Shown here piece by piece: positions 1 through 64,000 of a DNA stretch of 64,000 nucleotides (its first letter is position 1; every line of letters begins with the position of its first letter). The DNA lies in the NCBI GenBank assembly GCA_016124335.1, contig WGNX01000004.1, forward strand, positions 394,418 to 458,417, read 5' to 3'. This DNA comes from Alphaproteobacteria bacterium. GTDB taxonomy: Bacteria; Pseudomonadota; Alphaproteobacteria; CACIAM-22H2. The translations under genes were made by a program, and so were the position numbers. The notes below the pieces were generated by a model that was not told where the DNA came from, made no database searches, and saw nothing but the letters and a program-made list of their open reading frames with translations.

Positions 1-1915
1 AAGCCAGGGCTACGAAGGCCTGACGATCCTGCCCGTCCCGCTCGACCACAAGTCGGTCGTGGACAAGTCGCTCGTCGATGCGGCGCGCCGTTCGTGGGAC
101 CAGGCGCTGGAGCTTGGCGTGGCGCACGGTTATCGCAACGCGCAGGCCACCGTCGTCGCCCCCACGGGCACGATCGGCCTCATCATGGACTGCGACACGA
201 CGGGCATCGAGCCCGACTTCGCGCTCGTGAAGTTCAAGAAGCTCGCCGGCGGCGGCTACTTCAAGATCATCAACCGCGTCGTGCCGGTGGGCCTCGCCAC
301 GCTGGGCTACACCAAGGCGCAGATCGACGACATCGTCGACTACGCGGTGGGCCACGGCACGCTCAAGGGCTCCAACGCCGTCAGCCTCGAGGCGCTGCGC
401 GCCAAGGGCTTCGGAAGCGCGCAGATCGACGCGGTCGAAAACGCGATCAAGTCGGCCTTCGACATCAAGTTCGCCTTCAACAAGTGGACGCTGGGCGAGG
501 CCTTCTGCCTCGACACGCTGAAGCTGACCAAGGCGCAGCTCGAGGATCCAGCACTCGACCTGCTCGCGGCGATCGGCTTTGCCAAGGCCGAGATCGACGC
601 GGCGAACGTCTACTGCACGGGCTCGATGACGCTGGAAGGCGCCCCGCACCTGAAGGAAGAGCACCTGTCGGTGTTCGACTGCGCCAATCCGTGCGGGCGC
701 ACCGGCAAGCGCTACCTGTCGGTCGACAGCCACATCCGCATGATGGCGGCCGCCCAGCCCTTCATCTCGGGCGCCATCTCCAAGACGATCAACATGCCCA
801 ACCTCGCCACGGTCGAGGACTGCAAGGACGCCTACCTGCTGTCCTGGCGCCTCTGCCTCAAGGCGAACGCGCTCTACCGCGACGGCTCGAAACTCTCCCA
901 GCCGCTCGCCTCGATCGTGGGCGAAGACATCGACCTGCACGAGGAGGTCGAGGAAATCGCCGCGGCCCCGGCGCAGGCCAAGGTCGAACGCGTGGTCGAG
1001 CGCATCGTCGAGCGCGTGACGGAAGCCGCCAAGCGCGACCGCCTGCCCAACCGCCGCAAGGGCTACACCCAGAAGGCGATGGTCGGCGGCCACAAGGTCT
1101 ATCTGCGCACCGGCGAATACGAGAACGGCCAGATCGGCGAACTGTTCATCGACATGCACAAGGAAGGTGCGGCCTTCCGCAGCCTGATGAACAACTTCGC
1201 CATCGCGGTCTCGATCGGCCTGCAGTACGGCGTGCCGCTGGAAGAGTACGTGGAGGCCTTCACCTTCACGCGCTTCGAGCCCAACGGCATCGTCCAGGGC
1301 AACGAGACGATCAAGAACGCGACCTCGATCCTCGACTACATCTTCCGCGAACTCGCGATCTCCTATCTCGGCCGCGACGACCTCGCGCACGTGGTCAAGG
1401 AAGACCTCGAGCCCGACGCGATGGGCAAGGGCGAACGCTCCACGCTGTCGGGCGAAGGCTCGGCTGCGGCGGCCGCCGCCCTCGATGCGGTCAAGAAGGT
1501 CGCCTCGACCGGCTTCGTACGCCAGCGCTTCAAGGTGCTGCCGGGCGGTACGGGCGGGCGGCCGGTTGCCACGGCTTTCGCGGGCGATGTCGCCCTGCTC
1601 GAAGCCGAAGCCGACACGGACGTTGCGGTCGCGACGGTGGCAGTGGGCGAACAGAGCGTGGAGATCGAGGCTTCGGCCACGACGACCGAAGCGGGCCGCC
1701 AGCCCATCGGCTTCGCGATCGAGGCGGTCGCCACCGCGATGAACGCCGCCCTCTCGGCCCCGGCGCCCGCCGCCGGCAAGACCGAGAAGATCCGCGAAGC
1801 CCGCATGAAGGGCTATACGGGCGACGCGTGCGAAAGCTGCGGCTCGATGGCGATGGTGCGCAACGGCACCTGCACCAAGTGCATCGATTGCGGCTCCACG
1901 AGCGGTTGCTCGTAA
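1..1915 (+). CDS. nrdJ: Vitamin B12-dependent (class II) ribonucleotide reductase, C-terminal part
   Basis: Reduces ribonucleotides to deoxyribonucleotides using adenosylcobalamin, independently of oxygen. The frame is already open at base 2 with no start, so the N-terminal half lies upstream of the window; about 637 residues are visible. Recognisable parts are the reductase barrel tail ([19 protein letters not shown], then [14 protein letters not shown]), a TSCPD-type segment ([21 protein letters not shown]), a low-complexity Ala/Val/Thr linker, and a C-terminal Cys cluster ([18 protein letters not shown]) that in this family shuttles reducing equivalents. A strong hairpin follows the stop. 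No cobalamin riboswitch can be judged because the 5' end is outside. Family assignment is firm. Confidence 0.95.
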
Positions 1916-1922
1916 ATAACAA

Positions 1923-1956
1923 GGCGGCGCTCGTGCTGCACGGCATGAGCGCCGCC
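1923..1956 (+). terminator. Hairpin behind nrdJ
   Basis: GGCGGCGCTC (1923-1932) pairs perfectly with GAGCGCCGCC (1947-1956) across a 14-nt loop, 7 bases after the nrdJ stop. There is no clear U tract, so it may act as a weak or Rho-assisted terminator or as an mRNA 3' stabiliser. Confidence 0.6.
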
Positions 1957-2148
1957 ACTCGACGAATTTCTCAATTGAGTGTTTGAGATTTGAGTTTCGG
2001 ACTACGGCTTCGGAAGCTGGACGATGGTTGACTAAGCGGGCAGTGCGGAACTCGCCGCAGCCCAATTGCAATCATCGATCCAGGCAACCGACCGAGCCGC
2101 AAAAGAAAAGCAGACGTGGCCCAAACCGCGCCTGCCTCAAGGAGATAG

Positions 2149-2271
2149 TTGTCGCGCAAGTCTGGTGACGCGAAGAATGGGCAGTTTATACCTGTCGATG
2201 AAGCGCGCCGCCGCCCGTCGACTACTGTGGTGGAGCGCGTGCCAAAGCCCGGCTACGGCGACACCAAGTAG
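2149..2271 (+). CDS. Small conserved protein, 40 aa, TTG start
   Basis: A short gene that standard length cut-offs miss. An AAGGAGA ribosome binding site (2139-2145) sits just before TTG at 2149; an in-frame TAG at 2146 rules out an earlier start. The product carries DAKNGQFIPVDEARRRP, then TTVVE, and ends GYGDTK. I recall this K-N-G-Q-F ... T-T-V-V-E pattern from small conserved proteobacterial proteins of unknown function that are often wrongly named transporters. It has no membrane segment and is basic. A rho-independent terminator lies 35 bp downstream, which fits a monocistronic gene. Function unknown. Confidence 0.6.
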   Translation: MSRKSGDAKNGQFIPVDEARRRPSTTVVERVPKPGYGDTK

Positions 2272-2305
2272 TGGTTGGTTGACCTAGACTTAAAATAAGT
2301 CGCGG

Positions 2306-2337
2306 AAGGGCTGGTCTTGAGACCGGCCCTTTTCGTT
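2306..2337 (+). terminator. Rho-independent terminator
   Basis: AAGGGC-T-GGTCT pairs with AGACC-G-GCCCTT around a 2-nt loop (2306-2331), and TTCGTTT follows. It ends the small gene at 2149-2271. Its 3' half is part of a 20-bp direct repeat. On the minus strand it could also stop higBA transcription. Confidence 0.8.
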
Positions 2338-2341
2338 TGGC
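2322..2341. repeat. 20-bp direct repeat, left copy, flanking higBA
   Basis: ACCGGCCCTTTTCGTTTGGC is identical to 2973-2992. The bases next to both copies differ, so the match is exactly 20 bp. The two copies bracket the higBA unit, with a 651-bp repeat period. The left copy is the functional arm of the terminator. Confidence 0.9.
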
Positions 2342-2342
2342 C

Positions 2343-2642
2343 TCACGCCACCGCGCGTCGCGGCGGCACCGGCGCTATCTTGAGGCCGCGCAGACGCTTC
2401 TCGGCCTGCCAGAGGTCGTGGTCGGCCTGCTGGCGTACCCATACCTCCGCGTCGCCGCCGAAGGCTTTCGACAGGCGCACGGCCGTGTCGGCCGAGATCG
2501 GTGCGTGGCCGTGAACGATCTGCGAAAGGTGCTTGCGGCTGACGCCGAGAATACGTGCCGCCGCCGAAACCGACAGGCCAAGCGGATCGAGGCACAGGCT
2601 GCGGACGGAAAGGCCGGGATGGGGCGGGTTGTGCATGCGCAT
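2343..2642 (-). CDS. higA: HigA-family antitoxin (XRE-type HTH)
   Basis: Antitoxin that binds HigB and represses its own operon. The 99-aa product begins [10 protein letters not shown], the usual start of HigA antitoxins, followed by an HTH region ([22 protein letters not shown]) and the HigA tail [14 protein letters not shown] ... [15 protein letters not shown] chose ATG at 2642; a second ATG two codons later is possible. It lies 14 bp downstream of higB. The toxin-first order is typical of higBA and unlike most toxin-antitoxin operons. The whole unit sits between 20-bp direct repeats. Confidence 0.93.
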
Positions 2643-2656
2643 GGCAATCGCTCCGG

Positions 2657-2935
2657 TCAGTGATAGTCGACGAAATCGACGTCGATCGCGTCGGTGCCCG
2701 CAAAACGGAAGACGATCCGCCAATTCCCGGACACGACGACAGCCCAAATCCCCTTCATCGCTCCCTTCAGCGGATGCAGGCGCAGACCGGGCAGATCCAT
2801 GTCGGCCGGCGTCCGGCTCCACTGAAGGCGGTGGAGTATGACGCCGATCCGTTCACGTCTGTCCGCCGGGATACCGCGCGCATCGCCGGTGTCGAAGAAT
2901 TTCCGTAAGCCCTTGTGGCGGAAGCTTCGGATCAT
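2657..2935 (-). CDS. higB: HigB-family toxin (RelE/ParE fold)
   Basis: Ribosome-dependent mRNA-interferase toxin of the HigB family, 92 aa and full length. It starts [22 protein letters not shown] and carries the conserved core [11 protein letters not shown], then [15 protein letters not shown] and DVDFVDYH. The basic residues and the final His correspond to the RelE-superfamily active surface. It is the first gene of higBA. A candidate promoter (TTGAGT, 17-nt spacer, TAGGTT; 2973-2945) places transcription within a few bases of the ATG, so the message would be nearly leaderless. Confidence 0.92.
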
Positions 2936-2941
2936 CCGTCA

Positions 2942-2960
2942 TGTAACCTATCAGGTAACA
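2942..2960 (-). promoter_or_regulatory. Candidate HigA operator over the higBA -10 region
   Basis: TGTAACCTATCAGGTAACA is an imperfect palindrome (TGTnACCT-N3-AGGTnACA) 6 bp upstream of the higB start. It overlaps the predicted -10 (2945-2950). The -35-like TTGAGT lies at 2968-2973 with a 17-nt spacer. The position fits autorepression by HigA; binding itself is inferred. Confidence 0.5.
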
Positions 2961-2972
2961 CTTCTGGACTCA

Positions 2973-2992
2973 ACCGGCCCTTTTCGTTTGGC
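2973..2992. repeat. 20-bp direct repeat, right copy, flanking higBA
   Basis: Exact second copy of 2322-2341. Here it is not preceded by the 5' arm of the terminator, so it looks like the duplicated or recombined end of the higBA unit rather than a second working terminator. Confidence 0.9.
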
Positions 2993-3050
2993 ACGGCGCT
3001 CGCTAAGTTCGCCCTACAATGGTGTCAGGCGAACGGCGTATTTCCCCCAC

Positions 3051-4151
3051 ATGACTGCAGTAAATCCCCATCTCAACGTCGGGCGCGGCGACGACCGCGC
3101 GATGCGCGAAATGCTCCGTTATGCGGCCGAGGGTGTCGAAGGCGTGCTGATGCGCCAGGTGCCGGGCAAGGAGTCCGAACTCGACCGCGAGATCTACGAG
3201 GATATCGAGAAGAACGGCTGTTTCCGCTTCAAGGAAGCCACCGGCGCCTTCGACAACGAGCCGATCAGCTTCGACGTGCGCATGGGCCGCCTCGACGTGG
3301 CGACCAACATCCCCGCCGGCAAGGAGGGGGCCGGCGTGCAGATCGTGCGCTCGGGCAGCGAGATGGCGCTGATGAAGGACAACGACCCCGGCTCGCAATA
3401 TAACCGCCGGGTCGTCGAGATCGTCTCGCAGGTGCTGGGGCTTGGCGTGATCGAGGAAGTCACGCTCGGCCAGCCGCTGCCGCCCAGCGCGCTTCTCTAT
3501 CTGCGCCCGCTGCCCGTGCCCGAGGAATCGTGCGAACGCTTCGTCGAGAAGATCCTCGGCGCGTTGAAGCGCTACAAGCCGCAGGCCATCCGCGACAAGA
3601 AGATGTTCGACGCGACCTACGTGAAGCTGGTCGACCGCATGTTCCGTTCGGGCATCGAGGCATCCCGCATGACGCCCGACCGACTGCAGGCGACCATCCT
3701 CCAGGAAACGCTGCGCGCGATGGTGAAGGTCGAGATCTGGCGCAAGCTGTGGCGCTGGGCGATCGACACGGCCCTCAAGGTCGGCGAGCTGCGCACGATC
3801 CAGGCGATCCTGCTGGACCAGGACCTGACCAAGCAGGTCCGCGATCTCGAGGAAGCGATCAAGCGCGCGGGCAAGATCATCGGCAACTACGCGGCCAACG
3901 GCGAAGCGCTCTACGAGCGCGCCGTGCGCGGCGACGATTTCTATGTCGAGGCGATGCCGGCCATCATCTACATCCGCGACGCGCGCACGACGGTGGAGGA
4001 GATGTTCGGCTTCGTCGCGGAGTGGTCGACGATCCCCGGCCGCATCCCGAAAATGGGCTCGATCAAGATGGCCGCCGACACGCTGAAACCGCAGCTGCCG
4101 GTCATCAAGGAAATCATGAAGATGCCCGTCCCCCGCGCGGTGGCGGGTTAG
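3051..4151 (+). CDS. Conserved protein of unknown function, 366 aa
   Basis: I do not recognise a family. I start it at ATG 3051 (MTAVNPHLNVGRGDDRAM); the frame stays open upstream to about 2838, but that part lies over higB and is not protein-like. There is no signal peptide or membrane segment. An acidic N-terminal third (GKESELDREIYEDIEKNGCFRF; FDVRMGRLDVATNIPAGKEG) leads to a long, mainly helical region with many Lys, Arg and Glu (KVEIWRKLWRWAIDTALK; VRDLEEAIKRAGKIIGNYA) and a Pro-ending tail. Codon use matches the neighbours. It ends 6 bp from the convergent gene at 4158. It looks like a soluble cytoplasmic protein; function open. Confidence 0.7.
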   Translation: MTAVNPHLNVGRGDDRAMREMLRYAAEGVEGVLMRQVPGKESELDREIYEDIEKNGCFRFKEATGAFDNEPISFDVRMGRLDVATNIPAGKEGAGVQIVRSGSEMALMKDNDPGSQYNRRVVEIVSQVLGLGVIEEVTLGQPLPPSALLYLRPLPVPEESCERFVEKILGALKRYKPQAIRDKKMFDATYVKLVDRMFRSGIEASRMTPDRLQATILQETLRAMVKVEIWRKLWRWAIDTALKVGELRTIQAILLDQDLTKQVRDLEEAIKRAGKIIGNYAANGEALYERAVRGDDFYVEAMPAIIYIRDARTTVEEMFGFVAEWSTIPGRIPKMGSIKMAADTLKPQLPVIKEIMKMPVPRAVAG

Positions 4152-4157
4152 GTTCGG

Positions 4158-4796
4158 CTAGCGCACGAGGCCGAAGCGCCGCGCCATCGCGACCAGCGCT
4201 TCGCCGGCCACGGGCACGATCTTGCCCGGCGGCGGCTCGAACGTGTCGCGCGGCAGGGCGCCGACGACGGCATTGGCAAACGACCAGTCGAGCGTGCCGG
4301 GCTGGCCCAGCGCCTCGCCCGCCCCCTTGAGCTTCCACAGGATGCCGCGTGCGTCGACCCACGCGAAGCCGTCGAACGACGGATCGCGCGCCGCGCGCGT
4401 CATGCGCAGCTTGGTGGTGGCCTGCCCGGCCACGCGCTCGCTGCCCACCTGCTGGAGCCGGAAACCGTCACCGCGCAGGGCCGCGGGCGAAAGCCCGAAT
4501 CCGCTCAGGTCGGTCTCGAACGTCGCATGCAGGGCCGGCAGCGCCAGCCACGCGCGGTCGAGGTCGAGCCGCGCCACGACCGTCCGCTCGAAACCTTCCA
4601 GCGCCTCATAGCGCAACGCGTTGCGCGAGCGCCAGATGCGTGCGGTCTCCGGTTTCTTGCCGTCCCCCGGAACCGAAAAAGTGCCGTCAATCCGGTAATC
4701 GACCTGCGGGGCAAACGGCGAAGGACCGCGCCCCTGCCCGAAGGCCGGTGCGGCGACCAACGCCGAAAGGCCGGCGAGAAGTTCGCGACGGAGCAT
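4158..4796 (-). CDS. Exported protein, possibly LolA-like beta fold
   Basis: 212 aa with an N-terminal export signal (MLRRELLAGLSALVAAPAFG; the twin Arg start and AxA-like end suggest Tat or Sec). The mature part alternates short strands and keeps the pattern RIDGTFSVPGDGKKPETARIW ... LRYE ... VVARLDLDRAWLALP, which recalls periplasmic proteins that measure or carry lipid on an open beta sheet (LolA/LppX-like or DUF4412-like). That similarity is by pattern only. It is transcribed toward the 366-aa gene and divergently from ridA. Probably periplasmic. Confidence 0.65.
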   Translation of the reverse strand: MLRRELLAGLSALVAAPAFGQGRGPSPFAPQVDYRIDGTFSVPGDGKKPETARIWRSRNALRYEALEGFERTVVARLDLDRAWLALPALHATFETDLSGFGLSPAALRGDGFRLQQVGSERVAGQATTKLRMTRAARDPSFDGFAWVDARGILWKLKGAGEALGQPGTLDWSFANAVVGALPRDTFEPPPGKIVPVAGEALVAMARRFGLVR

Positions 4797-4913
4797 AGGT
4801 CCCTATAGGCTCGGAAAATGGCGGCGGCAAGGCGGCGTGCGCGTCTGGTTTCCGCACGCCCGGTCGGCTAGTCTCGTCTCTGGCCCCACAAGACCCACAG
4901 GACGGACGATTCC

Positions 4914-5381
4914 ATGCCCGGAAAGATCGACGCGCGCCTCAAATCCCTCGGCATCGAGCTGCCGCCCACGGCCCCGCCGGCGGGCAACTACGTTGCCTAT
5001 GTCGTTTCCGGCAAGCTGGTGTTCGTCGCCGGCCAGATCACGCTCAAGGACGGCAAGCCGCAATTCCTGGGCAAGCTCGGCAAGGATTTCGGCATCGAGG
5101 AAGGCCAGCAGGCGGCCCGCCTGTGCGCCATCAACATCGTCGCCCAGCTCAAGGCTGCGTGCGGCGGCGATCTCGACCGCGTCGTGCGCATCGTCAAGCT
5201 CGGCGGCTTCGTCAACTGCACGCCCGAATTCACCGACCAGCCCAAGGTCGTCAACGGCGCCTCCGACCTGATCGTCGAGATCTTCGGCGAGGCGGGCAAG
5301 CACGCGCGCGCGGCCGTGGGGGCGCCCTCGCTGCCGTTGGGCGTGGCGGTGGAGATCGACGCGATCGCGGAGATCGCCTGA
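4914..5381 (+). CDS. RidA family protein (UK114-like)
   Basis: Members of this family hydrolyse reactive enamines and imines from PLP enzymes. The 155-aa product is longer than classical RidA (about 130 aa) through an N-terminal extension (MPGKIDARLKSLGIELPP). The trimer core is clear: LVFVAGQITLKDG, CAINIVAQLKAACGGDLDRV, and the C-terminal KHARAAVGAPSLPLGVAVEI. That last motif keeps the family Arg and the final Glu, so deaminase activity is plausible. It is followed after 4 bp by the FemAB-like gene, so the two are probably one transcript. Confidence 0.9.
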   Translation: MPGKIDARLKSLGIELPPTAPPAGNYVAYVVSGKLVFVAGQITLKDGKPQFLGKLGKDFGIEEGQQAARLCAINIVAQLKAACGGDLDRVVRIVKLGGFVNCTPEFTDQPKVVNGASDLIVEIFGEAGKHARAAVGAPSLPLGVAVEIDAIAEIA

Positions 5382-5385
5382 GACG

Positions 5386-6549
5386 ATGCCCGACGGCGCC
5401 CCGTCGCTGACCATCGAGACGGTCGACAGCCTTCGCGGCGTCGCGACGGCCGAGTGGGATGCGTGCGCGGGCGCCGACAATCCGTTCGTCAGCTACGCGT
5501 TCCTCGATGCGATCGAGCGGTCGGGCTCCGGCACGGCGGAAACCGGCTGGGGGCCGCGCCACCTGCTGGCGCGCGATTCCGGCGGCACGCTGCTGGGCGC
5601 CGTGCCGATGTATCTCAAGGGCCATTCCTACGGCGAATATGTCTTCGACCATAGCTGGGCCGAGGCCTACCGCCGTGCGGGCGGGCGCTATTACCCGAAG
5701 CTTCAGGCGTGCGTGCCCTTCACGCCCGTGCCCGGCCCGCGCCTTCTCGCCCGCCCCGGCCCGTTCGCCGACTCGGTACGCGCCGCACTCGCCGACACGC
5801 TTGCCTCGCTGCCCAAGCGGCTCGGCGTTTCCTCGCTGCACGTCACCTTCTGCCAGGCGGACGAGGCCGAGATGCTGGAAGATTCCGGCATGGTGCTGCG
5901 GCAGGGCTTCCAGTTCCACTGGACAAATCCCGGCTATCCCGACTTCGAGGCGTTCCTCGGCACCCTGTCGCACAGCCGCCGCAAGTCGATCCGCAAGGAG
6001 CGCCGAGAAGTTGCCGACCAGGGCATCGAGCATGTGCGCCTGACGGGACAGGACATCACGGCCGAGCACTGGGACGCGTTCTTCGGCTTCTATATCTCGA
6101 CGTCCGACCGCAAATGGGGCAGCCCGTACCTGACGCGCGAATTCTTCGACATGATCGGCGCGGTCATGGCCGAGAAGATCCTGCTCGTCATGGCGCGGCG
6201 CGAGGGAAACTGGATTGCCGGTGCGCTCAACCTGATCGGTGCCGACACGCTCTACGGCCGCAACTGGGGTTGCAGCGAGGACCACCGCTTCCTGCATTTC
6301 GAGACCTGCTACTATCAGGCGCTCGAATTCGCGATCGAACGCGGGCTTGCGCGCGTGGAAGCCGGCGCGCAGGGCGAACACAAGCTTCAGCGCGGCTACA
6401 TGCCCGTTCCGGTCTGGAGCGCGCATTCGATGCGCGAGGAAGGCTTCCGCACGGCGGTGGCCGAATTCTGCAAGCGCGAGGCCGAGGCGGTCGCCGGCCA
6501 CATCGCCGAACTGGCGGCCGAAGGCCCGTTCAAGTCGAAGCCGCTTTGA
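5386..6549 (+). CDS. FemAB-like GNAT protein (DUF482 / PF04339)
   Basis: 387 aa, full length for the DUF482 family, which has a GNAT-like fold and is often labelled peptidoglycan biosynthesis protein although its substrate is unknown. Signature segments are SYAFLDAIERSGS near residue 40, YLKGHSYGEYVFDHSWAEAY, RAGGRYYPKLQACVPFTPV, SRRKSIRKERREV in the centre, and the C-terminal GRNWGCSEDHRFLHFETCYY and GAQGEHKLQRGY. No signal peptide. It directly follows ridA, and its last 20 bp overlap the convergent gene at 6530. Confidence 0.88.
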   Translation: MPDGAPSLTIETVDSLRGVATAEWDACAGADNPFVSYAFLDAIERSGSGTAETGWGPRHLLARDSGGTLLGAVPMYLKGHSYGEYVFDHSWAEAYRRAGGRYYPKLQACVPFTPVPGPRLLARPGPFADSVRAALADTLASLPKRLGVSSLHVTFCQADEAEMLEDSGMVLRQGFQFHWTNPGYPDFEAFLGTLSHSRRKSIRKERREVADQGIEHVRLTGQDITAEHWDAFFGFYISTSDRKWGSPYLTREFFDMIGAVMAEKILLVMARREGNWIAGALNLIGADTLYGRNWGCSEDHRFLHFETCYYQALEFAIERGLARVEAGAQGEHKLQRGYMPVPVWSAHSMREEGFRTAVAEFCKREAEAVAGHIAELAAEGPFKSKPL

Positions 6550-6979
6550 CTTCCGGGGATTCGGGATTGGCCGCGGCGGCCTCGGCCGCCTTCTTGCGCG
6601 CCATGAATTCGCTCTTCATCTCCGCGACCACGGCCTTCTCGGTCGTGTTGCGCAGGTTGGCGACGAACATCCGCAGCAGCGCGCGGATGAACGGATCGGC
6701 CTCCTTGAGCTTCAGCTGGAACTGCTCGACCGAGATCATCAGGACGGTCACGTCCGACGTGGCGACCGCATCGGCCATGCGCGTCTTGCCGTCGATCAGC
6801 GCCATCTCGCCGAAGATCTCGCCCGCAGCCAGCGTCGCGATGACGTGGCGCTGGTCGGCCACAGGTCGGACGATGTCGACCGTTCCGGACTGGATCACAT
6901 AGGCCATGTCGCCAGGGTCGCCCTTCTTGAAGATCGACTTGCCGGCGCGGATCAGCTTGCGCGGTAGAATCTGTGACAT
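6530..6979 (-). CDS. Cyclic nucleotide-binding domain protein (Crp-like, no HTH)
   Basis: 149 aa, essentially one cNMP-binding domain: FKKGDPGDMAYVIQSGTVDIV for the first beta roll, then IFGEMALIDGKTRMADA, a phosphate-binding cassette that keeps the Glu and Arg needed for cAMP or cGMP, then a helix (FIRALLRMFVANLRNTTEK). There is no DNA-binding domain; the tail is a short Ala/Lys/Glu-rich helix. It is likely a cytoplasmic sensor acting through a partner. Its 3' end overlaps the convergent FemAB-like gene by 20 bp, and it lies 12 bp downstream of the CaiB-like gene. Confidence 0.88.
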   Translation of the reverse strand: MSQILPRKLIRAGKSIFKKGDPGDMAYVIQSGTVDIVRPVADQRHVIATLAAGEIFGEMALIDGKTRMADAVATSDVTVLMISVEQFQLKLKEADPFIRALLRMFVANLRNTTEKAVVAEMKSEFMARKKAAEAAAANPESPEVKAAST

Positions 6980-6991
6980 CCAACAATGGTA

Positions 6992-8065
6992 TCACAGTCT
7001 CCAATCTTCACGAACAGATGCCACCGTGGCGTGAATTGCGGCGGGCCTTTCCTTCGGCGGGGCGCCATCGAGCCATGCCGGGAAGCGCCCGAGCGTGCCG
7101 CGATTCGCGATTTGCGGATGCCCGGCCATTTCGCCCGGCTCGAGCACGACCGCAAAGCAGCAATCGACGCCGCCCAGCAGGCCTTCCCATTCGGCGCGCG
7201 TCCGGGTGCGAAACAGGGTTTCCAGTTCGCCGGTCAGCGCCGTCTGCGGCAACGGCTCCGCCTGCCGCGAGATCCAGTCGTTCCGGCCGACGGCGGTGCA
7301 GAAGTTCGCCCAGAATTTCGGCTCGATCGCGCCCAGCGTGACGTGGCCATCGGCACACGCATAGACCCGGTAGAACGCCGCACCGCCATTGAGAAGGCCC
7401 GCCTCGCGGGCCTGCGCGAAGCCCGGCCGGCCGTGCTGGGCGACGAGCGGGCCCTGCCAGCCGGCAACCGTATCGGCAAGGCTTGCGTCGACGTAGGCAC
7501 CCTTCCCGCTCACCGAGCGCCCGACAAGGGCCGCGCATGCCGCGAAGGCGGCAAACTGCGCGCTCGCGAAATCGGCGGTCGGCGGATGGGCGATCTGCGG
7601 CGCCTCCTTCGTGCCCGACGCCCACAGGCCGCCGGCCGTGGCCATGTAGTTGAGGTCATGGCCCGCGCGCAGCCGCCACGGGCCGGTCTGCCCGTAGCCT
7701 GACAGCGCCACGTGGACGAGACGCGCATTGAGCGCCTCAAGCCGGTCGCGGCCGAAGCCGAGCCGGTCGAGCGTGCCCGGCCGGTAGGATTCGATCAGCA
7801 CGTCCGCATGCGGCAGCAGTTCGGCCAGCAGCGCCGATCCGTCGGCGGATTTCAGGTCGAGTTCGAGGACGGTCTTGCCGCCGTTCATCGCCTTCCACAG
7901 CGGCGAGATGCCGTCGGCATCGCGGGGGCCGAGGCCGCGCATCGGATCGCCGCCCGGCGGCTCGACCTTCAGCACCCGCGCGCCGAGGTCGGCAAGCAGC
8001 AGGCTCGCGTAGGGACCGGGAATATACTGGGAAAGATCGAGGACGCGGATTCCGGCGAGAAGCAC
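6992..8065 (-). CDS. CaiB/BaiF CoA-transferase family protein, alpha-methylacyl-CoA racemase-like
   Basis: 357 aa with a GTG start at 8065, 20 bp after the clpA stop; no ATG lies between. The N-terminus LLAGIRVLDLSQYIPGPYASLLLADLGARVLKVEPPGGDPMR is the family signature. AGHDLNYMATAGGLW and PPTADFASAQF align with the His and Asp active-site pair of alpha-methylacyl-CoA racemases, so isomerisation of a 2-methylacyl-CoA is more likely than CoA transfer. That would fit the branched-chain catabolism elsewhere in the window. Assignment to the racemase branch is inferred from motifs. Confidence 0.9.
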   Translation of the reverse strand: MLLAGIRVLDLSQYIPGPYASLLLADLGARVLKVEPPGGDPMRGLGPRDADGISPLWKAMNGGKTVLELDLKSADGSALLAELLPHADVLIESYRPGTLDRLGFGRDRLEALNARLVHVALSGYGQTGPWRLRAGHDLNYMATAGGLWASGTKEAPQIAHPPTADFASAQFAAFAACAALVGRSVSGKGAYVDASLADTVAGWQGPLVAQHGRPGFAQAREAGLLNGGAAFYRVYACADGHVTLGAIEPKFWANFCTAVGRNDWISRQAEPLPQTALTGELETLFRTRTRAEWEGLLGGVDCCFAVVLEPGEMAGHPQIANRGTLGRFPAWLDGAPPKERPAAIHATVASVREDWRL

Positions 8066-8085
8066 CGGAACCCGCGTCCGCGCGT

Positions 8086-10434
8086 TCAGACGACGAGGGC
8101 CGGAACCTTCGGCGCGCCCTTCTCGGGCGGAGCCGGGGGCGGATAGTCGAACGCGAGCTTGCCGCTTTCCACTTTCACGCGCACCTTGCCGCCCTTGGCG
8201 AGCTTGCCGAACAGAAGTTCGTCGGCGAGCGGCTTCTTGATGTTCTCCTGGATCACGCGGCCGAGCGGACGCGCGCCATAAAGCTCGTCGTAGCCCTTCT
8301 CGGCGAGCCACGTGCGCGCCTCGTCGGAGACCGACAGCACCACCTGCCGTTCGGCAAGCTGGCGCTCGAGCTGGCCGACGAACTTGTCGACGACCTTGTG
8401 GATGACTTCCGGCGACAGCCGCGCGAAACCGATCGTTGCGTCCAGCCGGTTGCGGAATTCCGGCGTGAACATCCGCTTGATCGCTTCCTCGTCCTCGCCC
8501 GTGCGCATCTCGTTGCCGAAGCCGATCGCGGGCTTGGCCTGTTCGGCGGCACCGGCGTTCGTCGTCATGATCAGGATCACGTTGCGAAAGTCGACGTTCT
8601 TGCCGTTGTGGTCGGTCAGCTTCCCGTGATCCATGACCTGCAGCAGGATGTTGTAGAGGTCCGGGTGCGCCTTCTCGATCTCGTCGAGCAGCAGCACGCA
8701 ATGCGGGTGCTGGTCGATCGCGTCCGTGAGCAGGCCGCCCTGATCGAAGCCCACATAGCCCGGCGGCGCGCCGATCAGGCGCGAGACGGTGTGGCGCTCC
8801 ATGTATTCGGACATGTCGAAGCGCTTGAGTTCTACGCCCAGCGAAAGCGCGAGCTGGCGCGCGACCTCCGTCTTGCCCACGCCCGTGGGGCCGGAGAACA
8901 GGTAGCTGCCGATCGGCTTTTCCGGCTCGCGCAGGCCCGCGCGGGCGAGCTTGATCGCCGCGCACAGCGCCTCGATCGCCTTGTCCTGGCCGTAGACCAC
9001 GCCCTTGAGCTGGCTTTCGAGATTCTGGAGAACCGCCTTGTCGTCGGTCGAGACCGACTTGGGGGGAATGCGCGCGATCTTCGCGACCGTCGCTTCCACG
9101 TCCTTCACGCTGATCGTCTTCTTTCGCCGGCCTGGCGGCAGCAGCATCTGTGCCGCCCCCACCTCGTCGATCACGTCGATCGCCTTGTCGGGCAGCTTGC
9201 GGTCGTTGATGTAACGGGCTGCGAGATCGACGGCCGCCTTCACCGCATCGCGCGTGTAGCGGACCTTGTGGTGCTCCTCGTAGTAGGGCTTGATGCCCTC
9301 GACGATGCGGATCGCATCCTCGATCGACGGTTCGTTGACGTCGATCTTCTGGAAGCGGCGCACGAGCGCGCGGTCCTTCTCGAAATAGCCGCGATATTCC
9401 TTGTACGTCGTCGAACCGATGCAGCGCAGCGTGCCCGAGGCAAGCGCCGGCTTCAGCAGGTTGGACGCATCCATCGAGCCGCCCGACGTGGCGCCCGCAC
9501 CGATCACGGTGTGGATCTCGTCGATGAACAGGATGGCGTTTTCCTGCGCCTCGAGCTCGGCCAGCACCGCCTTCAGGCGCTCCTCGAAATCGCCGCGATA
9601 GCGCGTGCCGGCGAGCAGCGTGCCCATGTCGATCGCGTAGATGACGGCGTTGAGCAGAACCTCGGGCACCTCGCCCTTGACGATCTTGCGCGCGAGGCCC
9701 TCGGCGATCGCCGTCTTTCCCACGCCCGGGTCGCCCACATAGAGCGGGTTGTTCTTGAAGCGCCGGCACAGGATCTGGATCGTGCGCTCGACCTCGGCTT
9801 CGCGGCCGATCAGCGGGTCGATCTTGCCCTGCGCCGCCTTCTTGTTGAGGTTGACGCAATAGGCCGCGAGCGCGCCTTCCTTCGACTTGCCCGACTGCTT
9901 CTCGCCGCCGCGCTCGGACGGGCGCTCGCCGCGCTCGTTCGACTGGCCGGTGCTCTCCTCTTCCGACGAACCGCGCACGCGGCGCGGCTCGGAACGGCCG
10001 GGCACCTTCGCGACACCGTGCGAGATGTAGTTGACGGCGTCGAGCCGCGACATGTCCTGCTCCTGCAGGAAGTAGACGGCATGGCTCTCGCGTTCGGAGA
10101 ACATCGCGACGAGCACGTTGGCGCCCGTCACTTCCTCGCGGCCGGACGACTGGACGTGGATCGCCGCGCGCTGGAGCACGCGCTGGAATCCGGCGGTCGG
10201 CTTCGCCTCGCCGCCGCGCGAGGTGACGAGGCCGGCAAGCTCGTTGTCGAGATACTGGCCGAGGTCGCGGCGCAGCTTGTCGAGATCGACGCCGCAGGCC
10301 CTGAGGACGGCGACCGAGTCCTGGTCTTCCGTCAACGCCAGCAGCAGATGCTCGAGCGTCGCGTATTCGTGGCGGCGTTCGTTGGCGTGGGCAAGTGCGC
10401 GGTGGAGGCTCTGCTCGAGATTGCGGGACAACAT
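8086..10434 (-). CDS. clpA: ATP-dependent Clp protease ATP-binding subunit ClpA
   Basis: Hexameric AAA+ unfoldase that feeds proteins, including N-degron substrates delivered by ClpS, into ClpP. 782 aa. Two N-domain repeats (residues 1-140) are followed by a charged linker (150-190), the first AAA module (Walker A GDPGVGKT 234-241; Walker [11 protein letters not shown]) and the second (Walker [12 protein letters not shown] near 512; [16 protein letters not shown]). An IGF tripeptide ([10 protein letters not shown]) stands where the ClpP-docking IGL loop is expected. The tail has an extra Pro-rich stretch. clpS lies 218 bp upstream; clpP is not in the window. Confidence 0.97.
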
Positions 10435-10652
10435 GCGCCGATCAAACCCCCTTTTCCCGTTGCTGCCGGTGCGGCCGGCCGATCGCGTTCAGGCCGGTGC
10501 AAGCCGTGGGCCGCGAACTGTCGGGAAAGAGTCTACGTGCCGATCGGCCCGATGCCAACTCCACGACCGTCCAAGGTACGAACCCTGACCATGACAGGTT
10601 AGGTGCATCCGCCGCGAATTTCGAGTGTTGCGACGGCTGCTTCACCCGTTCC

Positions 10653-11000
10653 TCACTCTTTTTCCAGCGTGCAGCGCAACGGGTGCTGGTTGCGTCTTGC
10701 GAATTCGGTGACCTGGTTCACCTTGGTCTCGGCGACTTCGTAGGTGAATACGCCGCACACGCCGACACCGCGGCGGTGGACCTGCAGCATGATGTCGGTG
10801 GCTTCCTGGCGGTTCTTCGAGAAGTATTTCTCGAGGACATGGACGACGAACTCCATCGGCGTGTAGTCGTCGTTCAGCATCAGCACCTTGTACATCGCTG
10901 GCTTTTTCGTGCGCGTGCGCGTCTGTAGCGCGACGCCCGAGCCGTTGCCGTCGTCGCCCGTACCGCCGTTTCCGCGCTCGTTGTCCTTTTCGTCGCTCAT
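10653..11000 (-). CDS. clpS: ATP-dependent Clp protease adaptor ClpS
   Basis: 115-aa adaptor that recognises N-terminal bulky hydrophobic residues and hands substrates to ClpA. I start it at ATG 11000 ([10 protein letters not shown]). A disordered Gly/Asn/Asp-rich N-terminus of about 35 residues precedes the core: [51 protein letters not shown]. The Asn-Asp-Asp and His residues that bind the substrate alpha-amino group are present. It is upstream of clpA on the same strand, in the usual order, with a 218-bp gap that could hold a separate clpA promoter. Confidence 0.96.
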
Positions 11001-11128
11001 TCTGCTCGTTCGGCCAAATTCGTGTCGTCTGCCAATATGATATGGCATCCTGCGTCGCCGAATAAAGGGGGCCGGACCAGCGCTGGCCGAAGGCCTTGTC
11101 CGGCAACGGAAATCATACCGCAAATGCG

Positions 11129-11160
11129 AAGGCCCGGCACCCTCTCGGGGACCGGGCCTT
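11129..11160 (-). terminator. Hairpin terminator behind the phasin gene
   Basis: AAGGCCCGG (11129-11137) and CCGGGCCTT (11152-11160) form a perfect 9-bp stem with a 14-nt loop, 45 bp after the phasin stop. The U tract is short on either strand. It separates the phasin gene from clpS. Confidence 0.65.
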
Positions 11161-11205
11161 GCATCAGATCGATTCGGAAGCGCCGCGCGAAGGCGGCGCT
11201 GCCGC

Positions 11206-11886
11206 TCAGGCCGCGTTTGCGGGCTTGAGGAGCTTCTCGACCGCGACGTTGACGCGCGCGTTGATCGGCTCGAGCGCCTCGTTGGCGACCTTGATCGACA
11301 TCTCCGAGAGCTTCGTGCCTTCGGCGACGAACTTGTCGAAGGTCGTCTTGGCGAAGTCGGTCTGCAGGTCGACGGCTTCCTTCAGCGTCTTGGCGCCGAG
11401 AAGCGCCTTGGCGACGGCGGCCGAAGCCTCGACGGTCTCCTGCGAGAGCGCGTAGAAAGCCTTGCCGAACGTCTCGAAGCCCTTGGCGTAGACGGTCGAA
11501 GCGCTGACGACGGCGTCGAGGTTTTCCTTGGAGAACTTCGCCATGTCCTCGAGAGCCTTCGAGCTCTGCGCCTGGACCTTGTCGGCATGCTCCTTGGCCT
11601 GGCCGACGAACTGGTCGAACGACTTGGGCGAGAACATCTGGGTGAGCTGCTGGAACTGTTCGTTCATGGTGGTGGATCCTTTCACGATCGGGAAGGCGAT
11701 CGCGGGGATCGCCGTCATGGTTGGGGTCTTTTGGGTCGGCGCCGGAACCGGGGCCGTCGGCTTGGTCGGCGTGGTGGCCGCGACGGCGGCCGGCTTGGCG
11801 TCAGTCTTGACGCCCGGAACGGCGGCCGCTGCCGGTTTGCCGGCGGCTGGCTTCGTTCCCTTCATCTTGTCCTTCGCTTTGCCCAT
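11206..11886 (-). CDS. Phasin family protein
   Basis: Phasins coat polyhydroxybutyrate granules. The C-terminal about 150 residues have the helical family pattern: [63 protein letters not shown]. The N-terminus is a Lys/Ala/Pro/Thr linker ([17 protein letters not shown]-type repeats) like those of other alphaproteobacterial phasins. I start it at ATG 11886 because promoter-like elements lie just upstream; an internal ATG before NEQFQQL with its own AAAGGAT could give a shorter form. PhaR-like sites precede it. Confidence 0.88.
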
Positions 11887-11912
11887 GCTGATATCCGTCT
11901 CCGGCGGTGGAA

Positions 11913-11924
11913 TGCTGCAATGCA
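11913..11924 (-). promoter_or_regulatory. Candidate PhaR operator, proximal copy
   Basis: TGCATTGCAGCA on the minus strand, 27 bp upstream of the phasin start and at the expected transcription start. It agrees 11/12 with an inverted copy at 11974-11985 and resembles the CTGC-N3-GCAG type site reported for PhaR repressors. Confidence 0.5.
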
Positions 11925-11933
11925 ACATGGGCA

Positions 11934-11962
11934 AGATATGGGAAGGCGCCCCGCCGGGTCAA
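11934..11962 (-). promoter_or_regulatory. Phasin promoter
   Basis: TTGACC (-35, 11962-11957), a 17-nt spacer, then ATATCT (-10, 11939-11934). This is close to the alphaproteobacterial housekeeping consensus. It lies between the two TGC/GCA elements and about 48 bp from the ATG at 11886. Confidence 0.55.
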
Positions 11963-11973
11963 GGGAGTTTTTG

Positions 11974-11985
11974 TGCGTTGCAGCA
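11974..11985 (+). promoter_or_regulatory. Candidate PhaR operator, distal copy
   Basis: TGCGTTGCAGCA, in inverse orientation to the proximal copy. It includes the palindrome TTGCAGCAA (11978-11986) just upstream of the -35. Confidence 0.45.
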
Positions 11986-12033
11986 ATTATCTCGTCAGAT
12001 TTTATCCAACCATTTGAATTATAGAGAATAAAT

Positions 12034-12720
12034 TTAGAAGAGCGGCGCACCATTCGCAAGCCCGTTTGGGCTTAGCTGGATGTCGAAATTCAGATCCGGC
12101 ATGCCCTGGCGTATGCGGGTATTGTAATCACCGTAGGTGTTCGCGCGGACCGGATTGACGGGCACGCCGGTCTTGTCCTGCGCGAACAGCAGCGCCGGGA
12201 ATTTGAGCGCTGCAAATTCAGGCGTGCCGTTGCGCCAGCCAAAGACGTGATAGCGGCCTTCCGCACAGGCGCTGACAATCCAGTAGAAATCCCAGGACGG
12301 GAAGTTGTTGCCGGTCTGCGTTGCGGCCCCAAAGCCGTCGGCTTCAAGCTGTCTTGCGATGGCGCGATAGGCTTCCACATCGATCGTGCGCGCAAGCCGC
12401 GCCCGGGCACCGAATTCGCTTGAAAAACTGTTCACCCGGAGGGGCGAGGCGCCGGCCGGGGGCACGCGGATATCGAGCGAGGCACCGTCCATCGTGCGCA
12501 CGAGGTCGTAGCTGCGGACTTGTTCGTCGAATACGGCGTTATAGACGAAGCGGTAACGCGCGGGCTCGCCAGGCCGGCACTGGTCGCGGATGTCCTTGCC
12601 GCCAAGGAACGCGAACCAGGAAAGGCGGCCGGTGAGCGGCGTGTCGACCCCGCCGACATCGTTGCACGCGCTCAGCGCGCCTGCCGCGAGAACCAGAAGC
12701 AACGAAAGGACGCGGACCAT
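12034..12720 (-). CDS. Lipoprotein of unknown function
   Basis: 228 aa, started at ATG 12720 (MVRVLSLLLVLAAGALSAC), where a short hydrophobic stretch ends in the lipobox LSAC and makes Cys the likely first mature residue. Earlier in-frame ATGs would bury the signal. The mature part has FLGGKDIRDQCRPGEPARYRF, a strand-rich centre and WDFYWIVSACAEGRYHVFGW; no known domain is apparent. It is divergent from the carboxypeptidase gene, with 129 bp between. Likely membrane-anchored in the periplasm. Confidence 0.75.
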   Translation of the reverse strand: MVRVLSLLLVLAAGALSACNDVGGVDTPLTGRLSWFAFLGGKDIRDQCRPGEPARYRFVYNAVFDEQVRSYDLVRTMDGASLDIRVPPAGASPLRVNSFSSEFGARARLARTIDVEAYRAIARQLEADGFGAATQTGNNFPSWDFYWIVSACAEGRYHVFGWRNGTPEFAALKFPALLFAQDKTGVPVNPVRANTYGDYNTRIRQGMPDLNFDIQLSPNGLANGAPLF

Positions 12721-12849
12721 GTCTGCCCTCGATTCGAGTCGAACTCCCCAACCTAATATCATGGAATCGCCATTTTTTCTGGACACGGGGAATCACCCTC
12801 GTTTACTCTCGATTCGCTGAAATAATTCGAAACAAGGGGCTATCCGATC

Positions 12850-14121
12850 GTGACTGCACTTGCCACAACGTCCCGTAGCCCGTTGTTCGTCCGCATTGTC
12901 GCCACGATCGCCCTCGCCCTGACTGCAAATTTTGTCGCCGCGTTCTTCGCGGCCCCCGCCCAGGCCCGCTACGCCTCGATCGTACTCGATTTCGAAACCG
13001 GCAAGGTCCTGAGCGAACAGGGTGCGGACGAGCGCCGCCATCCCGCCTCGCTCACGAAGATGATGACGCTCTATCTCATCTTCGAGGCGCTCGACCAGAA
13101 GCAGATTACGCTCGACACGCGCTGGAACGTCAGCGCGCACGCCGCCGGCCAGGCGCCGACCAAGCTGGGCCTCGAGGAAGGCGACCGCATCCGCGTGCGA
13201 GACGTGATCCTGGGTCTTGTCACACGCTCGGCCAACGACGCGGCCGTGGTCGCGGCCGAAGGACTTGGCGGCAGTGAACCGAAATTCGCCGAGCTGATGA
13301 CGCGCCGCGCGCGCCAGATCGGCATGGGATCGACCATGTTCGTCAACGCCTCGGGCCTGCCGGCCGACGCGCAGGTGACGACCGCGCGCGACATGGCGAC
13401 GCTGGGGCGCGAACTCATCCGCCGCTTCCCGCACCACTATCACTATTTCTCGACGGCCGAGTTCGTCTACGAGGGCCGCACCTTCCCCAACCACAACCGC
13501 CTGATGCGCTGGTACGACGGCGCCGACGGCATCAAGACCGGCTATATCCGCGCCTCGGGCTTCAACCTCGTCGCCTCGGCCATGCGCGACGGGCGGCGCA
13601 TCGTGGGTGCGGTCATCGGCGGGCCGAACCCGACCGAGCGCGACCAGTATATGGGCAAGCTTCTCGATGCGGGCTTCACCCACTCGCCCGATCTGCCCGC
13701 GGTGCGCGTGGCGCAGGCCAAATCGCCGGCGAAGACGGCCAAGGCCTCCAAGGGCAAGACGGTCAAGGTCGCCGACGCCAAGTCGGGCACGCGCGAAGTG
13801 GGCGGCAAGGCGATCCACAAGGCCGAACCGGCCGAATGGGCCGTGCAGGTCGGCGCGTTCAACCAGCGCGGCCAGGCGCGCAAGGCGGCCGAGGAAGCCG
13901 TGCGCATTGCCGGGCCCGTCGCCGCATCGGCCGAAATCCAGATCCTCGGCCCCGCATCGCGGGCGCGCTCGGCTGCATCGCACCGCGCGCGTCTGACGAA
14001 CCTCACGCAGGCGCAGGCACGCGCCGCGTGCCGCGTGCTCGACGCCAAGGACATGGATTGCATGATCGTCGGCCCGGGTTCCGACAAGCGCGCCAACCGC
14101 AGCGTGGCGAGTGCGGGCTGA
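12850..14121 (+). CDS. D-alanyl-D-alanine carboxypeptidase with SPOR domain
   Basis: Low-molecular-weight penicillin-binding protein that trims D-Ala from peptidoglycan pentapeptides. 423 aa from a GTG start at 12850. A signal sequence (residues 10-39, ending PAQA) precedes the S11 peptidase domain with SLTK at 67-70 (nucleophile Ser67, Lys70), SAN at 127-129 and KTG at 229-231. A Lys/Ala linker (about 275-330) leads to a C-terminal SPOR domain (EWAVQVGAFNQRGQARKAAEEA ...), which binds denuded septal glycans, so the enzyme probably works at the division site. Confidence 0.93.
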   Translation: MTALATTSRSPLFVRIVATIALALTANFVAAFFAAPAQARYASIVLDFETGKVLSEQGADERRHPASLTKMMTLYLIFEALDQKQITLDTRWNVSAHAAGQAPTKLGLEEGDRIRVRDVILGLVTRSANDAAVVAAEGLGGSEPKFAELMTRRARQIGMGSTMFVNASGLPADAQVTTARDMATLGRELIRRFPHHYHYFSTAEFVYEGRTFPNHNRLMRWYDGADGIKTGYIRASGFNLVASAMRDGRRIVGAVIGGPNPTERDQYMGKLLDAGFTHSPDLPAVRVAQAKSPAKTAKASKGKTVKVADAKSGTREVGGKAIHKAEPAEWAVQVGAFNQRGQARKAAEEAVRIAGPVAASAEIQILGPASRARSAASHRARLTNLTQAQARAACRVLDAKDMDCMIVGPGSDKRANRSVASAG

Positions 14122-14239
14122 CTGCCCGAAAAGGGCTTTCCATAATACGAAGGTAGGCTAGGATCGCGGACGGGAAATACGCCTGTCCACATTCGCACGT
14201 CTCCCGCGCCGGTCCGCCGGCCGCAAAAAGGGAAACCGA

Positions 14240-14689
14240 ATGAACGATCTTTCGGCCGCGCCGCGCTTCGCGGGCCCGCTGCCCATCGACCGCGCGCAGT
14301 CGCTGCTGGCGCTGGCGCGGTTTTCCGATTCCGCCTTCACGAAAGACGGCCCGCGCGCCGACGTGGAATACCGCGATCTCGGTCTTGCCGCGGCGACCGG
14401 CGGACGCATCGGCGCCAAACATATCCGCGCGATCCGCCCCTTCGAGAAGGAAACGGGCTGGCACTGGCACGACATGACGGGCCATTTCGTCTTCGTGCTG
14501 AAAGGCTGGATCGCGTTCCGCTATGCCGGCCACGACGGCGAAGTGCGCGCGACGGCAGGCGATTGCCTGTCGCAGCCCGGCGGCGTGGCGCACAATGTCG
14601 TGGGCCGCTCCGACGACCTTGAACTTGTCGAGATCAACATGCCTGCCGAATTCGGCACGCGCGACCTGGAGGGCGAACCGCCCGCCTGA
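14240..14689 (+). CDS. Cupin-domain protein
   Basis: 149 aa, a single cupin barrel. The metal motifs are HWHDMTGHFVFVLKG (two His close together, then a third) and the later PGGVAHNVV with the last His. It lacks a signal peptide. It lies 55 bp upstream of a solute-binding protein and a DapA-like enzyme on the same strand, which suggests a shared substrate, perhaps a carboxylated or sugar-derived compound. The reaction is unknown. Confidence 0.85.
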   Translation: MNDLSAAPRFAGPLPIDRAQSLLALARFSDSAFTKDGPRADVEYRDLGLAAATGGRIGAKHIRAIRPFEKETGWHWHDMTGHFVFVLKGWIAFRYAGHDGEVRATAGDCLSQPGGVAHNVVGRSDDLELVEINMPAEFGTRDLEGEPPA

Positions 14690-14744
14690 GCCGGCAACGA
14701 CCGGCGCCAAAAAACAAGAACGCGAAACCCGGGAGGAAACCAAA

Positions 14745-15710
14745 ATGAAGCTCAGAGTCCTGCTGACGGCCCTCATCGCCTTCGCGGCCGCAGGGGCGGC
14801 CCATGCGCAGGAAGCCGTCTCGCTCCGCCTCAACTGGTATCTCGGCGGCCTGCACGTGCCGTTCTATTACGGCGTCGAGAAAGGCTACTTCAAGGCCGAG
14901 GGCCTGGACCTCACGATCAACGAAGGCCGCGGCTCGGCCAACACCGCCCAGCTGATCGGTGCGGGCACCGACACGTTCGGCATGTCGGATTCCTCGAGCA
15001 TCATCACCGCGGCGGCCAAGGGCGTGCCGATCAAGTCGGTCATGTCGCTGCTGAACTCGACCGGCTTCTCGGTCGTCTCGCTCGCCTCCACCGGCATCAA
15101 GACGGCCAAGGACCTGGAAGGCAAATCGCTCGCCGTGTCGCCGGGCGATCCGCTGGGCCAGCTCTTCCGCGCGCTTGCGGCGTACAACAAGCTCGACATG
15201 GACAAGATCCGCTTCGTGCAGGTCGATCCCGCCGCCAAGGTCGTGGCGGTGCTGGAAAAGCGCGCCGACGGGTTGCTCGGCGGCGCCGACGACCAGTACT
15301 TCCTGATCAAGTACAAGGGATTCGAGCCCGCCGCCCTGCGCTACGCCGACAACGGCGCCAACATCGTGGGCATGACGGTCTCGGCCAATCTCGACACGAT
15401 CAAGAACAAGCCCGAGACGATCCGCAAGTTCCTGCGCGCGTCGATCAAGTCGTGGGAAGAGGCGCGCAAGAACCCCGACGCCGCCGTCGATGCGGCGCTG
15501 AAGGTCAAGCCCGACCTGAACCGCCAGTCGACCAAGGACCAGATGCTGGTCGATTTCGACCTGCTCGATTCCAAGAACTCGAAGGGCCATATCGGCCTCG
15601 GCGCGCAGGCCGACTGGGAACAGACGCTGGACCTCCTGAAGAAGTACCGCGAGCTGGAAACCAAGGAGGCATGGACCGCGTTCCACACGAACGAGTTCCT
15701 GCCGAAGTAA
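14745..15710 (+). CDS. ABC transporter substrate-binding protein (NMT1/SsuA-like)
   Basis: 321 aa. ATG 14745 follows GGGAGGA and opens a Sec signal peptide (MKLRVLLTALIAFAAAGAAHA). The mature protein has the NMT1 signature LRLNWYLGGLHVPFYYGVEKGYFKAEGLDLTI... and AQLIGAGTDTFGMSDSSSI. This family binds pyrimidine precursors, sulfonates, nitrate or aromatic acids. No permease or ATPase gene adjoins it; instead a cupin lies before and a DapA-like gene 19 bp after. It is either an orphan binding protein served by a distant transporter or part of a dispersed set. Confidence 0.92.
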   Translation: MKLRVLLTALIAFAAAGAAHAQEAVSLRLNWYLGGLHVPFYYGVEKGYFKAEGLDLTINEGRGSANTAQLIGAGTDTFGMSDSSSIITAAAKGVPIKSVMSLLNSTGFSVVSLASTGIKTAKDLEGKSLAVSPGDPLGQLFRALAAYNKLDMDKIRFVQVDPAAKVVAVLEKRADGLLGGADDQYFLIKYKGFEPAALRYADNGANIVGMTVSANLDTIKNKPETIRKFLRASIKSWEEARKNPDAAVDAALKVKPDLNRQSTKDQMLVDFDLLDSKNSKGHIGLGAQADWEQTLDLLKKYRELETKEAWTAFHTNEFLPK

Positions 15711-15729
15711 TCGGAAAAGGGCAGGCCAC

Positions 15730-16677
15730 ATGAAGCTCAAGCGCCCGTTCACCGGCGTCATCGCGGCTCCGCTGCTGCCGATGCTGGAGGACCAGTCGGT
15801 CGACTGGAAGACGCTCCACGCCTATATCGACTGGATCGCCGGCCAGAAACCGGCGGCCATCGCGATGAACATGGACGCTTCCGAGGTGATCTCGCTCACC
15901 GAGGAGGAGCAGTTCGAGGTGGTCGCCGTCTGCCGGAAGGCGATCGGCGGGCGCGTGCCGCTGCTCTCGGGCGTCGTTGCCGGATCGACGAAGGCGGCGG
16001 CCGCCAAAGCCGCCCGCCTTCGCGACGCCGGTGTGGACGGGTTTGCGATCTTCCCGCCCTTCCCCACCTTCTCGGGCGCGCCCGTGCCCGAGGAGATGAT
16101 CGTGCGCTACCACCGCGCGATCGCCGAAGCCTCGGACCTGCCGATCATCTGCTTCCAGTTCCCCAAGGGCTGGGGGCCGGACTATACGCCGGCGATCCTG
16201 AAGGCCATCGCCGAGATACCCCAACTCGTGGCGATCAAGGAATCGTCCTTCGACGTTGCGCAAACACAGTCCACCATCGAGCAGGCCGCGAAGCTCGAGA
16301 AGCCCATCGGCGTGCTGACCGGCTCCGACACCTTCATCTTCGAGGCGATGGTGATGGGCTGCACGGGCGCGCTCATCGGCTTCGGCGGGACCGCGACGGC
16401 CGAGCTTGTCGCGATGTACGCCGCCGTCGAACGCGGCGACATCTCGGCCGGCAAGGCGATCTGGGACCGGCTCGGCCCGCTCGCCCGCCATTGCTGGCGA
16501 CCGCCCATCCGCGACTTCCGCCCGCGCATGAAGGAAGCGCTGAAGCTCCAGGGCATCTTCCCGCACGCGACCTGCCGCGAGCCGCAGCTGGGCGTGGACG
16601 AAGCCGAACGCGCAGCCATTGCCGAAATCCTGCGCGAAGCCGGCCTGCTGGGAACCGGCATGCGCAAGGCGGGCTAG
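15730..16677 (+). CDS. Dihydrodipicolinate synthase/N-acetylneuraminate lyase family protein
   Basis: TIM-barrel class I aldolase, 315 aa. The Schiff-base Lys is K170 in LVAIKESSFD. At the position of the DapA proton-relay Tyr (YNVP in E. coli) this protein has CFQFP, so Tyr is replaced by Phe142. It is therefore unlikely to be the lysine-pathway DapA and more likely a 2-keto-acid or sugar-acid lyase or dehydratase. It sits 19 bp after the solute-binding protein gene, so uptake and breakdown of one compound is a fair guess. Confidence 0.9.
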   Translation: MKLKRPFTGVIAAPLLPMLEDQSVDWKTLHAYIDWIAGQKPAAIAMNMDASEVISLTEEEQFEVVAVCRKAIGGRVPLLSGVVAGSTKAAAAKAARLRDAGVDGFAIFPPFPTFSGAPVPEEMIVRYHRAIAEASDLPIICFQFPKGWGPDYTPAILKAIAEIPQLVAIKESSFDVAQTQSTIEQAAKLEKPIGVLTGSDTFIFEAMVMGCTGALIGFGGTATAELVAMYAAVERGDISAGKAIWDRLGPLARHCWRPPIRDFRPRMKEALKLQGIFPHATCREPQLGVDEAERAAIAEILREAGLLGTGMRKAG

Positions 16678-16985
16678 GCGACAACAGGCGACGTAACCTG
16701 TTTAAGTGCCTGATCTGACAGACAGGTAACCTGTCGCCGATATTCGCGTGTCGCGTCGCCAATCCGCCCGGTCGCGTCGCCGTTTCAATTGCTTGAAACA
16801 TGCGACGGCCGCCGGCCGGTAACCTGTCTTATTCACCTGTCAAACAGCACACGGCCGGAGCGATCGACCGATGCTGTGATTATAGGCTGTATGAGGAATA
16901 TATGCAATTTGAAGTACATATGTAGCGTATCCTTTCCGTCATGCCCGGGCTTGACCCGGGCACCCGTCGTCGCTTTCCTGTGGTT
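16678..16985. other. 308-bp intergenic stretch with ACCTGT palindromes
   Basis: No gene is supported here. It holds AACAGG-N8-CCTGTT (16683-16702), the perfect palindrome GACAGGTAACCTGTC (16721-16735), direct repeats of ACCTGTC 13 bp apart (16822 and 16835), and the unrelated palindrome GTTTCAA-TTGC-TTGAAAC (16782-16799). An AT-rich segment (16860-16930) then leads into a CCCGGG palindromic repeat. The hexamers look like operators for an unidentified regulator; they could also form terminator-like hairpins behind the DapA-like gene. Confidence 0.5.
16942..16962. repeat. CCCGGG-type palindromic repeat (REP/RPE-like)
   Basis: TGCCCGGG-CTTGA-CCCGGGCA, 8-bp arms around a 5-nt loop, preceded by GTCA and followed by CCCGTCGTCG. 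Elements with this core, and the spurious reading MPGLDPG, are widespread intergenic repeats in alphaproteobacterial genomes. Only one clear copy is in this window. Confidence 0.75.
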
Positions 16986-17528
16986 GTGATCCGCCATCTC
17001 GCATTCGCGCTTCTTCTCGCCGTTCCGGCCAGAGCCCAGACGCGCGACCCCGACCTTCCGCCGGTCGATCCGCCGGGACACTGGCGGCAGATGACGCTCG
17101 ATGATGCCACGTCAGACAGCAAATGCGTGGGCAAGTTCGACACGCCACTTTGCGCGGTCGAGACGGTGATCGCGTGTTTTACGCGTAACGAATGGGAGCT
17201 CTGCAATGCCGCTCTTCGGAAGCCCGGCCATTTCAAACGCCCCAAGTCGAGCCGCCAACCGAGCTTCGCGCGCACGCAATACCGGATCGTGCGGAGCGAA
17301 GTGCTGACTCAGGCGGGTATCGACGACATTCCGAGACTGGCCGATCTTGAGCGTCCCGGCGATTTGCGAATCGATGTGCGCAAGCGGGACTGCTACCTTG
17401 AGGATGAACGCGAAAACTGCGAATACGGCGTGAGCGCGCCCAATATTTTCACGTTACGAAGAGTGGATACGGGTTGGCTCGTTGTTGATTGGAGTATTCC
17501 GGATATTCGCTGGCCGAAGCGAAAATAG
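16986..17528 (+). CDS. Exported Cys-rich protein of unknown function
   Basis: 180 aa. The ATG at 16941 lies inside the palindromic repeat, so I prefer GTG 16986, which gives a clean signal peptide (MIRHLAFALLLAVPARAQ). GTG 16980 is equally close, and no good Shine-Dalgarno is seen for either. The mature part has six Cys (KCVG, PLCAV, IACF, LCNAA, DCYL, NCEY), which suggests disulfides in the periplasm, and ends in WLVVDWSIPDIRW. No family recognised. It is convergent with the frameshifted gene at 17531, two bases away. Confidence 0.6.
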   Translation: MIRHLAFALLLAVPARAQTRDPDLPPVDPPGHWRQMTLDDATSDSKCVGKFDTPLCAVETVIACFTRNEWELCNAALRKPGHFKRPKSSRQPSFARTQYRIVRSEVLTQAGIDDIPRLADLERPGDLRIDVRKRDCYLEDERENCEYGVSAPNIFTLRRVDTGWLVVDWSIPDIRWPKRK

Positions 17529-17530
17529 GA

Positions 17531-19013
17531 TCAAGGGGCCAGAAATTGTCGGTTTCGCTTTTCGTCACGCGGATGCTCGTTTGTGCGCTGCTTCGTTAGC
17601 TCGCTCAAGAATCTTGAGCTACCCATCGCCTCGCTCCCGAACTTGATCAGTGCATCGAATGTCTTGGGACCGATGACCGTCGGCTCGGGCCGGCCGTCCG
17701 GCCGTTGGCGCGTCGATACCGGCAGTTCGGCCGGGCCGCCCGAATCCTTGATCGCGGCGTGGATCATCTCGCGCGCGCCCTGCTCGCCTTCGCGCACGAT
17801 CGTGTCTGCGATGGCGGCCGCCATCGTCGGGTTCGCGATCTTGCCTAGCGCATCGAACCCACCCGCGTGGCGCAGCGCCCCGTCGAGATAGTGCCTGTAC
17901 ATCGCCGGCATGTCCGCCGGCTTCAGGTCGTCCGGCGATTTCACATGGTCGAGTTCGGCCGGCCAATCGGGGCGGGATCGTGCGGCATCGAGATAGTCCT
18001 TCGTGATGCCGCCGACGGCACCGCTCCTGGGGTCCGGCCGCAAACCACCTTCACCCGCCAGAATGCCCAGGATCGCGGCGCGCTGGCTGTCGTTCAGGCC
18101 GGGATCGGCCTTGATCTTGTCGCGCACGGTCTCCCACACGCCGGGCTGGGCGGCGAACACGTCGGCGCGATAGGCGGGCGGCTTCTCGAACTTGTCGGGC
18201 GCCGATGGGGCGGGCGCGCCCTGCGGCTCGCCGCCTGCGCCTGAATCGGTCTGCGCGGTACCCGTACTCCCGGAAGCGAGCAGGCGCATGTTCGGCGGCT
18301 CCTTGCCGGGGCGGTCGACCAGATCGGAGATCGCGTCCGGCCCCGGGTCCGTCTCGTCGCGGCGAAGCTCGAGCGTGCGCCGCACGCCCACCGGCGGCAG
18401 CGAACCGGGTGCGACCCCCAGCAGGCGCGCGCGAAGATCGGCTTCCGGCAGCCTGCCCAGCACGCCCGCCAGCAGCGCGTCCACCTCGCTTGGTCGGCGC
18501 TGCCCGAACTGGCCCAGGAAGTCCTGCGCCTGCGCCAGCCCTGCGTCGCCCTGCTCGCGCACATAGCGCGCCAGCTGTTCGGGCACGCCGTCGAAGCCGC
18601 TGCGGTTGCCCGCCAGCCAGTCGATCTGCGCGGCGTTCGACGCGCGGCCCGCCTCGCCGATATCCGGCAGGCCCGGCATCGGTGCCGCCGCGATGCGCGG
18701 CGCCAGCGCGATCAGCCCGGGCCCGCCGCTTTCGATATCCGCATGGTGCGCGTCCACGTCCTCGGGCGTCGGCACGGCATGGCCCGACAGCAAGGAACCC
18801 AGCGCGCTGCATATGCGCGATCGTCTCGCCGCCCGGGCCAACCCAGCCATCCACCGCCAGCCCGTTGCGCTTCTGGTAGCCGCGAAGGGCGGCGTCCTGC
18901 GCCAGCCCCCAATAGCCGGTCGGGCCGCCGCGCGCGGCGAGATCAAGATCGCCGCTGTTGGCGAGGATCCCCTCCAGCCGGATCGCATCGGCCCGTGCCG
19001 AGGGCTGCCGCAT
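17531..19013 (-). pseudogene. Peptidoglycan-hydrolase-like gene with a frameshift
   Basis: Two frames together make one protein of about 494 aa. From ATG 19013 the first 70 residues form a peptidoglycan-binding-like unit (LEGILANSGDLDLAA, GPTGYWGLAQDAALRGYQ, NGLAVDGWVGPGGETI). Near 18800-18812 sense passes to the next frame (LGSLLSGHAVPTPEDVDAHH). A Pro/Arg-rich middle follows, then a muramidase-like region resembling GH108 (LAGEGGLRPDP..., GGITKDYLDAAR, a possible catalytic Glu in GEGG) and a C-terminal PTVIGPKTFDALIKFGSEA. One extra base explains the shift: real inactivation or a sequencing error. No phage genes adjoin it. Confidence 0.7.
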
Positions 19014-19272
19014 CCCGACCGGCCCCGAAAGATCGAACCAGTCATTCCCGGCAAGAGCGGGTTCGAGGAGCGAAAGCGAACGCAGGACACATCTCCGGGT
19101 TGAATACGACCCGGATGTACCATCTTCGTTCTAAAAGGACAATGTTCTTATTATTGTGTATTCAGCCGGCTGTGACCCGCTTCTACCCCTTTCGATAGCA
19201 CAGTATATTAAATGCCTGTTTAGGACGTTGCCTCATTCCTTTTTGTTGCCGTTTTATTGTTCGGGAGGTCGC

Positions 19273-20313
19273 GTGAAGACAGCATTCGCCGGGCTTGCAA
19301 TCGGGGCATTGGCATTGGGCGCTTGCGTGCCCGATGAAGCGGGGTCCGGGCCCGCGACGGGCGGCGCCCCGGCATCGCGATCCAGCTCGGTCTTCGAGTT
19401 CGAATCGCCCCACTACCCCAACGAAGGCCAAGCCGTCGTCGCCGGATTTCTGAAAAACGAGCCGTCCTCGACCGTCCGCATCACCGGCCAATTGCTGCTC
19501 CCGCCCGGCGCAAAAGCCCCGGTGCCAATGGTGATCGTGGCGCACACCTCGGCCGGTCCGAAGGCGGATGTTCCGATCGTGGCATCGGCAATGCGCGCGG
19601 CCGGCTTCGCGACCCTGACCTATCACAGTTTCGCCCCGCGCAAATTCGGCAACAACGGCGATGCCTCCCAGTCGGGCGGCGGGCCCCGGCTTGAAATGCA
19701 CCTGGCAACCGATGCCTATCTCGCCCTCAAGGCGCTCGCCGCGGATCAAAGGATCGATATCAAACGCGTGGCCATCGTCGGGCTCTCGGCCGGCGGCAAC
19801 GGCGCCATGCTCGCTTCAAGCGAGTCGATGCGAAAAAGATATGTCGGTGCCGATGGCCCGCGATTTGCGGCCCTTGTCGCGATCTATCCCGGCGGCTACC
19901 TGCTGCCGCTCGACAAGGATGTTTCTTCGCAAACGCCGCTGCTGCTCCTGCCGGCCGAGAATGACACGCTTATGCCGTGGAAGCGCACGAAAGTCTGGGT
20001 CGATCACGTGCTCAAGGACGATCCCTCGAAGCCGGTGAGCTACAAGGTCGTTCCGGGCGCGCATCACTCGTTTCTCAATGACGGCGTCAGGGCTCCGCCA
20101 AACGTGCCGGGGGCCGGAACCTGCCCTTATACGGTCGTGGAACTGGAAGGCCCCAGCGCCGCCTATCTGCACGTCAACGGCGCGGTCAACCAGTTCCCCG
20201 ACATGGGGTGCCAGACCCGCGGCGCGACAATGGAGTACTCGGCTTCGGCAAGCTCGTTTGCCATCAACGAGACCGTCGCCTTCCTGAAGAAGCGCTTCGC
20301 CGAGATCGACTGA
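19273..20313 (+). CDS. Alpha/beta hydrolase lipoprotein (dienelactone hydrolase-like)
   Basis: 346 aa. GTG 19273 follows GGGAGG and starts a lipoprotein signal (MKTAFAGLAIGALALGAC). The fold is clear: RITGQLLLPPGAKAPVPMVIVAH, oxyanion region HTSAGPK, nucleophile elbow GLSAGGNG (Ser), LLPAENDTLMPW (Asp region) and PGAHHSF (His), so the catalytic triad is complete. The likely role is hydrolysis of an ester at the periplasmic face of a membrane. It is followed by the convergent gamma-glutamylcyclotransferase gene, 4 bp away. Confidence 0.88.
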   Translation: MKTAFAGLAIGALALGACVPDEAGSGPATGGAPASRSSSVFEFESPHYPNEGQAVVAGFLKNEPSSTVRITGQLLLPPGAKAPVPMVIVAHTSAGPKADVPIVASAMRAAGFATLTYHSFAPRKFGNNGDASQSGGGPRLEMHLATDAYLALKALAADQRIDIKRVAIVGLSAGGNGAMLASSESMRKRYVGADGPRFAALVAIYPGGYLLPLDKDVSSQTPLLLLPAENDTLMPWKRTKVWVDHVLKDDPSKPVSYKVVPGAHHSFLNDGVRAPPNVPGAGTCPYTVVELEGPSAAYLHVNGAVNQFPDMGCQTRGATMEYSASASSFAINETVAFLKKRFAEID

Positions 20314-20317
20314 CGGC

Positions 20318-20737
20318 TCAGCGCGGCGCGAACGTCTGGTTGGCGAGCGTGGCGAGGAAAGCGCGCTTGTGGCGCCTTGCCCAATCCTCGTAGCGCCAGA
20401 TCGCGGGCGTGGGTTGCAGCGTGCCGCTGCCGTCGTCGACATAGAGGAAGGCCTCGACGGATTTCGCACCGACGCGTACCGGCACGGCGATGCGCCGGTA
20501 CCCGGGGCCTTCATATTCGTCGAGCTTGCGGCCCGCTTCGGCCGAAAGGCCGCGCGCGAGCACGCCGTCGATCTCCGCTTTCGGATCGGGGCGCGCGATG
20601 GGGAACGTGACGCCTTTGGCCGAAAAGCGCCGCCAGCCCGCGAGCATTGCGGGCTCGACACGCGCAGGCGCAAGTTTGCCCAGCACGGCCCGGCGCACGT
20701 CCGGGTCGATCAGCGTGCCATAGAAAAAGAAGCGCAT
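20318..20737 (-). CDS. Gamma-glutamylcyclotransferase family protein
   Basis: 139 aa, AIG2/GGCT-like. It starts FFYGTLIDPDVRRAVLG, the YGTL substrate loop, and has RKLDEYEGPGYRRIAVPV with the family catalytic Glu. Members release 5-oxoproline from gamma-glutamyl amines, though many bacterial ones are uncharacterised. Its ATG overlaps the upstream phosphohexomutase stop by one base (TGATG), so it is co-translated with the nucleotide-sugar genes. The biological link is unclear. Confidence 0.88.
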   Translation of the reverse strand: MRFFFYGTLIDPDVRRAVLGKLAPARVEPAMLAGWRRFSAKGVTFPIARPDPKAEIDGVLARGLSAEAGRKLDEYEGPGYRRIAVPVRVGAKSVEAFLYVDDGSGTLQPTPAIWRYEDWARRHKRAFLATLANQTFAPR

Positions 20738-22137
20738 CAGTGGCCGGCGGCCGCGTCTTCGGGCAGCGCGATGCCCGACTTTTCAAGCTGGCCTTCGAGA
20801 TCGGCGCGCAGGCGCGCAAGCCCCGCCTCGCCCTTCGCCTCGCAGCGCGCGACGAGCACGTCCTGCGTGTTCGAGGCGCGCAACAGCCACCAGCCGTCGG
20901 ATGTGTTGACGCGCACGCCATCGATGGTGCTGAACGTGGCGCCTGCGGCCTTGAGGCGCGCGGCCACCTCCTCGACCACGGCACGCTTGCGCGTCTCATC
21001 ACACGGGAAGCGCAGCTCCGGCGTGTTGAGGACCGTGGGCATCGCGTCGCGGAAATCGGCAAGCGTCTTCGTGCCGGTCGCCAGGATCTTCAGCAGGCGC
21101 AGGCCGGCATACATCGCGTCGTCGAAGCCGTACCAGCCGTCCGCAAAGAAGATGTGGCCCGACATCTCGCCCGCCAGCGGGGCCACCGTCTCGACCATCT
21201 TGGTCTTGATGATCGAATGGCCGGTCTTCCACATCAGCGGCTTGCCGCCCATGCGCGCGATCTCGTCGAACAGCACCTGGCTTGCCTTCACATCGGCGAT
21301 GATGGTCGAGCCCGGCAGCCGCGCGAGGATTTCGGAAGCCAGCACGGCTATCAGCTGGTCGCCCCACAGGATGCGGGCCTTGCCGTCGATCACGCCGATG
21401 CGATCGCCGTCGCCGTCGAACGCGATCCCCAGATCGGCCTTCTCGCGCAGGACCGCGTCCTGCAACTGGACGAGGTTCCTGGCGACCGTCGGGTCGGGAT
21501 GGTGGGCCGGGAACGTGCCGTCGATCTTTTCGTTGAGCAGGATGTGGCGGCCCGGCAGGCGCTTGCTCACGGCGACGAGCGCCTCGCCCATCGACCCGTT
21601 GCCCGCATCCCACACGACCGTGAGGTTCTTGGCGTCCTTCGGATAGTCGCGCAGCAGGCGGTCGATATAGGCGGCCTTCACGTCGAGATCGGCGGCACTG
21701 CCCTTGCCCTCGGCAACCCGGCCCTCGCCCACGCGCTTGCCCATCGCCTGGATGTCGGCCCCCCAGAACGACGCCTTGGCGAGCATCATCTTGAAGCCGT
21801 TATAGTCCGGCGGGTTGTGCGAGCCGGTGATCATCACGCCGCCGTCGAGATGGTTCTCGCGCACGGCGAAATAGAGCTGCGGCGTGGGGCCAAGCCCCGT
21901 GCGCAGCACTTCAAGCCCGCAATCGGAAAGACCGGCAACGACCTTCGCGGCCAGTGCGGGCGAGGAAAGCCGCCCGTCCCAGCCCACGGCAACACGCTTT
22001 CCGCCCTTGTCGACGAGGGCCGAGCCGAAGCCGCGGCCGAGCGCGTAGGCGTCGGCCTCGTTCACCGTCTTGCCGACGATGCCGCGAACGTCATATTCGC
22101 GGAGGATCGTCGGATCGAAGGCGTGGCGGAAGCTCAT
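20737..22137 (-). CDS. Phosphomannomutase/phosphoglucomutase
   Basis: 466-aa alpha-D-phosphohexomutase of the AlgC/ManB type that interconverts hexose 6- and 1-phosphates for nucleotide-sugar synthesis. Domain 1 has the phosphoserine loop TGSHNPPDYNG (Ser106), domain 2 the Mg site DGDGDR (241-246), domain 3 GEMSGHIFF with the sugar-binding Glu-x-Ser-x-His, and domain 4 the phosphate loop VRVNTSDGWWLLRASNT. The start ATG overlaps the ugd stop by 4 bp (ATGA). With galU and ugd it supplies UDP-glucose, UDP-glucuronate or mannose-1-P. Confidence 0.94.
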   Translation of the reverse strand: MSFRHAFDPTILREYDVRGIVGKTVNEADAYALGRGFGSALVDKGGKRVAVGWDGRLSSPALAAKVVAGLSDCGLEVLRTGLGPTPQLYFAVRENHLDGGVMITGSHNPPDYNGFKMMLAKASFWGADIQAMGKRVGEGRVAEGKGSAADLDVKAAYIDRLLRDYPKDAKNLTVVWDAGNGSMGEALVAVSKRLPGRHILLNEKIDGTFPAHHPDPTVARNLVQLQDAVLREKADLGIAFDGDGDRIGVIDGKARILWGDQLIAVLASEILARLPGSTIIADVKASQVLFDEIARMGGKPLMWKTGHSIIKTKMVETVAPLAGEMSGHIFFADGWYGFDDAMYAGLRLLKILATGTKTLADFRDAMPTVLNTPELRFPCDETRKRAVVEEVAARLKAAGATFSTIDGVRVNTSDGWWLLRASNTQDVLVARCEAKGEAGLARLRADLEGQLEKSGIALPEDAAAGH

Positions 22138-23468
22138 TCGCCCGCACCCGAGCCCTTGGCGGTGTTCGGCCGGCCGATCGAATGGTAGTCGAACCCGGCC
22201 GCCGCCATGTCGGCAGGCGAATAGACGTTGCGCAGGTCGACGACCAGCGGCGACTTCAGGAGCTTCCGGACGCGGTCGAGCTGGAGCGAGCGGAACTGGT
22301 TCCACTCGGTGATGATGACCAGCGCGTCGGCACCGTCCATCGTGGCATAGGCATCGTCGACCATCTCGACGCCCGGCAGCATCTGGCGGGCCTCGTGCAT
22401 CCCTTCGGGATCGTAGGCCACGACCTTGGCGCCCGCCTGCTGGAGGGCCGGGACGATGTCGAGCGAGGGGCTGTCGCGCATGTCGTCGGTATTCGGCTTG
22501 AACGTGAGGCCGAGCACGGCGATCTTCTTGCCCTTGACCGAGCCGCCGCACGCGGCGATCACCTTCTCGGCCATCTTCTTCTTGCGCCGGGTGTTGATGT
22601 CGACGACCGTTTCGATGATGCGCAGCGGCGCGCCGTAATCCTGCGCGGTCTTGACCAGCGCCAGCGTGTCCTTGGGGAAGCACGAGCCGCCGTAGCCGGG
22701 GCCCGGATGCAGGAACTTCTTGCCGATGCGCCCGTCAAGCCCGATGCCCTTGGCGACGTCGTGCACGTCGGCACCCACCTTCTCGCACAGGTCGGCGACC
22801 TCGTTGATGAAGGTGATCTTGGCGGCAAGGAACGTGTTGGCCGCGTACTTGATCAGCTCCGATGTTTCCAGCGACGTGAACACGATCGGCGTCTCGATCA
22901 GGTAGAGCGGGCGGTAGAGCTGGCGCATCACTTCGCGCGCGCGCTCGCTCTCGGTGCCGATGACCACGCGGTCGGGGCGCATGAAGTCGCTGATCGCCGC
23001 ACCCTCGCGCAGGAATTCGGGATTGGAGGCGACGTCGAACTCGGCGTCCGGGCGCACCTTGCGGATGCGGCGTTCCACCTCGCGGCCCGTCCCCACCGGC
23101 ACGGTCGACTTGGTGACGACGACGGCATAGCCCGTCAGCGCGCGGCCGATCTCCTCGGCCGCCGCGTAGACATAGGAAAGGTCGGCGTGCCCGTCGCCGC
23201 GGCGCGAGGGCGTGCCCACCGCGATGAAGACCGCATCGGCCCCCGGCACGGCTTCGGCAAGGTTGGTCGAGAAGCTGAGCCGCCCGGCCTTGACGTTCGT
23301 CTCGACGAGCTTGTCGAGGCCCGGCTCGAAGATCGGGATGCCGCCGGCCTTGAGCCTGGCGATCTTGGCTTCGTCCTTGTCGACGCACACGACGTCGACG
23401 CCGAATTCGGAGAAGCAGGCGCCGGTCACCAGGCCCACATAGCCCGTGCCGACCATGACGATACGCAT
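22134..23468 (-). CDS. ugd: UDP-glucose 6-dehydrogenase
   Basis: Oxidises UDP-glucose to UDP-glucuronate with two NAD+. 444 aa. N-terminal Rossmann motif MRIVMVGTGYVGLVTGACFSE, then STVPVGTGREVE, EFLREGAAISDF, and the catalytic Cys263 in GYGGSCFPKD; the C-terminal NAD-like domain has FKPNTDDMRDSPSLDI. It lies 187 bp downstream of galU and overlaps the phosphohexomutase gene, giving a coherent route from hexose phosphate to UDP-glucuronate. Confidence 0.95.
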   Translation of the reverse strand: MRIVMVGTGYVGLVTGACFSEFGVDVVCVDKDEAKIARLKAGGIPIFEPGLDKLVETNVKAGRLSFSTNLAEAVPGADAVFIAVGTPSRRGDGHADLSYVYAAAEEIGRALTGYAVVVTKSTVPVGTGREVERRIRKVRPDAEFDVASNPEFLREGAAISDFMRPDRVVIGTESERAREVMRQLYRPLYLIETPIVFTSLETSELIKYAANTFLAAKITFINEVADLCEKVGADVHDVAKGIGLDGRIGKKFLHPGPGYGGSCFPKDTLALVKTAQDYGAPLRIIETVVDINTRRKKKMAEKVIAACGGSVKGKKIAVLGLTFKPNTDDMRDSPSLDIVPALQQAGAKVVAYDPEGMHEARQMLPGVEMVDDAYATMDGADALVIITEWNQFRSLQLDRVRKLLKSPLVVDLRNVYSPADMAAAGFDYHSIGRPNTAKGSGAGE

Positions 23469-23655
23469 CGTTCAAATCCTCGCGACAAACCTGGTCCGTG
23501 GCCCCGCACAACGCCGGGACCCTTGCGCCAATTCCGTCAAGGAATCCAGACGCGTGGGGTGCGTAGCAAGCCGCCGCCCGGAAGTCGAGAGCGGGCGCGG
23601 TCGCAGACCTAACTAATTGGCAAATATGGCAGAATTTGGCCGTCGGACCCTGCCC

Positions 23656-24525
23656 TCAGGCGTATCGCTTCACCACGGACTTGGCGGCGGCCCCCAGATC
23701 GGCGCGGTCGAGCGCAAAGGCGATCTGCGCTTCGAAGAAGCCGATCTTGTCGCCGCAGTCGAAACGCTGGCCCTCGAAACGGAAGCCGTGGAACGGGCTG
23801 GTGCCGATCATCGGGATCAGCGAGTCCGTCAGCTGGATCTCGCCGCCCGCCCCCTTGGTCTTGCGGTCGAGGAAGCCGAACACCTGCGGCTCGAGGATGT
23901 AGCGGCCGATGACCGCAAGCGTGGACGGCGCCGCCTCGGGCTTCGGTTTCTCGACGAGGCTCTTCACCTGCACGAGCCTGCCGTCGTCGCGGCCCGGCGA
24001 CAGGATGCCGTAGCGCGAGGTGTGTTCCTTGGCCACGTCCATCACCGCGACCATGTTGCCGCGGATTTCGGGATAGATGTCGCACATCTGCTTCAGGCAC
24101 GGCGTCTTGGCAAGGATCAGGTCGTCGGCAAGAAGCACGGCGAAGGGCTCGTCGCCGACGAGGTTGCGCGCGCACCACACCGCATGGCCCAGCCCCAGCG
24201 GCACCTGCTGGCGCGTATAGGCGACGTCGCCGGCCGGCGGCAGCCAGGCGCGCAGCGCCTCCAGTTCCGCCTTCTTGCCGCGGGCCTCCAGCGTCTGCTC
24301 GAGTTCGTAGGAGTGGTCGAAATGGTCTTCGATCGTCGTCTTGCCGCGGCCGGTGACGAAGATGAATTCCTCGATGCCCGCCGCGCGCGCCTCCTCGACC
24401 GCATACTGGATCAGCGGCTTGTCGACGACCGGCAGCATCTCCTTGGGCATCGCCTTGGTGGCGGGAAGGAAACGGGTGCCGAGGCCGCCGACGGGGAAAA
24501 TGGCCTTGCGTACGCGTGGCTTCAT
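23656..24525 (-). CDS. galU: UTP--glucose-1-phosphate uridylyltransferase
   Basis: Makes UDP-glucose from glucose-1-P and UTP. 289 aa from ATG 24525 (MKPRVRKAIFPVGGLGTRFLP), where the pyrophosphorylase loop GGLGTRFLPATKAMPKEMLP sits right at the N-terminus. Other signatures: KPLIQYAVEEA, GLGHAVWCAR, LLADDLI, VEKPKPEAAPS, GGEIQLTDSL. It lies 105 bp after the GT41 fusion gene and upstream of ugd on the same strand. Confidence 0.96.
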   Translation of the reverse strand: MKPRVRKAIFPVGGLGTRFLPATKAMPKEMLPVVDKPLIQYAVEEARAAGIEEFIFVTGRGKTTIEDHFDHSYELEQTLEARGKKAELEALRAWLPPAGDVAYTRQQVPLGLGHAVWCARNLVGDEPFAVLLADDLILAKTPCLKQMCDIYPEIRGNMVAVMDVAKEHTSRYGILSPGRDDGRLVQVKSLVEKPKPEAAPSTLAVIGRYILEPQVFGFLDRKTKGAGGEIQLTDSLIPMIGTSPFHGFRFEGQRFDCGDKIGFFEAQIAFALDRADLGAAAKSVVKRYA

Positions 24526-24630
24526 GGCGCGAAAATCCGATCGGGTGGAAATTGCCGTCCGCGACAACGCGCGGACATGCCGGGTCATGCCACAGCCGGC
24601 GAACCAATACAATAATCGCAAGTCAGCGGT

Positions 24631-27114
24631 TCAGCCGACGCGACGGCGCACGATGTCGGCAAACGCTTCCGCCATCCGGATCGCATCGACGCGCGATTTC
24701 GCGCGCAGCCGGCGCGGTTCGTCGCGGCGAAGCGCGATGCGTTCGTCGACCGCGCCGGCCAGCCGGACCGCCTCGGCGACGAATGTCTCGTCGCTGTCAT
24801 GGGCGATGCCGGGGCGCCCGGTCGCTTGCGCAAGCCAGCGGCCGATCCGGCCGAGGCTCGTATTGCCGACCCGGCTCAACACGGGCAGGCCCAGATGCAC
24901 CGCCTCGAACATCGTCATGCCGCCGGCAACAGGCAAGGTGCCAAGCACGATGTCGATTTCGCGGTAGCCGACAAGATAGTTCGGCCAACCGAAATGGTGC
25001 CGAAGCAGGATACGTTCGCGGCCGATGCTTTCTTCCGCCGCCATCCGCCAGATCCGCTCGCGGAACAGCGGCTCGCCGGCAAGGTTGTTGCCCAGATAAA
25101 GGCGCGATCCGGGCACCGCTCGCAGCACCTTTGCCCACAGCGCAAAACATTCGCGGCTGATCTTGTACGGATTGGACAACGAGCCGAACGTGACGTGGCC
25201 GCTATGCTCTTCCGGACACAGGCCGGGCCACGGAAGCGGCGAACGAGGCGACGCCCATACCTCCGGCTCGTAAACGTAGATATCCCCGGGTGTGGCTTCG
25301 ATGCGGCCGGGAAACGCCCGTGCCATCGCGTCGGGGTAGATCGGTGCCGGCCCGACCGCGAAGTCGTAGCAGGGGTCTTCCGACGGCCCGGTCATGTTGA
25401 ACCAAGTCGCCTGCATGTGGCCCGGCCGGAGAACGAAGCTGCCTGGCGTATGCGGCAGAAGGGATTCATCCATGTCAATCAACAGATCGTACGGCTCGGC
25501 GGCAAGCGCTTCGGCGGTGCGCCGCCAGGCGGCCGGATTGCCAAGCGTCGTGGCGTCCATCGTGGCAAGCCGGTTGATGCCGATCTCGCGCGGAAGCACG
25601 GCACGGGCCATCGCAACGTCGGCGTCCGTGAGCGAAATGAGGTCCACCGAGAAATCGGCGCCGGCCAGCTCGCGCAGAAGCGGAACGGCGAGCGAAAGGT
25701 AGTTGCGCGAACCGACCGTGGCGCTCGCGAAGCCGACCCTCGCGCGCGCGCCTCGCGGGCCGAGCGCCAGCGCAGGACCCGCGATTTCAGGAACGGCGCG
25801 CAGGCGCGCGAGACGCTCCGCCTTCGCCGCCGCGACATCCAAGTCGGCGGTGGCAGGATCGTAAAGGCGCATCGCGGCCAACGTCGTCTCGATGGCCGGC
25901 GGAAGCGCCCGAAGCGCATGCGCACGTTCGAGGTGCGAGCGTGCAGCCGGCACGTCGCCGATCGTTGAATGGGCATTTGCGATTTGCAGGTGTGCGCCGG
26001 CGACCGCCGCCGGATCTACGGCCCGCGCGCAGATGTGCTCGAACGTGCCGATCGCCTGGCGATCGGGCAGCGAATACCCGGCTTTCATCAGCAGGCGCGC
26101 AAGCTCCGCATCGTCGGGCCTTCGCTCGATCAACCGAAGGAAGATCTCCCGGTTCGCGCTTTGCGAATTCGCAGGCACGTCCGCCAGCGCCAGAACGAGC
26201 GCATCGCGCGTCGCGATATCCGCCGGGCGTTCAGCCAGCGCCTCGCAAATTCGCCTCAACTGCCCCGGTGGGGCGGAGATATTCCATAAACAGTATTGAA
26301 TAATAAAAGAAGTCACCACATCGCGCGCATCGACGAGAAGGCTGTGGCCGGCTTCCGGAAACCGGCGGAAGACGAGATCCGGCGGGTCGAGCGCAAGCAA
26401 TCGGGCCTCGTCTTTCGCGTCGATCAAGCTGGAGCGCGCTTCCGGCGAACGTCCCGATGCATCGTCGCCCGCCAGCACGGCGATCGACGCGGCGCGCGCC
26501 GCCTTCCCGAGCAGCGCCCAATGACCGTCGCCATGGACGGAATTCACGAAGTCGGAATCCTCGACGTAGCTGAAGACGAAGGGCGGCGTCTCGACCGGGT
26601 TGACATAATTGAGAAGGTGTTGCTGCACGCCGCGCAGCGCGCGCTGCGATATCGGCGGATCGAGCATCACGATCGCGCGCGTTCGCTGCCGGAGGACGCC
26701 AACCGCCGCGGCCATGGCGACGATTGCGCCCATCGATTGCCCGAGGAAAATGATATCGCGCGAAGGAGCGGCCGCCTCGACGATGTCGATGACGTGTCGG
26801 GCATAAAGTTCTGCCTGGGGCGGTTCGTGCGATTTTGACCGGGAATTGCCATATTCCGGCATATCAACGAGCAGAAGGTCGAAATGCTCGGTCAACGCGC
26901 GTGCGATGGCGCGCAGGTCCTTGGTGCTGCACAGCGCGCCCGGCAGACCGACGATCAGCGGGCGGTCGCGACCCGCCTTGCCGGTAAAAAGTTCACCTCC
27001 CGTTATTCGCGTTTCCGTTTCTGCAACGATCGCACGGACCCATGCCCGGCCGAACGGAGAAGGCTGGGATTGTGGCTTGAGATGAACCAGTTCTGAGGAT
27101 GTGCTCGACATCAA
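24631..27114 (-). CDS. Alpha/beta hydrolase - helical repeat - GT41-like glycosyltransferase fusion
   Basis: 827 aa with three parts. Residues about 50-275: alpha/beta hydrolase with LIVGLPGALCS, nucleophile elbow GQSMGA (Ser127) and EAGHSLL (His257); an acid is available. About 285-440: helical TPR-like repeats (AVAGAHLQIANAHSTIGDVPAARSHLERAHAL split over two helices). About 455-825: the C-terminal half of O-GlcNAc transferase/SPINDLY type GT41 (FVLRPGHMQATWFNMTG, VTFGSLSNPYKISRECFALW, DIVLGTLPVAGGMTMFEAVHLGLPVL). The two His residues important in human OGT have no obvious counterpart. No signal peptide, so cytoplasmic. It heads the galU-ugd-phosphohexomutase block, so it may use a UDP-sugar made there. 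Confidence 0.85.
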   Translation of the reverse strand: MMSSTSSELVHLKPQSQPSPFGRAWVRAIVAETETRITGGELFTGKAGRDRPLIVGLPGALCSTKDLRAIARALTEHFDLLLVDMPEYGNSRSKSHEPPQAELYARHVIDIVEAAAPSRDIIFLGQSMGAIVAMAAAVGVLRQRTRAIVMLDPPISQRALRGVQQHLLNYVNPVETPPFVFSYVEDSDFVNSVHGDGHWALLGKAARAASIAVLAGDDASGRSPEARSSLIDAKDEARLLALDPPDLVFRRFPEAGHSLLVDARDVVTSFIIQYCLWNISAPPGQLRRICEALAERPADIATRDALVLALADVPANSQSANREIFLRLIERRPDDAELARLLMKAGYSLPDRQAIGTFEHICARAVDPAAVAGAHLQIANAHSTIGDVPAARSHLERAHALRALPPAIETTLAAMRLYDPATADLDVAAAKAERLARLRAVPEIAGPALALGPRGARARVGFASATVGSRNYLSLAVPLLRELAGADFSVDLISLTDADVAMARAVLPREIGINRLATMDATTLGNPAAWRRTAEALAAEPYDLLIDMDESLLPHTPGSFVLRPGHMQATWFNMTGPSEDPCYDFAVGPAPIYPDAMARAFPGRIEATPGDIYVYEPEVWASPRSPLPWPGLCPEEHSGHVTFGSLSNPYKISRECFALWAKVLRAVPGSRLYLGNNLAGEPLFRERIWRMAAEESIGRERILLRHHFGWPNYLVGYREIDIVLGTLPVAGGMTMFEAVHLGLPVLSRVGNTSLGRIGRWLAQATGRPGIAHDSDETFVAEAVRLAGAVDERIALRRDEPRRLRAKSRVDAIRMAEAFADIVRRRVG

Positions 27115-27226
27115 TCTATCTGCGCTGTCAGCGGCATTTTACGCGCAGATCGATAATTAATTCATAATTTGCAATTGTATGTTGTTTGCATAAAAAATCC
27201 CTATTGTCGTGCTCTGCTGGCGGCCG

Positions 27227-27793
27227 TCAGGCGCCCGGCGTGTCGCGCACCCAGGCCGAGCCGCGCTGGTAGAGCGCGCGGAACGCGAAGCCGACGATCC
27301 GCCAGCCCTGCGGGGTGCGGACAAGCTCGTGCACGTACTGGCCCCAGACTTCCCACAGGTCGCCGTCCGGCCCGCCGGGCTTGCGGTTCCACGCATAGCC
27401 GTTCGAGCGCAGCGTCGCGCTTTCGCCCGCGATGTCGACGAGCGTCTCGCCGCGGATATGCAGGCTCGTCTTGTCGCCCCGGAGATTGCCCGCCCAGCTC
27501 GCGACCAGCGCGTCCGCCGGGACCGTGGTCGGCTCGCCGCCGGCAAGCGTGGAGAAGTCGACGCGCGCCATTTCCGCGAACCACGCCCGCGCGGCCGGCC
27601 AATCCCGCGCATCGACGGCCATATCCACGAGCGCCACGATCCGGCGTAGCGCCAGCTCGTCGGAAATCGCCTGCGAAGCGTCGGGCATCTGGGCCTGCGC
27701 CTGGGACGAACCGATCGCAAACGCGCCTCCCGCCGCCGCCAGCAGGCCGCGCCGCGCGATGTCCGCGCCGTGTCCGGAATTTCCGTCGGTCAT
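27227..27793 (-). CDS. SnoaL/NTF2-like protein with Tat-type signal
   Basis: 188 aa. ARRGLLAAAGGAFAIGSSQAQAQ near residue 13 is a twin-arginine-like export signal. The rest is a small alpha+beta cone: ALRRIVALVDMAVDARDWPAARAWFAEMARVDF, then SLHIRGETLVDI and the C-terminal GWRIVGFAFRALYQRG, as in SnoaL-like polyketide cyclases and bacterial NTF2-like proteins. Probably periplasmic. Ligand or reaction unknown. It stands alone between the GT41 fusion gene and the J-domain gene, both on the same strand. Confidence 0.82.
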   Translation of the reverse strand: MTDGNSGHGADIARRGLLAAAGGAFAIGSSQAQAQMPDASQAISDELALRRIVALVDMAVDARDWPAARAWFAEMARVDFSTLAGGEPTTVPADALVASWAGNLRGDKTSLHIRGETLVDIAGESATLRSNGYAWNRKPGGPDGDLWEVWGQYVHELVRTPQGWRIVGFAFRALYQRGSAWVRDTPGA

Positions 27794-27821
27794 GTTTCGC
27801 CTCCTTGCGTGTCCGGCCGGC

Positions 27822-28269
27822 TCACGCGCCCAGAAGCGTGTCCTTCGCCTCGTTGAGCTTCGCGGCCAGATAGTCCGACCCGCCGTGATCGGGATGGACC
27901 TTCATCATCAGGCGGCGGTGTGCCGCCTTGACGGCTTCGGCATCCGCATCGACCGCCACGTCGAGAAGGCGGGCGGCTTCCGCGCGGTCCATGCGCGCAC
28001 CACGCGGCGGCGGCGGTGCCTGTCCGGCTTCGGCGCCCGCACCGGCCGACCTTGCGCCGAACATCCGCCCCAGAACCTGGCCCAGCGCCACGGCAACGCC
28101 GATCCGCCCGGTGAGCACCAGCCACAACGCGCCAAGTACGCCAAGCCCGGCACCGGCCCATCCTGGCGCCGGCCGCCACCTTCGCCGGCGGCGCGTTCGC
28201 CAGCGACTTCAGCAGCGCCAGCAGCACGAAGGCGATCGCGACGCCGCCGATCAGATAGAGAATGAACAT
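27822..28269 (-). CDS. Membrane-anchored J-domain protein, apparently frameshifted
   Basis: From ATG 28269 the first frame gives a membrane helix (MFILYLIGGVAIAFVLLALLK) and continues to about 28162. The rest makes sense only one base on: AGAGLGVLGALWLVLTGRIGVAVALGQVLGRMF (a second hydrophobic stretch), a Pro-rich linker and a J domain ending the protein, ARLLDVAVDADAEAVKAAHRRLMMKVHPDHGG, with the HPD tripeptide. C-terminal J domains on a membrane anchor are common in alphaproteobacteria (DjlA/TIM14-like) and recruit DnaK. One extra C near 28163 would explain the shift; a short product from TTG 28127 is the alternative. Confidence 0.75.
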
Positions 28270-28302
28270 GCCCCTAGAGATAGGGTCTAAAGCGTGCGGG
28301 CG

Positions 28303-29217
28303 CTAGGGCGACACGTTCGCGTCGGCCGGAAGCGAGGTCGGCACGGCGGCCGGAGCCGGCGCTTCGCGCAGGCCGATGGCGTCGAGAAGGGCGCGCACTT
28401 CCTGACGGCCGGCGATATGGCTCATCGTCAGCGGCGTCTGGATGCCGCGTTCGCGCAGGTCGAGCAGCGTGAGGCCCATCAGGAACAGTTCGCGGAACAC
28501 CACGCGGTCGCCAAGCCCTGCCGCCTGACGGAAGCCGAAGCGGCGCGAAAGCGCGTCGAGCGCCTGGGTCATGTTGCGCTTGTTTCGCGCGTCGACCGCG
28601 GCAAGCCGGTTGCGCACCACGATCCAGTCAATCGACTGGCCATCCCGTTTCGCGCGGATCTTGCGCTGTTCCCAGACCATCGCGCTGTAGGCCGACGGAC
28701 AGATGATGCGCAGGCTCACCGGCTCGACCTTCGCGATCAGGTCGAGATCGACGAAACTGTCGTTCATCGGCGTGACCAGCGTGTCGGCCCAGGAATGCGC
28801 CACGCGGCTCAGCGTCTGGTCGGAGCCGGGCGTATCGATGACGATTGCCTCGCACAACGGCGAAAGCTCGGCGATGGCGGCTTCCAGTCGCGCCGTCTCG
28901 TCGGCGATCGCGGCCTCGCCCAGCGACTTGGCGCGCGGCACCAGCCGGTGATCGGGCATGGGCAGCGGCAGCTTCAGCTTTTCCATCGTCTGCGCGCGGT
29001 TTTCCAGATAGCGCGTCAGCGTCGCCTGGCGGGAGTCGACGTCGATCGTGCCGACCCGTACGCCTTCGCGCAGCAGGCCCACGACCAGATGCATGGCCAC
29101 CGTCGACTTGCCGGAGCCGCCCTTCTCGTTGCCGAGCACGATCACGCGCGCGCGGCGGCGCGGCGGCGGCGTCGATTCGCCAAGAAATTCCGGCAGGGAG
29201 CCCGAATCGGCTGTCAT
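28303..29217 (-). CDS. mipZ: Division-plane positioning ATPase MipZ
   Basis: ParA/MinD-superfamily ATPase that in Caulobacter and relatives forms gradients from ParB at the poles and keeps FtsZ at midcell. 304 aa. A Pro/Arg-rich lead is followed by the deviant Walker A VIVLGNEKGGSGKSTVAMHL (Lys37), DVDSRQATLTRYLENR (switch I, typical of MipZ rather than ParA), VIDTPGSDQ (Walker B) and a C-terminal region RDQ/GLRE-type helices. It is divergent from the pentapeptide-repeat gene with 48 bp between. Confidence 0.93.
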   Translation of the reverse strand: MTADSGSLPEFLGESTPPPRRRARVIVLGNEKGGSGKSTVAMHLVVGLLREGVRVGTIDVDSRQATLTRYLENRAQTMEKLKLPLPMPDHRLVPRAKSLGEAAIADETARLEAAIAELSPLCEAIVIDTPGSDQTLSRVAHSWADTLVTPMNDSFVDLDLIAKVEPVSLRIICPSAYSAMVWEQRKIRAKRDGQSIDWIVVRNRLAAVDARNKRNMTQALDALSRRFGFRQAAGLGDRVVFRELFLMGLTLLDLRERGIQTPLTMSHIAGRQEVRALLDAIGLREAPAPAAVPTSLPADANVSP

Positions 29218-29265
29218 GGCGCTAGTCTACCGCGTTCGGGGGGGGTTAATCTGCCCCTTGCATCC

Positions 29266-30528
29266 ATGAGCGACAGCAACAATCCCGGCGGCGCGGCCGC
29301 TTCGAACAACGCCATGCGGCTCAAATGGCTCGCCGACCGCCACAGCGCGTTCCTGTTCGGGCGCCCGGGCGGCCAGCGCGCCGATTCGCGCCGCCAGAAC
29401 TACAAAGGCGCGGTCCTCGAAGGCGGAAATCTTTCGTCCGCGATCCTGTCCGGCTGCAATTTTGCCGAAGCCAAGCTGCTCGACTGCGACTTCTCGATGG
29501 CCGACCTGTTCGCGGCGGATTTCTCGGGCTGCGACCTGTCGCGCTCGACCTTCCGCAAGGCCGACCTGCGCGCGGCAAGCTTCATCCACGCCAAGCTGCG
29601 CGGCTGCGACCTTTCGGGCAGCGACCTCCGGCCGGGCCAGATCGTCGACTGGACGAGCCTTTCGAGCGAGACGAAGGAAGTCACGGCATCGTTCGAATCG
29701 GCGGATCTCGAGAACGCCAGCATGGGCGCTTCCGACCTGTCCTTCGCGAATTTCGAGAATGCCTCGATGAAGGGGGCGCAGCTTGCCGGCGCCACGCTGT
29801 TCGCGGCCAACCTGCGCGGCGCCGACCTGATCGGCGCCAAGTTCGATGGCGCCAAGCTCAAGGGCGCGCAGCTTGCGGGCGCCAAGCTCAACGGCGCCTC
29901 GTTCCGCAACGCCGATCTTTCCGGCGTCGACCTGCGCGGGGTCGAACTCAATAACGTGCAGATGGGCGGCGCACGGCTCGAAGGCACGATCTACGCAAAC
30001 CCGCCGCCCGGCGCGAAGCTGCCGCAGGACCTGAAGCCCATCGTCGAAGCGCACCGCCGCTGGGCCGATACCGGCGGGCGCGAAGGCACGCGCGCCGATT
30101 TCGGCGGCCGCGACCTCACCGGAACGGATTTTGGCGGCTGCGATCTTTCGGGCGCGCGCTTCGACGGCGCGATCCTGTCGCGCGCGCGCTTCGTGGCGGC
30201 CTCGCTGCGGCTGGCGAGCATGCTGTCGGTCCGCGCCGAGCGCGGCGACTTCTCCGACGCCGATCTTTCCGGCGCCACGCTGCTGGGCGCGCGGCTGGAA
30301 GGAACGCAGCTCGTCGGCGTGATCGCGCGGCCGATGGAAATGCGCGCGTCCGACGGCGCGCTGACCGGGCGCATCACCGTCACGAATTTCGCCAACGCCT
30401 CGCTTGTCGGCGCCGACCTGCGCGCGGCCGACCTGCGCAGCGCGAATTTCGCGGGTGCCGACCTGCGCGGTGCCAACCTGGCGGGCGCCTTCCTGGCGAA
30501 CGCCGACATGACCGGGGCGCGCCGCTAG
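29266..30528 (+). CDS. Pentapeptide-repeat protein
   Basis: 420 aa made largely of A(D/N)LxX repeats that fold as a right-handed quadrilateral beta helix. Block 1 covers about residues 50-235 (e.g. FSGCDLSRSTFRKADLRAAS), interrupted near residue 127 by PGQIVDWTSLSSETKEVTASF; a non-repeat bridge (about 240-275) precedes block 2 (about 280-420). The N-terminus MSDSNNPGGAAASNN is disordered, then RLKWLADRHSAFLFGRPGGQRA. No signal peptide, so cytoplasmic. Such helices can mimic DNA or act as scaffolds; no role is known here. It shares a divergent promoter region with mipZ. Confidence 0.9.
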   Translation: MSDSNNPGGAAASNNAMRLKWLADRHSAFLFGRPGGQRADSRRQNYKGAVLEGGNLSSAILSGCNFAEAKLLDCDFSMADLFAADFSGCDLSRSTFRKADLRAASFIHAKLRGCDLSGSDLRPGQIVDWTSLSSETKEVTASFESADLENASMGASDLSFANFENASMKGAQLAGATLFAANLRGADLIGAKFDGAKLKGAQLAGAKLNGASFRNADLSGVDLRGVELNNVQMGGARLEGTIYANPPPGAKLPQDLKPIVEAHRRWADTGGREGTRADFGGRDLTGTDFGGCDLSGARFDGAILSRARFVAASLRLASMLSVRAERGDFSDADLSGATLLGARLEGTQLVGVIARPMEMRASDGALTGRITVTNFANASLVGADLRAADLRSANFAGADLRGANLAGAFLANADMTGARR

Positions 30529-30569
30529 GCGCGCAACCCCGGCGCACGAGGGAGACCAGGGTCGCCGAC

Positions 30570-32213
30570 ATGCTGCCGGCTGCATCCACTTATGACGAGC
30601 TTGTCGCCCGCTTCGCCTGGCGGATCCCGGAGCGCTACAATATCGGCGTCGATGTCTGCGACCGCCATGCGGCAGCCACGCCCGACGCCCCTGCCCTGAT
30701 TTTCGAGGACGAGAGCGGCGTGCTTGCCGTGCATTCCTTCGCGGACCTGAAGGCCGCAAGCAGCCGTTTCGCCAACATGCTTGCCGCGCACGGGATCGCG
30801 CGGGGCGAGCGCATCGCGATCCTGCTGCCGCAATCGCCAGAAACGGCCATCGCGCATATCGGCGCCTACAAGGCTGGCATGATCGCGGTCCCGCTGTTCG
30901 TGCTGTTCGGCGAGGATGCGCTTGAATACCGGCTGTCGGACTGTGCGGCCGCCTGCATCGTCACCGACACGAACCAGCTTCCCAAGATCGCGGCGATCCG
31001 GGCGCGCCTGCCGGCGCTGAAGAAGGTCATTGTCGTCGACGGCAAGGGAGCGGCAGGCACGCTCGATTTCCACGGCGAGCTTGCGCGCGCATCCGACCGT
31101 TTTGCACCCGTCGACACGGCGGCCGACGATCCGGCGGTGATCATCTACACCTCGGGCACGACCGGAAACCCCAAGGGCGCGTTGCACGCGCATCGCGTGC
31201 TGCTGGGCCATCTGCCGGGCGTGGAACTGCCGCAGGACATGTTCCCGAAGCCGGGCGATCTTTTCTGGACGCCGGCCGACTGGGCATGGATCGGCGGCCT
31301 GCTCGACGTGCTGCTGCCTTCGCTGCATCACGGCGTGCCGGTGCTGGCGCACCGCTTCCGCAAGTTCGAACCCGATCGCGCGCTCGACCTGATGGCGCGC
31401 CACAAGGTGCGCAACGTGTTCTTCCCGCCCACGGCGCTGAAACTGATGCGCCAGTCGGGCATCGCGGCCGATGCGCGCGTGAAGCTGCGCTCGATCGGCT
31501 CGGGCGGGGAATCGCTGGGCGAGGAACTGCTCGACTGGGGCCGCACGACCTTCGGCGTGACGATCAACGAATTCTACGGCCAGACCGAATGCAATCTCGT
31601 CGTTTCCAATTGCGCTTCGCTGTTCGCGGTGAAGCCCGGGGCGATGGGCCGTGCGGTGCCTGGCCACACGCTTGCCGTCATCGACGAGGACGGCAACGTG
31701 CTGCCCGACGGATCGGAAGGCGAGATCGCCGTGCGCCGGCCCGACCCGGTGATGTTCCTGCGCTACTGGAACCGCCCGGCGGATACGCAAGCGAAGTTCG
31801 CGGGCGACTGGATGCGCACGGGCGATCGCGGCAAACGCGGGCCCGACGGCTATCTGCGCTATGTCGGTCGCGCGGACGACGTCATCACCTCGGCCGGTTA
31901 CCGGATCGGCCCGGCCGAGATCGAGGAATGCCTGCTCAAGCACCGCGCCGTCGCGATGGCCGCCGTCATCGGCGTGCCCGACGCGCTGCGCACCGAGGCG
32001 ATCAAGGCCTTCGTGGTCGCGCGCGCGGGCACGAAGGTCGACGATGCGCTGGTGGCCGAGTTGCAGGCGCACGTGAAGACGCGGCTTGCCGCGCACGAGT
32101 ATCCGCGCGAGATCGAGTTCGTCGCGGAACTGCCGTTGACGGCGACGGGAAAGATCGTGCGGCGCGAGTTGCGCCGGCGCGAAATCGAAAAACGCGAAGG
32201 GAAAGCGCCATGA
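30570..32213 (+). CDS. Acyl-CoA synthetase (AMP-forming)
   Basis: 547-aa ANL-superfamily ligase: activates a carboxylic acid as acyl-AMP and then acyl-CoA. Motifs: VIIYTSGTTGNPKGALHAH (P-loop), WTPADWAWIGGLLDVLLPSL (as in ACSM/medium-chain and acetoacetyl types), INEFYGQTECNLVVSN, GDWMRTGDRG, VGRADDVITSAGYRIGPAEIE, and PLTATGKIVRRELR with the C-domain Lys. It overlaps the following DsbA-like isomerase gene by 4 bp (ATGA). Near the leucine catabolic cluster it may activate a branched or short-chain acid; the substrate is inferred. Confidence 0.92.
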   Translation: MLPAASTYDELVARFAWRIPERYNIGVDVCDRHAAATPDAPALIFEDESGVLAVHSFADLKAASSRFANMLAAHGIARGERIAILLPQSPETAIAHIGAYKAGMIAVPLFVLFGEDALEYRLSDCAAACIVTDTNQLPKIAAIRARLPALKKVIVVDGKGAAGTLDFHGELARASDRFAPVDTAADDPAVIIYTSGTTGNPKGALHAHRVLLGHLPGVELPQDMFPKPGDLFWTPADWAWIGGLLDVLLPSLHHGVPVLAHRFRKFEPDRALDLMARHKVRNVFFPPTALKLMRQSGIAADARVKLRSIGSGGESLGEELLDWGRTTFGVTINEFYGQTECNLVVSNCASLFAVKPGAMGRAVPGHTLAVIDEDGNVLPDGSEGEIAVRRPDPVMFLRYWNRPADTQAKFAGDWMRTGDRGKRGPDGYLRYVGRADDVITSAGYRIGPAEIEECLLKHRAVAMAAVIGVPDALRTEAIKAFVVARAGTKVDDALVAELQAHVKTRLAAHEYPREIEFVAELPLTATGKIVRRELRRREIEKREGKAP

Positions 32214-32806
32214 CCAAGACGATCGATTACTTCTTCTCGGTCAATAGCCCGTGGATGTATCTGGGCCACGCGCGCTTCACCGCCATCGCCAAGCGCGCGG
32301 GCGCGCATGTCAACGTGAAGCCGATGGACACCGCGAAGGTGTTTCCGGCCGCCGGCGGGCTGCCGCTGCCGCAGCGCCCCAAGCAGCGGCAGGCCTATCG
32401 CATGTTCGAGCTGAAGCGGTGGAGCGAGTTCCTGGGCATCCCCATCGACTTCCAGCCGAAATTCGCGCGCGTGCCGATGGAGATGGCCTCGCGCCTCGTC
32501 ATCGCGGCCGACCGCAAGGAGCTGAACGCGCTGGCGCTGGTGGGCTTCATCGGCAAGGCGATCTGGGAGGAGGAGCGCGACGTCTCCGACCCCGAAACGC
32601 TCAAGGCCATCGCCGCCGAGCACGGCCGCAACGCCAAGCTCCTGTGGGATGCCGCGGTGGCGGACGAAACGAAGACGATCTACGATGCCTATACGCAGGA
32701 AGCCATCGACCGGCAGGTCTTCGGCGCGCCCTGGTACGTCTACAACGACGAACCCTTCTGGGGTCAGGACCGGCTCGACTTCCTCGAACGCGCGCTGATG
32801 CGCTAG
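32210..32806 (+). CDS. 2-hydroxychromene-2-carboxylate isomerase-like (DsbA/GST kappa fold)
   Basis: 198 aa. IDYFFSVNSPWMYLGHARF is the family N-terminus, with Ser in place of the DsbA Cys pair, so it is a glutathione-type isomerase fold rather than a disulfide oxidase. GKAIWEEERDVSDPETL and VFGAPWYVYNDEPFWGQDRLDFLERAL end the domain. Translationally coupled to the acyl-CoA synthetase. A paralogue lies at 40664-41266 in the leucine cluster. Real substrates of most such proteins are unknown. Confidence 0.88.
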   Translation: MTKTIDYFFSVNSPWMYLGHARFTAIAKRAGAHVNVKPMDTAKVFPAAGGLPLPQRPKQRQAYRMFELKRWSEFLGIPIDFQPKFARVPMEMASRLVIAADRKELNALALVGFIGKAIWEEERDVSDPETLKAIAAEHGRNAKLLWDAAVADETKTIYDAYTQEAIDRQVFGAPWYVYNDEPFWGQDRLDFLERALMR

Positions 32807-32857
32807 CGGAACGAATTTCCTTCTTCGTCAAGCCCGGGGGCGACGGCGAAGTAGCCC

Positions 32858-33298
32858 TCAGAGCAACCCCAGCGCGCGCAGTTCCTCGGCCATCTTGGGC
32901 GGGAGCTTGCCGATCTCGGCGGCCGAGCGCGCGTCGAGATCCCTGGGCGCGCTCTTTTCCTCGAAATAGCGCCAGCCCTGGAAGGCGCGCATGGGCTTGG
33001 GGTGCGTGCGCACGAGCTTGCGGTCGAGATGGATCTCGCACGCGGGCTTGCCCTCGCGGTCCTTGCGGGAGACGAAGCGCACGATCTTCTGCCGGCAGCG
33101 GATCGTGCCCTTGATCACCCAATAGAGCGAACCCGCACCCGCGATTTCCTCGCCGCGCTTGGGCGTGTTGCGCGTGACGTGCTTGAGCTGGGGCGTCTGC
33201 CCCTTCGCTTTCATGTCCTTGATCCGCTTTTTCTGCCACGCCGCGAGGTCTTCGACCGAATCGCAGCCCACGCACAGTTTCACGATATGGAGCGTCAT
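32858..33298 (-). CDS. DUF1489 family protein
   Basis: 146 aa, matching the alphaproteobacterial DUF1489 family in length and motifs: MTLHIVKLCVGCDSVEDLAAWQ, then RNTPKRGEEIAGAGSLYWVIKG, RCRQKIVRF, DRKLVRTHPKPMRAFQGWRYF, and the tail KLPPKMAEELRALGLL. I start it at ATG 33298. Cytoplasmic and basic; function unknown in the family. It ends the minus-strand run after the Hpt and response-regulator genes. Confidence 0.9.
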   Translation of the reverse strand: MTLHIVKLCVGCDSVEDLAAWQKKRIKDMKAKGQTPQLKHVTRNTPKRGEEIAGAGSLYWVIKGTIRCRQKIVRFVSRKDREGKPACEIHLDRKLVRTHPKPMRAFQGWRYFEEKSAPRDLDARSAAEIGKLPPKMAEELRALGLL

Positions 33299-33317
33299 TC
33301 CTTCGACCGTACCTTCG

Positions 33318-33815
33318 TCAAGCTTCGCCCTTGGCCATCGCCAAAGCCTTGTCGAGCATTGCGCCAAGCTGGCGCCCCGTTTCGCCGCCGTCGCCGACGA
33401 CGGCCGAGTTGATCACCACCGCGATCGCGTCGGCCGCCGCCTTGACGATGACAAGGCCCTTCGCGTCGAGCATGTCGGTCGCGTCGAGAAAGCGGCAGAG
33501 CTGGTCGCCGAACTTGGTGACCAGCGGATAGCCGTATGAGCCGCCCTGCCCGCGCAGCTCGTGCGCGAGCATGTAGACTTCCTGCCGCCTGTTGATGTCG
33601 AACGGATTGGCCATCAGCGCCGCCGAAGCCGCCGCAAGCTTCGCCACGTCGTTCTTCGCGTTCGTCTCGAATTCGCCGCGAAGGCTTTCGAACACCTTCT
33701 CGGCCTTCTTTACGGCAGACGCATCCACGCCGCCCGACCCGGCCTTTTTCTGGAGGGTGTTGGGCGGATTGATGATCTGGAAGCTGCGTCCGTCGCCGGC
33801 GCCTGGCTGGCTCAT
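33318..33815 (-). CDS. Hpt-domain-like phosphotransfer protein
   Basis: 165 aa. A Pro/Gly-rich N-terminus is followed by a helical bundle. VYMLAHELRGQGGSYGYPLVTKFGDQLCRFL matches the Hpt signature AHxLKGxxxxxGA, with Arg for the usual Lys after the phospho-accepting His. It lies 31 bp downstream of a CheY-like gene, which suggests a phosphotransfer pair. No sensor kinase is in the window. I start it at ATG 33815 (MSQPGAGDGRSF). Confidence 0.82.
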   Translation of the reverse strand: MSQPGAGDGRSFQIINPPNTLQKKAGSGGVDASAVKKAEKVFESLRGEFETNAKNDVAKLAAASAALMANPFDINRRQEVYMLAHELRGQGGSYGYPLVTKFGDQLCRFLDATDMLDAKGLVIVKAAADAIAVVINSAVVGDGGETGRQLGAMLDKALAMAKGEA

Positions 33816-33846
33816 GTGCGCCCCGTCCCTTCCATGCGAATCCGGG

Positions 33847-34335
33847 CTAGTGCTGGACTCGCCTTTCGACACCCAGATAGGTGCCACCGCGCTTGCGGCG
33901 GCGGCAAGGGCCGAAATAGTTCGGCGTGCGGATATAGGGCCGCGGCCGGTCGATGATCTCCTCCAGGCGCTGGGTCAGCGACTGCGCGCTGATCGGCTTG
34001 GCGAGAAACTCGGTCACGCCCACGTCGCGCGCCTTCATCACGCGCTCGCGCTCGGTGTGGCCGGTGATCATGATGATGGGCATGAACGGATTTGGCGAAT
34101 CCTGATCGGTGCGCACCTTGCGCACGAAATCGAGCCCGCTCACCGGGTACATTTCCCAATCGACCAGCGCGAAATCGACCGGAGACTGCTTGATCGCCTG
34201 ATAGGCGGCCGCACCGTCCGACGCCTCGACGACCTCGCGCACGCCGATCGCTTCCAGCAGCGCCTTCATGAGCTTGCGCATGTGGGCGTTGTCCTCGAGC
34301 ACGAGGACCCGGATTTTTGCGAACTGGTAGGCCAT
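33847..34335 (-). CDS. CheY-like response regulator with basic C-terminal tail
   Basis: 162 aa. Receiver domain with acidic pocket LVLEDN, phospho-acceptor in FALVDWEMYPVSGLDF, MITGHTE (Thr switch) and FLAKPISAQSL (Lys). After the receiver (about residue 125) a Pro/Arg/Tyr-rich tail (RPRPYIRTPNYFGPCRRRKR) replaces an output domain. It is probably a single-domain signalling shuttle. It is upstream of the Hpt-like gene, so the two likely form one relay step. Confidence 0.9.
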   Translation of the reverse strand: MAYQFAKIRVLVLEDNAHMRKLMKALLEAIGVREVVEASDGAAAYQAIKQSPVDFALVDWEMYPVSGLDFVRKVRTDQDSPNPFMPIIMITGHTERERVMKARDVGVTEFLAKPISAQSLTQRLEEIIDRPRPYIRTPNYFGPCRRRKRGGTYLGVERRVQH

Positions 34336-34379
34336 TGCGCGGACACTAGGCCCGCCCCCGATCCTTGGCAATATCCCTA

Positions 34380-35300
34380 TCAGATTTGCTTATTTCCGTG
34401 CAGCTTGGCCGCAAGCGCCTGCGCGACCCGGCCGGTCGGCCGGCGGCCCAGCGCGGCACAGATATACCGCCCGGCCGCGGCCAACGCATCGAGATCGACA
34501 CCGGTTTCGATGCCCATCCCGCCCAGCATGTAGCGGACATCCTCCGAGGCGACGTTGCCCGAAGCCCCCTTCGCATAGGGGCAGCCGCCGAGCCCCGCGA
34601 CCGAACTGTCGACAGTGGAAACCCCCCGCTCGAGCGTGGCGAGGATGTTCGCGAGCGCCTGTCCATAAGTGTCGTGGAAATGCACGGCGAGCTTCTCGCG
34701 CGGCACGCGGGCGGCGACGGCATCGACCATTGCCTGCGCCTTGGCGGGCGTTCCCACGCCGATCGTGTCGCCCAGCGAAATCTCGTAGCAGCCCATCGCG
34801 AGGAGATGCGCCGAAACATCGGCGACGGCGGTGGGTGCGATCTCGCCCTCGTAGGGGCAGCCGAGCACGCAGCTGATATAGCCGCGCACGCGCATGCCGT
34901 GTTTGAGCGCCGCCCCGGCGACCGGTGCGAACCGCTCGAGGCTTTCGGCAATCGAACAGTTGATGTTCTTGCGCGAAAAGCTTTCGGACGCCGCACCGAA
35001 GATCGCGATTTCATTGACCTTCGCGGCCAGTGCCGCCTCGAAGCCCTTCATGTTGGGCACCAGCACCGGATAGGAAACCCCGGGCTTTCGCCGGATGCCG
35101 GCCAGCACCCGGTCGCTGTCGGCCATCTGCGGCACCCATTTGGGCGAAACGAAACTGCCCGCCTCGACCGACGGCAGGCCGCTGTCGGAAAGCATGTCGA
35201 TGAACGCGATCTTGGTCGCGGTGTCGACGGGGGCGGCCTCGTTCTGCAGGCCGTCGCGCGGGCCGACCTCGACCATGCGGACGCGCGCGGGCAGCCGCAT
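34380..35300 (-). CDS. mvaB: Hydroxymethylglutaryl-CoA lyase
   Basis: Splits HMG-CoA to acetyl-CoA and acetoacetate, the last step of leucine breakdown. 306 aa. [12 protein letters not shown] (11-21) holds metal and catalytic residues, HFHDTYGQ (207-214) the metal His pair, and [20 protein letters not shown] the catalytic Cys240. It ends the operon, 4 bp behind mccA. Length and motifs are those of a true bacterial HMG-CoA lyase rather than a homocitrate synthase relative. Confidence 0.95.
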
Positions 35301-35304
35301 GGCG

Positions 35305-37311
35305 CTAGGCCTCTTCCCTGGCGACGAACACGACCAGTTCCTCGCCCTCGGCCGCCTGCTCGCCCGGCTTGAAGCGCACGCGTTCGACCGTGCCGTCGGC
35401 AGGGGCAAGGATCGTGTGCTCCATCTTCATTGCCTCGAGCACCACAAGCTTCTGCCCGCGCGTCACGCTCTCGCCTGCCGCCACATGGACGGCGACGATG
35501 CGCCCGGGCATCGGGGCCGCGAGCTTGGCATCGCCGGCACCGGCGGCATCCGCCGCGACAAGCCGGTCGACCAGATGCAGCACATGCGCCGCCGCCCCGC
35601 GGAAGACCGTCCATTCCATGGCATGCCGCACGATATCGGCGGCAAGGCGATGGCCGCCGATTTCCGCGCAAAGACGGCCCTGCGCATCAAGCGTGCCGCG
35701 CACGTCGAGCGATCCGCCCGGCAGATCGAATTTGTACCCGCCGTTGCGGAAATGGACGCGCACCGTGCGCTCCGTGCCGTTGTCGGTGAACACAAGCTCG
35801 TCATGCGCATCGCCGTTGAGGCGCCAACCGTCCGTCCGGTTCCAGGGCGAATGCGGGTCGGCCGAAGCGGCCGCCGCCGCACGCGCCTCGGCGGCGCGCG
35901 TCTCGAGCACGCCCAGGGCCGCCAGCGCCAGTGTCGTGTCGTCTGCAGGGCCGGCCGCGGGTACAAGATCGGTGCGATGGCGCGCGATGAAGCCGGTATC
36001 GATCTCGCCCGCCGCAAACGCCGGATGCCGCGCCACGCGCGCCAGGAACGCGACATTGTTCGCAAGTCCGCTCACGCGCACGGCATCGAGCGCCGAAGCG
36101 AGCTTGCGCAAGGCGGCCGCACGGTCTTCGCCGTGCACGATCAGCTTGGCGATCATCGGGTCGTAATGGATCGTGACGGCATCGCCCTGCCGCACGCCGG
36201 TATCGACGCGCACGCCGCTTTCTTCGGCCGGAAAGGCGAGCCGGTGAAGCGTGCCGGTAGCGGGCAGGAAGTCGCGCGCGGGATCTTCGGCATAAAGCCG
36301 CGCTTCGAATGCGTGGCCGGTGATGCGCAGGTCCTTCTGCGCCAGCGGCAGCTTCTCGCCCGATGCCACACGCAGCTGCCATTCGACGAGATCGTGCCCC
36401 GTGATCGCCTCGGTGACCGGATGCTCGACCTGAAGGCGCGTGTTCATTTCCATGAAATAGAAATTGCCGGCCGGATCGGCGATGAACTCGACCGTGCCCG
36501 CGCCCACATAACCCACCGCCGCTCCGGCCTTGACGGCCGCCTCGCCCATCGCCTTGCGGCGGGCCACATCCATGCCCGGGGCCGGCGCTTCCTCGATCAC
36601 CTTCTGGTGGCGGCGCTGGAGCGAGCAGTCGCGCTCGAACAGATAGACGCCGTTGCCGTGGCCGTCGAAGAAGACCTGCACTTCCACGTGCCGCGGGCGT
36701 TCCAGATAGCGCTCGATCAGCAGGCGCGGATCGCCGAAGGCCGATTGCGCCTCGCGCCGGGCGCCGGCCAGCGCCTCGGCCAGTTCGCCGGCACCCGAAA
36801 CCACGCGCATGCCCTTGCCGCCGCCGCCGGCCGATGCCTTGATCAGCACCGGAAAGCCGATCTTTTTCGCCTCAGCCGAAAGTGTGGCGTCGTCCTGTGC
36901 GGCGCCGTGATAGCCGGGCACGACCGGCACGCCCGAGGCCACCATCAGCGCCTTCGCCTCGCTTTTGCCGCCCATCGCGCGGATGGCCGAAGCGGGCGGC
37001 CCGACGAAGATGATCCCCGCCTTCGCGCATGCCTCGGCAAAGCCCGCGTTCTCGGACAGGAAACCATAGCCGGGATGGATCGCATCGGCACCCGCGCGCC
37101 GGGCGACATCGATGATCGCCTCGGCGCGAAGGTAGCTCTCCTTCGGCGCCGGACCGCCGATCGGCCAGGCTTCGTCGCACATCGCGACATGCAGCGCGTT
37201 CGCGTCCGCCGAGGAATGGACCGCGACGCTTGCAATCCCCATGCGGCGTGCGGTGCGTGCCACCCGGCAGGCGATCTCGCCGCGGTTGGCGATGAGGAGC
37301 TTGCCGATCAT
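35305..37311 (-). CDS. mccA: Methylcrotonyl-CoA carboxylase, biotin-containing alpha subunit
   Basis: 668 aa: biotin carboxylase ([25 protein letters not shown]-grasp [28 protein letters not shown]), BT linker domain, and a C-terminal biotinyl domain with VLEAMKMEH (biotin-Lys about 629). It carboxylates biotin for MccB. The methylcrotonyl assignment rests on its place between mvaB and liuC/mccB; a second set (pccA/pccB at 53.6-57.4 kb) covers propionyl-CoA. Its ATG overlaps the channel gene stop by 4 bp. Confidence 0.93.
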
Positions 37312-38252
37312 TCGTCGCCCTCCGCCGCACCGTGGTCGCGCTTGCGCGCCTGCACTTCGCGCGAATAGGCCATGATCTCGGAGAAGCCGACCAGCAGCAG
37401 CGTGACGCCGAAGACGACTTCGATCAGTGCTATCAGCTTGATCGGCTCGCTGATCGGCAAAATGTCGCCGTAGCCGACGGTCGACAGCGTCACGACCGAA
37501 AAATAGATCGCGTCGGCAAAGCCGATCGCGCGGTCGTGATCGAGGATGCGGAAATGCGGGCCCGGCACGAACCGGTCGACGATCTTGTAGATCGACGCGA
37601 ACGCCACGACGATCATCGAATAGAACGTCAGGAACGCGTAGACCGGCATGATCAGCCGCTCGACGCGCTCGAAGAATTCCTCGAACAGCAGGCCCGCATC
37701 GAGCAGGAAGACCGCGACATTCTGCGCGGTGATGAGCACGAGAACGGATACGCCGCCCATCGCCAGCACGAACGTGACGTCAATCGCCCGGCCGGTGGGG
37801 TCGATGCCGGGCACGAGGAACGTCAGCGCGCACAGCGCGGCCGTGGGCAGAAGCCACGACAGCGAACGGCGGCGGTCGGCCGCCGACCGGATCTGGCGCT
37901 GCGTGACGATGATGCGGATCGCATCGCGCCGCAGGATCGCGCCGACGACGAAGCCCGCCACCGGCAGCAGGAAGCCCGCATGCTGTGCTGCCGGCGAGAC
38001 GCCCCGGAAATTCGTCTCGGACAGGAAGACGAAGATCGACACGTAGACGGCGATCGAGTTGGTCAGCGCCAGCGAAAAGAACGTCGATCCGGGGAAAAGG
38101 AACGCGAAGACGGCGACGGAGGCGAGCGCCGAGGCGACCATCGTGGACGCAAGCGACAGGCCAACGTCGCCCGAGACCGCGATCGCGATGAGCAGCAGGA
38201 GTGCCGCCGTCGCGACGACTCCGGTGGCAAAGCCGCTCGTGCGCGTCTTCAA
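37308..38252 (-). CDS. Potassium channel-like membrane protein
   Basis: 314 aa from TTG 38252, which overlaps the liuC stop (TTGA). About seven hydrophobic helices (roughly 8-28, 31-52, 57-78, 91-107, 133-149, 159-185, 201-224) precede a pore helix and selectivity filter TVGYGD (258-263) and a last helix (272-292); this final part is a two-helix ion channel domain. The C-terminus is short and charged, with no RCK domain. It sits between liuC and mccA with 4-bp overlaps on both sides, an odd place for a K+ channel. Inner membrane. Confidence 0.88.
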   Translation of the reverse strand: MKTRTSGFATGVVATAALLLLIAIAVSGDVGLSLASTMVASALASVAVFAFLFPGSTFFSLALTNSIAVYVSIFVFLSETNFRGVSPAAQHAGFLLPVAGFVVGAILRRDAIRIIVTQRQIRSAADRRRSLSWLLPTAALCALTFLVPGIDPTGRAIDVTFVLAMGGVSVLVLITAQNVAVFLLDAGLLFEEFFERVERLIMPVYAFLTFYSMIVVAFASIYKIVDRFVPGPHFRILDHDRAIGFADAIYFSVVTLSTVGYGDILPISEPIKLIALIEVVFGVTLLLVGFSEIMAYSREVQARKRDHGAAEGDE

Positions 38253-39049
38253 GCGCCGCCCCCGCCGGTCCATGCAGGCTTGCGCTTGGCAAGGAAAGCG
38301 GCAATTCCCTCCTGCCCTTCGGCCGAAACGCGAACGCGCGCGATGCGCGCGGCCGTATCGGCCACCATCGCGTCGTCCACCGGCCCGCGCGTCACGCGCG
38401 CGATCAGGCTCTTGCATTCGGCCTGCGCATGCGGACCCGCGGCGAGCAGGCGATGGACCATCGCTTCGACCGCCACGTCGAGGGCGGCTTCGTCGTGGAT
38501 CTCGTGCGCGAGGCCAAGGCGGAAAGCTTCCTCGGCGTCGAACACCTCGGCCGTCAGGAAATAGCGCCTTGCCGCGCGTTCGCCGATCGCCGCCACGACA
38601 TAGGGCGAGATGACCGCCGGGATGAGACCCAGCCGCGCCTCGGACAGGCAGAAGGCGGCCGCGCGCGATACGATCGCGATATCGCAGCACGCCACGAGCC
38701 CCACGCCGCCGCCATAGGCGGCCCCGTGCACCCGCGCGAGCGTGGGCTTGGGGAACCGGTCGAGGACGCGCATTAGGCCGGCCAGCGCGTCGGCGTCCTT
38801 GCGGTTCTCGGCCTCGGAATAGCCGGCCATGCGCTTCATCCAGTTGAGGTCGGCGCCGGCCGAAAAGCTCTTGCCGCGCCCGCCGAGCACGAGAACGCGC
38901 ACCGCTTTTTCGCGTGCCAGCCGGTCGAGTTCGACCGTCAGGAACCGGATAAGCGTGTCGTCGAAGGCGTTGTGAAGTTCCGCGCGGTCGAGCCACACAT
39001 GTGCCACGCCGCGCGGGTCGATCTGCGTGATGAAGCCGTGATGCTCCAT
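38249..39049 (-). CDS. liuC: Enoyl-CoA hydratase, probable methylglutaconyl-CoA hydratase
   Basis: 266-aa crotonase-fold protein. VWLDRAELHNAFDDTLI, the oxyanion-hole loop GKSFSAGADLNWMKRMAGYS and AYGGGVGLVACCDIAIVS, SEARLGLIPAVISPYVV are canonical. In leucine breakdown it hydrates 3-methylglutaconyl-CoA to HMG-CoA. That role is taken from its place between mccB and mccA. It lies 5 bp after mccB and overlaps the channel gene start. Confidence 0.92.
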   Translation of the reverse strand: MEHHGFITQIDPRGVAHVWLDRAELHNAFDDTLIRFLTVELDRLAREKAVRVLVLGGRGKSFSAGADLNWMKRMAGYSEAENRKDADALAGLMRVLDRFPKPTLARVHGAAYGGGVGLVACCDIAIVSRAAAFCLSEARLGLIPAVISPYVVAAIGERAARRYFLTAEVFDAEEAFRLGLAHEIHDEAALDVAVEAMVHRLLAAGPHAQAECKSLIARVTRGPVDDAMVADTAARIARVRVSAEGQEGIAAFLAKRKPAWTGGGGA

Positions 39050-39054
39050 GGCGC

Positions 39055-40662
39055 CTACATCCGGAAGACGCCGAAGCGCGTCGGTTCGACCGGCGCGTTC
39101 GATGCCGCCGAAAGGCCGAGGCCCAGCACGTCGCGCGTCTGTGCCGGATCGATGATGCCGTCGTCCCAAAGGCGGGCGGAGGCGTAGAACGGGTGGCCTT
39201 GGGTTTCGTATTGCTGGCGGATCGGGGTCTTGAAGGCGTCTTCCTCGGCCGCACTCCACGTCTTGCCGGCGGCTTCCAGATTGTCGCGCTTGACCGTCGC
39301 CAGCACCGAGGCCGCCTGCTCGCCGCCCATGACCGAGATGCGCGCGTTGGGCCACATCCACAGGAAGCGCGGCCCGAAGGCGCGCCCGCACATGCCGTAG
39401 TTTCCCGCCCCGAACGAACCGCCGATGATGACCGTGAATTTCGGCACCTTCGCGCAGCTGACCGCCGTGACGAGCTTTGCCCCGTCGCGCGCGATGCCGC
39501 CCGCCTCGTACTTCTTGCCGACCATGAAGCCCGAGATGTTCTGCAGGAACACCAGCGGGATGCCGCGCTGGCAGCATAGTTCGACGAAATGCGCGCCCTT
39601 CAGCGCGCTTTCGGAAAACAGGATGCCGTTGTTGGCCACGATGCCGACCGGATGGCCCCAGATGCGCGCGAAGGCGCAAACCAGCGTGGTGCCGTAAAGC
39701 GCCTTGAACTCGTCGAACTGCGACCCGTCGACGATGCGCGCGATCACCTCGCGCACGTCGTAAGGCTGGCGAATGTCGGTCGGCACGATGCCGTAGAGTT
39801 CCTTCGCGTCGTAGTGCGGTGCCACCGGCGCGCGCATGTCGGCCGACGGTTCCTTGCGCGTGTTGAGGTTCGCCACGATGCGCCGCGCGATGCCCAGCGC
39901 ATGCGCGTCGTCCTGCGCATAGTGGTCGACCACGCCCGACACGCGCGCGTGCACGTCTGCCCCGCCAAGTTCCTCGGCCGTCACGATCTCGCCGATCGCG
40001 GCCTTCACCAGCGGCGGACCGCCCAGGAAGATCGTGCCCTGGTTCTTCACGATGATCGATTCGTCCGACATCGCCGGAACATAGGCGCCACCGGCCGTGC
40101 AGCTGCCCATCACCACCGCGATCTGCGGGATGCCGGCGGCCGAGAGCGTGGCCTGATTATAAAAGATGCGGCCGAAATGCTCCCGGTCGGGGAACACGTC
40201 GTCCTGGTTGGGCAGGTTGGCGCCGCCGGAATCGACCAGATAGATGCATGGCAGCCGGTTCTCGCGCGCGATTTCCTGCGCGCGCAGATGCTTCTTCACG
40301 GTCGTCGGGAAATAGGTGCCGCCCTTGACCGTGGCGTCGTTGCACACGATCACGCATTCGCGGCCCGAAACGCGGCCCACGCCCGCGATCATCCCGGCCG
40401 CCGGCACGTCGCCGCCATACATGCCCCATGCCGCGAGCTGCGAGAGTTCGAGGAAGGGCGAACCGGGATCGACCAGCGTGCGCACGCGCTCGCGCGGCAA
40501 GAGCTTGCCGCGCGCCACGTGCTTGTCGCGCGCCGCCTCCCCGCCGCCTTCGCGCACCTTGTCGCACGCCGCGCGCAGTTCGCCCACGAGCGCTTCCATC
40601 GCCGCGGCGTTGGCCGCGAACCCGTCCGAGCGCGTGTCGATGCGGCTCTGGAACGCGCTCAT
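39055..40662 (-). CDS. mccB: Methylcrotonyl-CoA carboxylase, carboxyltransferase beta subunit
   Basis: 535 aa, the usual MccB length. Two crotonase-like halves: [55 protein letters not shown] (MCC-type, with Asn-Leu-Pro rather than the PCC motif), [18 protein letters not shown], and [37 protein letters not shown]. These features separate it from PccB at 55.8 kb. It carboxylates 3-methylcrotonyl-CoA with MccA. I start it at ATG 40662, one base after the preceding stop. Confidence 0.95.
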
Positions 40663-40663
40663 G

Positions 40664-41266
40664 CTACCAGCCGCCGGTGACGAGCCATTCTTCGACCTGG
40701 GTGAGCCGGTCGGCTCCCCAGAACGGTTCGCCGTCCACGACGATATAGGGCGAGCCAAACACGCCGCGCGCGACGGCGGCATCAACCTCCTTGCGCAGCG
40801 TTTCCTTGATTTCGGCCGAGCCGAGCGCTTCCTTCAGTTCCTCGCGCTTGACGCCCATGCCGGCGGCGAGGTCGCACACGAAATCGATGTTGGTCGTGTC
40901 GACACCGGCGACATAGGCCTGGCGATAGATCGCCTTGGCGAAGCGCTTGGCAAGTGCAGGATCCTTCGCGTCGAGCCAATAGAAGGCGCGCGAGGAAGCG
41001 ACTGCCGCGAAAGGGAACGGGTCCGGCAGGCGGAACTTGACGCCGAGCAGCCGGCCGAAGCGCGCGAAATCGTGGCGCACATAATCGTTTTTCAGCGGGA
41101 TATCGAGCAGCGGCTTCATGCCGGACTGCTTGAACGCCGCCCCCAGCAGGAACGGCCGCCATTTGACCGTCCGCCCGTAGTGGCTCGCGAGGTCGTCGAT
41201 GCGCAGCGACGCGAAGAATCCGTAGGGACTGGAAAAATCGAAGTAGAAATCGATCGTGGATGCCAT
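40664..41266 (-). CDS. 2-hydroxychromene-2-carboxylate isomerase-like (DsbA/GST kappa fold)
   Basis: 200 aa. [22 protein letters not shown] carries the Ser that replaces the DsbA Cys; the end has [27 protein letters not shown]. It is a paralogue of 32210-32806. It is squeezed between the acyl-CoA dehydrogenase and mccB genes (4 bp and 1 bp gaps), so it is made with the catabolic enzymes. Whether it acts on a CoA thioester or a side product is unknown. Confidence 0.9.
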
Positions 41267-41270
41267 TGCC

Positions 41271-42410
41271 TCAAACCTCCGCCCGGATCGCGCGCGCAAT
41301 GACAAGGCGCTGGATGTCGCTTGTTCCCTCGTAGATCTGGCAGACGCGCACGTCGCGCCAGATCCGCTCGACAGGGAAATCCGCCAGATAGCCGTAGCCG
41401 CCATGCGTCTGGATCGCGGCCGAGCATACGCGCTCGGCCATCTCCGAGGCGAAGAGCTTGGCCATCGCGGCTTCCTTCAGGCACGGCTGCCCGCGATCGC
41501 GCAGCGAGGCGGCGTTGAGAACGAGCAGGCGCGCAGCCTCCAGTTCGGTCGCCATGTCCGACAGGCGGAACTGGACGGCCTGATGGTCGAAGATCTTCCT
41601 GCCGAAGGTCTCGCGCTGGAGCGCGTATTCGCGCGCCACCTCGTAGGCCGATCGCGCCATGCCCACGGCCTGCGCCGCGATGCCGATGCGCCCGCCCTCG
41701 AGATTGGCGAGCGCGATCTTGTAGCCTTCGCCCTCCGCACCCAGCATCAGGTCGGGCGTGAGGCGCATCTCGTCCATGACGATATGCGCGGTGTCCGAAC
41801 ATTTCTGCCCGAGCTTCTCCTCGATGCGCGCGGCCTTCCAGCCTGGCGTGTCAGTCGGCACGACGAACGCGCTGATGCCCTTCTTGCCGGCCTCCGGATT
41901 GGTGACCGCAAAGACGATCGCGAGATCGGCGGTACCGCCCGAGGTGATGAACTGCTTGGTACCGTTGACAACCCAGTGGTTGCCGTCGCGCCGCGCGCGC
42001 GTCTTGATCGCACCCGCATCCGAGCCGACGGAAGGTTCGGTCAGCGCGAAGGCGCCGAGCATCTCGCCCTTCGCGAGCGGCTTCAGGAAGTTCTCTTTCT
42101 GCCAGTTGGTGCCGAATTTCAGGATCGGCATGCACGCGACCGAATTGTGGACGCTCATGACCGTCGAGACCGCCCCGTCGCCCGCCGCGATCTCCTCGAT
42201 CGCAAGCGCGTAGGCGACATGATCGACCCCCGCGCCATCGTATTCCTCGGGCACGAGCATGCCCATGAAACCAAGCTCGCCCATCTCGCGCACCAGATCG
42301 CGCGGGAACATGCGTTCCTTCTCGCGCGCGGCGGCCGTGGGCCACAGCTTCTCGCGCGCATAGGAACGCGCGGCATCGCGGATCATCGCTTGGGTTTCGG
42401 TGAGTTCCAT
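41271..42410 (-). CDS. Acyl-CoA dehydrogenase
   Basis: FAD flavoprotein, 379 aa, full length. FALTEPSVGSDAGAIKT (FAD/substrate loop), WVVNGTKQFITSG, the Arg motif LQRETFGRKI, and IYEGTSDIQRLVIAR with catalytic Glu361. This short/branched-chain layout differs from the isovaleryl-CoA dehydrogenase encoded 1 kb upstream, so it may handle isobutyryl-, 2-methylbutyryl- or another acyl-CoA. It lies in the middle of the leucine cluster. Confidence 0.93.
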   Translation of the reverse strand: MELTETQAMIRDAARSYAREKLWPTAAAREKERMFPRDLVREMGELGFMGMLVPEEYDGAGVDHVAYALAIEEIAAGDGAVSTVMSVHNSVACMPILKFGTNWQKENFLKPLAKGEMLGAFALTEPSVGSDAGAIKTRARRDGNHWVVNGTKQFITSGGTADLAIVFAVTNPEAGKKGISAFVVPTDTPGWKAARIEEKLGQKCSDTAHIVMDEMRLTPDLMLGAEGEGYKIALANLEGGRIGIAAQAVGMARSAYEVAREYALQRETFGRKIFDHQAVQFRLSDMATELEAARLLVLNAASLRDRGQPCLKEAAMAKLFASEMAERVCSAAIQTHGGYGYLADFPVERIWRDVRVCQIYEGTSDIQRLVIARAIRAEV

Positions 42411-42418
42411 CGCCGCAC

Positions 42419-43093
42419 CTACCAGGGAAGTTCGCTGCCGTCGTAGTTGAAGAACTTGCCGTTGGCCGCCGGCGTCAGTTTCTCGATGACGCCCTTGAGG
42501 CCCGCGACCGAATCCTTCACGTCGATCGCCGCACCCGACCCGCCCATGTCGGTGCGCACCCAGCCCGGATGCGTGGTGATCGTGGTGATGCCGCGCACAG
42601 CCAGTTCCACCGAAAGGTTCTTCGCGATCGAATTCAGCGCCGCCTTCGACACGCGATAGGGCATGCTGCCGCCGTTGGTCTGCGCGTTCGACCCCATGCG
42701 CGAGGACGTGAAGACGATCGCCTTGCGCTGGCTGCGCGCGACGTTTTCGACCAGCGCCTCGGCGACGCGCAAGGGCGCAAGCGTATTGGTGCGAAGGATT
42801 TCCTCGAAGGCCGCGAAATCGGTCGCCCCGAGCTTCCAGTCGCGGCCGGTATAGATGCCAGCGTTGCAGACGAGAACGTCGACGGCGTCCTTAGCGAGGC
42901 TCTTGGCAAGTCGCGCGACCGATGCCGAGTCATTCACGTCGCACAGATGCACCTCGCCGCCGGCCTTTGAAACCTCGGCCCCCTTGGCCATGTCGCGCAC
43001 GGTTCCGATCGTCCGCCATCCGGCGGCGGAAAACTGGCGGACATATTCAAGGCCGATGCCGCGCGAGGCGCCGACGATCAGGATGGTCGGCAT
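42419..43093 (-). CDS. Short-chain dehydrogenase/reductase
   Basis: 224 aa, classical SDR: TILIVGASRGIGLEYVRQF (NAD(P) loop), LVCNAGIYTGRDW, an Ser region IVFTSSRMGSNAQTNGG and active-site YRVSKAALN (Tyr-x3-Lys). It ends GKFFNYDGSELPW, as in the C-factor/SniffeR-like SDR branch. It is one base downstream of the RidA-like gene and 8 bp before the acyl-CoA dehydrogenase gene. Substrate unknown; a hydroxyacyl or carbonyl by-product is plausible. Confidence 0.92.
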   Translation of the reverse strand: MPTILIVGASRGIGLEYVRQFSAAGWRTIGTVRDMAKGAEVSKAGGEVHLCDVNDSASVARLAKSLAKDAVDVLVCNAGIYTGRDWKLGATDFAAFEEILRTNTLAPLRVAEALVENVARSQRKAIVFTSSRMGSNAQTNGGSMPYRVSKAALNSIAKNLSVELAVRGITTITTHPGWVRTDMGGSGAAIDVKDSVAGLKGVIEKLTPAANGKFFNYDGSELPW

Positions 43094-43094
43094 C

Positions 43095-43487
43095 TCAGCG
43101 TTTTCCCTTCGCGCGTTTGGCCGTGACTTCGATCTCGATCTTCATGCGCGGATCGACGAAGCCGGTCACGAGCGTCGTGTTCGCCGGACGGATCTTCGCG
43201 AAGTGCTTTCCGACGATCGGGGCGACGGTCGCGAAGTCCTTGCGGCTTGCAAGAAAGATGCGCACGCGCGCCACGTCGGCGAGCGAGCCGCCCGCCTTTT
43301 CGAGCGCGGCGGCGATGTTCCTGAAGCACTGCTCGGTCTGCGCGGCGACACCCTTGGAGATCGCCATGCGCGAATAGTCGAAGCCGGTCGTTCCGGAGAC
43401 AAAGATCCATTCCCCGTCGACAACGGCGCGCGAATAGCCCGCCAGCTTCTCGAAACTGGAACCCGAAGAAACAAGTCGCCGCGCCAT
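43095..43487 (-). CDS. Rid family protein lacking the catalytic Arg
   Basis: 130 aa from ATG 43487 behind GGGGGAGA. The trimeric Rid core is present (GEWIFVSGTTGFDYSRM, QTEQCFRNIAAALEKAGGSLADVARVRIF), but the C-terminal motif reads RPANTTLVTGFVDPRMKIEIEV, with Asn where active RidA has Arg. It therefore probably lacks enamine/imine deaminase activity and belongs to another Rid subfamily, perhaps a binding or different hydrolytic role in the leucine cluster. Confidence 0.88.
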   Translation of the reverse strand: MARRLVSSGSSFEKLAGYSRAVVDGEWIFVSGTTGFDYSRMAISKGVAAQTEQCFRNIAAALEKAGGSLADVARVRIFLASRKDFATVAPIVGKHFAKIRPANTTLVTGFVDPRMKIEIEVTAKRAKGKR

Positions 43488-43524
43488 ACGTCTCCCCCCG
43501 CGATTGACCGAGACTATCCCAACT

Positions 43525-44697
43525 TCACGCCGTTTCGGCAAACAGCTCGCGCCCGATCAGCCAGCGCCGGATTTCCGAGGTTCCGGCCCCGATTTCATAG
43601 AGCTTGGCATCGCGCAGCAGCCGGCCGGTCGGGTAGTCGTTGATATAGCCGTTGCCGCCCAGAAGCTGGATCGCGTCGAGCGCCACCTGCGTGGCCTTTT
43701 CGGCGGCATAGAGGATTGCACCGGCGGCATCCTTGCGCGAGGTGCGGCCGGCGTCGCACGCGCGCGCCACCGCGTAAACATAGCTCTTGCAGGCGTTGGT
43801 CGTCGTATACATGTCGGCAAGTTTGCCCTGCACGAGCTGGAATTCGCCGATCGACTGGCCGAACTGCTTGCGCTCGTGGACATAGGGGATCACGACGTCG
43901 AGCGCGGCCTGCATGATGCCGGTGGGGCCTGCCGCCAGCACCGCGCGCTCGTAGTCGAGCCCGCTCATCAGCACGTTGACGCCCTTGCCGAGCGCACCCA
44001 GCACGTTCTCCTCCGGCACCTCGCAGTCCTGGAAGACGAGTTCGCCGGTGTTCGATCCGCGCATGCCGAGCTTGTCGAGCTTCTGCGCGCACGAAAATCC
44101 CTTCATGCCCTTTTCCACGAGGAACGCCGTGATGCCGCGCGGGCCCGCCGCCGGATCGGTCTTGGCATAGACGACGAGCGTGTCGGCATCCGGCCCGTTC
44201 GTGATCCAGAATTTCGAGCCGTTGAGGACGTAGCGGTCGCCCTTCTTTTCCGCCTTCAGTTTCATGCTGACGACGTCGGAGCCCGCCCCCGGCTCCGACA
44301 TCGCGAGCGCGCCCACATGCTCGCCGGATATGAGCTTGGGCAGATACTTCTTCTTCTGCGCTTCGTTGCCGTTGCGCGCGATCTGGTTGACGCAGAGGTT
44401 CGAATGCGCGCCGTAGGAAAGCCCGACCGAGGCCGAGGCCCGGCTCACTTCCTCCATCGCGACGCAGTGCGCGAGATAGCCCATGCCGGCCCCGCCATAT
44501 TCCTCCGGTGCCGTCATGCCGAGGATGCCGAGGGCGCCCATCTTGCGCCAGAGATCGGCGGGGAAATCGTTCGTCTTGTCGATCTCGCCCGCGCGGGGGG
44601 CGATCTCGTCGGCGGAAAAGCGCGCGACCTGATCGCGCAGCATGTCCACGTCCTCGCCCAGTCCGAAATCGAACGGCGGCAGCGAATTGCGGGACAT
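43525..44697 (-). CDS. ivd: Isovaleryl-CoA dehydrogenase
   Basis: Oxidises isovaleryl-CoA to 3-methylcrotonyl-CoA, passing electrons to ETF. 390 aa. Unlike other acyl-CoA dehydrogenases, the catalytic Glu is on helix [19 protein letters not shown] (Glu250), and the usual late Glu site reads [12 protein letters not shown], exactly as in IVD enzymes. [20 protein letters not shown] is the FAD loop. It is the first catabolic dehydrogenase of the leucine cluster, 22 bp after the thioesterase gene. Confidence 0.96.
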
Positions 44698-44719
44698 CGT
44701 TTCCTCCCTGTGCTGTCTA

Positions 44720-45187
44720 TCAGCGTGCCGCGGCGCGGCCGTCGGATTTTCCGGTCATCGTCATCAAGGTCTGCAGCATCGTCGCGCACAGCTTCGATTG
44801 CCCGGCCTTGATCGCGAAAACATCGGCCTGCGTGACCACGAGCGTGCGGCCCGGCTTGATCACGCGGCCCTTGGCGAGGATCGTTTCGCCATCGGCCGGC
44901 GCCACGAGGTTAAGCTTGTATTCGACCGTCAGCACGCTGGCATCGGCCGGCATCAGCGAGAAGCCCGAATAGCCGCCGGCGGTGTCCGCGATCATGCCGA
45001 CGACGCCGCCATGCACGTAGCCATGCTGCTGGGAAATCGCATCGGCATAGTCGAGCGCGATATGGACATGGCCGGGCTCGACATGCACGAGGCGCGCGCC
45101 CACCGTCGTCATCGCGCCCTGGCGCGAGAAGCTGTCGCGGACCTTCGCCTCCCAGTTCGGGTCGGCGGGGGTGAATCCGGATGTCAT
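44720..45187 (-). CDS. PaaI family thioesterase (hotdog fold)
   Basis: 155 aa. The hotdog helix motif [18 protein letters not shown] with the catalytic Asp, preceded by HGYV, is typical of PaaI-type acyl-CoA thioesterases, which release CoA from stalled intermediates. C-terminal [29 protein letters not shown]. It is the first gene of the leucine cluster transcript, with a palindromic operator candidate 22 bp upstream of its start and tetR divergent. Confidence 0.92.
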
Positions 45188-45208
45188 GGCGCTTCCTCAG
45201 ACGTCCAA

Positions 45209-45224
45209 CATACGCTACCGTATG
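45209..45224. promoter_or_regulatory. Candidate TetR operator between the leucine cluster and its regulator gene
   Basis: CATACG-CTAC-CGTATG, a perfect 6-bp inverted repeat with a 4-nt spacer in the 39-bp gap between the divergent starts (45187 and 45227). It ends 2 bp before the tetR ATG, so a bound dimer could block both directions. Confidence 0.6.
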
Positions 45225-45226
45225 GT

Positions 45227-45787
45227 ATGGCTCGCCGCCTGTCAACGAAACCCCGTCTCGACGCCGGGGCCTGGATCAACGCGGCGCTCGAGGCGCTTGG
45301 CGCCGAGGGCCCGGCCGCCGTGCGCGTGGAGGCGCTGGCCAAGCGGCTTGGCGTCACGAAAGGGTCGTTCTACTGGCATTTCCGCGACCGGGACGACCTG
45401 CTGGTCCGCATGCTGGATGCGTGGGCCGAGGCGCGTGTTGCCGCCATCGGCGAGCAGGTCCGGCGCGGCGACGATCCGGCGGCCACGCTCGAGGAACTTC
45501 TCGCGATCTACACGAAATCCCCCAACCCGCGCGGCCTTGCCGTCGAACTGTCGATCCGGGCGCTGGCGCGACAGAACGCAGCCGCAGCCGCCGCGACGGC
45601 ACGGGTCGACGAGGCGCGGCTGGCGCAGGTTGCAGCGCTGTTCGAGCGGCAGGGCATCGGAACGGCCGAGGCGGCCGCACGCGCCCTTCTCTTCTATTCG
45701 TTCCTGTTCGGGCAATCGCTTCTGGGCGGGGCGCGGCGTTCCGGCGCCATCGCGCAGGCCGCGCGCCGGATTCTCGACGCGTCCTAG
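45227..45787 (+). CDS. TetR/AcrR family transcriptional regulator
   Basis: 186 aa. N-terminal HTH: AGAWINAALEALGAEGPAAVRVEALAKRLGVTKGSFYWHFRDRDDLL. The C-terminal ligand domain is short and Ala-rich (AAAAAATARVDEARLAQVAALF). It is divergent from the ivd/mcc/mvaB cluster and abuts a palindrome, so it is the likely regulator of that cluster, with an acyl-CoA as probable effector by analogy. I use ATG 45227; an out-of-frame ATG lies 5 bp before. Its stop shares CTAG with the EamA gene. Confidence 0.92.
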   Translation: MARRLSTKPRLDAGAWINAALEALGAEGPAAVRVEALAKRLGVTKGSFYWHFRDRDDLLVRMLDAWAEARVAAIGEQVRRGDDPAATLEELLAIYTKSPNPRGLAVELSIRALARQNAAAAAATARVDEARLAQVAALFERQGIGTAEAAARALLFYSFLFGQSLLGGARRSGAIAQAARRILDAS

Positions 45788-46683
45788 CGCCTTGTGCCCA
45801 GCCACAGGCCCGGCAGCAGCAGCGCCAGTCCGACGAGATGGAAATCGGCAAGCCGTTCGCCAAGCACCGCCCACGCCAGCCCGGCTCCGTAGAGCGGCAC
45901 CAGATACATGACGAGGCTCGACGTCGCAGCGCCCAGCGCGGCAACGATCATCGAATAGCTGAGATACGACCCCACGCCCGGGAACAGGGCGACGAACAGC
46001 ACCGTCGCGACGGTCTTGAGATCGACCGGCGTGGGCGCCACGAAGAACGCCTCGAACAGGTAGAACGGGATGTTCGCCAGCACGCCACCCGCGCAGATCG
46101 CGGCCAGCCGCGTCGTCGGGTCGAGCTTCGTTGGCGAATGGCGCAGCAGCACCGAATAGAGCGACCAGGCGACCATCGCCATGACGATCAGCAGGTCGCC
46201 AGGCACGAAATCGAGCCGCAGCACGTTCGCCGGATCGCCGCGCAGCACGATCCAGAGCGTGCCCGCAAGGCACACCGCGATGCCGGTCGCCTGCCGGGGC
46301 GAGACAGGGTCGCCGTAGCGCAGCCAGCCGAGCAGCACGATCAGCACCGGCGAGGCCGCATAGATCAGGCCGATATTCATCGCCGTCGTCGTGATGCCCG
46401 CAAGATAGACGGGCGCGCCGCAGACGACCATGCCGAGGAACCCGAGGAACAGGTAGAGCCGCCAGTGCGCGCGGATTTCCCCCCGCCCGCGCCACAGCCG
46501 CTCGCCCGCGAACGGCAGCAGCATCGCCAGCGTCATCGTCCAGCGCCAGAAAGCCAGCGCCTCCGACGGGATGGCGCCCGCGTTCCAGCGCGCGACAAGC
46601 ATGTTGCTTGCGAAGAAAAGCGGCGTCGCGGCGAACAGGACGAATGCCACGCGGCGGCTGAGGATGGTCGGAGCGGCGGCCAT
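45784..46683 (-). CDS. EamA/DMT superfamily transporter
   Basis: 299 aa, ten predicted membrane helices in two EamA halves: VAFVLFAATPLFFASNMLVARW, VVCGAPVYLAGITTTAMNIGLIYAASPVLIVLLG, ATGIAVCLAGTLWIVLRG, then LLIVMAMVAWSLYSVLL, FVALFPGVGSYLSYSMIVAALGAA, LVPLYGAGLAWAVLGERL. Substrate unknown; relatives export amino acids or metabolites. I start it at ATG 46683. Convergent with tetR, the stops sharing CTAG. Confidence 0.92.
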   Translation of the reverse strand: MAAAPTILSRRVAFVLFAATPLFFASNMLVARWNAGAIPSEALAFWRWTMTLAMLLPFAGERLWRGRGEIRAHWRLYLFLGFLGMVVCGAPVYLAGITTTAMNIGLIYAASPVLIVLLGWLRYGDPVSPRQATGIAVCLAGTLWIVLRGDPANVLRLDFVPGDLLIVMAMVAWSLYSVLLRHSPTKLDPTTRLAAICAGGVLANIPFYLFEAFFVAPTPVDLKTVATVLFVALFPGVGSYLSYSMIVAALGAATSSLVMYLVPLYGAGLAWAVLGERLADFHLVGLALLLPGLWLGTRR

Positions 46684-46789
46684 TGCGGCCTGTCTAGGCA
46701 AGAGCCGGGCCGATGTCACGCAAAGCGAGCATCTTGACAGCCATGCGCCGATGGAAGATGCCCGTCGGCGGAACAGGAGGAATTCGCCG

Positions 46790-47095
46790 ATGCTTTTCAT
46801 GATCGTCGAGCGCTTTGCGGGCTGCGATCCGGTCCCTGTGTATGAACGCGTGCGCGACAAGGGCCGCCGGCTGCCAAAGGGGCTCACCTATGTCGGCAGC
46901 TGGATCGAGCCGAACTTCGACCGGTGCTTCCAGCTGATGGAATGCGCCGATGCGCGGCTGTTGCAGGAATGGATTCTGGGCTGGCGCGGGCTCGGCATCA
47001 CTTTCGAAATCGTTCCCGTCGTGCCAAGCAAGGAAACGCGCGAGGTCGTCGCGCCGCATCTGGGCCGCGCGAAGAAGCGCCGCAAACGCGGCTAG
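46790..47095 (+). CDS. DUF3303 family small protein
   Basis: 101 aa, started at ATG 46790 behind AGGAGG (46777-46782). MLFMIVERFAGCDPVPVYERVRDKGRRLPKGLTYVGSWIE and FQLMECADARLLQEWILGW match the DUF3303 pattern, a small ferredoxin-like alpha+beta domain also seen in YciI-like proteins. A basic tail (GRAKKRRKRG) ends it. Function unknown. Divergent from the EamA gene and convergent with maeB, again sharing CTAG at the stops. Confidence 0.85.
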   Translation: MLFMIVERFAGCDPVPVYERVRDKGRRLPKGLTYVGSWIEPNFDRCFQLMECADARLLQEWILGWRGLGITFEIVPVVPSKETREVVAPHLGRAKKRRKRG

Positions 47096-49371
47096 GCCGG
47101 GTTTTCGACCTGGGCGTCGACCACGCAGAACGCGGCAAGATTGACGATGCCGCGCACGGTGGCGCTGCCGTCGAGCACGTGGGCGGGCTTGCTCATGCCC
47201 AGCATGATCGGACCGATCTTCTGCGCGTCGCCCAGTTCCTTCAGCAGGCTGAAGGAGATGTTGGCGGCGTCGAGCGTGGGCATGACCAGCAGGTTGGCGG
47301 CACCTTCAAGACGGCCTTCGAGGATGCGCTGGCCGCGGATTTCCTGCGACATCGCGGCCTCGGCCGTCATTTCGCCGTCGACCTCCAGATAGGGCGCCAT
47401 CGCCTGGATGCGCTCGAGTGCGGCGCGCATCTTGCGCGCACTCTTGGTGTCCGCCGATCCGAAGTTCGAATGCGACAGGAGGGCGGCCTTGGGCTTCAGC
47501 CCGAAATGGCGGATCACGTCGCCCGCACGCACGGTCATTTCGGCGATCTGGACAGGCGTGGGATCGGGCGTCACGTGCGTGTCGCAGATGAAGACCGTCC
47601 CGCGCGAATGCACCAGCACGGAAAGTGCGGCCGGCACCTCGACGCCCGGCCGCAGGCCGATGATGTCGACGATGTCGTTCAAGATGCGCGAATAGCGGCC
47701 CACGAGCCCGCAGATGAGCCCGTCCGCCTCGCCCTGGCGCACGGCGAGCGCACCAAGAACGGCGTTGCGCGTACGCACGGTCGTGCGCGCCGTGTCGGGC
47801 GAAACGCCGCGCCTTCCCATGATCTGGTGATAGAGCTGCCAGTCGCGCGCGTAGTTCGGCACGTCCTCGGGGTTGAGCAGCTTGAAGTCCTTGTCGATCG
47901 CGATGCGCAGGCCCAGCTTTTCGATGCGCTTGCGGATCGTCTCGCGCCGGCCGATCAGGATCGGGTGGCAGATTTCCTCGTCGATCAGCGTCTGCGTGGC
48001 CCGCAGCACGCGCTCGTCCTCGCCGTCGGCGAAGATGACGCGCTTGGGGTTCGCCCGCGCGCGCTCGAAGATCGGCTTCATCACGAAGCCCGAACGGTAG
48101 ACGAACTGCGAGAGCTGGTCGAAATACGCGTCGAAATCGGCGATCGGGCGCGTCGCCACGCCGGATTCCATCGCGGCCCTTGCCACCGCCGGCGCGATCT
48201 CGGTGATGAGGCGCGGATCGAACGGCTTCGGGATCAGGTTGTCGGGCCCGAAGGCTGGCGGCTCGCCGCCATAGGCGGCCACGACGATATCGGAAGGTTC
48301 CTGCGTGGCGAGATCGGCGATGGCGCGCACGGCCGCGACCTTCATCGCCTCGTTGATCGTGCGCGCGCCCACGTCGAGCGCGCCGCGGAAGATGAACGGG
48401 AAGCACAGGACGTTGTTGACCTGGTTGGGATAGTCCGACCGGCCGGTCGCGACGATCGCGTCGGGCCGCACGGCTTTCACTTCCTCGGGCAGGATCTCGG
48501 GCGTCGGATTGGCAAGCGCCAGGATCAGCGGCGCCTTCGCCATCTTGGCGACCATCGCGGGCTTCAGCACGCGCGGTGCGGAAAGGCCCAGGAACACGTC
48601 GGCATCGCCGATCACGTCGTCGAGCGTGCGCGCGTTGGTGTCGCGCGCATAGCGCACCTTGCGCGGGTCCATCTGCTCGACACGGCCCTTGTAGACCACG
48701 CCCGCGATGTCGGTGACCCAGATGTTCTCCTGGCGGAAACCCAGATCGACGAGCAGGTCGAGGCAGGCAAGTGCTGCCGCACCGGCACCCGACGTGACGA
48801 GCTTCACCTTGTCGGGCGACTTGCCCACCACGCGCAGCCCGTTGAGGATCGCCGCGCACACGATGATCGCCGTGCCGTGCTGGTCGTCGTGGAAGACCGG
48901 GATGTTGAGGCGCTTCCTGAGCTTGGCCTCGATCTCGAAGCACTCGGGCGCCTTGATGTCCTCGAGATTTATGCCGCCGAAGGTGGGCTCGAGCGAGGCG
49001 ACGATGTCGACGAACCTGTCGGGATCGCGCTCGTCGATCTCGAGGTCGAACACGTCGATGCCGGCGAACTTCTTGAAGAGGACGGCCTTGCCCTCCATCA
49101 CCGGCTTGGAGGCGAGCGCGCCGATGGCGCCGAGCCCCAGAACGGCCGTGCCGTTCGTGATGACCGCCACGAGATTGGCGCGGCTGGTGACGGTTGCCGC
49201 TTCCGCCGGATCGGCGACGATCGCCTCGCACGCGGCGGCCACGCCCGGCGAATAGGCCAGCGCCAGGTCGCGCTGGTTGGCGAGCGGCTTGGTCGCGACG
49301 ACGGCGAGTTTGCCGGGCGTCGGTAGCCGGTGATACTCCAGCGCGCTGTCGCGCAGCTTGTCGTCGGCCAT
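47092..49371 (-). CDS. maeB: NADP-dependent malic enzyme (MaeB type, with phosphotransacetylase-like domain)
   Basis: Decarboxylates malate to pyruvate with NADP+. 759 aa, the long form. Malic domain: LAYSPGVAAACEAI, VFHDDQHGTAIIVCAAI; NAD(P) domain: LVTSGAGAAALACLDLL, LALANPTPEILPEEV. Residues about 430-759 form a phosphotransacetylase-like domain (ANPKRVIFADGEDERVLRAT; EADGLICGL), which in MaeB binds acetyl-CoA as regulator rather than catalysing. Its ATG lies 37 bp behind tRNA-Leu on the same strand with no terminator between. Confidence 0.96.
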   Translation of the reverse strand: MADDKLRDSALEYHRLPTPGKLAVVATKPLANQRDLALAYSPGVAAACEAIVADPAEAATVTSRANLVAVITNGTAVLGLGAIGALASKPVMEGKAVLFKKFAGIDVFDLEIDERDPDRFVDIVASLEPTFGGINLEDIKAPECFEIEAKLRKRLNIPVFHDDQHGTAIIVCAAILNGLRVVGKSPDKVKLVTSGAGAAALACLDLLVDLGFRQENIWVTDIAGVVYKGRVEQMDPRKVRYARDTNARTLDDVIGDADVFLGLSAPRVLKPAMVAKMAKAPLILALANPTPEILPEEVKAVRPDAIVATGRSDYPNQVNNVLCFPFIFRGALDVGARTINEAMKVAAVRAIADLATQEPSDIVVAAYGGEPPAFGPDNLIPKPFDPRLITEIAPAVARAAMESGVATRPIADFDAYFDQLSQFVYRSGFVMKPIFERARANPKRVIFADGEDERVLRATQTLIDEEICHPILIGRRETIRKRIEKLGLRIAIDKDFKLLNPEDVPNYARDWQLYHQIMGRRGVSPDTARTTVRTRNAVLGALAVRQGEADGLICGLVGRYSRILNDIVDIIGLRPGVEVPAALSVLVHSRGTVFICDTHVTPDPTPVQIAEMTVRAGDVIRHFGLKPKAALLSHSNFGSADTKSARKMRAALERIQAMAPYLEVDGEMTAEAAMSQEIRGQRILEGRLEGAANLLVMPTLDAANISFSLLKELGDAQKIGPIMLGMSKPAHVLDGSATVRGIVNLAAFCVVDAQVENPA

Positions 49372-49408
49372 CGCGCCCGCCCGGTAATCGTTTTTCAAAT
49401 TAGAGCAA

Positions 49409-49494
49409 TGGTGCGGTCGAGAAGACTCGAACTTCCACGACCTTTCGGCCACCAGCACCTCAAGCTGGCGCGTCTACCGTTCCGCCACGACCGC
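49409..49494 (-). tRNA. tRNA-Leu (GAG anticodon)
   Basis: Minus-strand reading begins GCGGTCG at 49494; its complement CGACCGC, discriminator A and encoded CCA end at 49409. The anticodon stem CCAGC/GCTGG encloses TTGAGGT, giving anticodon GAG. A long variable arm (GTGGCCGAAAGGTCGTGG region) and the D arm GGCGGAACGGTAGACGC mark a class II leucine tRNA. T arm: GTTCGAGTC. 86 nt with CCA. Confidence 0.95.
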
Positions 49495-49596
49495 ACATCG
49501 CATCATTGCGCCTGAAAGTCCGTCGGACTTGCCAAGCACGGGGGGCGGGGATACCAAATCGGGGGGGCATATGCAAGACCCCCCGCCCGGTACGCA

Positions 49597-50289
49597 ATGG
49601 CTTTGAAAAACAGTCCCTTGGACACCCTCGAATGGATCGTTTCGGACGGGCTCGTGCCCTATCCGGAGGCGCTCGCGTTCATGGAAGCCCGGGCGGCCGA
49701 AATCGCGGAAAATGCCGCTCCGGAGGCGGTCTGGCTGGTCGAGCACCCGCCCCTCTACACGGCCGGAACCTCGGCCAAGGCGGGCGACCTGGTGGCCCCC
49801 GGCCGCTTCCCGGTCTACGAGGCCGGGAGAGGCGGTCAATACACCTACCACGGGCCCGGCCAGCGGGTGGGCTACGTGATGATCGACCTCAAGGCGCGCG
49901 GCGGCGACGTGCGCGCCTTTGTCCGCAATCTCGAGGAATGGCTGATCCGCACCCTCGCCCGTTTCAACGTCAAGGGCGAGCGGCGCGAGGGCCGCATCGG
50001 CATCTGGGTCGACCGCGGGCCCGACGGGCGCGGCGGCAGGCGCGAGGACAAGATCGCAGCACTTGGCGTCCGCGTGCGGCGCGGCGTCACGTTCCACGGC
50101 GTCTCGCTCAATGTCGACTGCGATCTTTCCCACTTCGCCGGTATCGTGCCGTGCGGGATTGCCGAACCTTCCTTCGGCGTCACCTCACTTGCCGATCTGG
50201 GCATCCTTGCTTCGATGCCGGAAGTCGACATGACAATGGAAGCCGCCTTCCGCGAGACGTTCGGCGCGCACGCGCCGCTGGTCGCCTAG
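49597..50289 (+). CDS. lipB: Lipoyl(octanoyl) transferase LipB
   Basis: Transfers octanoate from acyl carrier protein to lipoyl domains. 230 aa. [18 protein letters not shown], the signature [21 protein letters not shown], Lys152 in [18 protein letters not shown] and the catalytic Cys186 in [11 protein letters not shown] are all present. Residues 140-149 form a Gly/Arg-rich insert ([10 protein letters not shown]). It is divergent from tRNA-Leu. The products it modifies (2-oxoacid dehydrogenases) feed the branched-chain pathway elsewhere in the window. Confidence 0.97.
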
Positions 50290-50293
50290 CCGT

Positions 50294-51061
50294 TCAGGCG
50301 CCCTTCCATGCTTCCCACAGGAAGCCAAGACCGCCCGCCAGGACGATCACATCCATCATCGCGGTGTGGACGTGCATCGGAAACCGCCTGAGCAGCCACC
50401 TTCCCACGAAGGCGCCCGGGAACGTGCAAAGGCCAAGCAGGAAGCCCGCCGCCGCAAGGTCGAAGTCGAGAGTCGTGCGAGAGCCGAAAACGGCGACCTT
50501 CACAAGGTTCGTGAACAGCGACACCAGCGCGTCCGAGCCGATCAGCGCCGCCCCTTCCATGCCGGCCGCCATGAAGGTCGCGATGACGATGGCGCCAAGC
50601 CCGGTCATGCCGCCGATCAGGATGCCGTAGGTCGCCCCGCCCGCGACGACGCCGCGCGGACCGACGCGCCATCCCGCGCGCGCAAGCGCCCGCCGCATCG
50701 GGATGCTGCCGATCAGGCATGCTCCCAGCACCGCAGCGATCGCGGTGGTCGGCAGCATCGTATAGACGAACGAAGACACGACGCAGCAGGGCACGGCGCC
50801 CGCAAGCGCCAATCTGGCGCGCGGCAGGTCGATCTCGCGCCAGAAGGCGACCACGCGGCTGAGGTTCGTCATCGCCATCGCGACCGCCATCGCCGGGATC
50901 ACGCCGGCGATTCCCACGACCGGCACGATGACCAGCGGCAGGATCAGTCCCACGCCGTAGCCCGATACGCCGCCGACGATCGATGCGGCGAATGCCGCCA
51001 TGGCCACGAGAAGCCCGGTCGTCGGATCGACCGCGAGGATGCTGAACGCGCCTGCGTCCAA
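50294..51061 (-). CDS. TSUP family membrane transporter (TauE/SafE-like)
   Basis: 255 aa from TTG 51061, 12 bp after the acylphosphatase stop; a later GTG or ATG (near 51003) would clip the first helix. Around eight helices: LLVAMAAFAASIVGGVSGYGVGLILPLVIVPVVG, LALAGAVPCCVVSSFVYTMLP, VVAGGATYGILIGGMTGLGAIVIATFMAAG and the final GAFVGRWLLRRF. TSUP proteins move sulfite, sulfonates or organic anions across the inner membrane; substrate unknown here. Likely co-transcribed with acyP. Confidence 0.88.
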   Translation of the reverse strand: MDAGAFSILAVDPTTGLLVAMAAFAASIVGGVSGYGVGLILPLVIVPVVGIAGVIPAMAVAMAMTNLSRVVAFWREIDLPRARLALAGAVPCCVVSSFVYTMLPTTAIAAVLGACLIGSIPMRRALARAGWRVGPRGVVAGGATYGILIGGMTGLGAIVIATFMAAGMEGAALIGSDALVSLFTNLVKVAVFGSRTTLDFDLAAAGFLLGLCTFPGAFVGRWLLRRFPMHVHTAMMDVIVLAGGLGFLWEAWKGA

Positions 51062-51072
51062 TGCGGGGCTGC

Positions 51073-51366
51073 CTAGTCCGTCGTCGGCAGCTGGACGAAG
51101 CAGGTCCAGCCCTCGTCGGCGAGTTCGCCCACGGCGACCGAATCCACGACCGCCAGCGGCGGCCCGTTGCGGCAGGCCTCGATCATGTCCTCGACGAGCG
51201 CCTGCGGCCCGGAAAAACAGGCTTCGACCGTTCCGTCCTTGCGATTGCGCACCCAGCCATGCAGGCCGCGGCTCTGCGCGTTCTCGATCGCCCAGCCGCG
51301 ATACCACACGCCCTGCACCCGGCCGGCCACGATCACGTGGCGGACAATTCGATTTCCTCCCGACAT
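51073..51366 (-). CDS. acyP: Acylphosphatase
   Basis: 97 aa, a small ferredoxin-like enzyme that hydrolyses acyl phosphates. VIVAGRVQGVWYRGWAIENAQ contains the phosphate-binding loop and catalytic Arg; GLHGWVRNRKDGTVEACFSG contains the catalytic Asn. The start MSGGNRIVRH follows AGGAGG-like GGAAAGGAG-type bases upstream. Gene order suggests one transcript with the TSUP transporter gene. Confidence 0.94.
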   Translation of the reverse strand: MSGGNRIVRHVIVAGRVQGVWYRGWAIENAQSRGLHGWVRNRKDGTVEACFSGPQALVEDMIEACRNGPPLAVVDSVAVGELADEGWTCFVQLPTTD

Positions 51367-51414
51367 GGAAAGGAGTCTAGCCTTCCGCGCGCGTCCCCGG
51401 AAGGGGCGGCCGCG

Positions 51415-53103
51415 TCATGCCGACTTGATCGCGCTCAGGAACCTGTCGACATGCCCGCGCAGCGATTCCGCCTGCTTGGACAGGCTCAACGCCGCCTGCA
51501 GGACCTGCTCGGACGTCGAGCCGGTCTGCCCGACCGTCGCGGTCACCTTGGCGATGCCGCCGCTGACATCGTGCGTACCCCCGGCGGCCTGCTGGATGCT
51601 GCGCGAGATCTCGCTTGTCGCCGCACTCTGTTCCTCGATGGCGGCCGCGATGGCGGTCGATATCTCGTTGATGCGCGCGATCGTCCCGCCGATCCCGCCG
51701 ATCGCCGAGACGACCGAGCCCGTCGTTTCCTGGATCGAGCCGATCTGGGCGGATATGTCGTCGGTCGCCTTCGCGGTCTGACCGGCGAGGTTCTTGACCT
51801 CGCTTGCCACCACCGCGAATCCCTTGCCCGCCTCGCCCGCGCGCGCGGCCTCGATCGTCGCGTTGAGCGCCAGCAGATTGGTCTGGCTCGCGATGCTGGT
51901 GATGAGGCCGACGACCTCGCCGATCTTCTGCACCGCCGCGGAAAGGCGCTGGACCGCTTCCGACGTGTGTCCGGCTTCCTCGACGGCCTTCCCCGCGATT
52001 TCGGTCGAGTTCGAGACCTGCACCGAGATTTCCCGCACCGAACTCGTCATCTCCTCGGTTGCCGAGGCGACGGTCTGCACGTTGCTGCTCGTCTCTTCCG
52101 CCGAAGCGGCGACCGAAGCCGCGTGATCGTTCGTCTCGCGCGCCATCGCGACCATCGACTTGGCAGCCGCATCGAGCTGGGCGGCCGCGACGGAAACCGA
52201 CTTGACGGCCTCGGCCGCCACGCCGTCGAACTCGCGCACGAGCCCGTCGACGGCATCCGCCCGTTTCTGCCGGCGGGCCTGCGCCGCGACCTGCTCGGTT
52301 GCAAGCCTTTTGGCCTCGACGAGACCGCCGCGGAATATCTCGACCGATTTCGCCATCGCGCCGATTTCGTCGCGACGCCCCGCGCCGGGGATGACGGTAT
52401 CGAGTGCGCCGTCGGCAATGCCGCGCATGGCCCCGGTCATCGCGACGACCGGCCGGATCAGGCCGAGGATGACGCCTGCCGCGCTTCCAAGCACCAGCAG
52501 CAGCACCAGCCCCGCCGCCGCCCACATCGCGCCGACATAGACGGACTCGTTGCGCGCGGCGAGCTTCTCGGTTGCTGCATTGGCTGCATTGGAGCGATCG
52601 ACGATCTCGTCGATCACCGTCCGGTGCGCCTGATACGATTGGGCAAGCATCGCGTAGGCCTTTCCGGCAGCGGCCATGTCCTTGCGTTCGAGCGCCGGGA
52701 AGAATTCGGCGTCGAGAACCTTCCAGAATGTCGCGACCGGCGCGTAGGATTTCTCGGTCAGCGTCTTGCGGATATCCGCGTCGAATTCCGGCTCGGCCTG
52801 CCAGTAAGCGCGGCGCTCGTCGTATTCGGCGCGCAGCTTCTTCAGCCGGTCGCGGTGCTTGGCCGCGTTCGCCGGCTCCTGAAGCGCAAGCGTCGCTTCA
52901 AGATAGGATTCGATGATGTACTCCGGCGGCGGCAGGATATCCGCGACCATGTCCTTGCCGAGCACGATCTGGCGGTAGACACGACCGCCGACTTTCAGTT
53001 CGCCCAGCGCCACCGCACCGATCGCGATCGCGACGGCAATTCCGCCGAGGACGAGTGCCGCGACAAGCGAAGCAACGAACGAAACACTTCTGGTTCGCAG
53101 CAT
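51415..53103 (-). CDS. Methyl-accepting chemotaxis protein
   Basis: 562 aa from ATG 53103 behind GGAGAG. TM1 at about 10-32 ([22 protein letters not shown]), a periplasmic four-helix-type sensor (about 33-190), TM2 near 195-215 ([21 protein letters not shown]), HAMP ([20 protein letters not shown]), and a cytoplasmic hairpin whose tip reads [37 protein letters not shown] split across the usual MA signature. No CheR-binding pentapeptide is seen. Ligand unknown; the sensor has no Cache signature. Confidence 0.95.
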
Positions 53104-53258
53104 GGTCACTCTCCTCCGAAAACATTCCGGCCGCCAAACGTTCGGCTTCGTGCCGAAAAAAGTGCATGCGGGAGAAAGCTTATGCAACCACTCCGATAAA
53201 TGTATGGTGTCGAATCTCAGCGATCCGCTTGAACAATTGCGTAACTACAAAAATACAA

Positions 53259-53614
53259 TTATCGCCAAAATGACACATACGTGAAACGCAGTGCAGCCCT
53301 GACGGCGCCGCGTGCGTCGGATTCGAGGGTCGCCGCGTCCGGGTAATTCGAATCGATATGCGCGACAAGGTTGCGCCGTTCGCGCAACCAGTCGAATTCG
53401 GGATCATCGCTCGGCGCGCGCCGCTGTGCGGCCTCGGCCAGCGCATAGGCAAGCACGATGGTTGCCGCCCAGGCGCCCGCACAAAAGGCCACGCGCATCT
53501 CGCCCAATGCCGCCAGCCAGCTTTCGGGAAGCTCGGGCGCCTGAGGCGGTGCGTTTGCGGCATGCGCGCGCTCGAACCAGTCGGCCCGCGCGGCGGAATC
53601 GGCGGCCGGCTCGC

Positions 53615-53618
<4 letters not shown>
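53259..53618 (-). CDS. Small protein with HEPN-like RNLVAH motif
   Basis: 119 aa from GTG 53618, which overlaps the pccA stop (GTGA), so it is translationally coupled to pccA. The N-terminus is Ala/Pro-rich; a mildly hydrophobic helix (EMRVAFCAGAWAATIVLAYALAEAA) and FDWLRERRNLVAHIDSNYPD follow. RNLVAH fits the R-x4-H motif of HEPN domains, which form RNases or nucleotide-binding partners. The rest is helical, as HEPN folds are. Family membership is inferred from this motif and fold pattern only; it could be a non-catalytic accessory of the carboxylase operon. Confidence 0.65.
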
Positions 53619-55648
<2,030 letters not shown>

Positions 55649-55652
55649 CGCC

Positions 55653-55849
55653 TTACTTCCCCGTTCCGAAAAGTTCGCGCGCCTTCGCCCAGTGGAACGC
55701 GAGCGGCAACGCCCATGCGCATGCCAGCCACAGCCACCACGGATAGCCCGGCGAAACGAGCACGTTTGCCGCAATCGCGACCATCAGCCCCGCCATCGCG
55801 ATCATCGCGTGCAGGCGAAAGCCGCGTATCTTGTCGGCGCGGACATCGC

Positions 55850-55853
<4 letters not shown>
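55653..55853 (-). CDS. Small 2TM membrane protein in the pcc operon
   Basis: 66 aa from GTG 55853, which overlaps the pccB stop (GTGA). [33 protein letters not shown] gives one helix and [20 protein letters not shown] a second, the 2TM-domain layout (short loop SPGYP, basic ends). It ends 4 bp before pccA. No known role; it could tether or simply be co-expressed with the carboxylase. Confidence 0.75.
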
Positions 55854-57382
<1,529 letters not shown>

Positions 57383-57440
57383 CGCCCCCGCCCCAATGTG
57401 ACGCCCGCAACCGCGGCGTCCGAAACGCATAACAAAGCCG

Positions 57441-58169
57441 TCAGGCCAGCGCCAGTCTCAAAAACCGTTGTGCATCAGATAGATCAGCCTTGATTTCGGC
57501 CTGTTTGGCCGACAGCACCGGGTCTTCGCCCCAGCGCTCGATCTGGTAGAGCCGGTCAAGTTCGGCGGCCGCGAAGGCCGCCTCGGCATCGATGTGCCCG
57601 TCGGCGAGCGCCAGCCCGAGCACAAGCGAGCCAGTGGCCGCCACAACGACGCCCAGGCCCGCCAGCTTCAGATCGTCGAACTTCTCGAGCGCGTGGCGAA
57701 GCGCCGCCAGGCTGCCGGCCGGCTGATCGGGCGGCAGCAGGTTGGTATGGTTCTCCAGCCGCGCGTCGTAGGCAAGCGCCAGCCAGTCGAGCAGCGGCTG
57801 CCACACCGCCGCCTGGCGCGCGGCAAGGTCACGCGGCTGCGCCGCGCGGTAGCAGAGCAGCTCGGTTTCGGCGTGCGCCATCAGCTCGTCGATCACCGCG
57901 GCACGGCGCGTCGGCAGGCGGTCGATCGCCGTCGCGAGGATGCGCGTCAGCGGCACGCGCTCGAAATCCGCCTTCGCACCCTTCTTGCGCGGCATGACGC
58001 CGCGCCATTCCGCGGAAATGGCCGTCGCCAGTTCGCGGCTGCGGATGGCAAGCGCGTTCCCGGCGGGCGTGGTCAGCGGCTTGCCGTCGAGCGTCACCGT
58101 CCAGCCGCCGTCCGCGGCTTCGACGGCCGCGGGTTCGGCGAACGCGGCCGCTGTCGTCGTCTCGCTCAA
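57441..58169 (-). CDS. ATP12 family chaperone (F1-ATPase assembly)
   Basis: 242 aa from TTG 58169, which overlaps the AsmA stop (TTGA). [33 protein letters not shown] is the N-terminal ATP12 signature; [27 protein letters not shown] and [37 protein letters not shown] follow. In mitochondria ATP12 binds the F1 alpha subunit; alphaproteobacteria carry the ancestral form. Encoded between asmA-like and pccB genes on the same strand. Confidence 0.94.
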
Positions 58170-60538
58170 CGGCCGAACGGCAGCTTGATGCCGCCGGGCA
58201 ACGTGATGCCACCCGGGTTCGACGGGGCGGCTTGCGCGGGCTTCTGCTGGCTCGACGCCGGTGCGGCTTGCGTGGGCGGTGCGGCCTTGCCGGTGGCGGC
58301 GGCAAGCGCCTGCGCGCATTCATCCGATGCCGGGCCGGATGCCGCCTGCTGGCGGCCACCGAGAAGCCCGGCGATCGTGCCCACACCGCCCTTCGCGATG
58401 CCGGTCACGGTGCCGGCACCGCCCTGCAGCAGCGCCTGTGCCGTACCCGCGGCATCGGGCGTATAGGACGGCTTGGCAAGCGTGCCGCCGATGTTGAAGG
58501 CGACAGGGCCGGCTATCTGGTTGAGCGCCAGCTGCTCGGTCGCAAGGTTGATCGTGCCGGTCGTGCGTGCCGACATGACGCCGGTGTCGATAAGGCCCGC
58601 CTTGTACACGCCGATCCCGTCGCGAAAATCGATCTTGTGGATCGCACAGCGCACCGAAGTGCCGATCGTGACCTTGGCCAGCGGCGGGAAGACCGTGCCC
58701 AGCCATTCGCCGATCACCTTCGTCGCTTCCTTGCCAAGCTCGCCCTTGCCCATGTTGAGATACACGTCGCCCGCGAGGCTTGCCGCAAGCTGGCGCGCCG
58801 TATCGCCCGCCCCGCGGAGATTGACGTCGAGCGTCGTCGGGCCGCCCGAAAACCAGTCGTTGAGCTTGCGCTCGGTCAGCACGCGGCCGACCTCGAGCTG
58901 GCGCATCTCGATCTTGTTGGTGAAGTTCTTCTGCGCGGCGTTCGCCGTCGCATCGAGCACGAACTTGCCGCCGTCCATCTCGAAGGTCAGCGGCCGCAGC
59001 GTCAGCACGCCGTTGTTGACCACGAGCTGGAGGTTGAGGCCCTTGAGCGTGGCGCCCTGCGTGACGATCGCCGCCGCCGCATATTTGAGTTCGGCGTTGG
59101 CCGCGTTGAGAAGATCGAAGGGCACCTTCTCGTTCGGGATGACGCGCCCGTCGTTCGCGGCCGAGCCGCCGCCAGCGGCGGCGCCCGCAGCCGGCTTGGC
59201 CGGCGCGCTTGCCGAAGAGCCGGATTTCGCCGGCATCAGGCGGACGAGATCGACCGTCTGCGACCGAAGGTTCGCCTGCACCGAGGGTTTGCCGCCCGGC
59301 GGCAGCGCGACATTGACATCGCCCGAAAGGTCGACCGCGCCCGACGGCCCGACCGCGAGCTTCAGGCCGGAGATCTGGTAGCGCGCCGCGGCGGGATCGC
59401 TGACGTTGAACTGCAGGTCCAGCGGCCCCGTCACCGGTGCATCCATCTTCGCGGCCTTGAACGGCGCCGCAATGTCCTGCGAGGTCGCCTTGACCGCCAG
59501 CTTGATGCCGCGCTGCTGCACGGGATCCTGGAACGAGCCTGCGACTTCGAGGCGGATCGTGTCGGCCCTGCCGAAATCGATCTTGATGTCGGGCAAGGTC
59601 GGCCGCGCGCCGGGGCCGCTGTCCGCCGCCTTGACCGCGAGTTTCAGCGGCCCGAGTGCCGGGATTTCCTGCTTGGCGAGGGCGGCGAGTTTCTGCACCT
59701 CCGGCACGTCGGCCGCGAGGTCGATCGAATAGCCCTTGCCTTGCGTGGGCGACACGATGCCGCCGGAAACGTGCGCGGACAGCGCGTTTTCGCCCAGCGT
59801 CATAGTCAGGTCGACCGGCCAGGGCTGGCCGCTTGTCTGCAGCATGCGCTCGACCGAGCCAACGGAACCCTTGAGTGCGAATTTCTGCTCGCCCGACAGT
59901 TCAGGCACGTTGGCCGATCCGGCGATGTCGAGGCGCAGCGGTGACGATGCGGAATCCGCGTTGAGAAGCACGCGCTCGAGCTTCACCTCGTTGGTCTGTT
60001 TGGAAACGCCATCCCGGAAGGCAAAACGCGCATTGCGAAGCTCGACCTCGCGCACGACGGGAAGCGGTGTGCCGCCCCCTGCACCTTGCGCGGCCGGCTG
60101 GCCTTGCGCTGGCGCGGCGGCAATGGCCCCGGGCTTGGCGGGCGCGTCGAACTCCCAGTTGCCCTTCCCCTTCGCGTCGGTCTCGAGAAGGATGTCGGTA
60201 TCGAGCAGCACGAGGCGCTTGACCTCGACCTGCTTGGAAAGCAGTGGCAGCAGCGCCACCTGCACTTCGAAACGGCCGACCTTGACCATCTCGGGCCGCG
60301 AGCCCCAGGCCGCATTGCCGAACGAGACGTCGGCGATCCCGAAGCTCGGCGACAGGCCGATCGAGAGCTTGATGTCGCCCTTGAGCACGAGGTCGCGGCC
60401 GGTCGCCTTCTTCGCGGCCTCCACGATCTGCGGCTTGTACTGGTTGGGGTCGATCGACGAAGCGATGACGAAAACCGCGGCGACCGCGACGACGACAAGA
60501 CCGACGATGCCGATGGCAAGCCATTTCACGAAGCGCAT
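58166..60538 (-). CDS. AsmA family protein
   Basis: 790 aa, an inner-membrane protein with one N-terminal helix (KWLAIGIVGLVVVAVAAVFVI) and a long periplasmic beta-rich part. The AsmA start is clear: YKPQIVEAAKKATGRDLVLKGDIKLSIGLSPSFGIADVSFGNAAW. The C-terminal AsmA-2 core has LTERKLNDWFSGGPTTLDVNLRGAGDTARQL. Family members are bridge-like proteins proposed to move phospholipids to the outer membrane. The Ala/Pro/Gln-rich tail is low complexity. Its ATG lies 13 bp inside the upstream HAD gene. Confidence 0.92.
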   Translation of the reverse strand: MRFVKWLAIGIVGLVVVAVAAVFVIASSIDPNQYKPQIVEAAKKATGRDLVLKGDIKLSIGLSPSFGIADVSFGNAAWGSRPEMVKVGRFEVQVALLPLLSKQVEVKRLVLLDTDILLETDAKGKGNWEFDAPAKPGAIAAAPAQGQPAAQGAGGGTPLPVVREVELRNARFAFRDGVSKQTNEVKLERVLLNADSASSPLRLDIAGSANVPELSGEQKFALKGSVGSVERMLQTSGQPWPVDLTMTLGENALSAHVSGGIVSPTQGKGYSIDLAADVPEVQKLAALAKQEIPALGPLKLAVKAADSGPGARPTLPDIKIDFGRADTIRLEVAGSFQDPVQQRGIKLAVKATSQDIAAPFKAAKMDAPVTGPLDLQFNVSDPAAARYQISGLKLAVGPSGAVDLSGDVNVALPPGGKPSVQANLRSQTVDLVRLMPAKSGSSASAPAKPAAGAAAGGGSAANDGRVIPNEKVPFDLLNAANAELKYAAAAIVTQGATLKGLNLQLVVNNGVLTLRPLTFEMDGGKFVLDATANAAQKNFTNKIEMRQLEVGRVLTERKLNDWFSGGPTTLDVNLRGAGDTARQLAASLAGDVYLNMGKGELGKEATKVIGEWLGTVFPPLAKVTIGTSVRCAIHKIDFRDGIGVYKAGLIDTGVMSARTTGTINLATEQLALNQIAGPVAFNIGGTLAKPSYTPDAAGTAQALLQGGAGTVTGIAKGGVGTIAGLLGGRQQAASGPASDECAQALAAATGKAAPPTQAAPASSQQKPAQAAPSNPGGITLPGGIKLPFGR

Positions 60539-61221
60539 GTCCGATCCCCCCACAATTCCCGGACAAGGCCGGGAAGTTCATCGCAAGCCGACGCCAGCCG
60601 GTCGGCCCCGGCGCGCGTCAGGTCATCGGGCGAATGATAGCCCCAAACGACGCCGATGGCACCCACGCCGGCGGCCTTGGCCATCGCCATGTCGTAGCTG
60701 GTGTCTCCGATCATCACCGCGTCCGCGTGCGCGACGCCCGCTTCGTCGAGCGCCCAGTGGATCATCGTGGGATCTGGCTTGCCCGGCGCGCGATCGGCGG
60801 TTTGCAGCGTCACGAAACGGTCGGCCAGCCGGTGGCTTGCCAGCACCGCATCGAGCCCGCGCCGCGCCTTGCCGGTCGCAATGCCCAACAGCCAGCCCTC
60901 GGCCGCCAGCGCGTCCAGTGCGGCAAGCGCACCCGGGAACATCGGCTCGACCATGCCGCCGCCGGTGCGCAGCGCGAAGAAAGCTTCCTTGTATCCGTCG
61001 ACGAGGCGCGAATGCGTCGCGCCGTCGCTATCGGCTGCCAGGATCGCCATGCAGCGTTCCAGCGGCAGGCCGATCACGCGGTGGGTCTGCGCAAGCGACG
61101 GAGCGGGAAGACCGAGCCCGCCGAACGCGCTTTCCATGCAGGCCTGGATCGCGTGCTGGCTGTCGACCAGCGTGCCGTCGAAATCGAAGATCGCCAGTCG
61201 CGGCTTGCTTGCTGTGCTCAT
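60526..61221 (-). CDS. HAD-superfamily phosphatase (phosphoglycolate phosphatase-like)
   Basis: 231 aa from ATG 61221. Motif I FDFDGTLVDSQ, motif II region GIATGK, motif III GKPDPTM and motif IV MIGDTSYDMAMAKAAG with paired Asp. The cap is the small helical C1 type, as in Gph and pyrophosphatase PpaX. In relatives placed next to rluC it is a phosphatase of unproven substrate. It overlaps the AsmA gene by 13 bp and lies 26 bp after rluC. Confidence 0.92.
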   Translation of the reverse strand: MSTASKPRLAIFDFDGTLVDSQHAIQACMESAFGGLGLPAPSLAQTHRVIGLPLERCMAILAADSDGATHSRLVDGYKEAFFALRTGGGMVEPMFPGALAALDALAAEGWLLGIATGKARRGLDAVLASHRLADRFVTLQTADRAPGKPDPTMIHWALDEAGVAHADAVMIGDTSYDMAMAKAAGVGAIGVVWGYHSPDDLTRAGADRLASACDELPGLVRELWGDRTCAS

Positions 61222-61247
61222 GGACCGGAATTCGCCTGTTGGGATTT

Positions 61248-62255
61248 TCAGTCGCGCGGAAACGGGTCGATGCGCGCGTCGACGTCGAAGCCGAAAAACT
61301 CCCATGTCTTGCGCATGTGCTCGGGCAGCGGCGCCTTCACCTTCAGCATCCCGTTGCCCGAGGGATGTGGCAGCTCGATCGAGCGCGCGTGCAGATGCAG
61401 CTTGCCGGAAATGCCGTCGCCCGCGATGCGTGCGGCGGCGCCGCCGTATTTGCCGTCGCCCACGATCGGCGTGCCCAGCCCGTCGGCACAATGGACACGC
61501 AGCTGGTGCGTGCGACCGGTGCGCGGCCACAACACGAGCCATGCAGCGCGATCGCCGGCGACTTCCGCCGTCGCGTAGAGGCTCACCGCGCGCTTGCCGT
61601 CTTCCTCGTCGCCCGCCATGCGTTCGTGGCCGGTGGGGCCGGCTTCCTTGGCAAGCGCCATGTCGATCTTGCCTTGTGCGGGTTTCGGCACGCCAGCGAC
61701 GAGCGCCCAGTAGAGCTTGCGCGCGTTCCGGTGACGGAAGGAATCGCCCAGGCGCTGCGCGTTCTTGGCACCGCGTGCCAGAACCAGCACGCCGGACGTG
61801 TCGCGATCGAGCCGGTGGACAAGCTTCGGCCGGCCTTCCTGATCGAACTCGAGCGCATCGAGCATGCCGTCGATGTGCCGTTCGGTGCCCGTCCCGCCCT
61901 GCACGGCAAGGCCCGGCGGCTTGTTGAGCACGATCACGTCGTCGTCCTTGTAGAGGACGCATGCGCGGATCATCGCGGCATCCGCCTTCGACACCTTCGG
62001 CCGTTCACGTTGGACCGAAGGGGCCGCAAGCTCGTCGGGCGGCGGCATGTCGATGTTCGGCGGCAGGCGGATCGCCTGCTCGGGCTCGAGGCGCTGGCTG
62101 GATTTCGCCCGCTTGCCGTCCACACGGATCTGGCCCGTGCGCAGCAGCTTCTCGATGCGCCCCTGCCCGAGCGCCGGGAATTTCCGCTTCAGCCAGCGAT
62201 CGAGCCGCTGGTCGGCGTCGTCGATCTTCACGACGATGGTGATGACGCCGCTCAT
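61248..62255 (-). CDS. RluC/RluA family pseudouridine synthase
   Basis: 335 aa from ATG 62255, overlapping the rarA stop (ATGA). An S4 RNA-binding domain (QRLDRWLKRKFPALGQGRIEKLLRTGQIRVDGKR; about 15-55) precedes the synthase with HRLDRDTSGVLVLARG (catalytic Asp) and GRTHQLRVHCADGLGTPIVGD. RluC isomerises uridines 955, 2504 and 2580 of E. coli 23S rRNA; target sites here are inferred. Part of the rarA-rluC-HAD-asmA-ATP12 series. Confidence 0.94.
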   Translation of the reverse strand: MSGVITIVVKIDDADQRLDRWLKRKFPALGQGRIEKLLRTGQIRVDGKRAKSSQRLEPEQAIRLPPNIDMPPPDELAAPSVQRERPKVSKADAAMIRACVLYKDDDVIVLNKPPGLAVQGGTGTERHIDGMLDALEFDQEGRPKLVHRLDRDTSGVLVLARGAKNAQRLGDSFRHRNARKLYWALVAGVPKPAQGKIDMALAKEAGPTGHERMAGDEEDGKRAVSLYATAEVAGDRAAWLVLWPRTGRTHQLRVHCADGLGTPIVGDGKYGGAAARIAGDGISGKLHLHARSIELPHPSGNGMLKVKAPLPEHMRKTWEFFGFDVDARIDPFPRD

Positions 62256-63577
62256 TCTTCCCTCGTGCGCCGCTCGCGCAGTTTTGCCCAATAGTCGAGC
62301 CGTTTGCGGATTTCGCGTTCGAAACCCCGCTCGACCGGATCGTAGAACGTCTCGCGCTGCATGCCGTCGGGGAAATAATTCTGGCCCGAAAAGCCGTCCG
62401 GCGCGTCGTGGTCGTAGGCGTAGCCCTTGCCGTAGCCGATTTCCTTCATCAGCTTCGTGGGTGCGTTCAGGATGTGCGCGGGCGGCATCAGCGAACCGGT
62501 CGACTTGGCCGCCCGTTGGGCCGCACCGAAGGCGGCATAGGCCGCGTTCGACTTCGGTGCGGTCGCCAGATAGACGACCGCCTGCGCGATGGCCAATTCG
62601 CCTTCGGGCGAACCGAGGAAATCGTAGACGTCCTTGGCGGCAAGCGCCTGATGGACCGCCTCGGGATCGGCCAGGCCGATATCCTCGACCGCGAAGCGCA
62701 CGATACGGCGAACGATATAAAGCGGCTCCTCGCCGCCCGCGAGCATGCGCGCGAGCCAATAGAGTGCGGCATCCACGTCCGAGCCGCGCATCGATTTGTG
62801 GAGCGCGGAGATGAGGTTGTAATGCCCCTCCTGCGCCTTGTCGTAGAGCGGTGCGCGCTTCTGCACCGCACGCGCGAGTGCCTCGTTGTCGAGCGGCGCG
62901 CCGGCATGCTGGAAAACCTGTTCGGCAAGATTGTAGAGATAGCGCCCGTCGCCGTCGGCCATCGCGATCAGCGCTTCGCGCGCGTCGGCCGTGAGCGGCA
63001 GCTCGCGCCCCTCGGCAGCCTCGGCGCGCTTCAGCAGCGCATGCAGCGTGGCACCGTCGAGCCGTTTGAGGACCAGCACCTGACAGCGCGACAGCAATGC
63101 GGCGTTGATCTCGAAGGACGGATTTTCGGTCGTCGCGCCCACGAGCGTGACCGTGCCGTCCTCGACGTAAGGCAGGAACCCGTCCTGCTGGCCGCGGTTG
63201 AAACGGTGGATCTCGTCGACGAACAGCAGCGTCCCTTTGCCCATCGCGCGGCGCTCGGCCGCGTCGGCGAACGCCTTGCGCAGGTCGGCCACGCCCGAGA
63301 ACACGGCCGAAAGCGCCACGAATTCGAGCCCGACCGCATCGGCCAGCAAGCGCGCGATGGTCGTCTTGCCGCAGCCAGGCGGCCCCCACAGCACGATCGA
63401 GGCAAGCTTGTTGGCAGCCAGCATGCGCGCCAGCGGGCCGTCGCCTTTCAGCAGATGGTCCTGCCCTGCCACCTCGGCAAGATTCGCCGGCCGCAACCGT
63501 TCGGCCAGCGGGCGTGCGGCCGCAGGAGCCGCGAACAGGCCCGGTGCACCACCGCCACGGGCGCGCCGTTCGCTCAT
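62252..63577 (-). CDS. rarA: Replication-associated recombination protein A (RarA/MgsA)
   Basis: AAA+ ATPase related to clamp loaders that acts at stalled forks. 441 aa from ATG 63577. LAERLRPANLAEVAGQDHLL, Walker A LWGPPGCGKTTIARLL, Walker B LLFVDEIHRFNRGQQD, sensor 1 LVGATTENPSF, then the C-terminal tetramerisation part HKSMRGSDVDAALYWLARML and GYAYDHDAPDGFSGQNYFPDG. Its ATG overlaps the stop of the protease gene (ATGA), and its stop overlaps rluC. Confidence 0.96.
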   Translation of the reverse strand: MSERRARGGGAPGLFAAPAAARPLAERLRPANLAEVAGQDHLLKGDGPLARMLAANKLASIVLWGPPGCGKTTIARLLADAVGLEFVALSAVFSGVADLRKAFADAAERRAMGKGTLLFVDEIHRFNRGQQDGFLPYVEDGTVTLVGATTENPSFEINAALLSRCQVLVLKRLDGATLHALLKRAEAAEGRELPLTADAREALIAMADGDGRYLYNLAEQVFQHAGAPLDNEALARAVQKRAPLYDKAQEGHYNLISALHKSMRGSDVDAALYWLARMLAGGEEPLYIVRRIVRFAVEDIGLADPEAVHQALAAKDVYDFLGSPEGELAIAQAVVYLATAPKSNAAYAAFGAAQRAAKSTGSLMPPAHILNAPTKLMKEIGYGKGYAYDHDAPDGFSGQNYFPDGMQRETFYDPVERGFEREIRKRLDYWAKLRERRTREE

Positions 63578-64000
63578 CCGCCGACCGTCGTTGCCAGCGT
63601 GCGCTCGCCGCGGCGGATCTGCAGGCGCCACGGCAAGGGCACGTTCACGATCTTTCGGGCGTCTTCGACCGTGGCGATCGCCCGGTCGTTCACCCGCAGC
63701 AGCACGTCGCCGGGCTGAAGCCGGATCTGGTCGGCCGGGCTGCCGCGACGCACTTCCGTCACCACAACGCCGCGCGGCGGCAGATCGATGCCGAGTTCCT
63801 CGACGAAAGCCGGCGACAGGTTGGCGATCGTGGCGCCCGAGAACGGGTTCTGGCCGCGGATGGCGGTGACCTCGCGCGGCGGATTTTCGATGGGGCCAGT
63901 CAGCGTCACCGGCAGCGTGGTTTCATGTCCGCCGCGCCAGACCGTCAGCCGCACGGTCTGGCCGACCGGCTGCGTGGCGATGCGGAAGCGAAGCGCCTCG
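63574..64000 (-). CDS. Deg/HtrA-type serine protease, C-terminal PDZ part (incomplete)
   Basis: The last about 141 residues before the stop at 63574; the gene runs off the right end of the window. A PDZ tail ends in VRLTVWRGGHETTLPVTLTGP, followed by a second PDZ: FVEELGIDLPPRGVVVTEVRRGSPADQIRLQPGDVLLRVNDRAIATVEDA. This two-PDZ layout and its place before rarA are those of Do-family (DegP/DegQ) periplasmic proteases. The catalytic domain is not visible, so activity cannot be judged. Confidence 0.85.
   Translation of the reverse strand, partial: EALRFRIATQPVGQTVRLTVWRGGHETTLPVTLTGPIENPPREVTAIRGQNPFSGATIANLSPAFVEELGIDLPPRGVVVTEVRRGSPADQIRLQPGDVLLRVNDRAIATVEDARKIVNVPLPWRLQIRRGERTLATTVGG

Follow-up and report, generated by a model that had tools for sequence, protein, structure and literature searches.

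Gene order at the locus

The window, by which we mean the whole 64,000-nucleotide stretch of DNA analysed, contains five consecutive minus-strand genes, all present in the order given in an earlier note. The first (24631..27111) encodes an 826-residue fusion of an alpha/beta hydrolase, TPR-like helices and a GT41-fold glycosyltransferase, as assigned by Pfam, phmmer, AlphaFold/Foldseek and comparison with homologues. It is followed by a galU-type nucleotidyltransferase gene (23656..24525, the latter being the most likely start; PF00483), ugd, of the UDP-glucose 6-dehydrogenase type (22134..23468; PF03721/PF00984/PF03720), a gene for the phosphoglucomutase/phosphomannomutase PgmG (20737..22137; NCBIfam NF046027, 721.8 bits against a cut-off of 600) and a GGACT gene (gamma-glutamylcyclotransferase, AIG2-like; 20318..20737; PF06094). 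A SnoaL-like gene (27227..27793, minus strand; PF13577) lies next upstream of the fusion. The mutase start at 22137 overlaps the ugd stop (ATGA) and the GGACT start overlaps the mutase stop (TGATG). In contrast to these overlaps of 1-4 bases across ugd-mutase-GGACT, approximately 105 bp separate the fusion from galU. A scan for promoters and terminators returned a single promoter-like site, on the plus strand, where 0.4 were expected, and three terminator-like sites against an expectation of 2.9.

The fusion had been described as 827 residues long. The open reading frame is real, but its first ATG lies at 27111 (preceded by a TTG at 27114), and the Ser127 and His257 of the earlier note, both present, therefore become Ser126 and His256. 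The existence of homologues and their dN/dS values (see below) rule out a spurious or chance open reading frame.

Domain architecture of the fusion protein

The N-terminal third (approximately residues 23-275; 26287..27045, minus strand) appears to be an alpha/beta hydrolase of the esterase type, with putative activity and a Ser-Asp-His triad that looks intact. It matches Pfam Abhydrolase_6/1, with Abhydrolase_6 scoring 33.4 bits on the window protein (cut-off 26.3), and the closest PDB folds to the domain model (pLDDT 80, pTM 0.85) are esterases and related hydrolases. An RhlA-like acyltransferase identity was rejected, as it corresponds to a single PDB match (E 0.008) that is no better than the other hydrolases listed. 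The candidate triad consists of Ser126 in a GQSMG motif, Asp151 in LDPP and His256 in AGH, placed by the model after strand 5, directly after strand 6 and after strand 8, respectively. The G-x-S-x-G nucleophile elbow, candidate acid and histidine thus occupy the known fold positions of a serine esterase-type enzyme. All three residues are invariant in the 12 aligned hydrolase domains, as is Glu235, an alternative candidate for the acid. No signal peptide was evident by eye at the fusion N-terminus.

Going by alignment and model, the remaining two thirds of the protein consist of TPR-like helices and, after them, a divergent version of the GT41 fold (SPINDLY/bacterial OGT type). The earlier claim of TPR-like helices followed by a GT41 C-terminal half holds for the fold, which both Foldseek and phmmer recover. 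However, the nine helices (approximately residues 284-438; 25798..26262, minus strand) are seen in the AlphaFold model only, Pfam TPR not being significant in the window protein (TPR_14 E 0.25), and the GT41-fold domain (approximately residues 456-826; 24634..25746, minus strand, delimited by SPINDLY alignment and fold match) scores just below the PF13844 cut-off (22.1 versus 25). Three fusion homologues scanned singly exceed that cut-off (L013 34.3, L023 30.7, L022 26.8). Searched against the PDB with phmmer, the window protein matches XcOGT (4.3e-17) and SPINDLY (4.8e-17). Foldseek places TtOGT, SPINDLY and XcOGT at E 4e-22 to 4e-19 (best of each; SPINDLY about 1e-21), although the TM normalised by query length is no higher than about 0.4-0.5. 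OGT and SPINDLY entries account for all of the best 50 among 1834 matches at E<=10.

The phosphate-binding lysine of GT41 (hOGT Lys842, SPINDLY Lys665) is kept as Lys650 according to the phmmer alignment; it is invariant in all eight fusions of alignment A1 and present also in the ninth, L027. The GG-x-T loop is likewise kept. The active-site histidine (hOGT His558, SPINDLY His495) is absent from the fusions, being replaced by Arg in eight (Arg469 in the window protein) and by Glu in L013, with the column set via the XcOGT row and a His-Ser pair in an alignment without a SPINDLY row. The equivalents of SPINDLY Asp491 and Tyr744 are also altered in the fusions (Thr465 and Val728 in the window protein), and that of Thr748 is Met732 in the window copy. 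In a GT41 tree the fusion GT half falls within a supported subclade of 16 proteins, none of which keeps the histidine, as compared with 27 of 28 sampled GT41 proteins outside it. Because the His495 equivalent is absent, with Val at the Tyr744 position and Met at the Thr748 position in the window copy, the predicted glycosyltransferase may have lost its activity or work by a different chemistry. Mutation of SPINDLY His495 kills activity, and SPINDLY has been argued to need no protein base (PMC9715652). The subclade bears on whether GT41 enzymes need such a base, since the histidine is naturally replaced here.

Distribution and genomic context of the fusion

We found eight further fusion genes (one truncated, one divergent) in 5 of the 10 other genomes of the same genus, in agreement with the earlier expectation that the fusion is conserved in relatives. 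These occupy two further locus types, and the fusion with its triad is conserved in several species and in two paralogous locus types. A first scan of the genome collection with the window protein alone gave no match. In the samples searched the fusion is known from one genus only, with class and phylum searches that scored the best two candidates per genome and could miss fusions onto other GT41 genes. The earlier note knew of no described GT41 protein with an esterase-like front domain; likewise, no description of a hydrolase-TPR-GT41 fusion was found in literature search listings. Both domains are under purifying selection in close homologues, as in six pairs (the window protein not among them) dN/dS ranged from 0.09-0.19 in the hydrolase to 0.04-0.17 in the GT domain. 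L013 is located on a 3.1 kb contig; its hydrolase gives a weak Pfam match (0.0056) and escaped the family search with the window hydrolase (E<=1e-8). On the GT tree L013 groups with hydrolase-less proteins, and as this grouping is without support, either one or two fusion events are compatible with the tree. The L027/L018 gene is cut by a contig end, and genome G000 is 74.6% complete. The 751-residue frame of L015/L029 starts with a stretch that looks non-coding.

The galU-ugd-mutase genes are conserved neighbours of one another outside the fusion system. A galU gene was located in 17 family genomes; in 15 of these the three genes follow one another directly, and the other two have them split over contigs. 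Among these 15 whole blocks, the fusion adjoins that of the window genome only. Seven other fusions have visible surroundings, and no such block lies beside any of them. The earlier proposal that fusion and galU/ugd neighbours are conserved together therefore fails, and with it the notion that a donor is at hand: because the block occurs without the fusion and other fusions lie elsewhere, a UDP-sugar donor is not inferable from the neighbourhood. On synteny, galU, ugd and mutase were accordingly rejected as functional partners. In genome G014 (L074), a SnoaL homologue directly precedes galU with no fusion in between, a junction seen in one of five relatives examined (not in L071, L072, L073 or L075). 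The fusion thus probably arrived between galU and the SnoaL gene, which would make the UDP-sugar genes housekeeping bystanders. The mutase has a GGACT homologue next to it in L072, L074 and L075, with none called there in L071.

Composition is a weak argument for a foreign origin of the fusion gene. Its GC3 is 0.756, whereas the 46 window genes called with at least 150 residues have a median of 0.8465; that reference set, from a crude caller, includes spurious open reading frames, and at least six of its genes are lower. The intergenic stretch of 112 bp towards the SnoaL gene has a GC content of 43%. A phage or plasmid origin was rejected: no phage match was found, viral contigs searched with six exact peptide patterns gave no match, and the 76 matching plasmid records are all below 60% identity, none covering more than 80% of the query.

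Beside the fusions, Pfam identified a TylF methyltransferase, an amidase, an M81 peptidase and an ABC binding protein, as well as YjeF and malonyl-CoA decarboxylase. At 5 of the 8 other fusion loci the gene immediately next to the fusion encodes a TylF-type O-methyltransferase, and two arrangements occur. Neither the three type B fusions nor the window fusion was found to have such a neighbour, and the TylF relative of the window genome is on the flagellar contig.

Proposed function and alternative readings

We tentatively favour a protein glycosyltransferase of the FlmG/SPINDLY kind that acts in the cytoplasm and carries its own esterase, with flagellin as the leading candidate target. The TPR-like helices would hold a protein substrate, the GT half would most likely glycosylate this cytoplasmically made protein, and the hydrolase would remove an ester (acyl or methyl) from sugar or acceptor, whichever order the two steps would take. 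The earlier suggestion that one protein attaches a sugar to, and takes an acyl group off, a single target may hold. Flagellin is put forward because the genus has many flagellins (5-13 Flagellin_N matches in each of all 11 genus genomes) and because further GT41 genes of the window genome sit in a flagellar cluster, with four of its seven GT41 paralogues on a contig with flagellin, FlaF, FlbT, FlgK, FliF, FliK and FlhA. By Flagellin_N coordinates, however, no fusion was found to have a flagellin on the same contig closer than about 50 kb. This would suit glycosylation of another cytoplasmic or envelope protein, and GT41 enzymes elsewhere modify varied proteins; however, no neighbour tested points to another target and we hold this reading to be highly improbable.

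The usual GT41 build is TPR plus transferase, and an esterase-type front domain would couple glycosylation to ester removal. FlmG of Caulobacter crescentus (TPR + GT-B), which glycosylates flagellins with pseudaminic acid as donor (PMC7591256), is likewise alphaproteobacterial, and its cytoplasmic, modular build, with an N-terminal substrate-binding TPR and a C-terminal GT-B, parallels by description the one proposed for the fusion; no hydrolase domain is reported for it. SPINDLY, a GT41 protein O-fucosyltransferase that uses GDP-fucose (PMC9715652), shares the GT41 fold and, going by the model, the TPR-like helices, but lacks the hydrolase in front. The donor differs between the GT41-fold SPINDLY and the similarly modular FlmG. 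XcOGT and TtOGT (2jlb, 5djs) have the same fold and are among the best PDB matches, but are without a hydrolase, and XcOGT has a histidine where the fusion has Arg469. In the flagellin glycosylation islands of enterobacteria, GT41 is also joined to a tailoring enzyme, although this is a methyltransferase instead of a hydrolase and the fusions lie inside flagellar islands (PMC4875605).

The adjacency of same-strand genes whose products would be UDP-sugars lends some appeal to the earlier model, whereby the fusion would receive UDP-glucose or UDP-glucuronate from galU, ugd and mutase encoded with it in an operon of their own. It is nevertheless very unlikely in view of the 14 other genomes with a whole block and no fusion, the seven fusions located elsewhere and the gap preceding galU. 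Loss of glycosyltransferase function, leaving the GT domain as a binding module for the hydrolase, could account for the altered Asp491 and Tyr744 positions, for that of Thr748 in the window copy and for the missing histidine in 16 of 16 subclade rows. We consider this unlikely, as in none of the six pairs does dN/dS of the GT domain clearly exceed that of the hydrolase, being similarly low or lower, Lys650 and the GG-x-T loop are kept, and SPINDLY is argued to dispense with a protein base.

A small-molecule or lipid tailoring role, whereby a thioesterase- or esterase-like hydrolase releases or deacylates an acceptor that the fused transferase then caps, is possible, if doubtful. Searching 23 family genomes with the window hydrolase (E<=1e-8) returned only GT41 fusions and three sulfotransferase fusions (L068-L070), in which sulfate would take the place of the sugar. 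Searching in the reverse direction (E<=1e-6) gave these three and five GT41 fusions, and neither direction yielded a stand-alone hydrolase. The sulfotransferase-fused hydrolase scores to Pfam Thioesterase (1e-9), and the one tested has APS kinase as next gene. Against such a role, hydrolase identity between the two fusion classes is only about 30%, the reverse search did not reach the type B fusions, the Pfam-tested neighbours form no obvious biosynthetic cluster, and the GT half retains TPR-like helices and a fold whose studied members act on proteins.

Beyond the favoured protein glycosyltransferase, a broader and rather doubtful grouping may be drawn, in which a hydrolase subtype whose acid follows strand 6 would be the common N-terminal unit of proteins ending in either a GT41-type glycosyltransferase or a sulfotransferase with APS kinase beside it. 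A single protein would then cleave an ester and cap the group set free with sugar or sulfate, and the GT41 version would belong to the histidine-less subclade with a new donor and chemistry. Curacin-type synthases contain a sulfotransferase-thioesterase pair, within polyketide synthases and in reversed order relative to L068-L070, whose thioesterase carries its acid on strand 6. This pair resembles L068-L070 in joining an alpha/beta hydrolase to a sulfotransferase, but is unrelated to GT41.

A hydrolase joined to a GT41-fold transferase

The fusion gene (24631-27111, minus strand) encodes 826 amino acids counted from the first ATG. Pfam identified Abhydrolase_6 (9.8e-8) and Abhydrolase_1 (1.3e-6) in the N-terminal part and PF13844 (GT41) at the C-terminal end (5.3e-5), while TPR_14 was not significant (E 0.25). 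When compared with PDB sequences by phmmer, the C-terminal part matched XcOGT (4.3e-17), SPINDLY (4.8e-17) and TtOGT (1.4e-16), and the hydrolase part weakly matched RsbQ (8e-4) and FphE (9e-4). An AlphaFold model based on a 7-sequence alignment (mean pLDDT 72.3, pTM 0.64) has two alpha/beta regions, an N-terminal domain and a C-terminal one, with nine helices between them (284-438). The best 50 of 1834 PDB structure matches to this model are all OGT or SPINDLY entries, with TM by query length of 0.37-0.51. Of the hydrolase-TPR-GT41 architecture proposed in the earlier note, the hydrolase is thus borne out by Pfam and the GT41 half by phmmer and fold, with TPR-like helices seen in the model only. 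The GT41 profile falls just below its cut-off (22.1 bits, cut-off 25); the structural matches support the GT41 fold.

Modelled in isolation (pLDDT 80.1, pTM 0.85), the hydrolase domain has esterases and related hydrolases as its closest solved folds, human valacyclovir hydrolase among them (TM 0.71/0.73). All 12 domains that were aligned, from nine GT41 fusions and three hydrolase-sulfotransferase fusions, share Ser126 (G-x-S-x-G), Asp151, Glu235 and His256. Asp151 is located within a DP motif immediately past strand 6, and from the alignment we prefer it as the putative triad acid because the usual site just past strand 7 is not conserved. An acid past strand 6 occurs in other alpha/beta hydrolases.

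A GT-domain tree of 44 proteins (9 fusions, 4 hydrolase-less relatives, 7 own-genome paralogues and 24 others) groups eight fusions in one starred clade (100/98), the fusions plus hydrolase-less relatives in a starred 13-row clade (100/100), and these with three further GT41-type proteins (L044, L045 and L053) in a starred 16-row clade (96/97). The divergent fusion L013 is placed among hydrolase-less proteins without support (89/55), so there may have been one fusion event or two. Pfam found Hydrolase_4 in 9 of the 44 proteins, as many as there are fusions among them, and the best 25 of 55 families include no further hydrolase family.

By eye, the SPINDLY His495 position is a histidine in none of the 16 subclade rows versus 27 of the 28 others, the lone exception being L008 on a very long branch; the 44-protein alignment contains no SPINDLY row, and the column was set via an XcOGT alignment and the His-Ser pair named in the SPINDLY study. 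Within the class, members of this histidine-less GT41 subclade (16 of 44 rows) fall under three family codes, f1, f82 and f128. In the SPINDLY study (PMC9715652), His495Ala and His495Phe abolish activity, an effect attributed there to structure; Lys665 is essential, Tyr744 and Thr748 matter, and the base is argued to be the donor phosphate as opposed to a residue. The fusions keep the Lys665 equivalent (Lys650), the Tyr744 equivalent is Val in all nine, and that of Thr748 is Met in the window fusion only. Nothing here predicts the sugar donor.

Distribution and gene neighbourhood

We searched 23 genomes representing the family (and the order as sampled), 11 of which belong to the window's genus. 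The earlier note had proposed a survey of relatives for a conserved fusion, and 8 further genes were indeed found, in 5 of the 10 other genomes of the genus; none was found in the 12 family genomes of other genera. G016 (one cut by the contig end), G018 and G019 have two each and G020 has one, all 42-44% identical to the window protein. The fifth genome, G015, encodes L013, with 31% identity in an alignment of eight fusion proteins. The family search aligned L013 from residue 297 only, whereas the blastp alignment spans its length; its hydrolase part scores under the Pfam cut-off (Hydrolase_4, 0.0056). Hydrolase-less relatives are present in G011, G015 and G017, with no hydrolase detected in those of G015 and of contig C13 of G017 in single Pfam scans. 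Scoring the two best candidates per genome, the fusion profile matched 25 of 385 class genomes at 1e-45 or better, with the hydrolase covered only in the window genome and G016 and the remaining 23 matches beginning at profile position 271 or later. Among 398 phylum genomes 7 matched, with the hydrolase covered only in the window genome. At locus L030, a hydrolase-less relative (9620-11245) and a canonical TPR-GT41 gene (7749-9623) form a tandem pair on the minus strand, flanked by dapB and an endonuclease III-like gene; the G011 and G017 surroundings partly resemble this locus.

Flanks were fetched for seven other fusion loci (the L013 contig being too short for typing), and among the matches listed these separate into type A (L021, L022, L025, L027) and type B (L023, L024, L026). 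We calculated dN/dS for six pairs of closely similar fusions, each pair drawn from a single type (A or B) and none including the window protein. The ratio ranged over 0.09-0.19 in the hydrolase, 0.09-0.18 in the helical region and 0.04-0.17 in the GT domain. These low values indicate that every part is kept by selection.

In the window, the fusion is followed on the same strand by galU (likely start ~105 bp from the fusion stop), ugd, a PgmG-type mutase gene (NCBIfam 721.8 bits, cut-off 600) and a GGACT gene, with overlaps between ugd and mutase (ATGA) and between mutase and GGACT (TGATG). A second alpha/beta hydrolase gene, of the dienelactone-hydrolase family by Pfam (19156-20313, plus strand), converges on the GGACT gene, 3' end to 3' end. 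The proposed conservation of galU and ugd as neighbours of the fusion did not hold: the fusion adjoins galU-ugd-mutase in the window only, while the block is family-wide. We found galU in 17, ugd in 19 and the mutase in 19 of the 23 genomes, consecutive on a single contig in 15 of the 17 galU genomes and split over contigs in G002 and G007. G016 and G019 each have one fusion on the galU contig, ~76 kb off, and the other fusions are on different contigs. The galU surroundings were fetched for five relatives. That of G014 (L074) reads GGACT-mutase-ugd-galU-SnoaL gene, the window order without the fusion; in L071, L072, L073 and L075 genes other than the SnoaL gene precede galU. The fusion may have been inserted beside galU, going by the gene order of one genome, G014. 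Inserted or not, its UDP-sugar neighbours are a poor guide to the donor.

A sulfotransferase twin and the proposed function

The most unexpected result, absent from the earlier note, is a sulfotransferase twin of the fusion. With the window hydrolase domain as query (E <= 1e-8), the 23 genomes yielded the GT41 fusions except L013, plus one more gene each in G016, G018 and G019 (30-32% identity). These genes (L068:2551-4329, minus; L069:1169-3052, minus; L070:4541-6457, plus) encode a hydrolase with a sulfotransferase domain behind it (by Pfam, Sulfotransfer_1 at 1.8e-7 in L068, the sole one scanned). The next gene in L068 is an APS kinase (2.6e-33), the equivalent place in L069 and L070 being occupied by a gene of equal size (179 aa). 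The reverse search (E <= 1e-6) recovered the three sulfotransferase fusions together with five of the GT41 kind (that of the window and four of type A, type B not being reached), and no stand-alone hydrolase in the family genomes. Both front domains therefore find only each other, at ~30% identity, family-wide at the thresholds used.

The fusion most likely works in the cytoplasm as a glycosyltransferase of proteins that carries its own esterase. Alternatively, it might tailor small molecules or lipids, a role for which the sulfotransferase twin speaks, or its GT domain might only bind. No paper on a hydrolase-GT41 fusion was found in the open-access literature with the wording searched. GT41 fusions are known from enterobacterial flagellin islands, where the partners are methyltransferase domains (PMC4875605), in contrast to the hydrolase of the window fusion. 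The hydrolase-GT41 combination may hence be new, while GT41 joined to another enzyme domain is already described.

Flagellar genes as an indirect lead to the target

The only lead to the target of the proposed glycosyltransferase is an indirect flagellar association. In type A loci, a TylF-type O-methyltransferase gene (Pfam assignment made in L027 and L032) abuts the fusion tail to tail, and at L013 the gene immediately upstream, in the same orientation, is a relative (65%, partial). Such a gene adjoins 5 of the 8 other fusion loci, which are not independent since it is at least 97% identical in three type A loci; it was not found at the type B loci or in the window. The window genome encodes a relative (69%) on contig C14, together with flagellin, FlaF, FlbT, FlgK, FliK, FliF, FlhA, a dTDP-sugar epimerase and four of the genome's seven GT41 paralogue places. 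The C14 flagellar cluster (L032, L033), which also holds TPR-methyltransferase, TylF and rhamnosyl-methyltransferase-like genes, is likely a flagellin glycosylation island. Flagellin_N has 5-13 matches per genome, some of them fragments, on several contigs in each of the 11 genus genomes; comparing coordinates, no flagellin lies within ~50 kb of any fusion on the fusion's contig.

Pentapeptide-repeat-like genes, recognised by eye, occur within a few kb of the window fusion (28294-30528, plus strand, true start probably later) and of the type B fusion L023 (L023:2362-3606 and L023:7141-8469). The window gene and those of L023 are 41% and 29% identical by blastp, a resemblance that may reflect the repeats alone.
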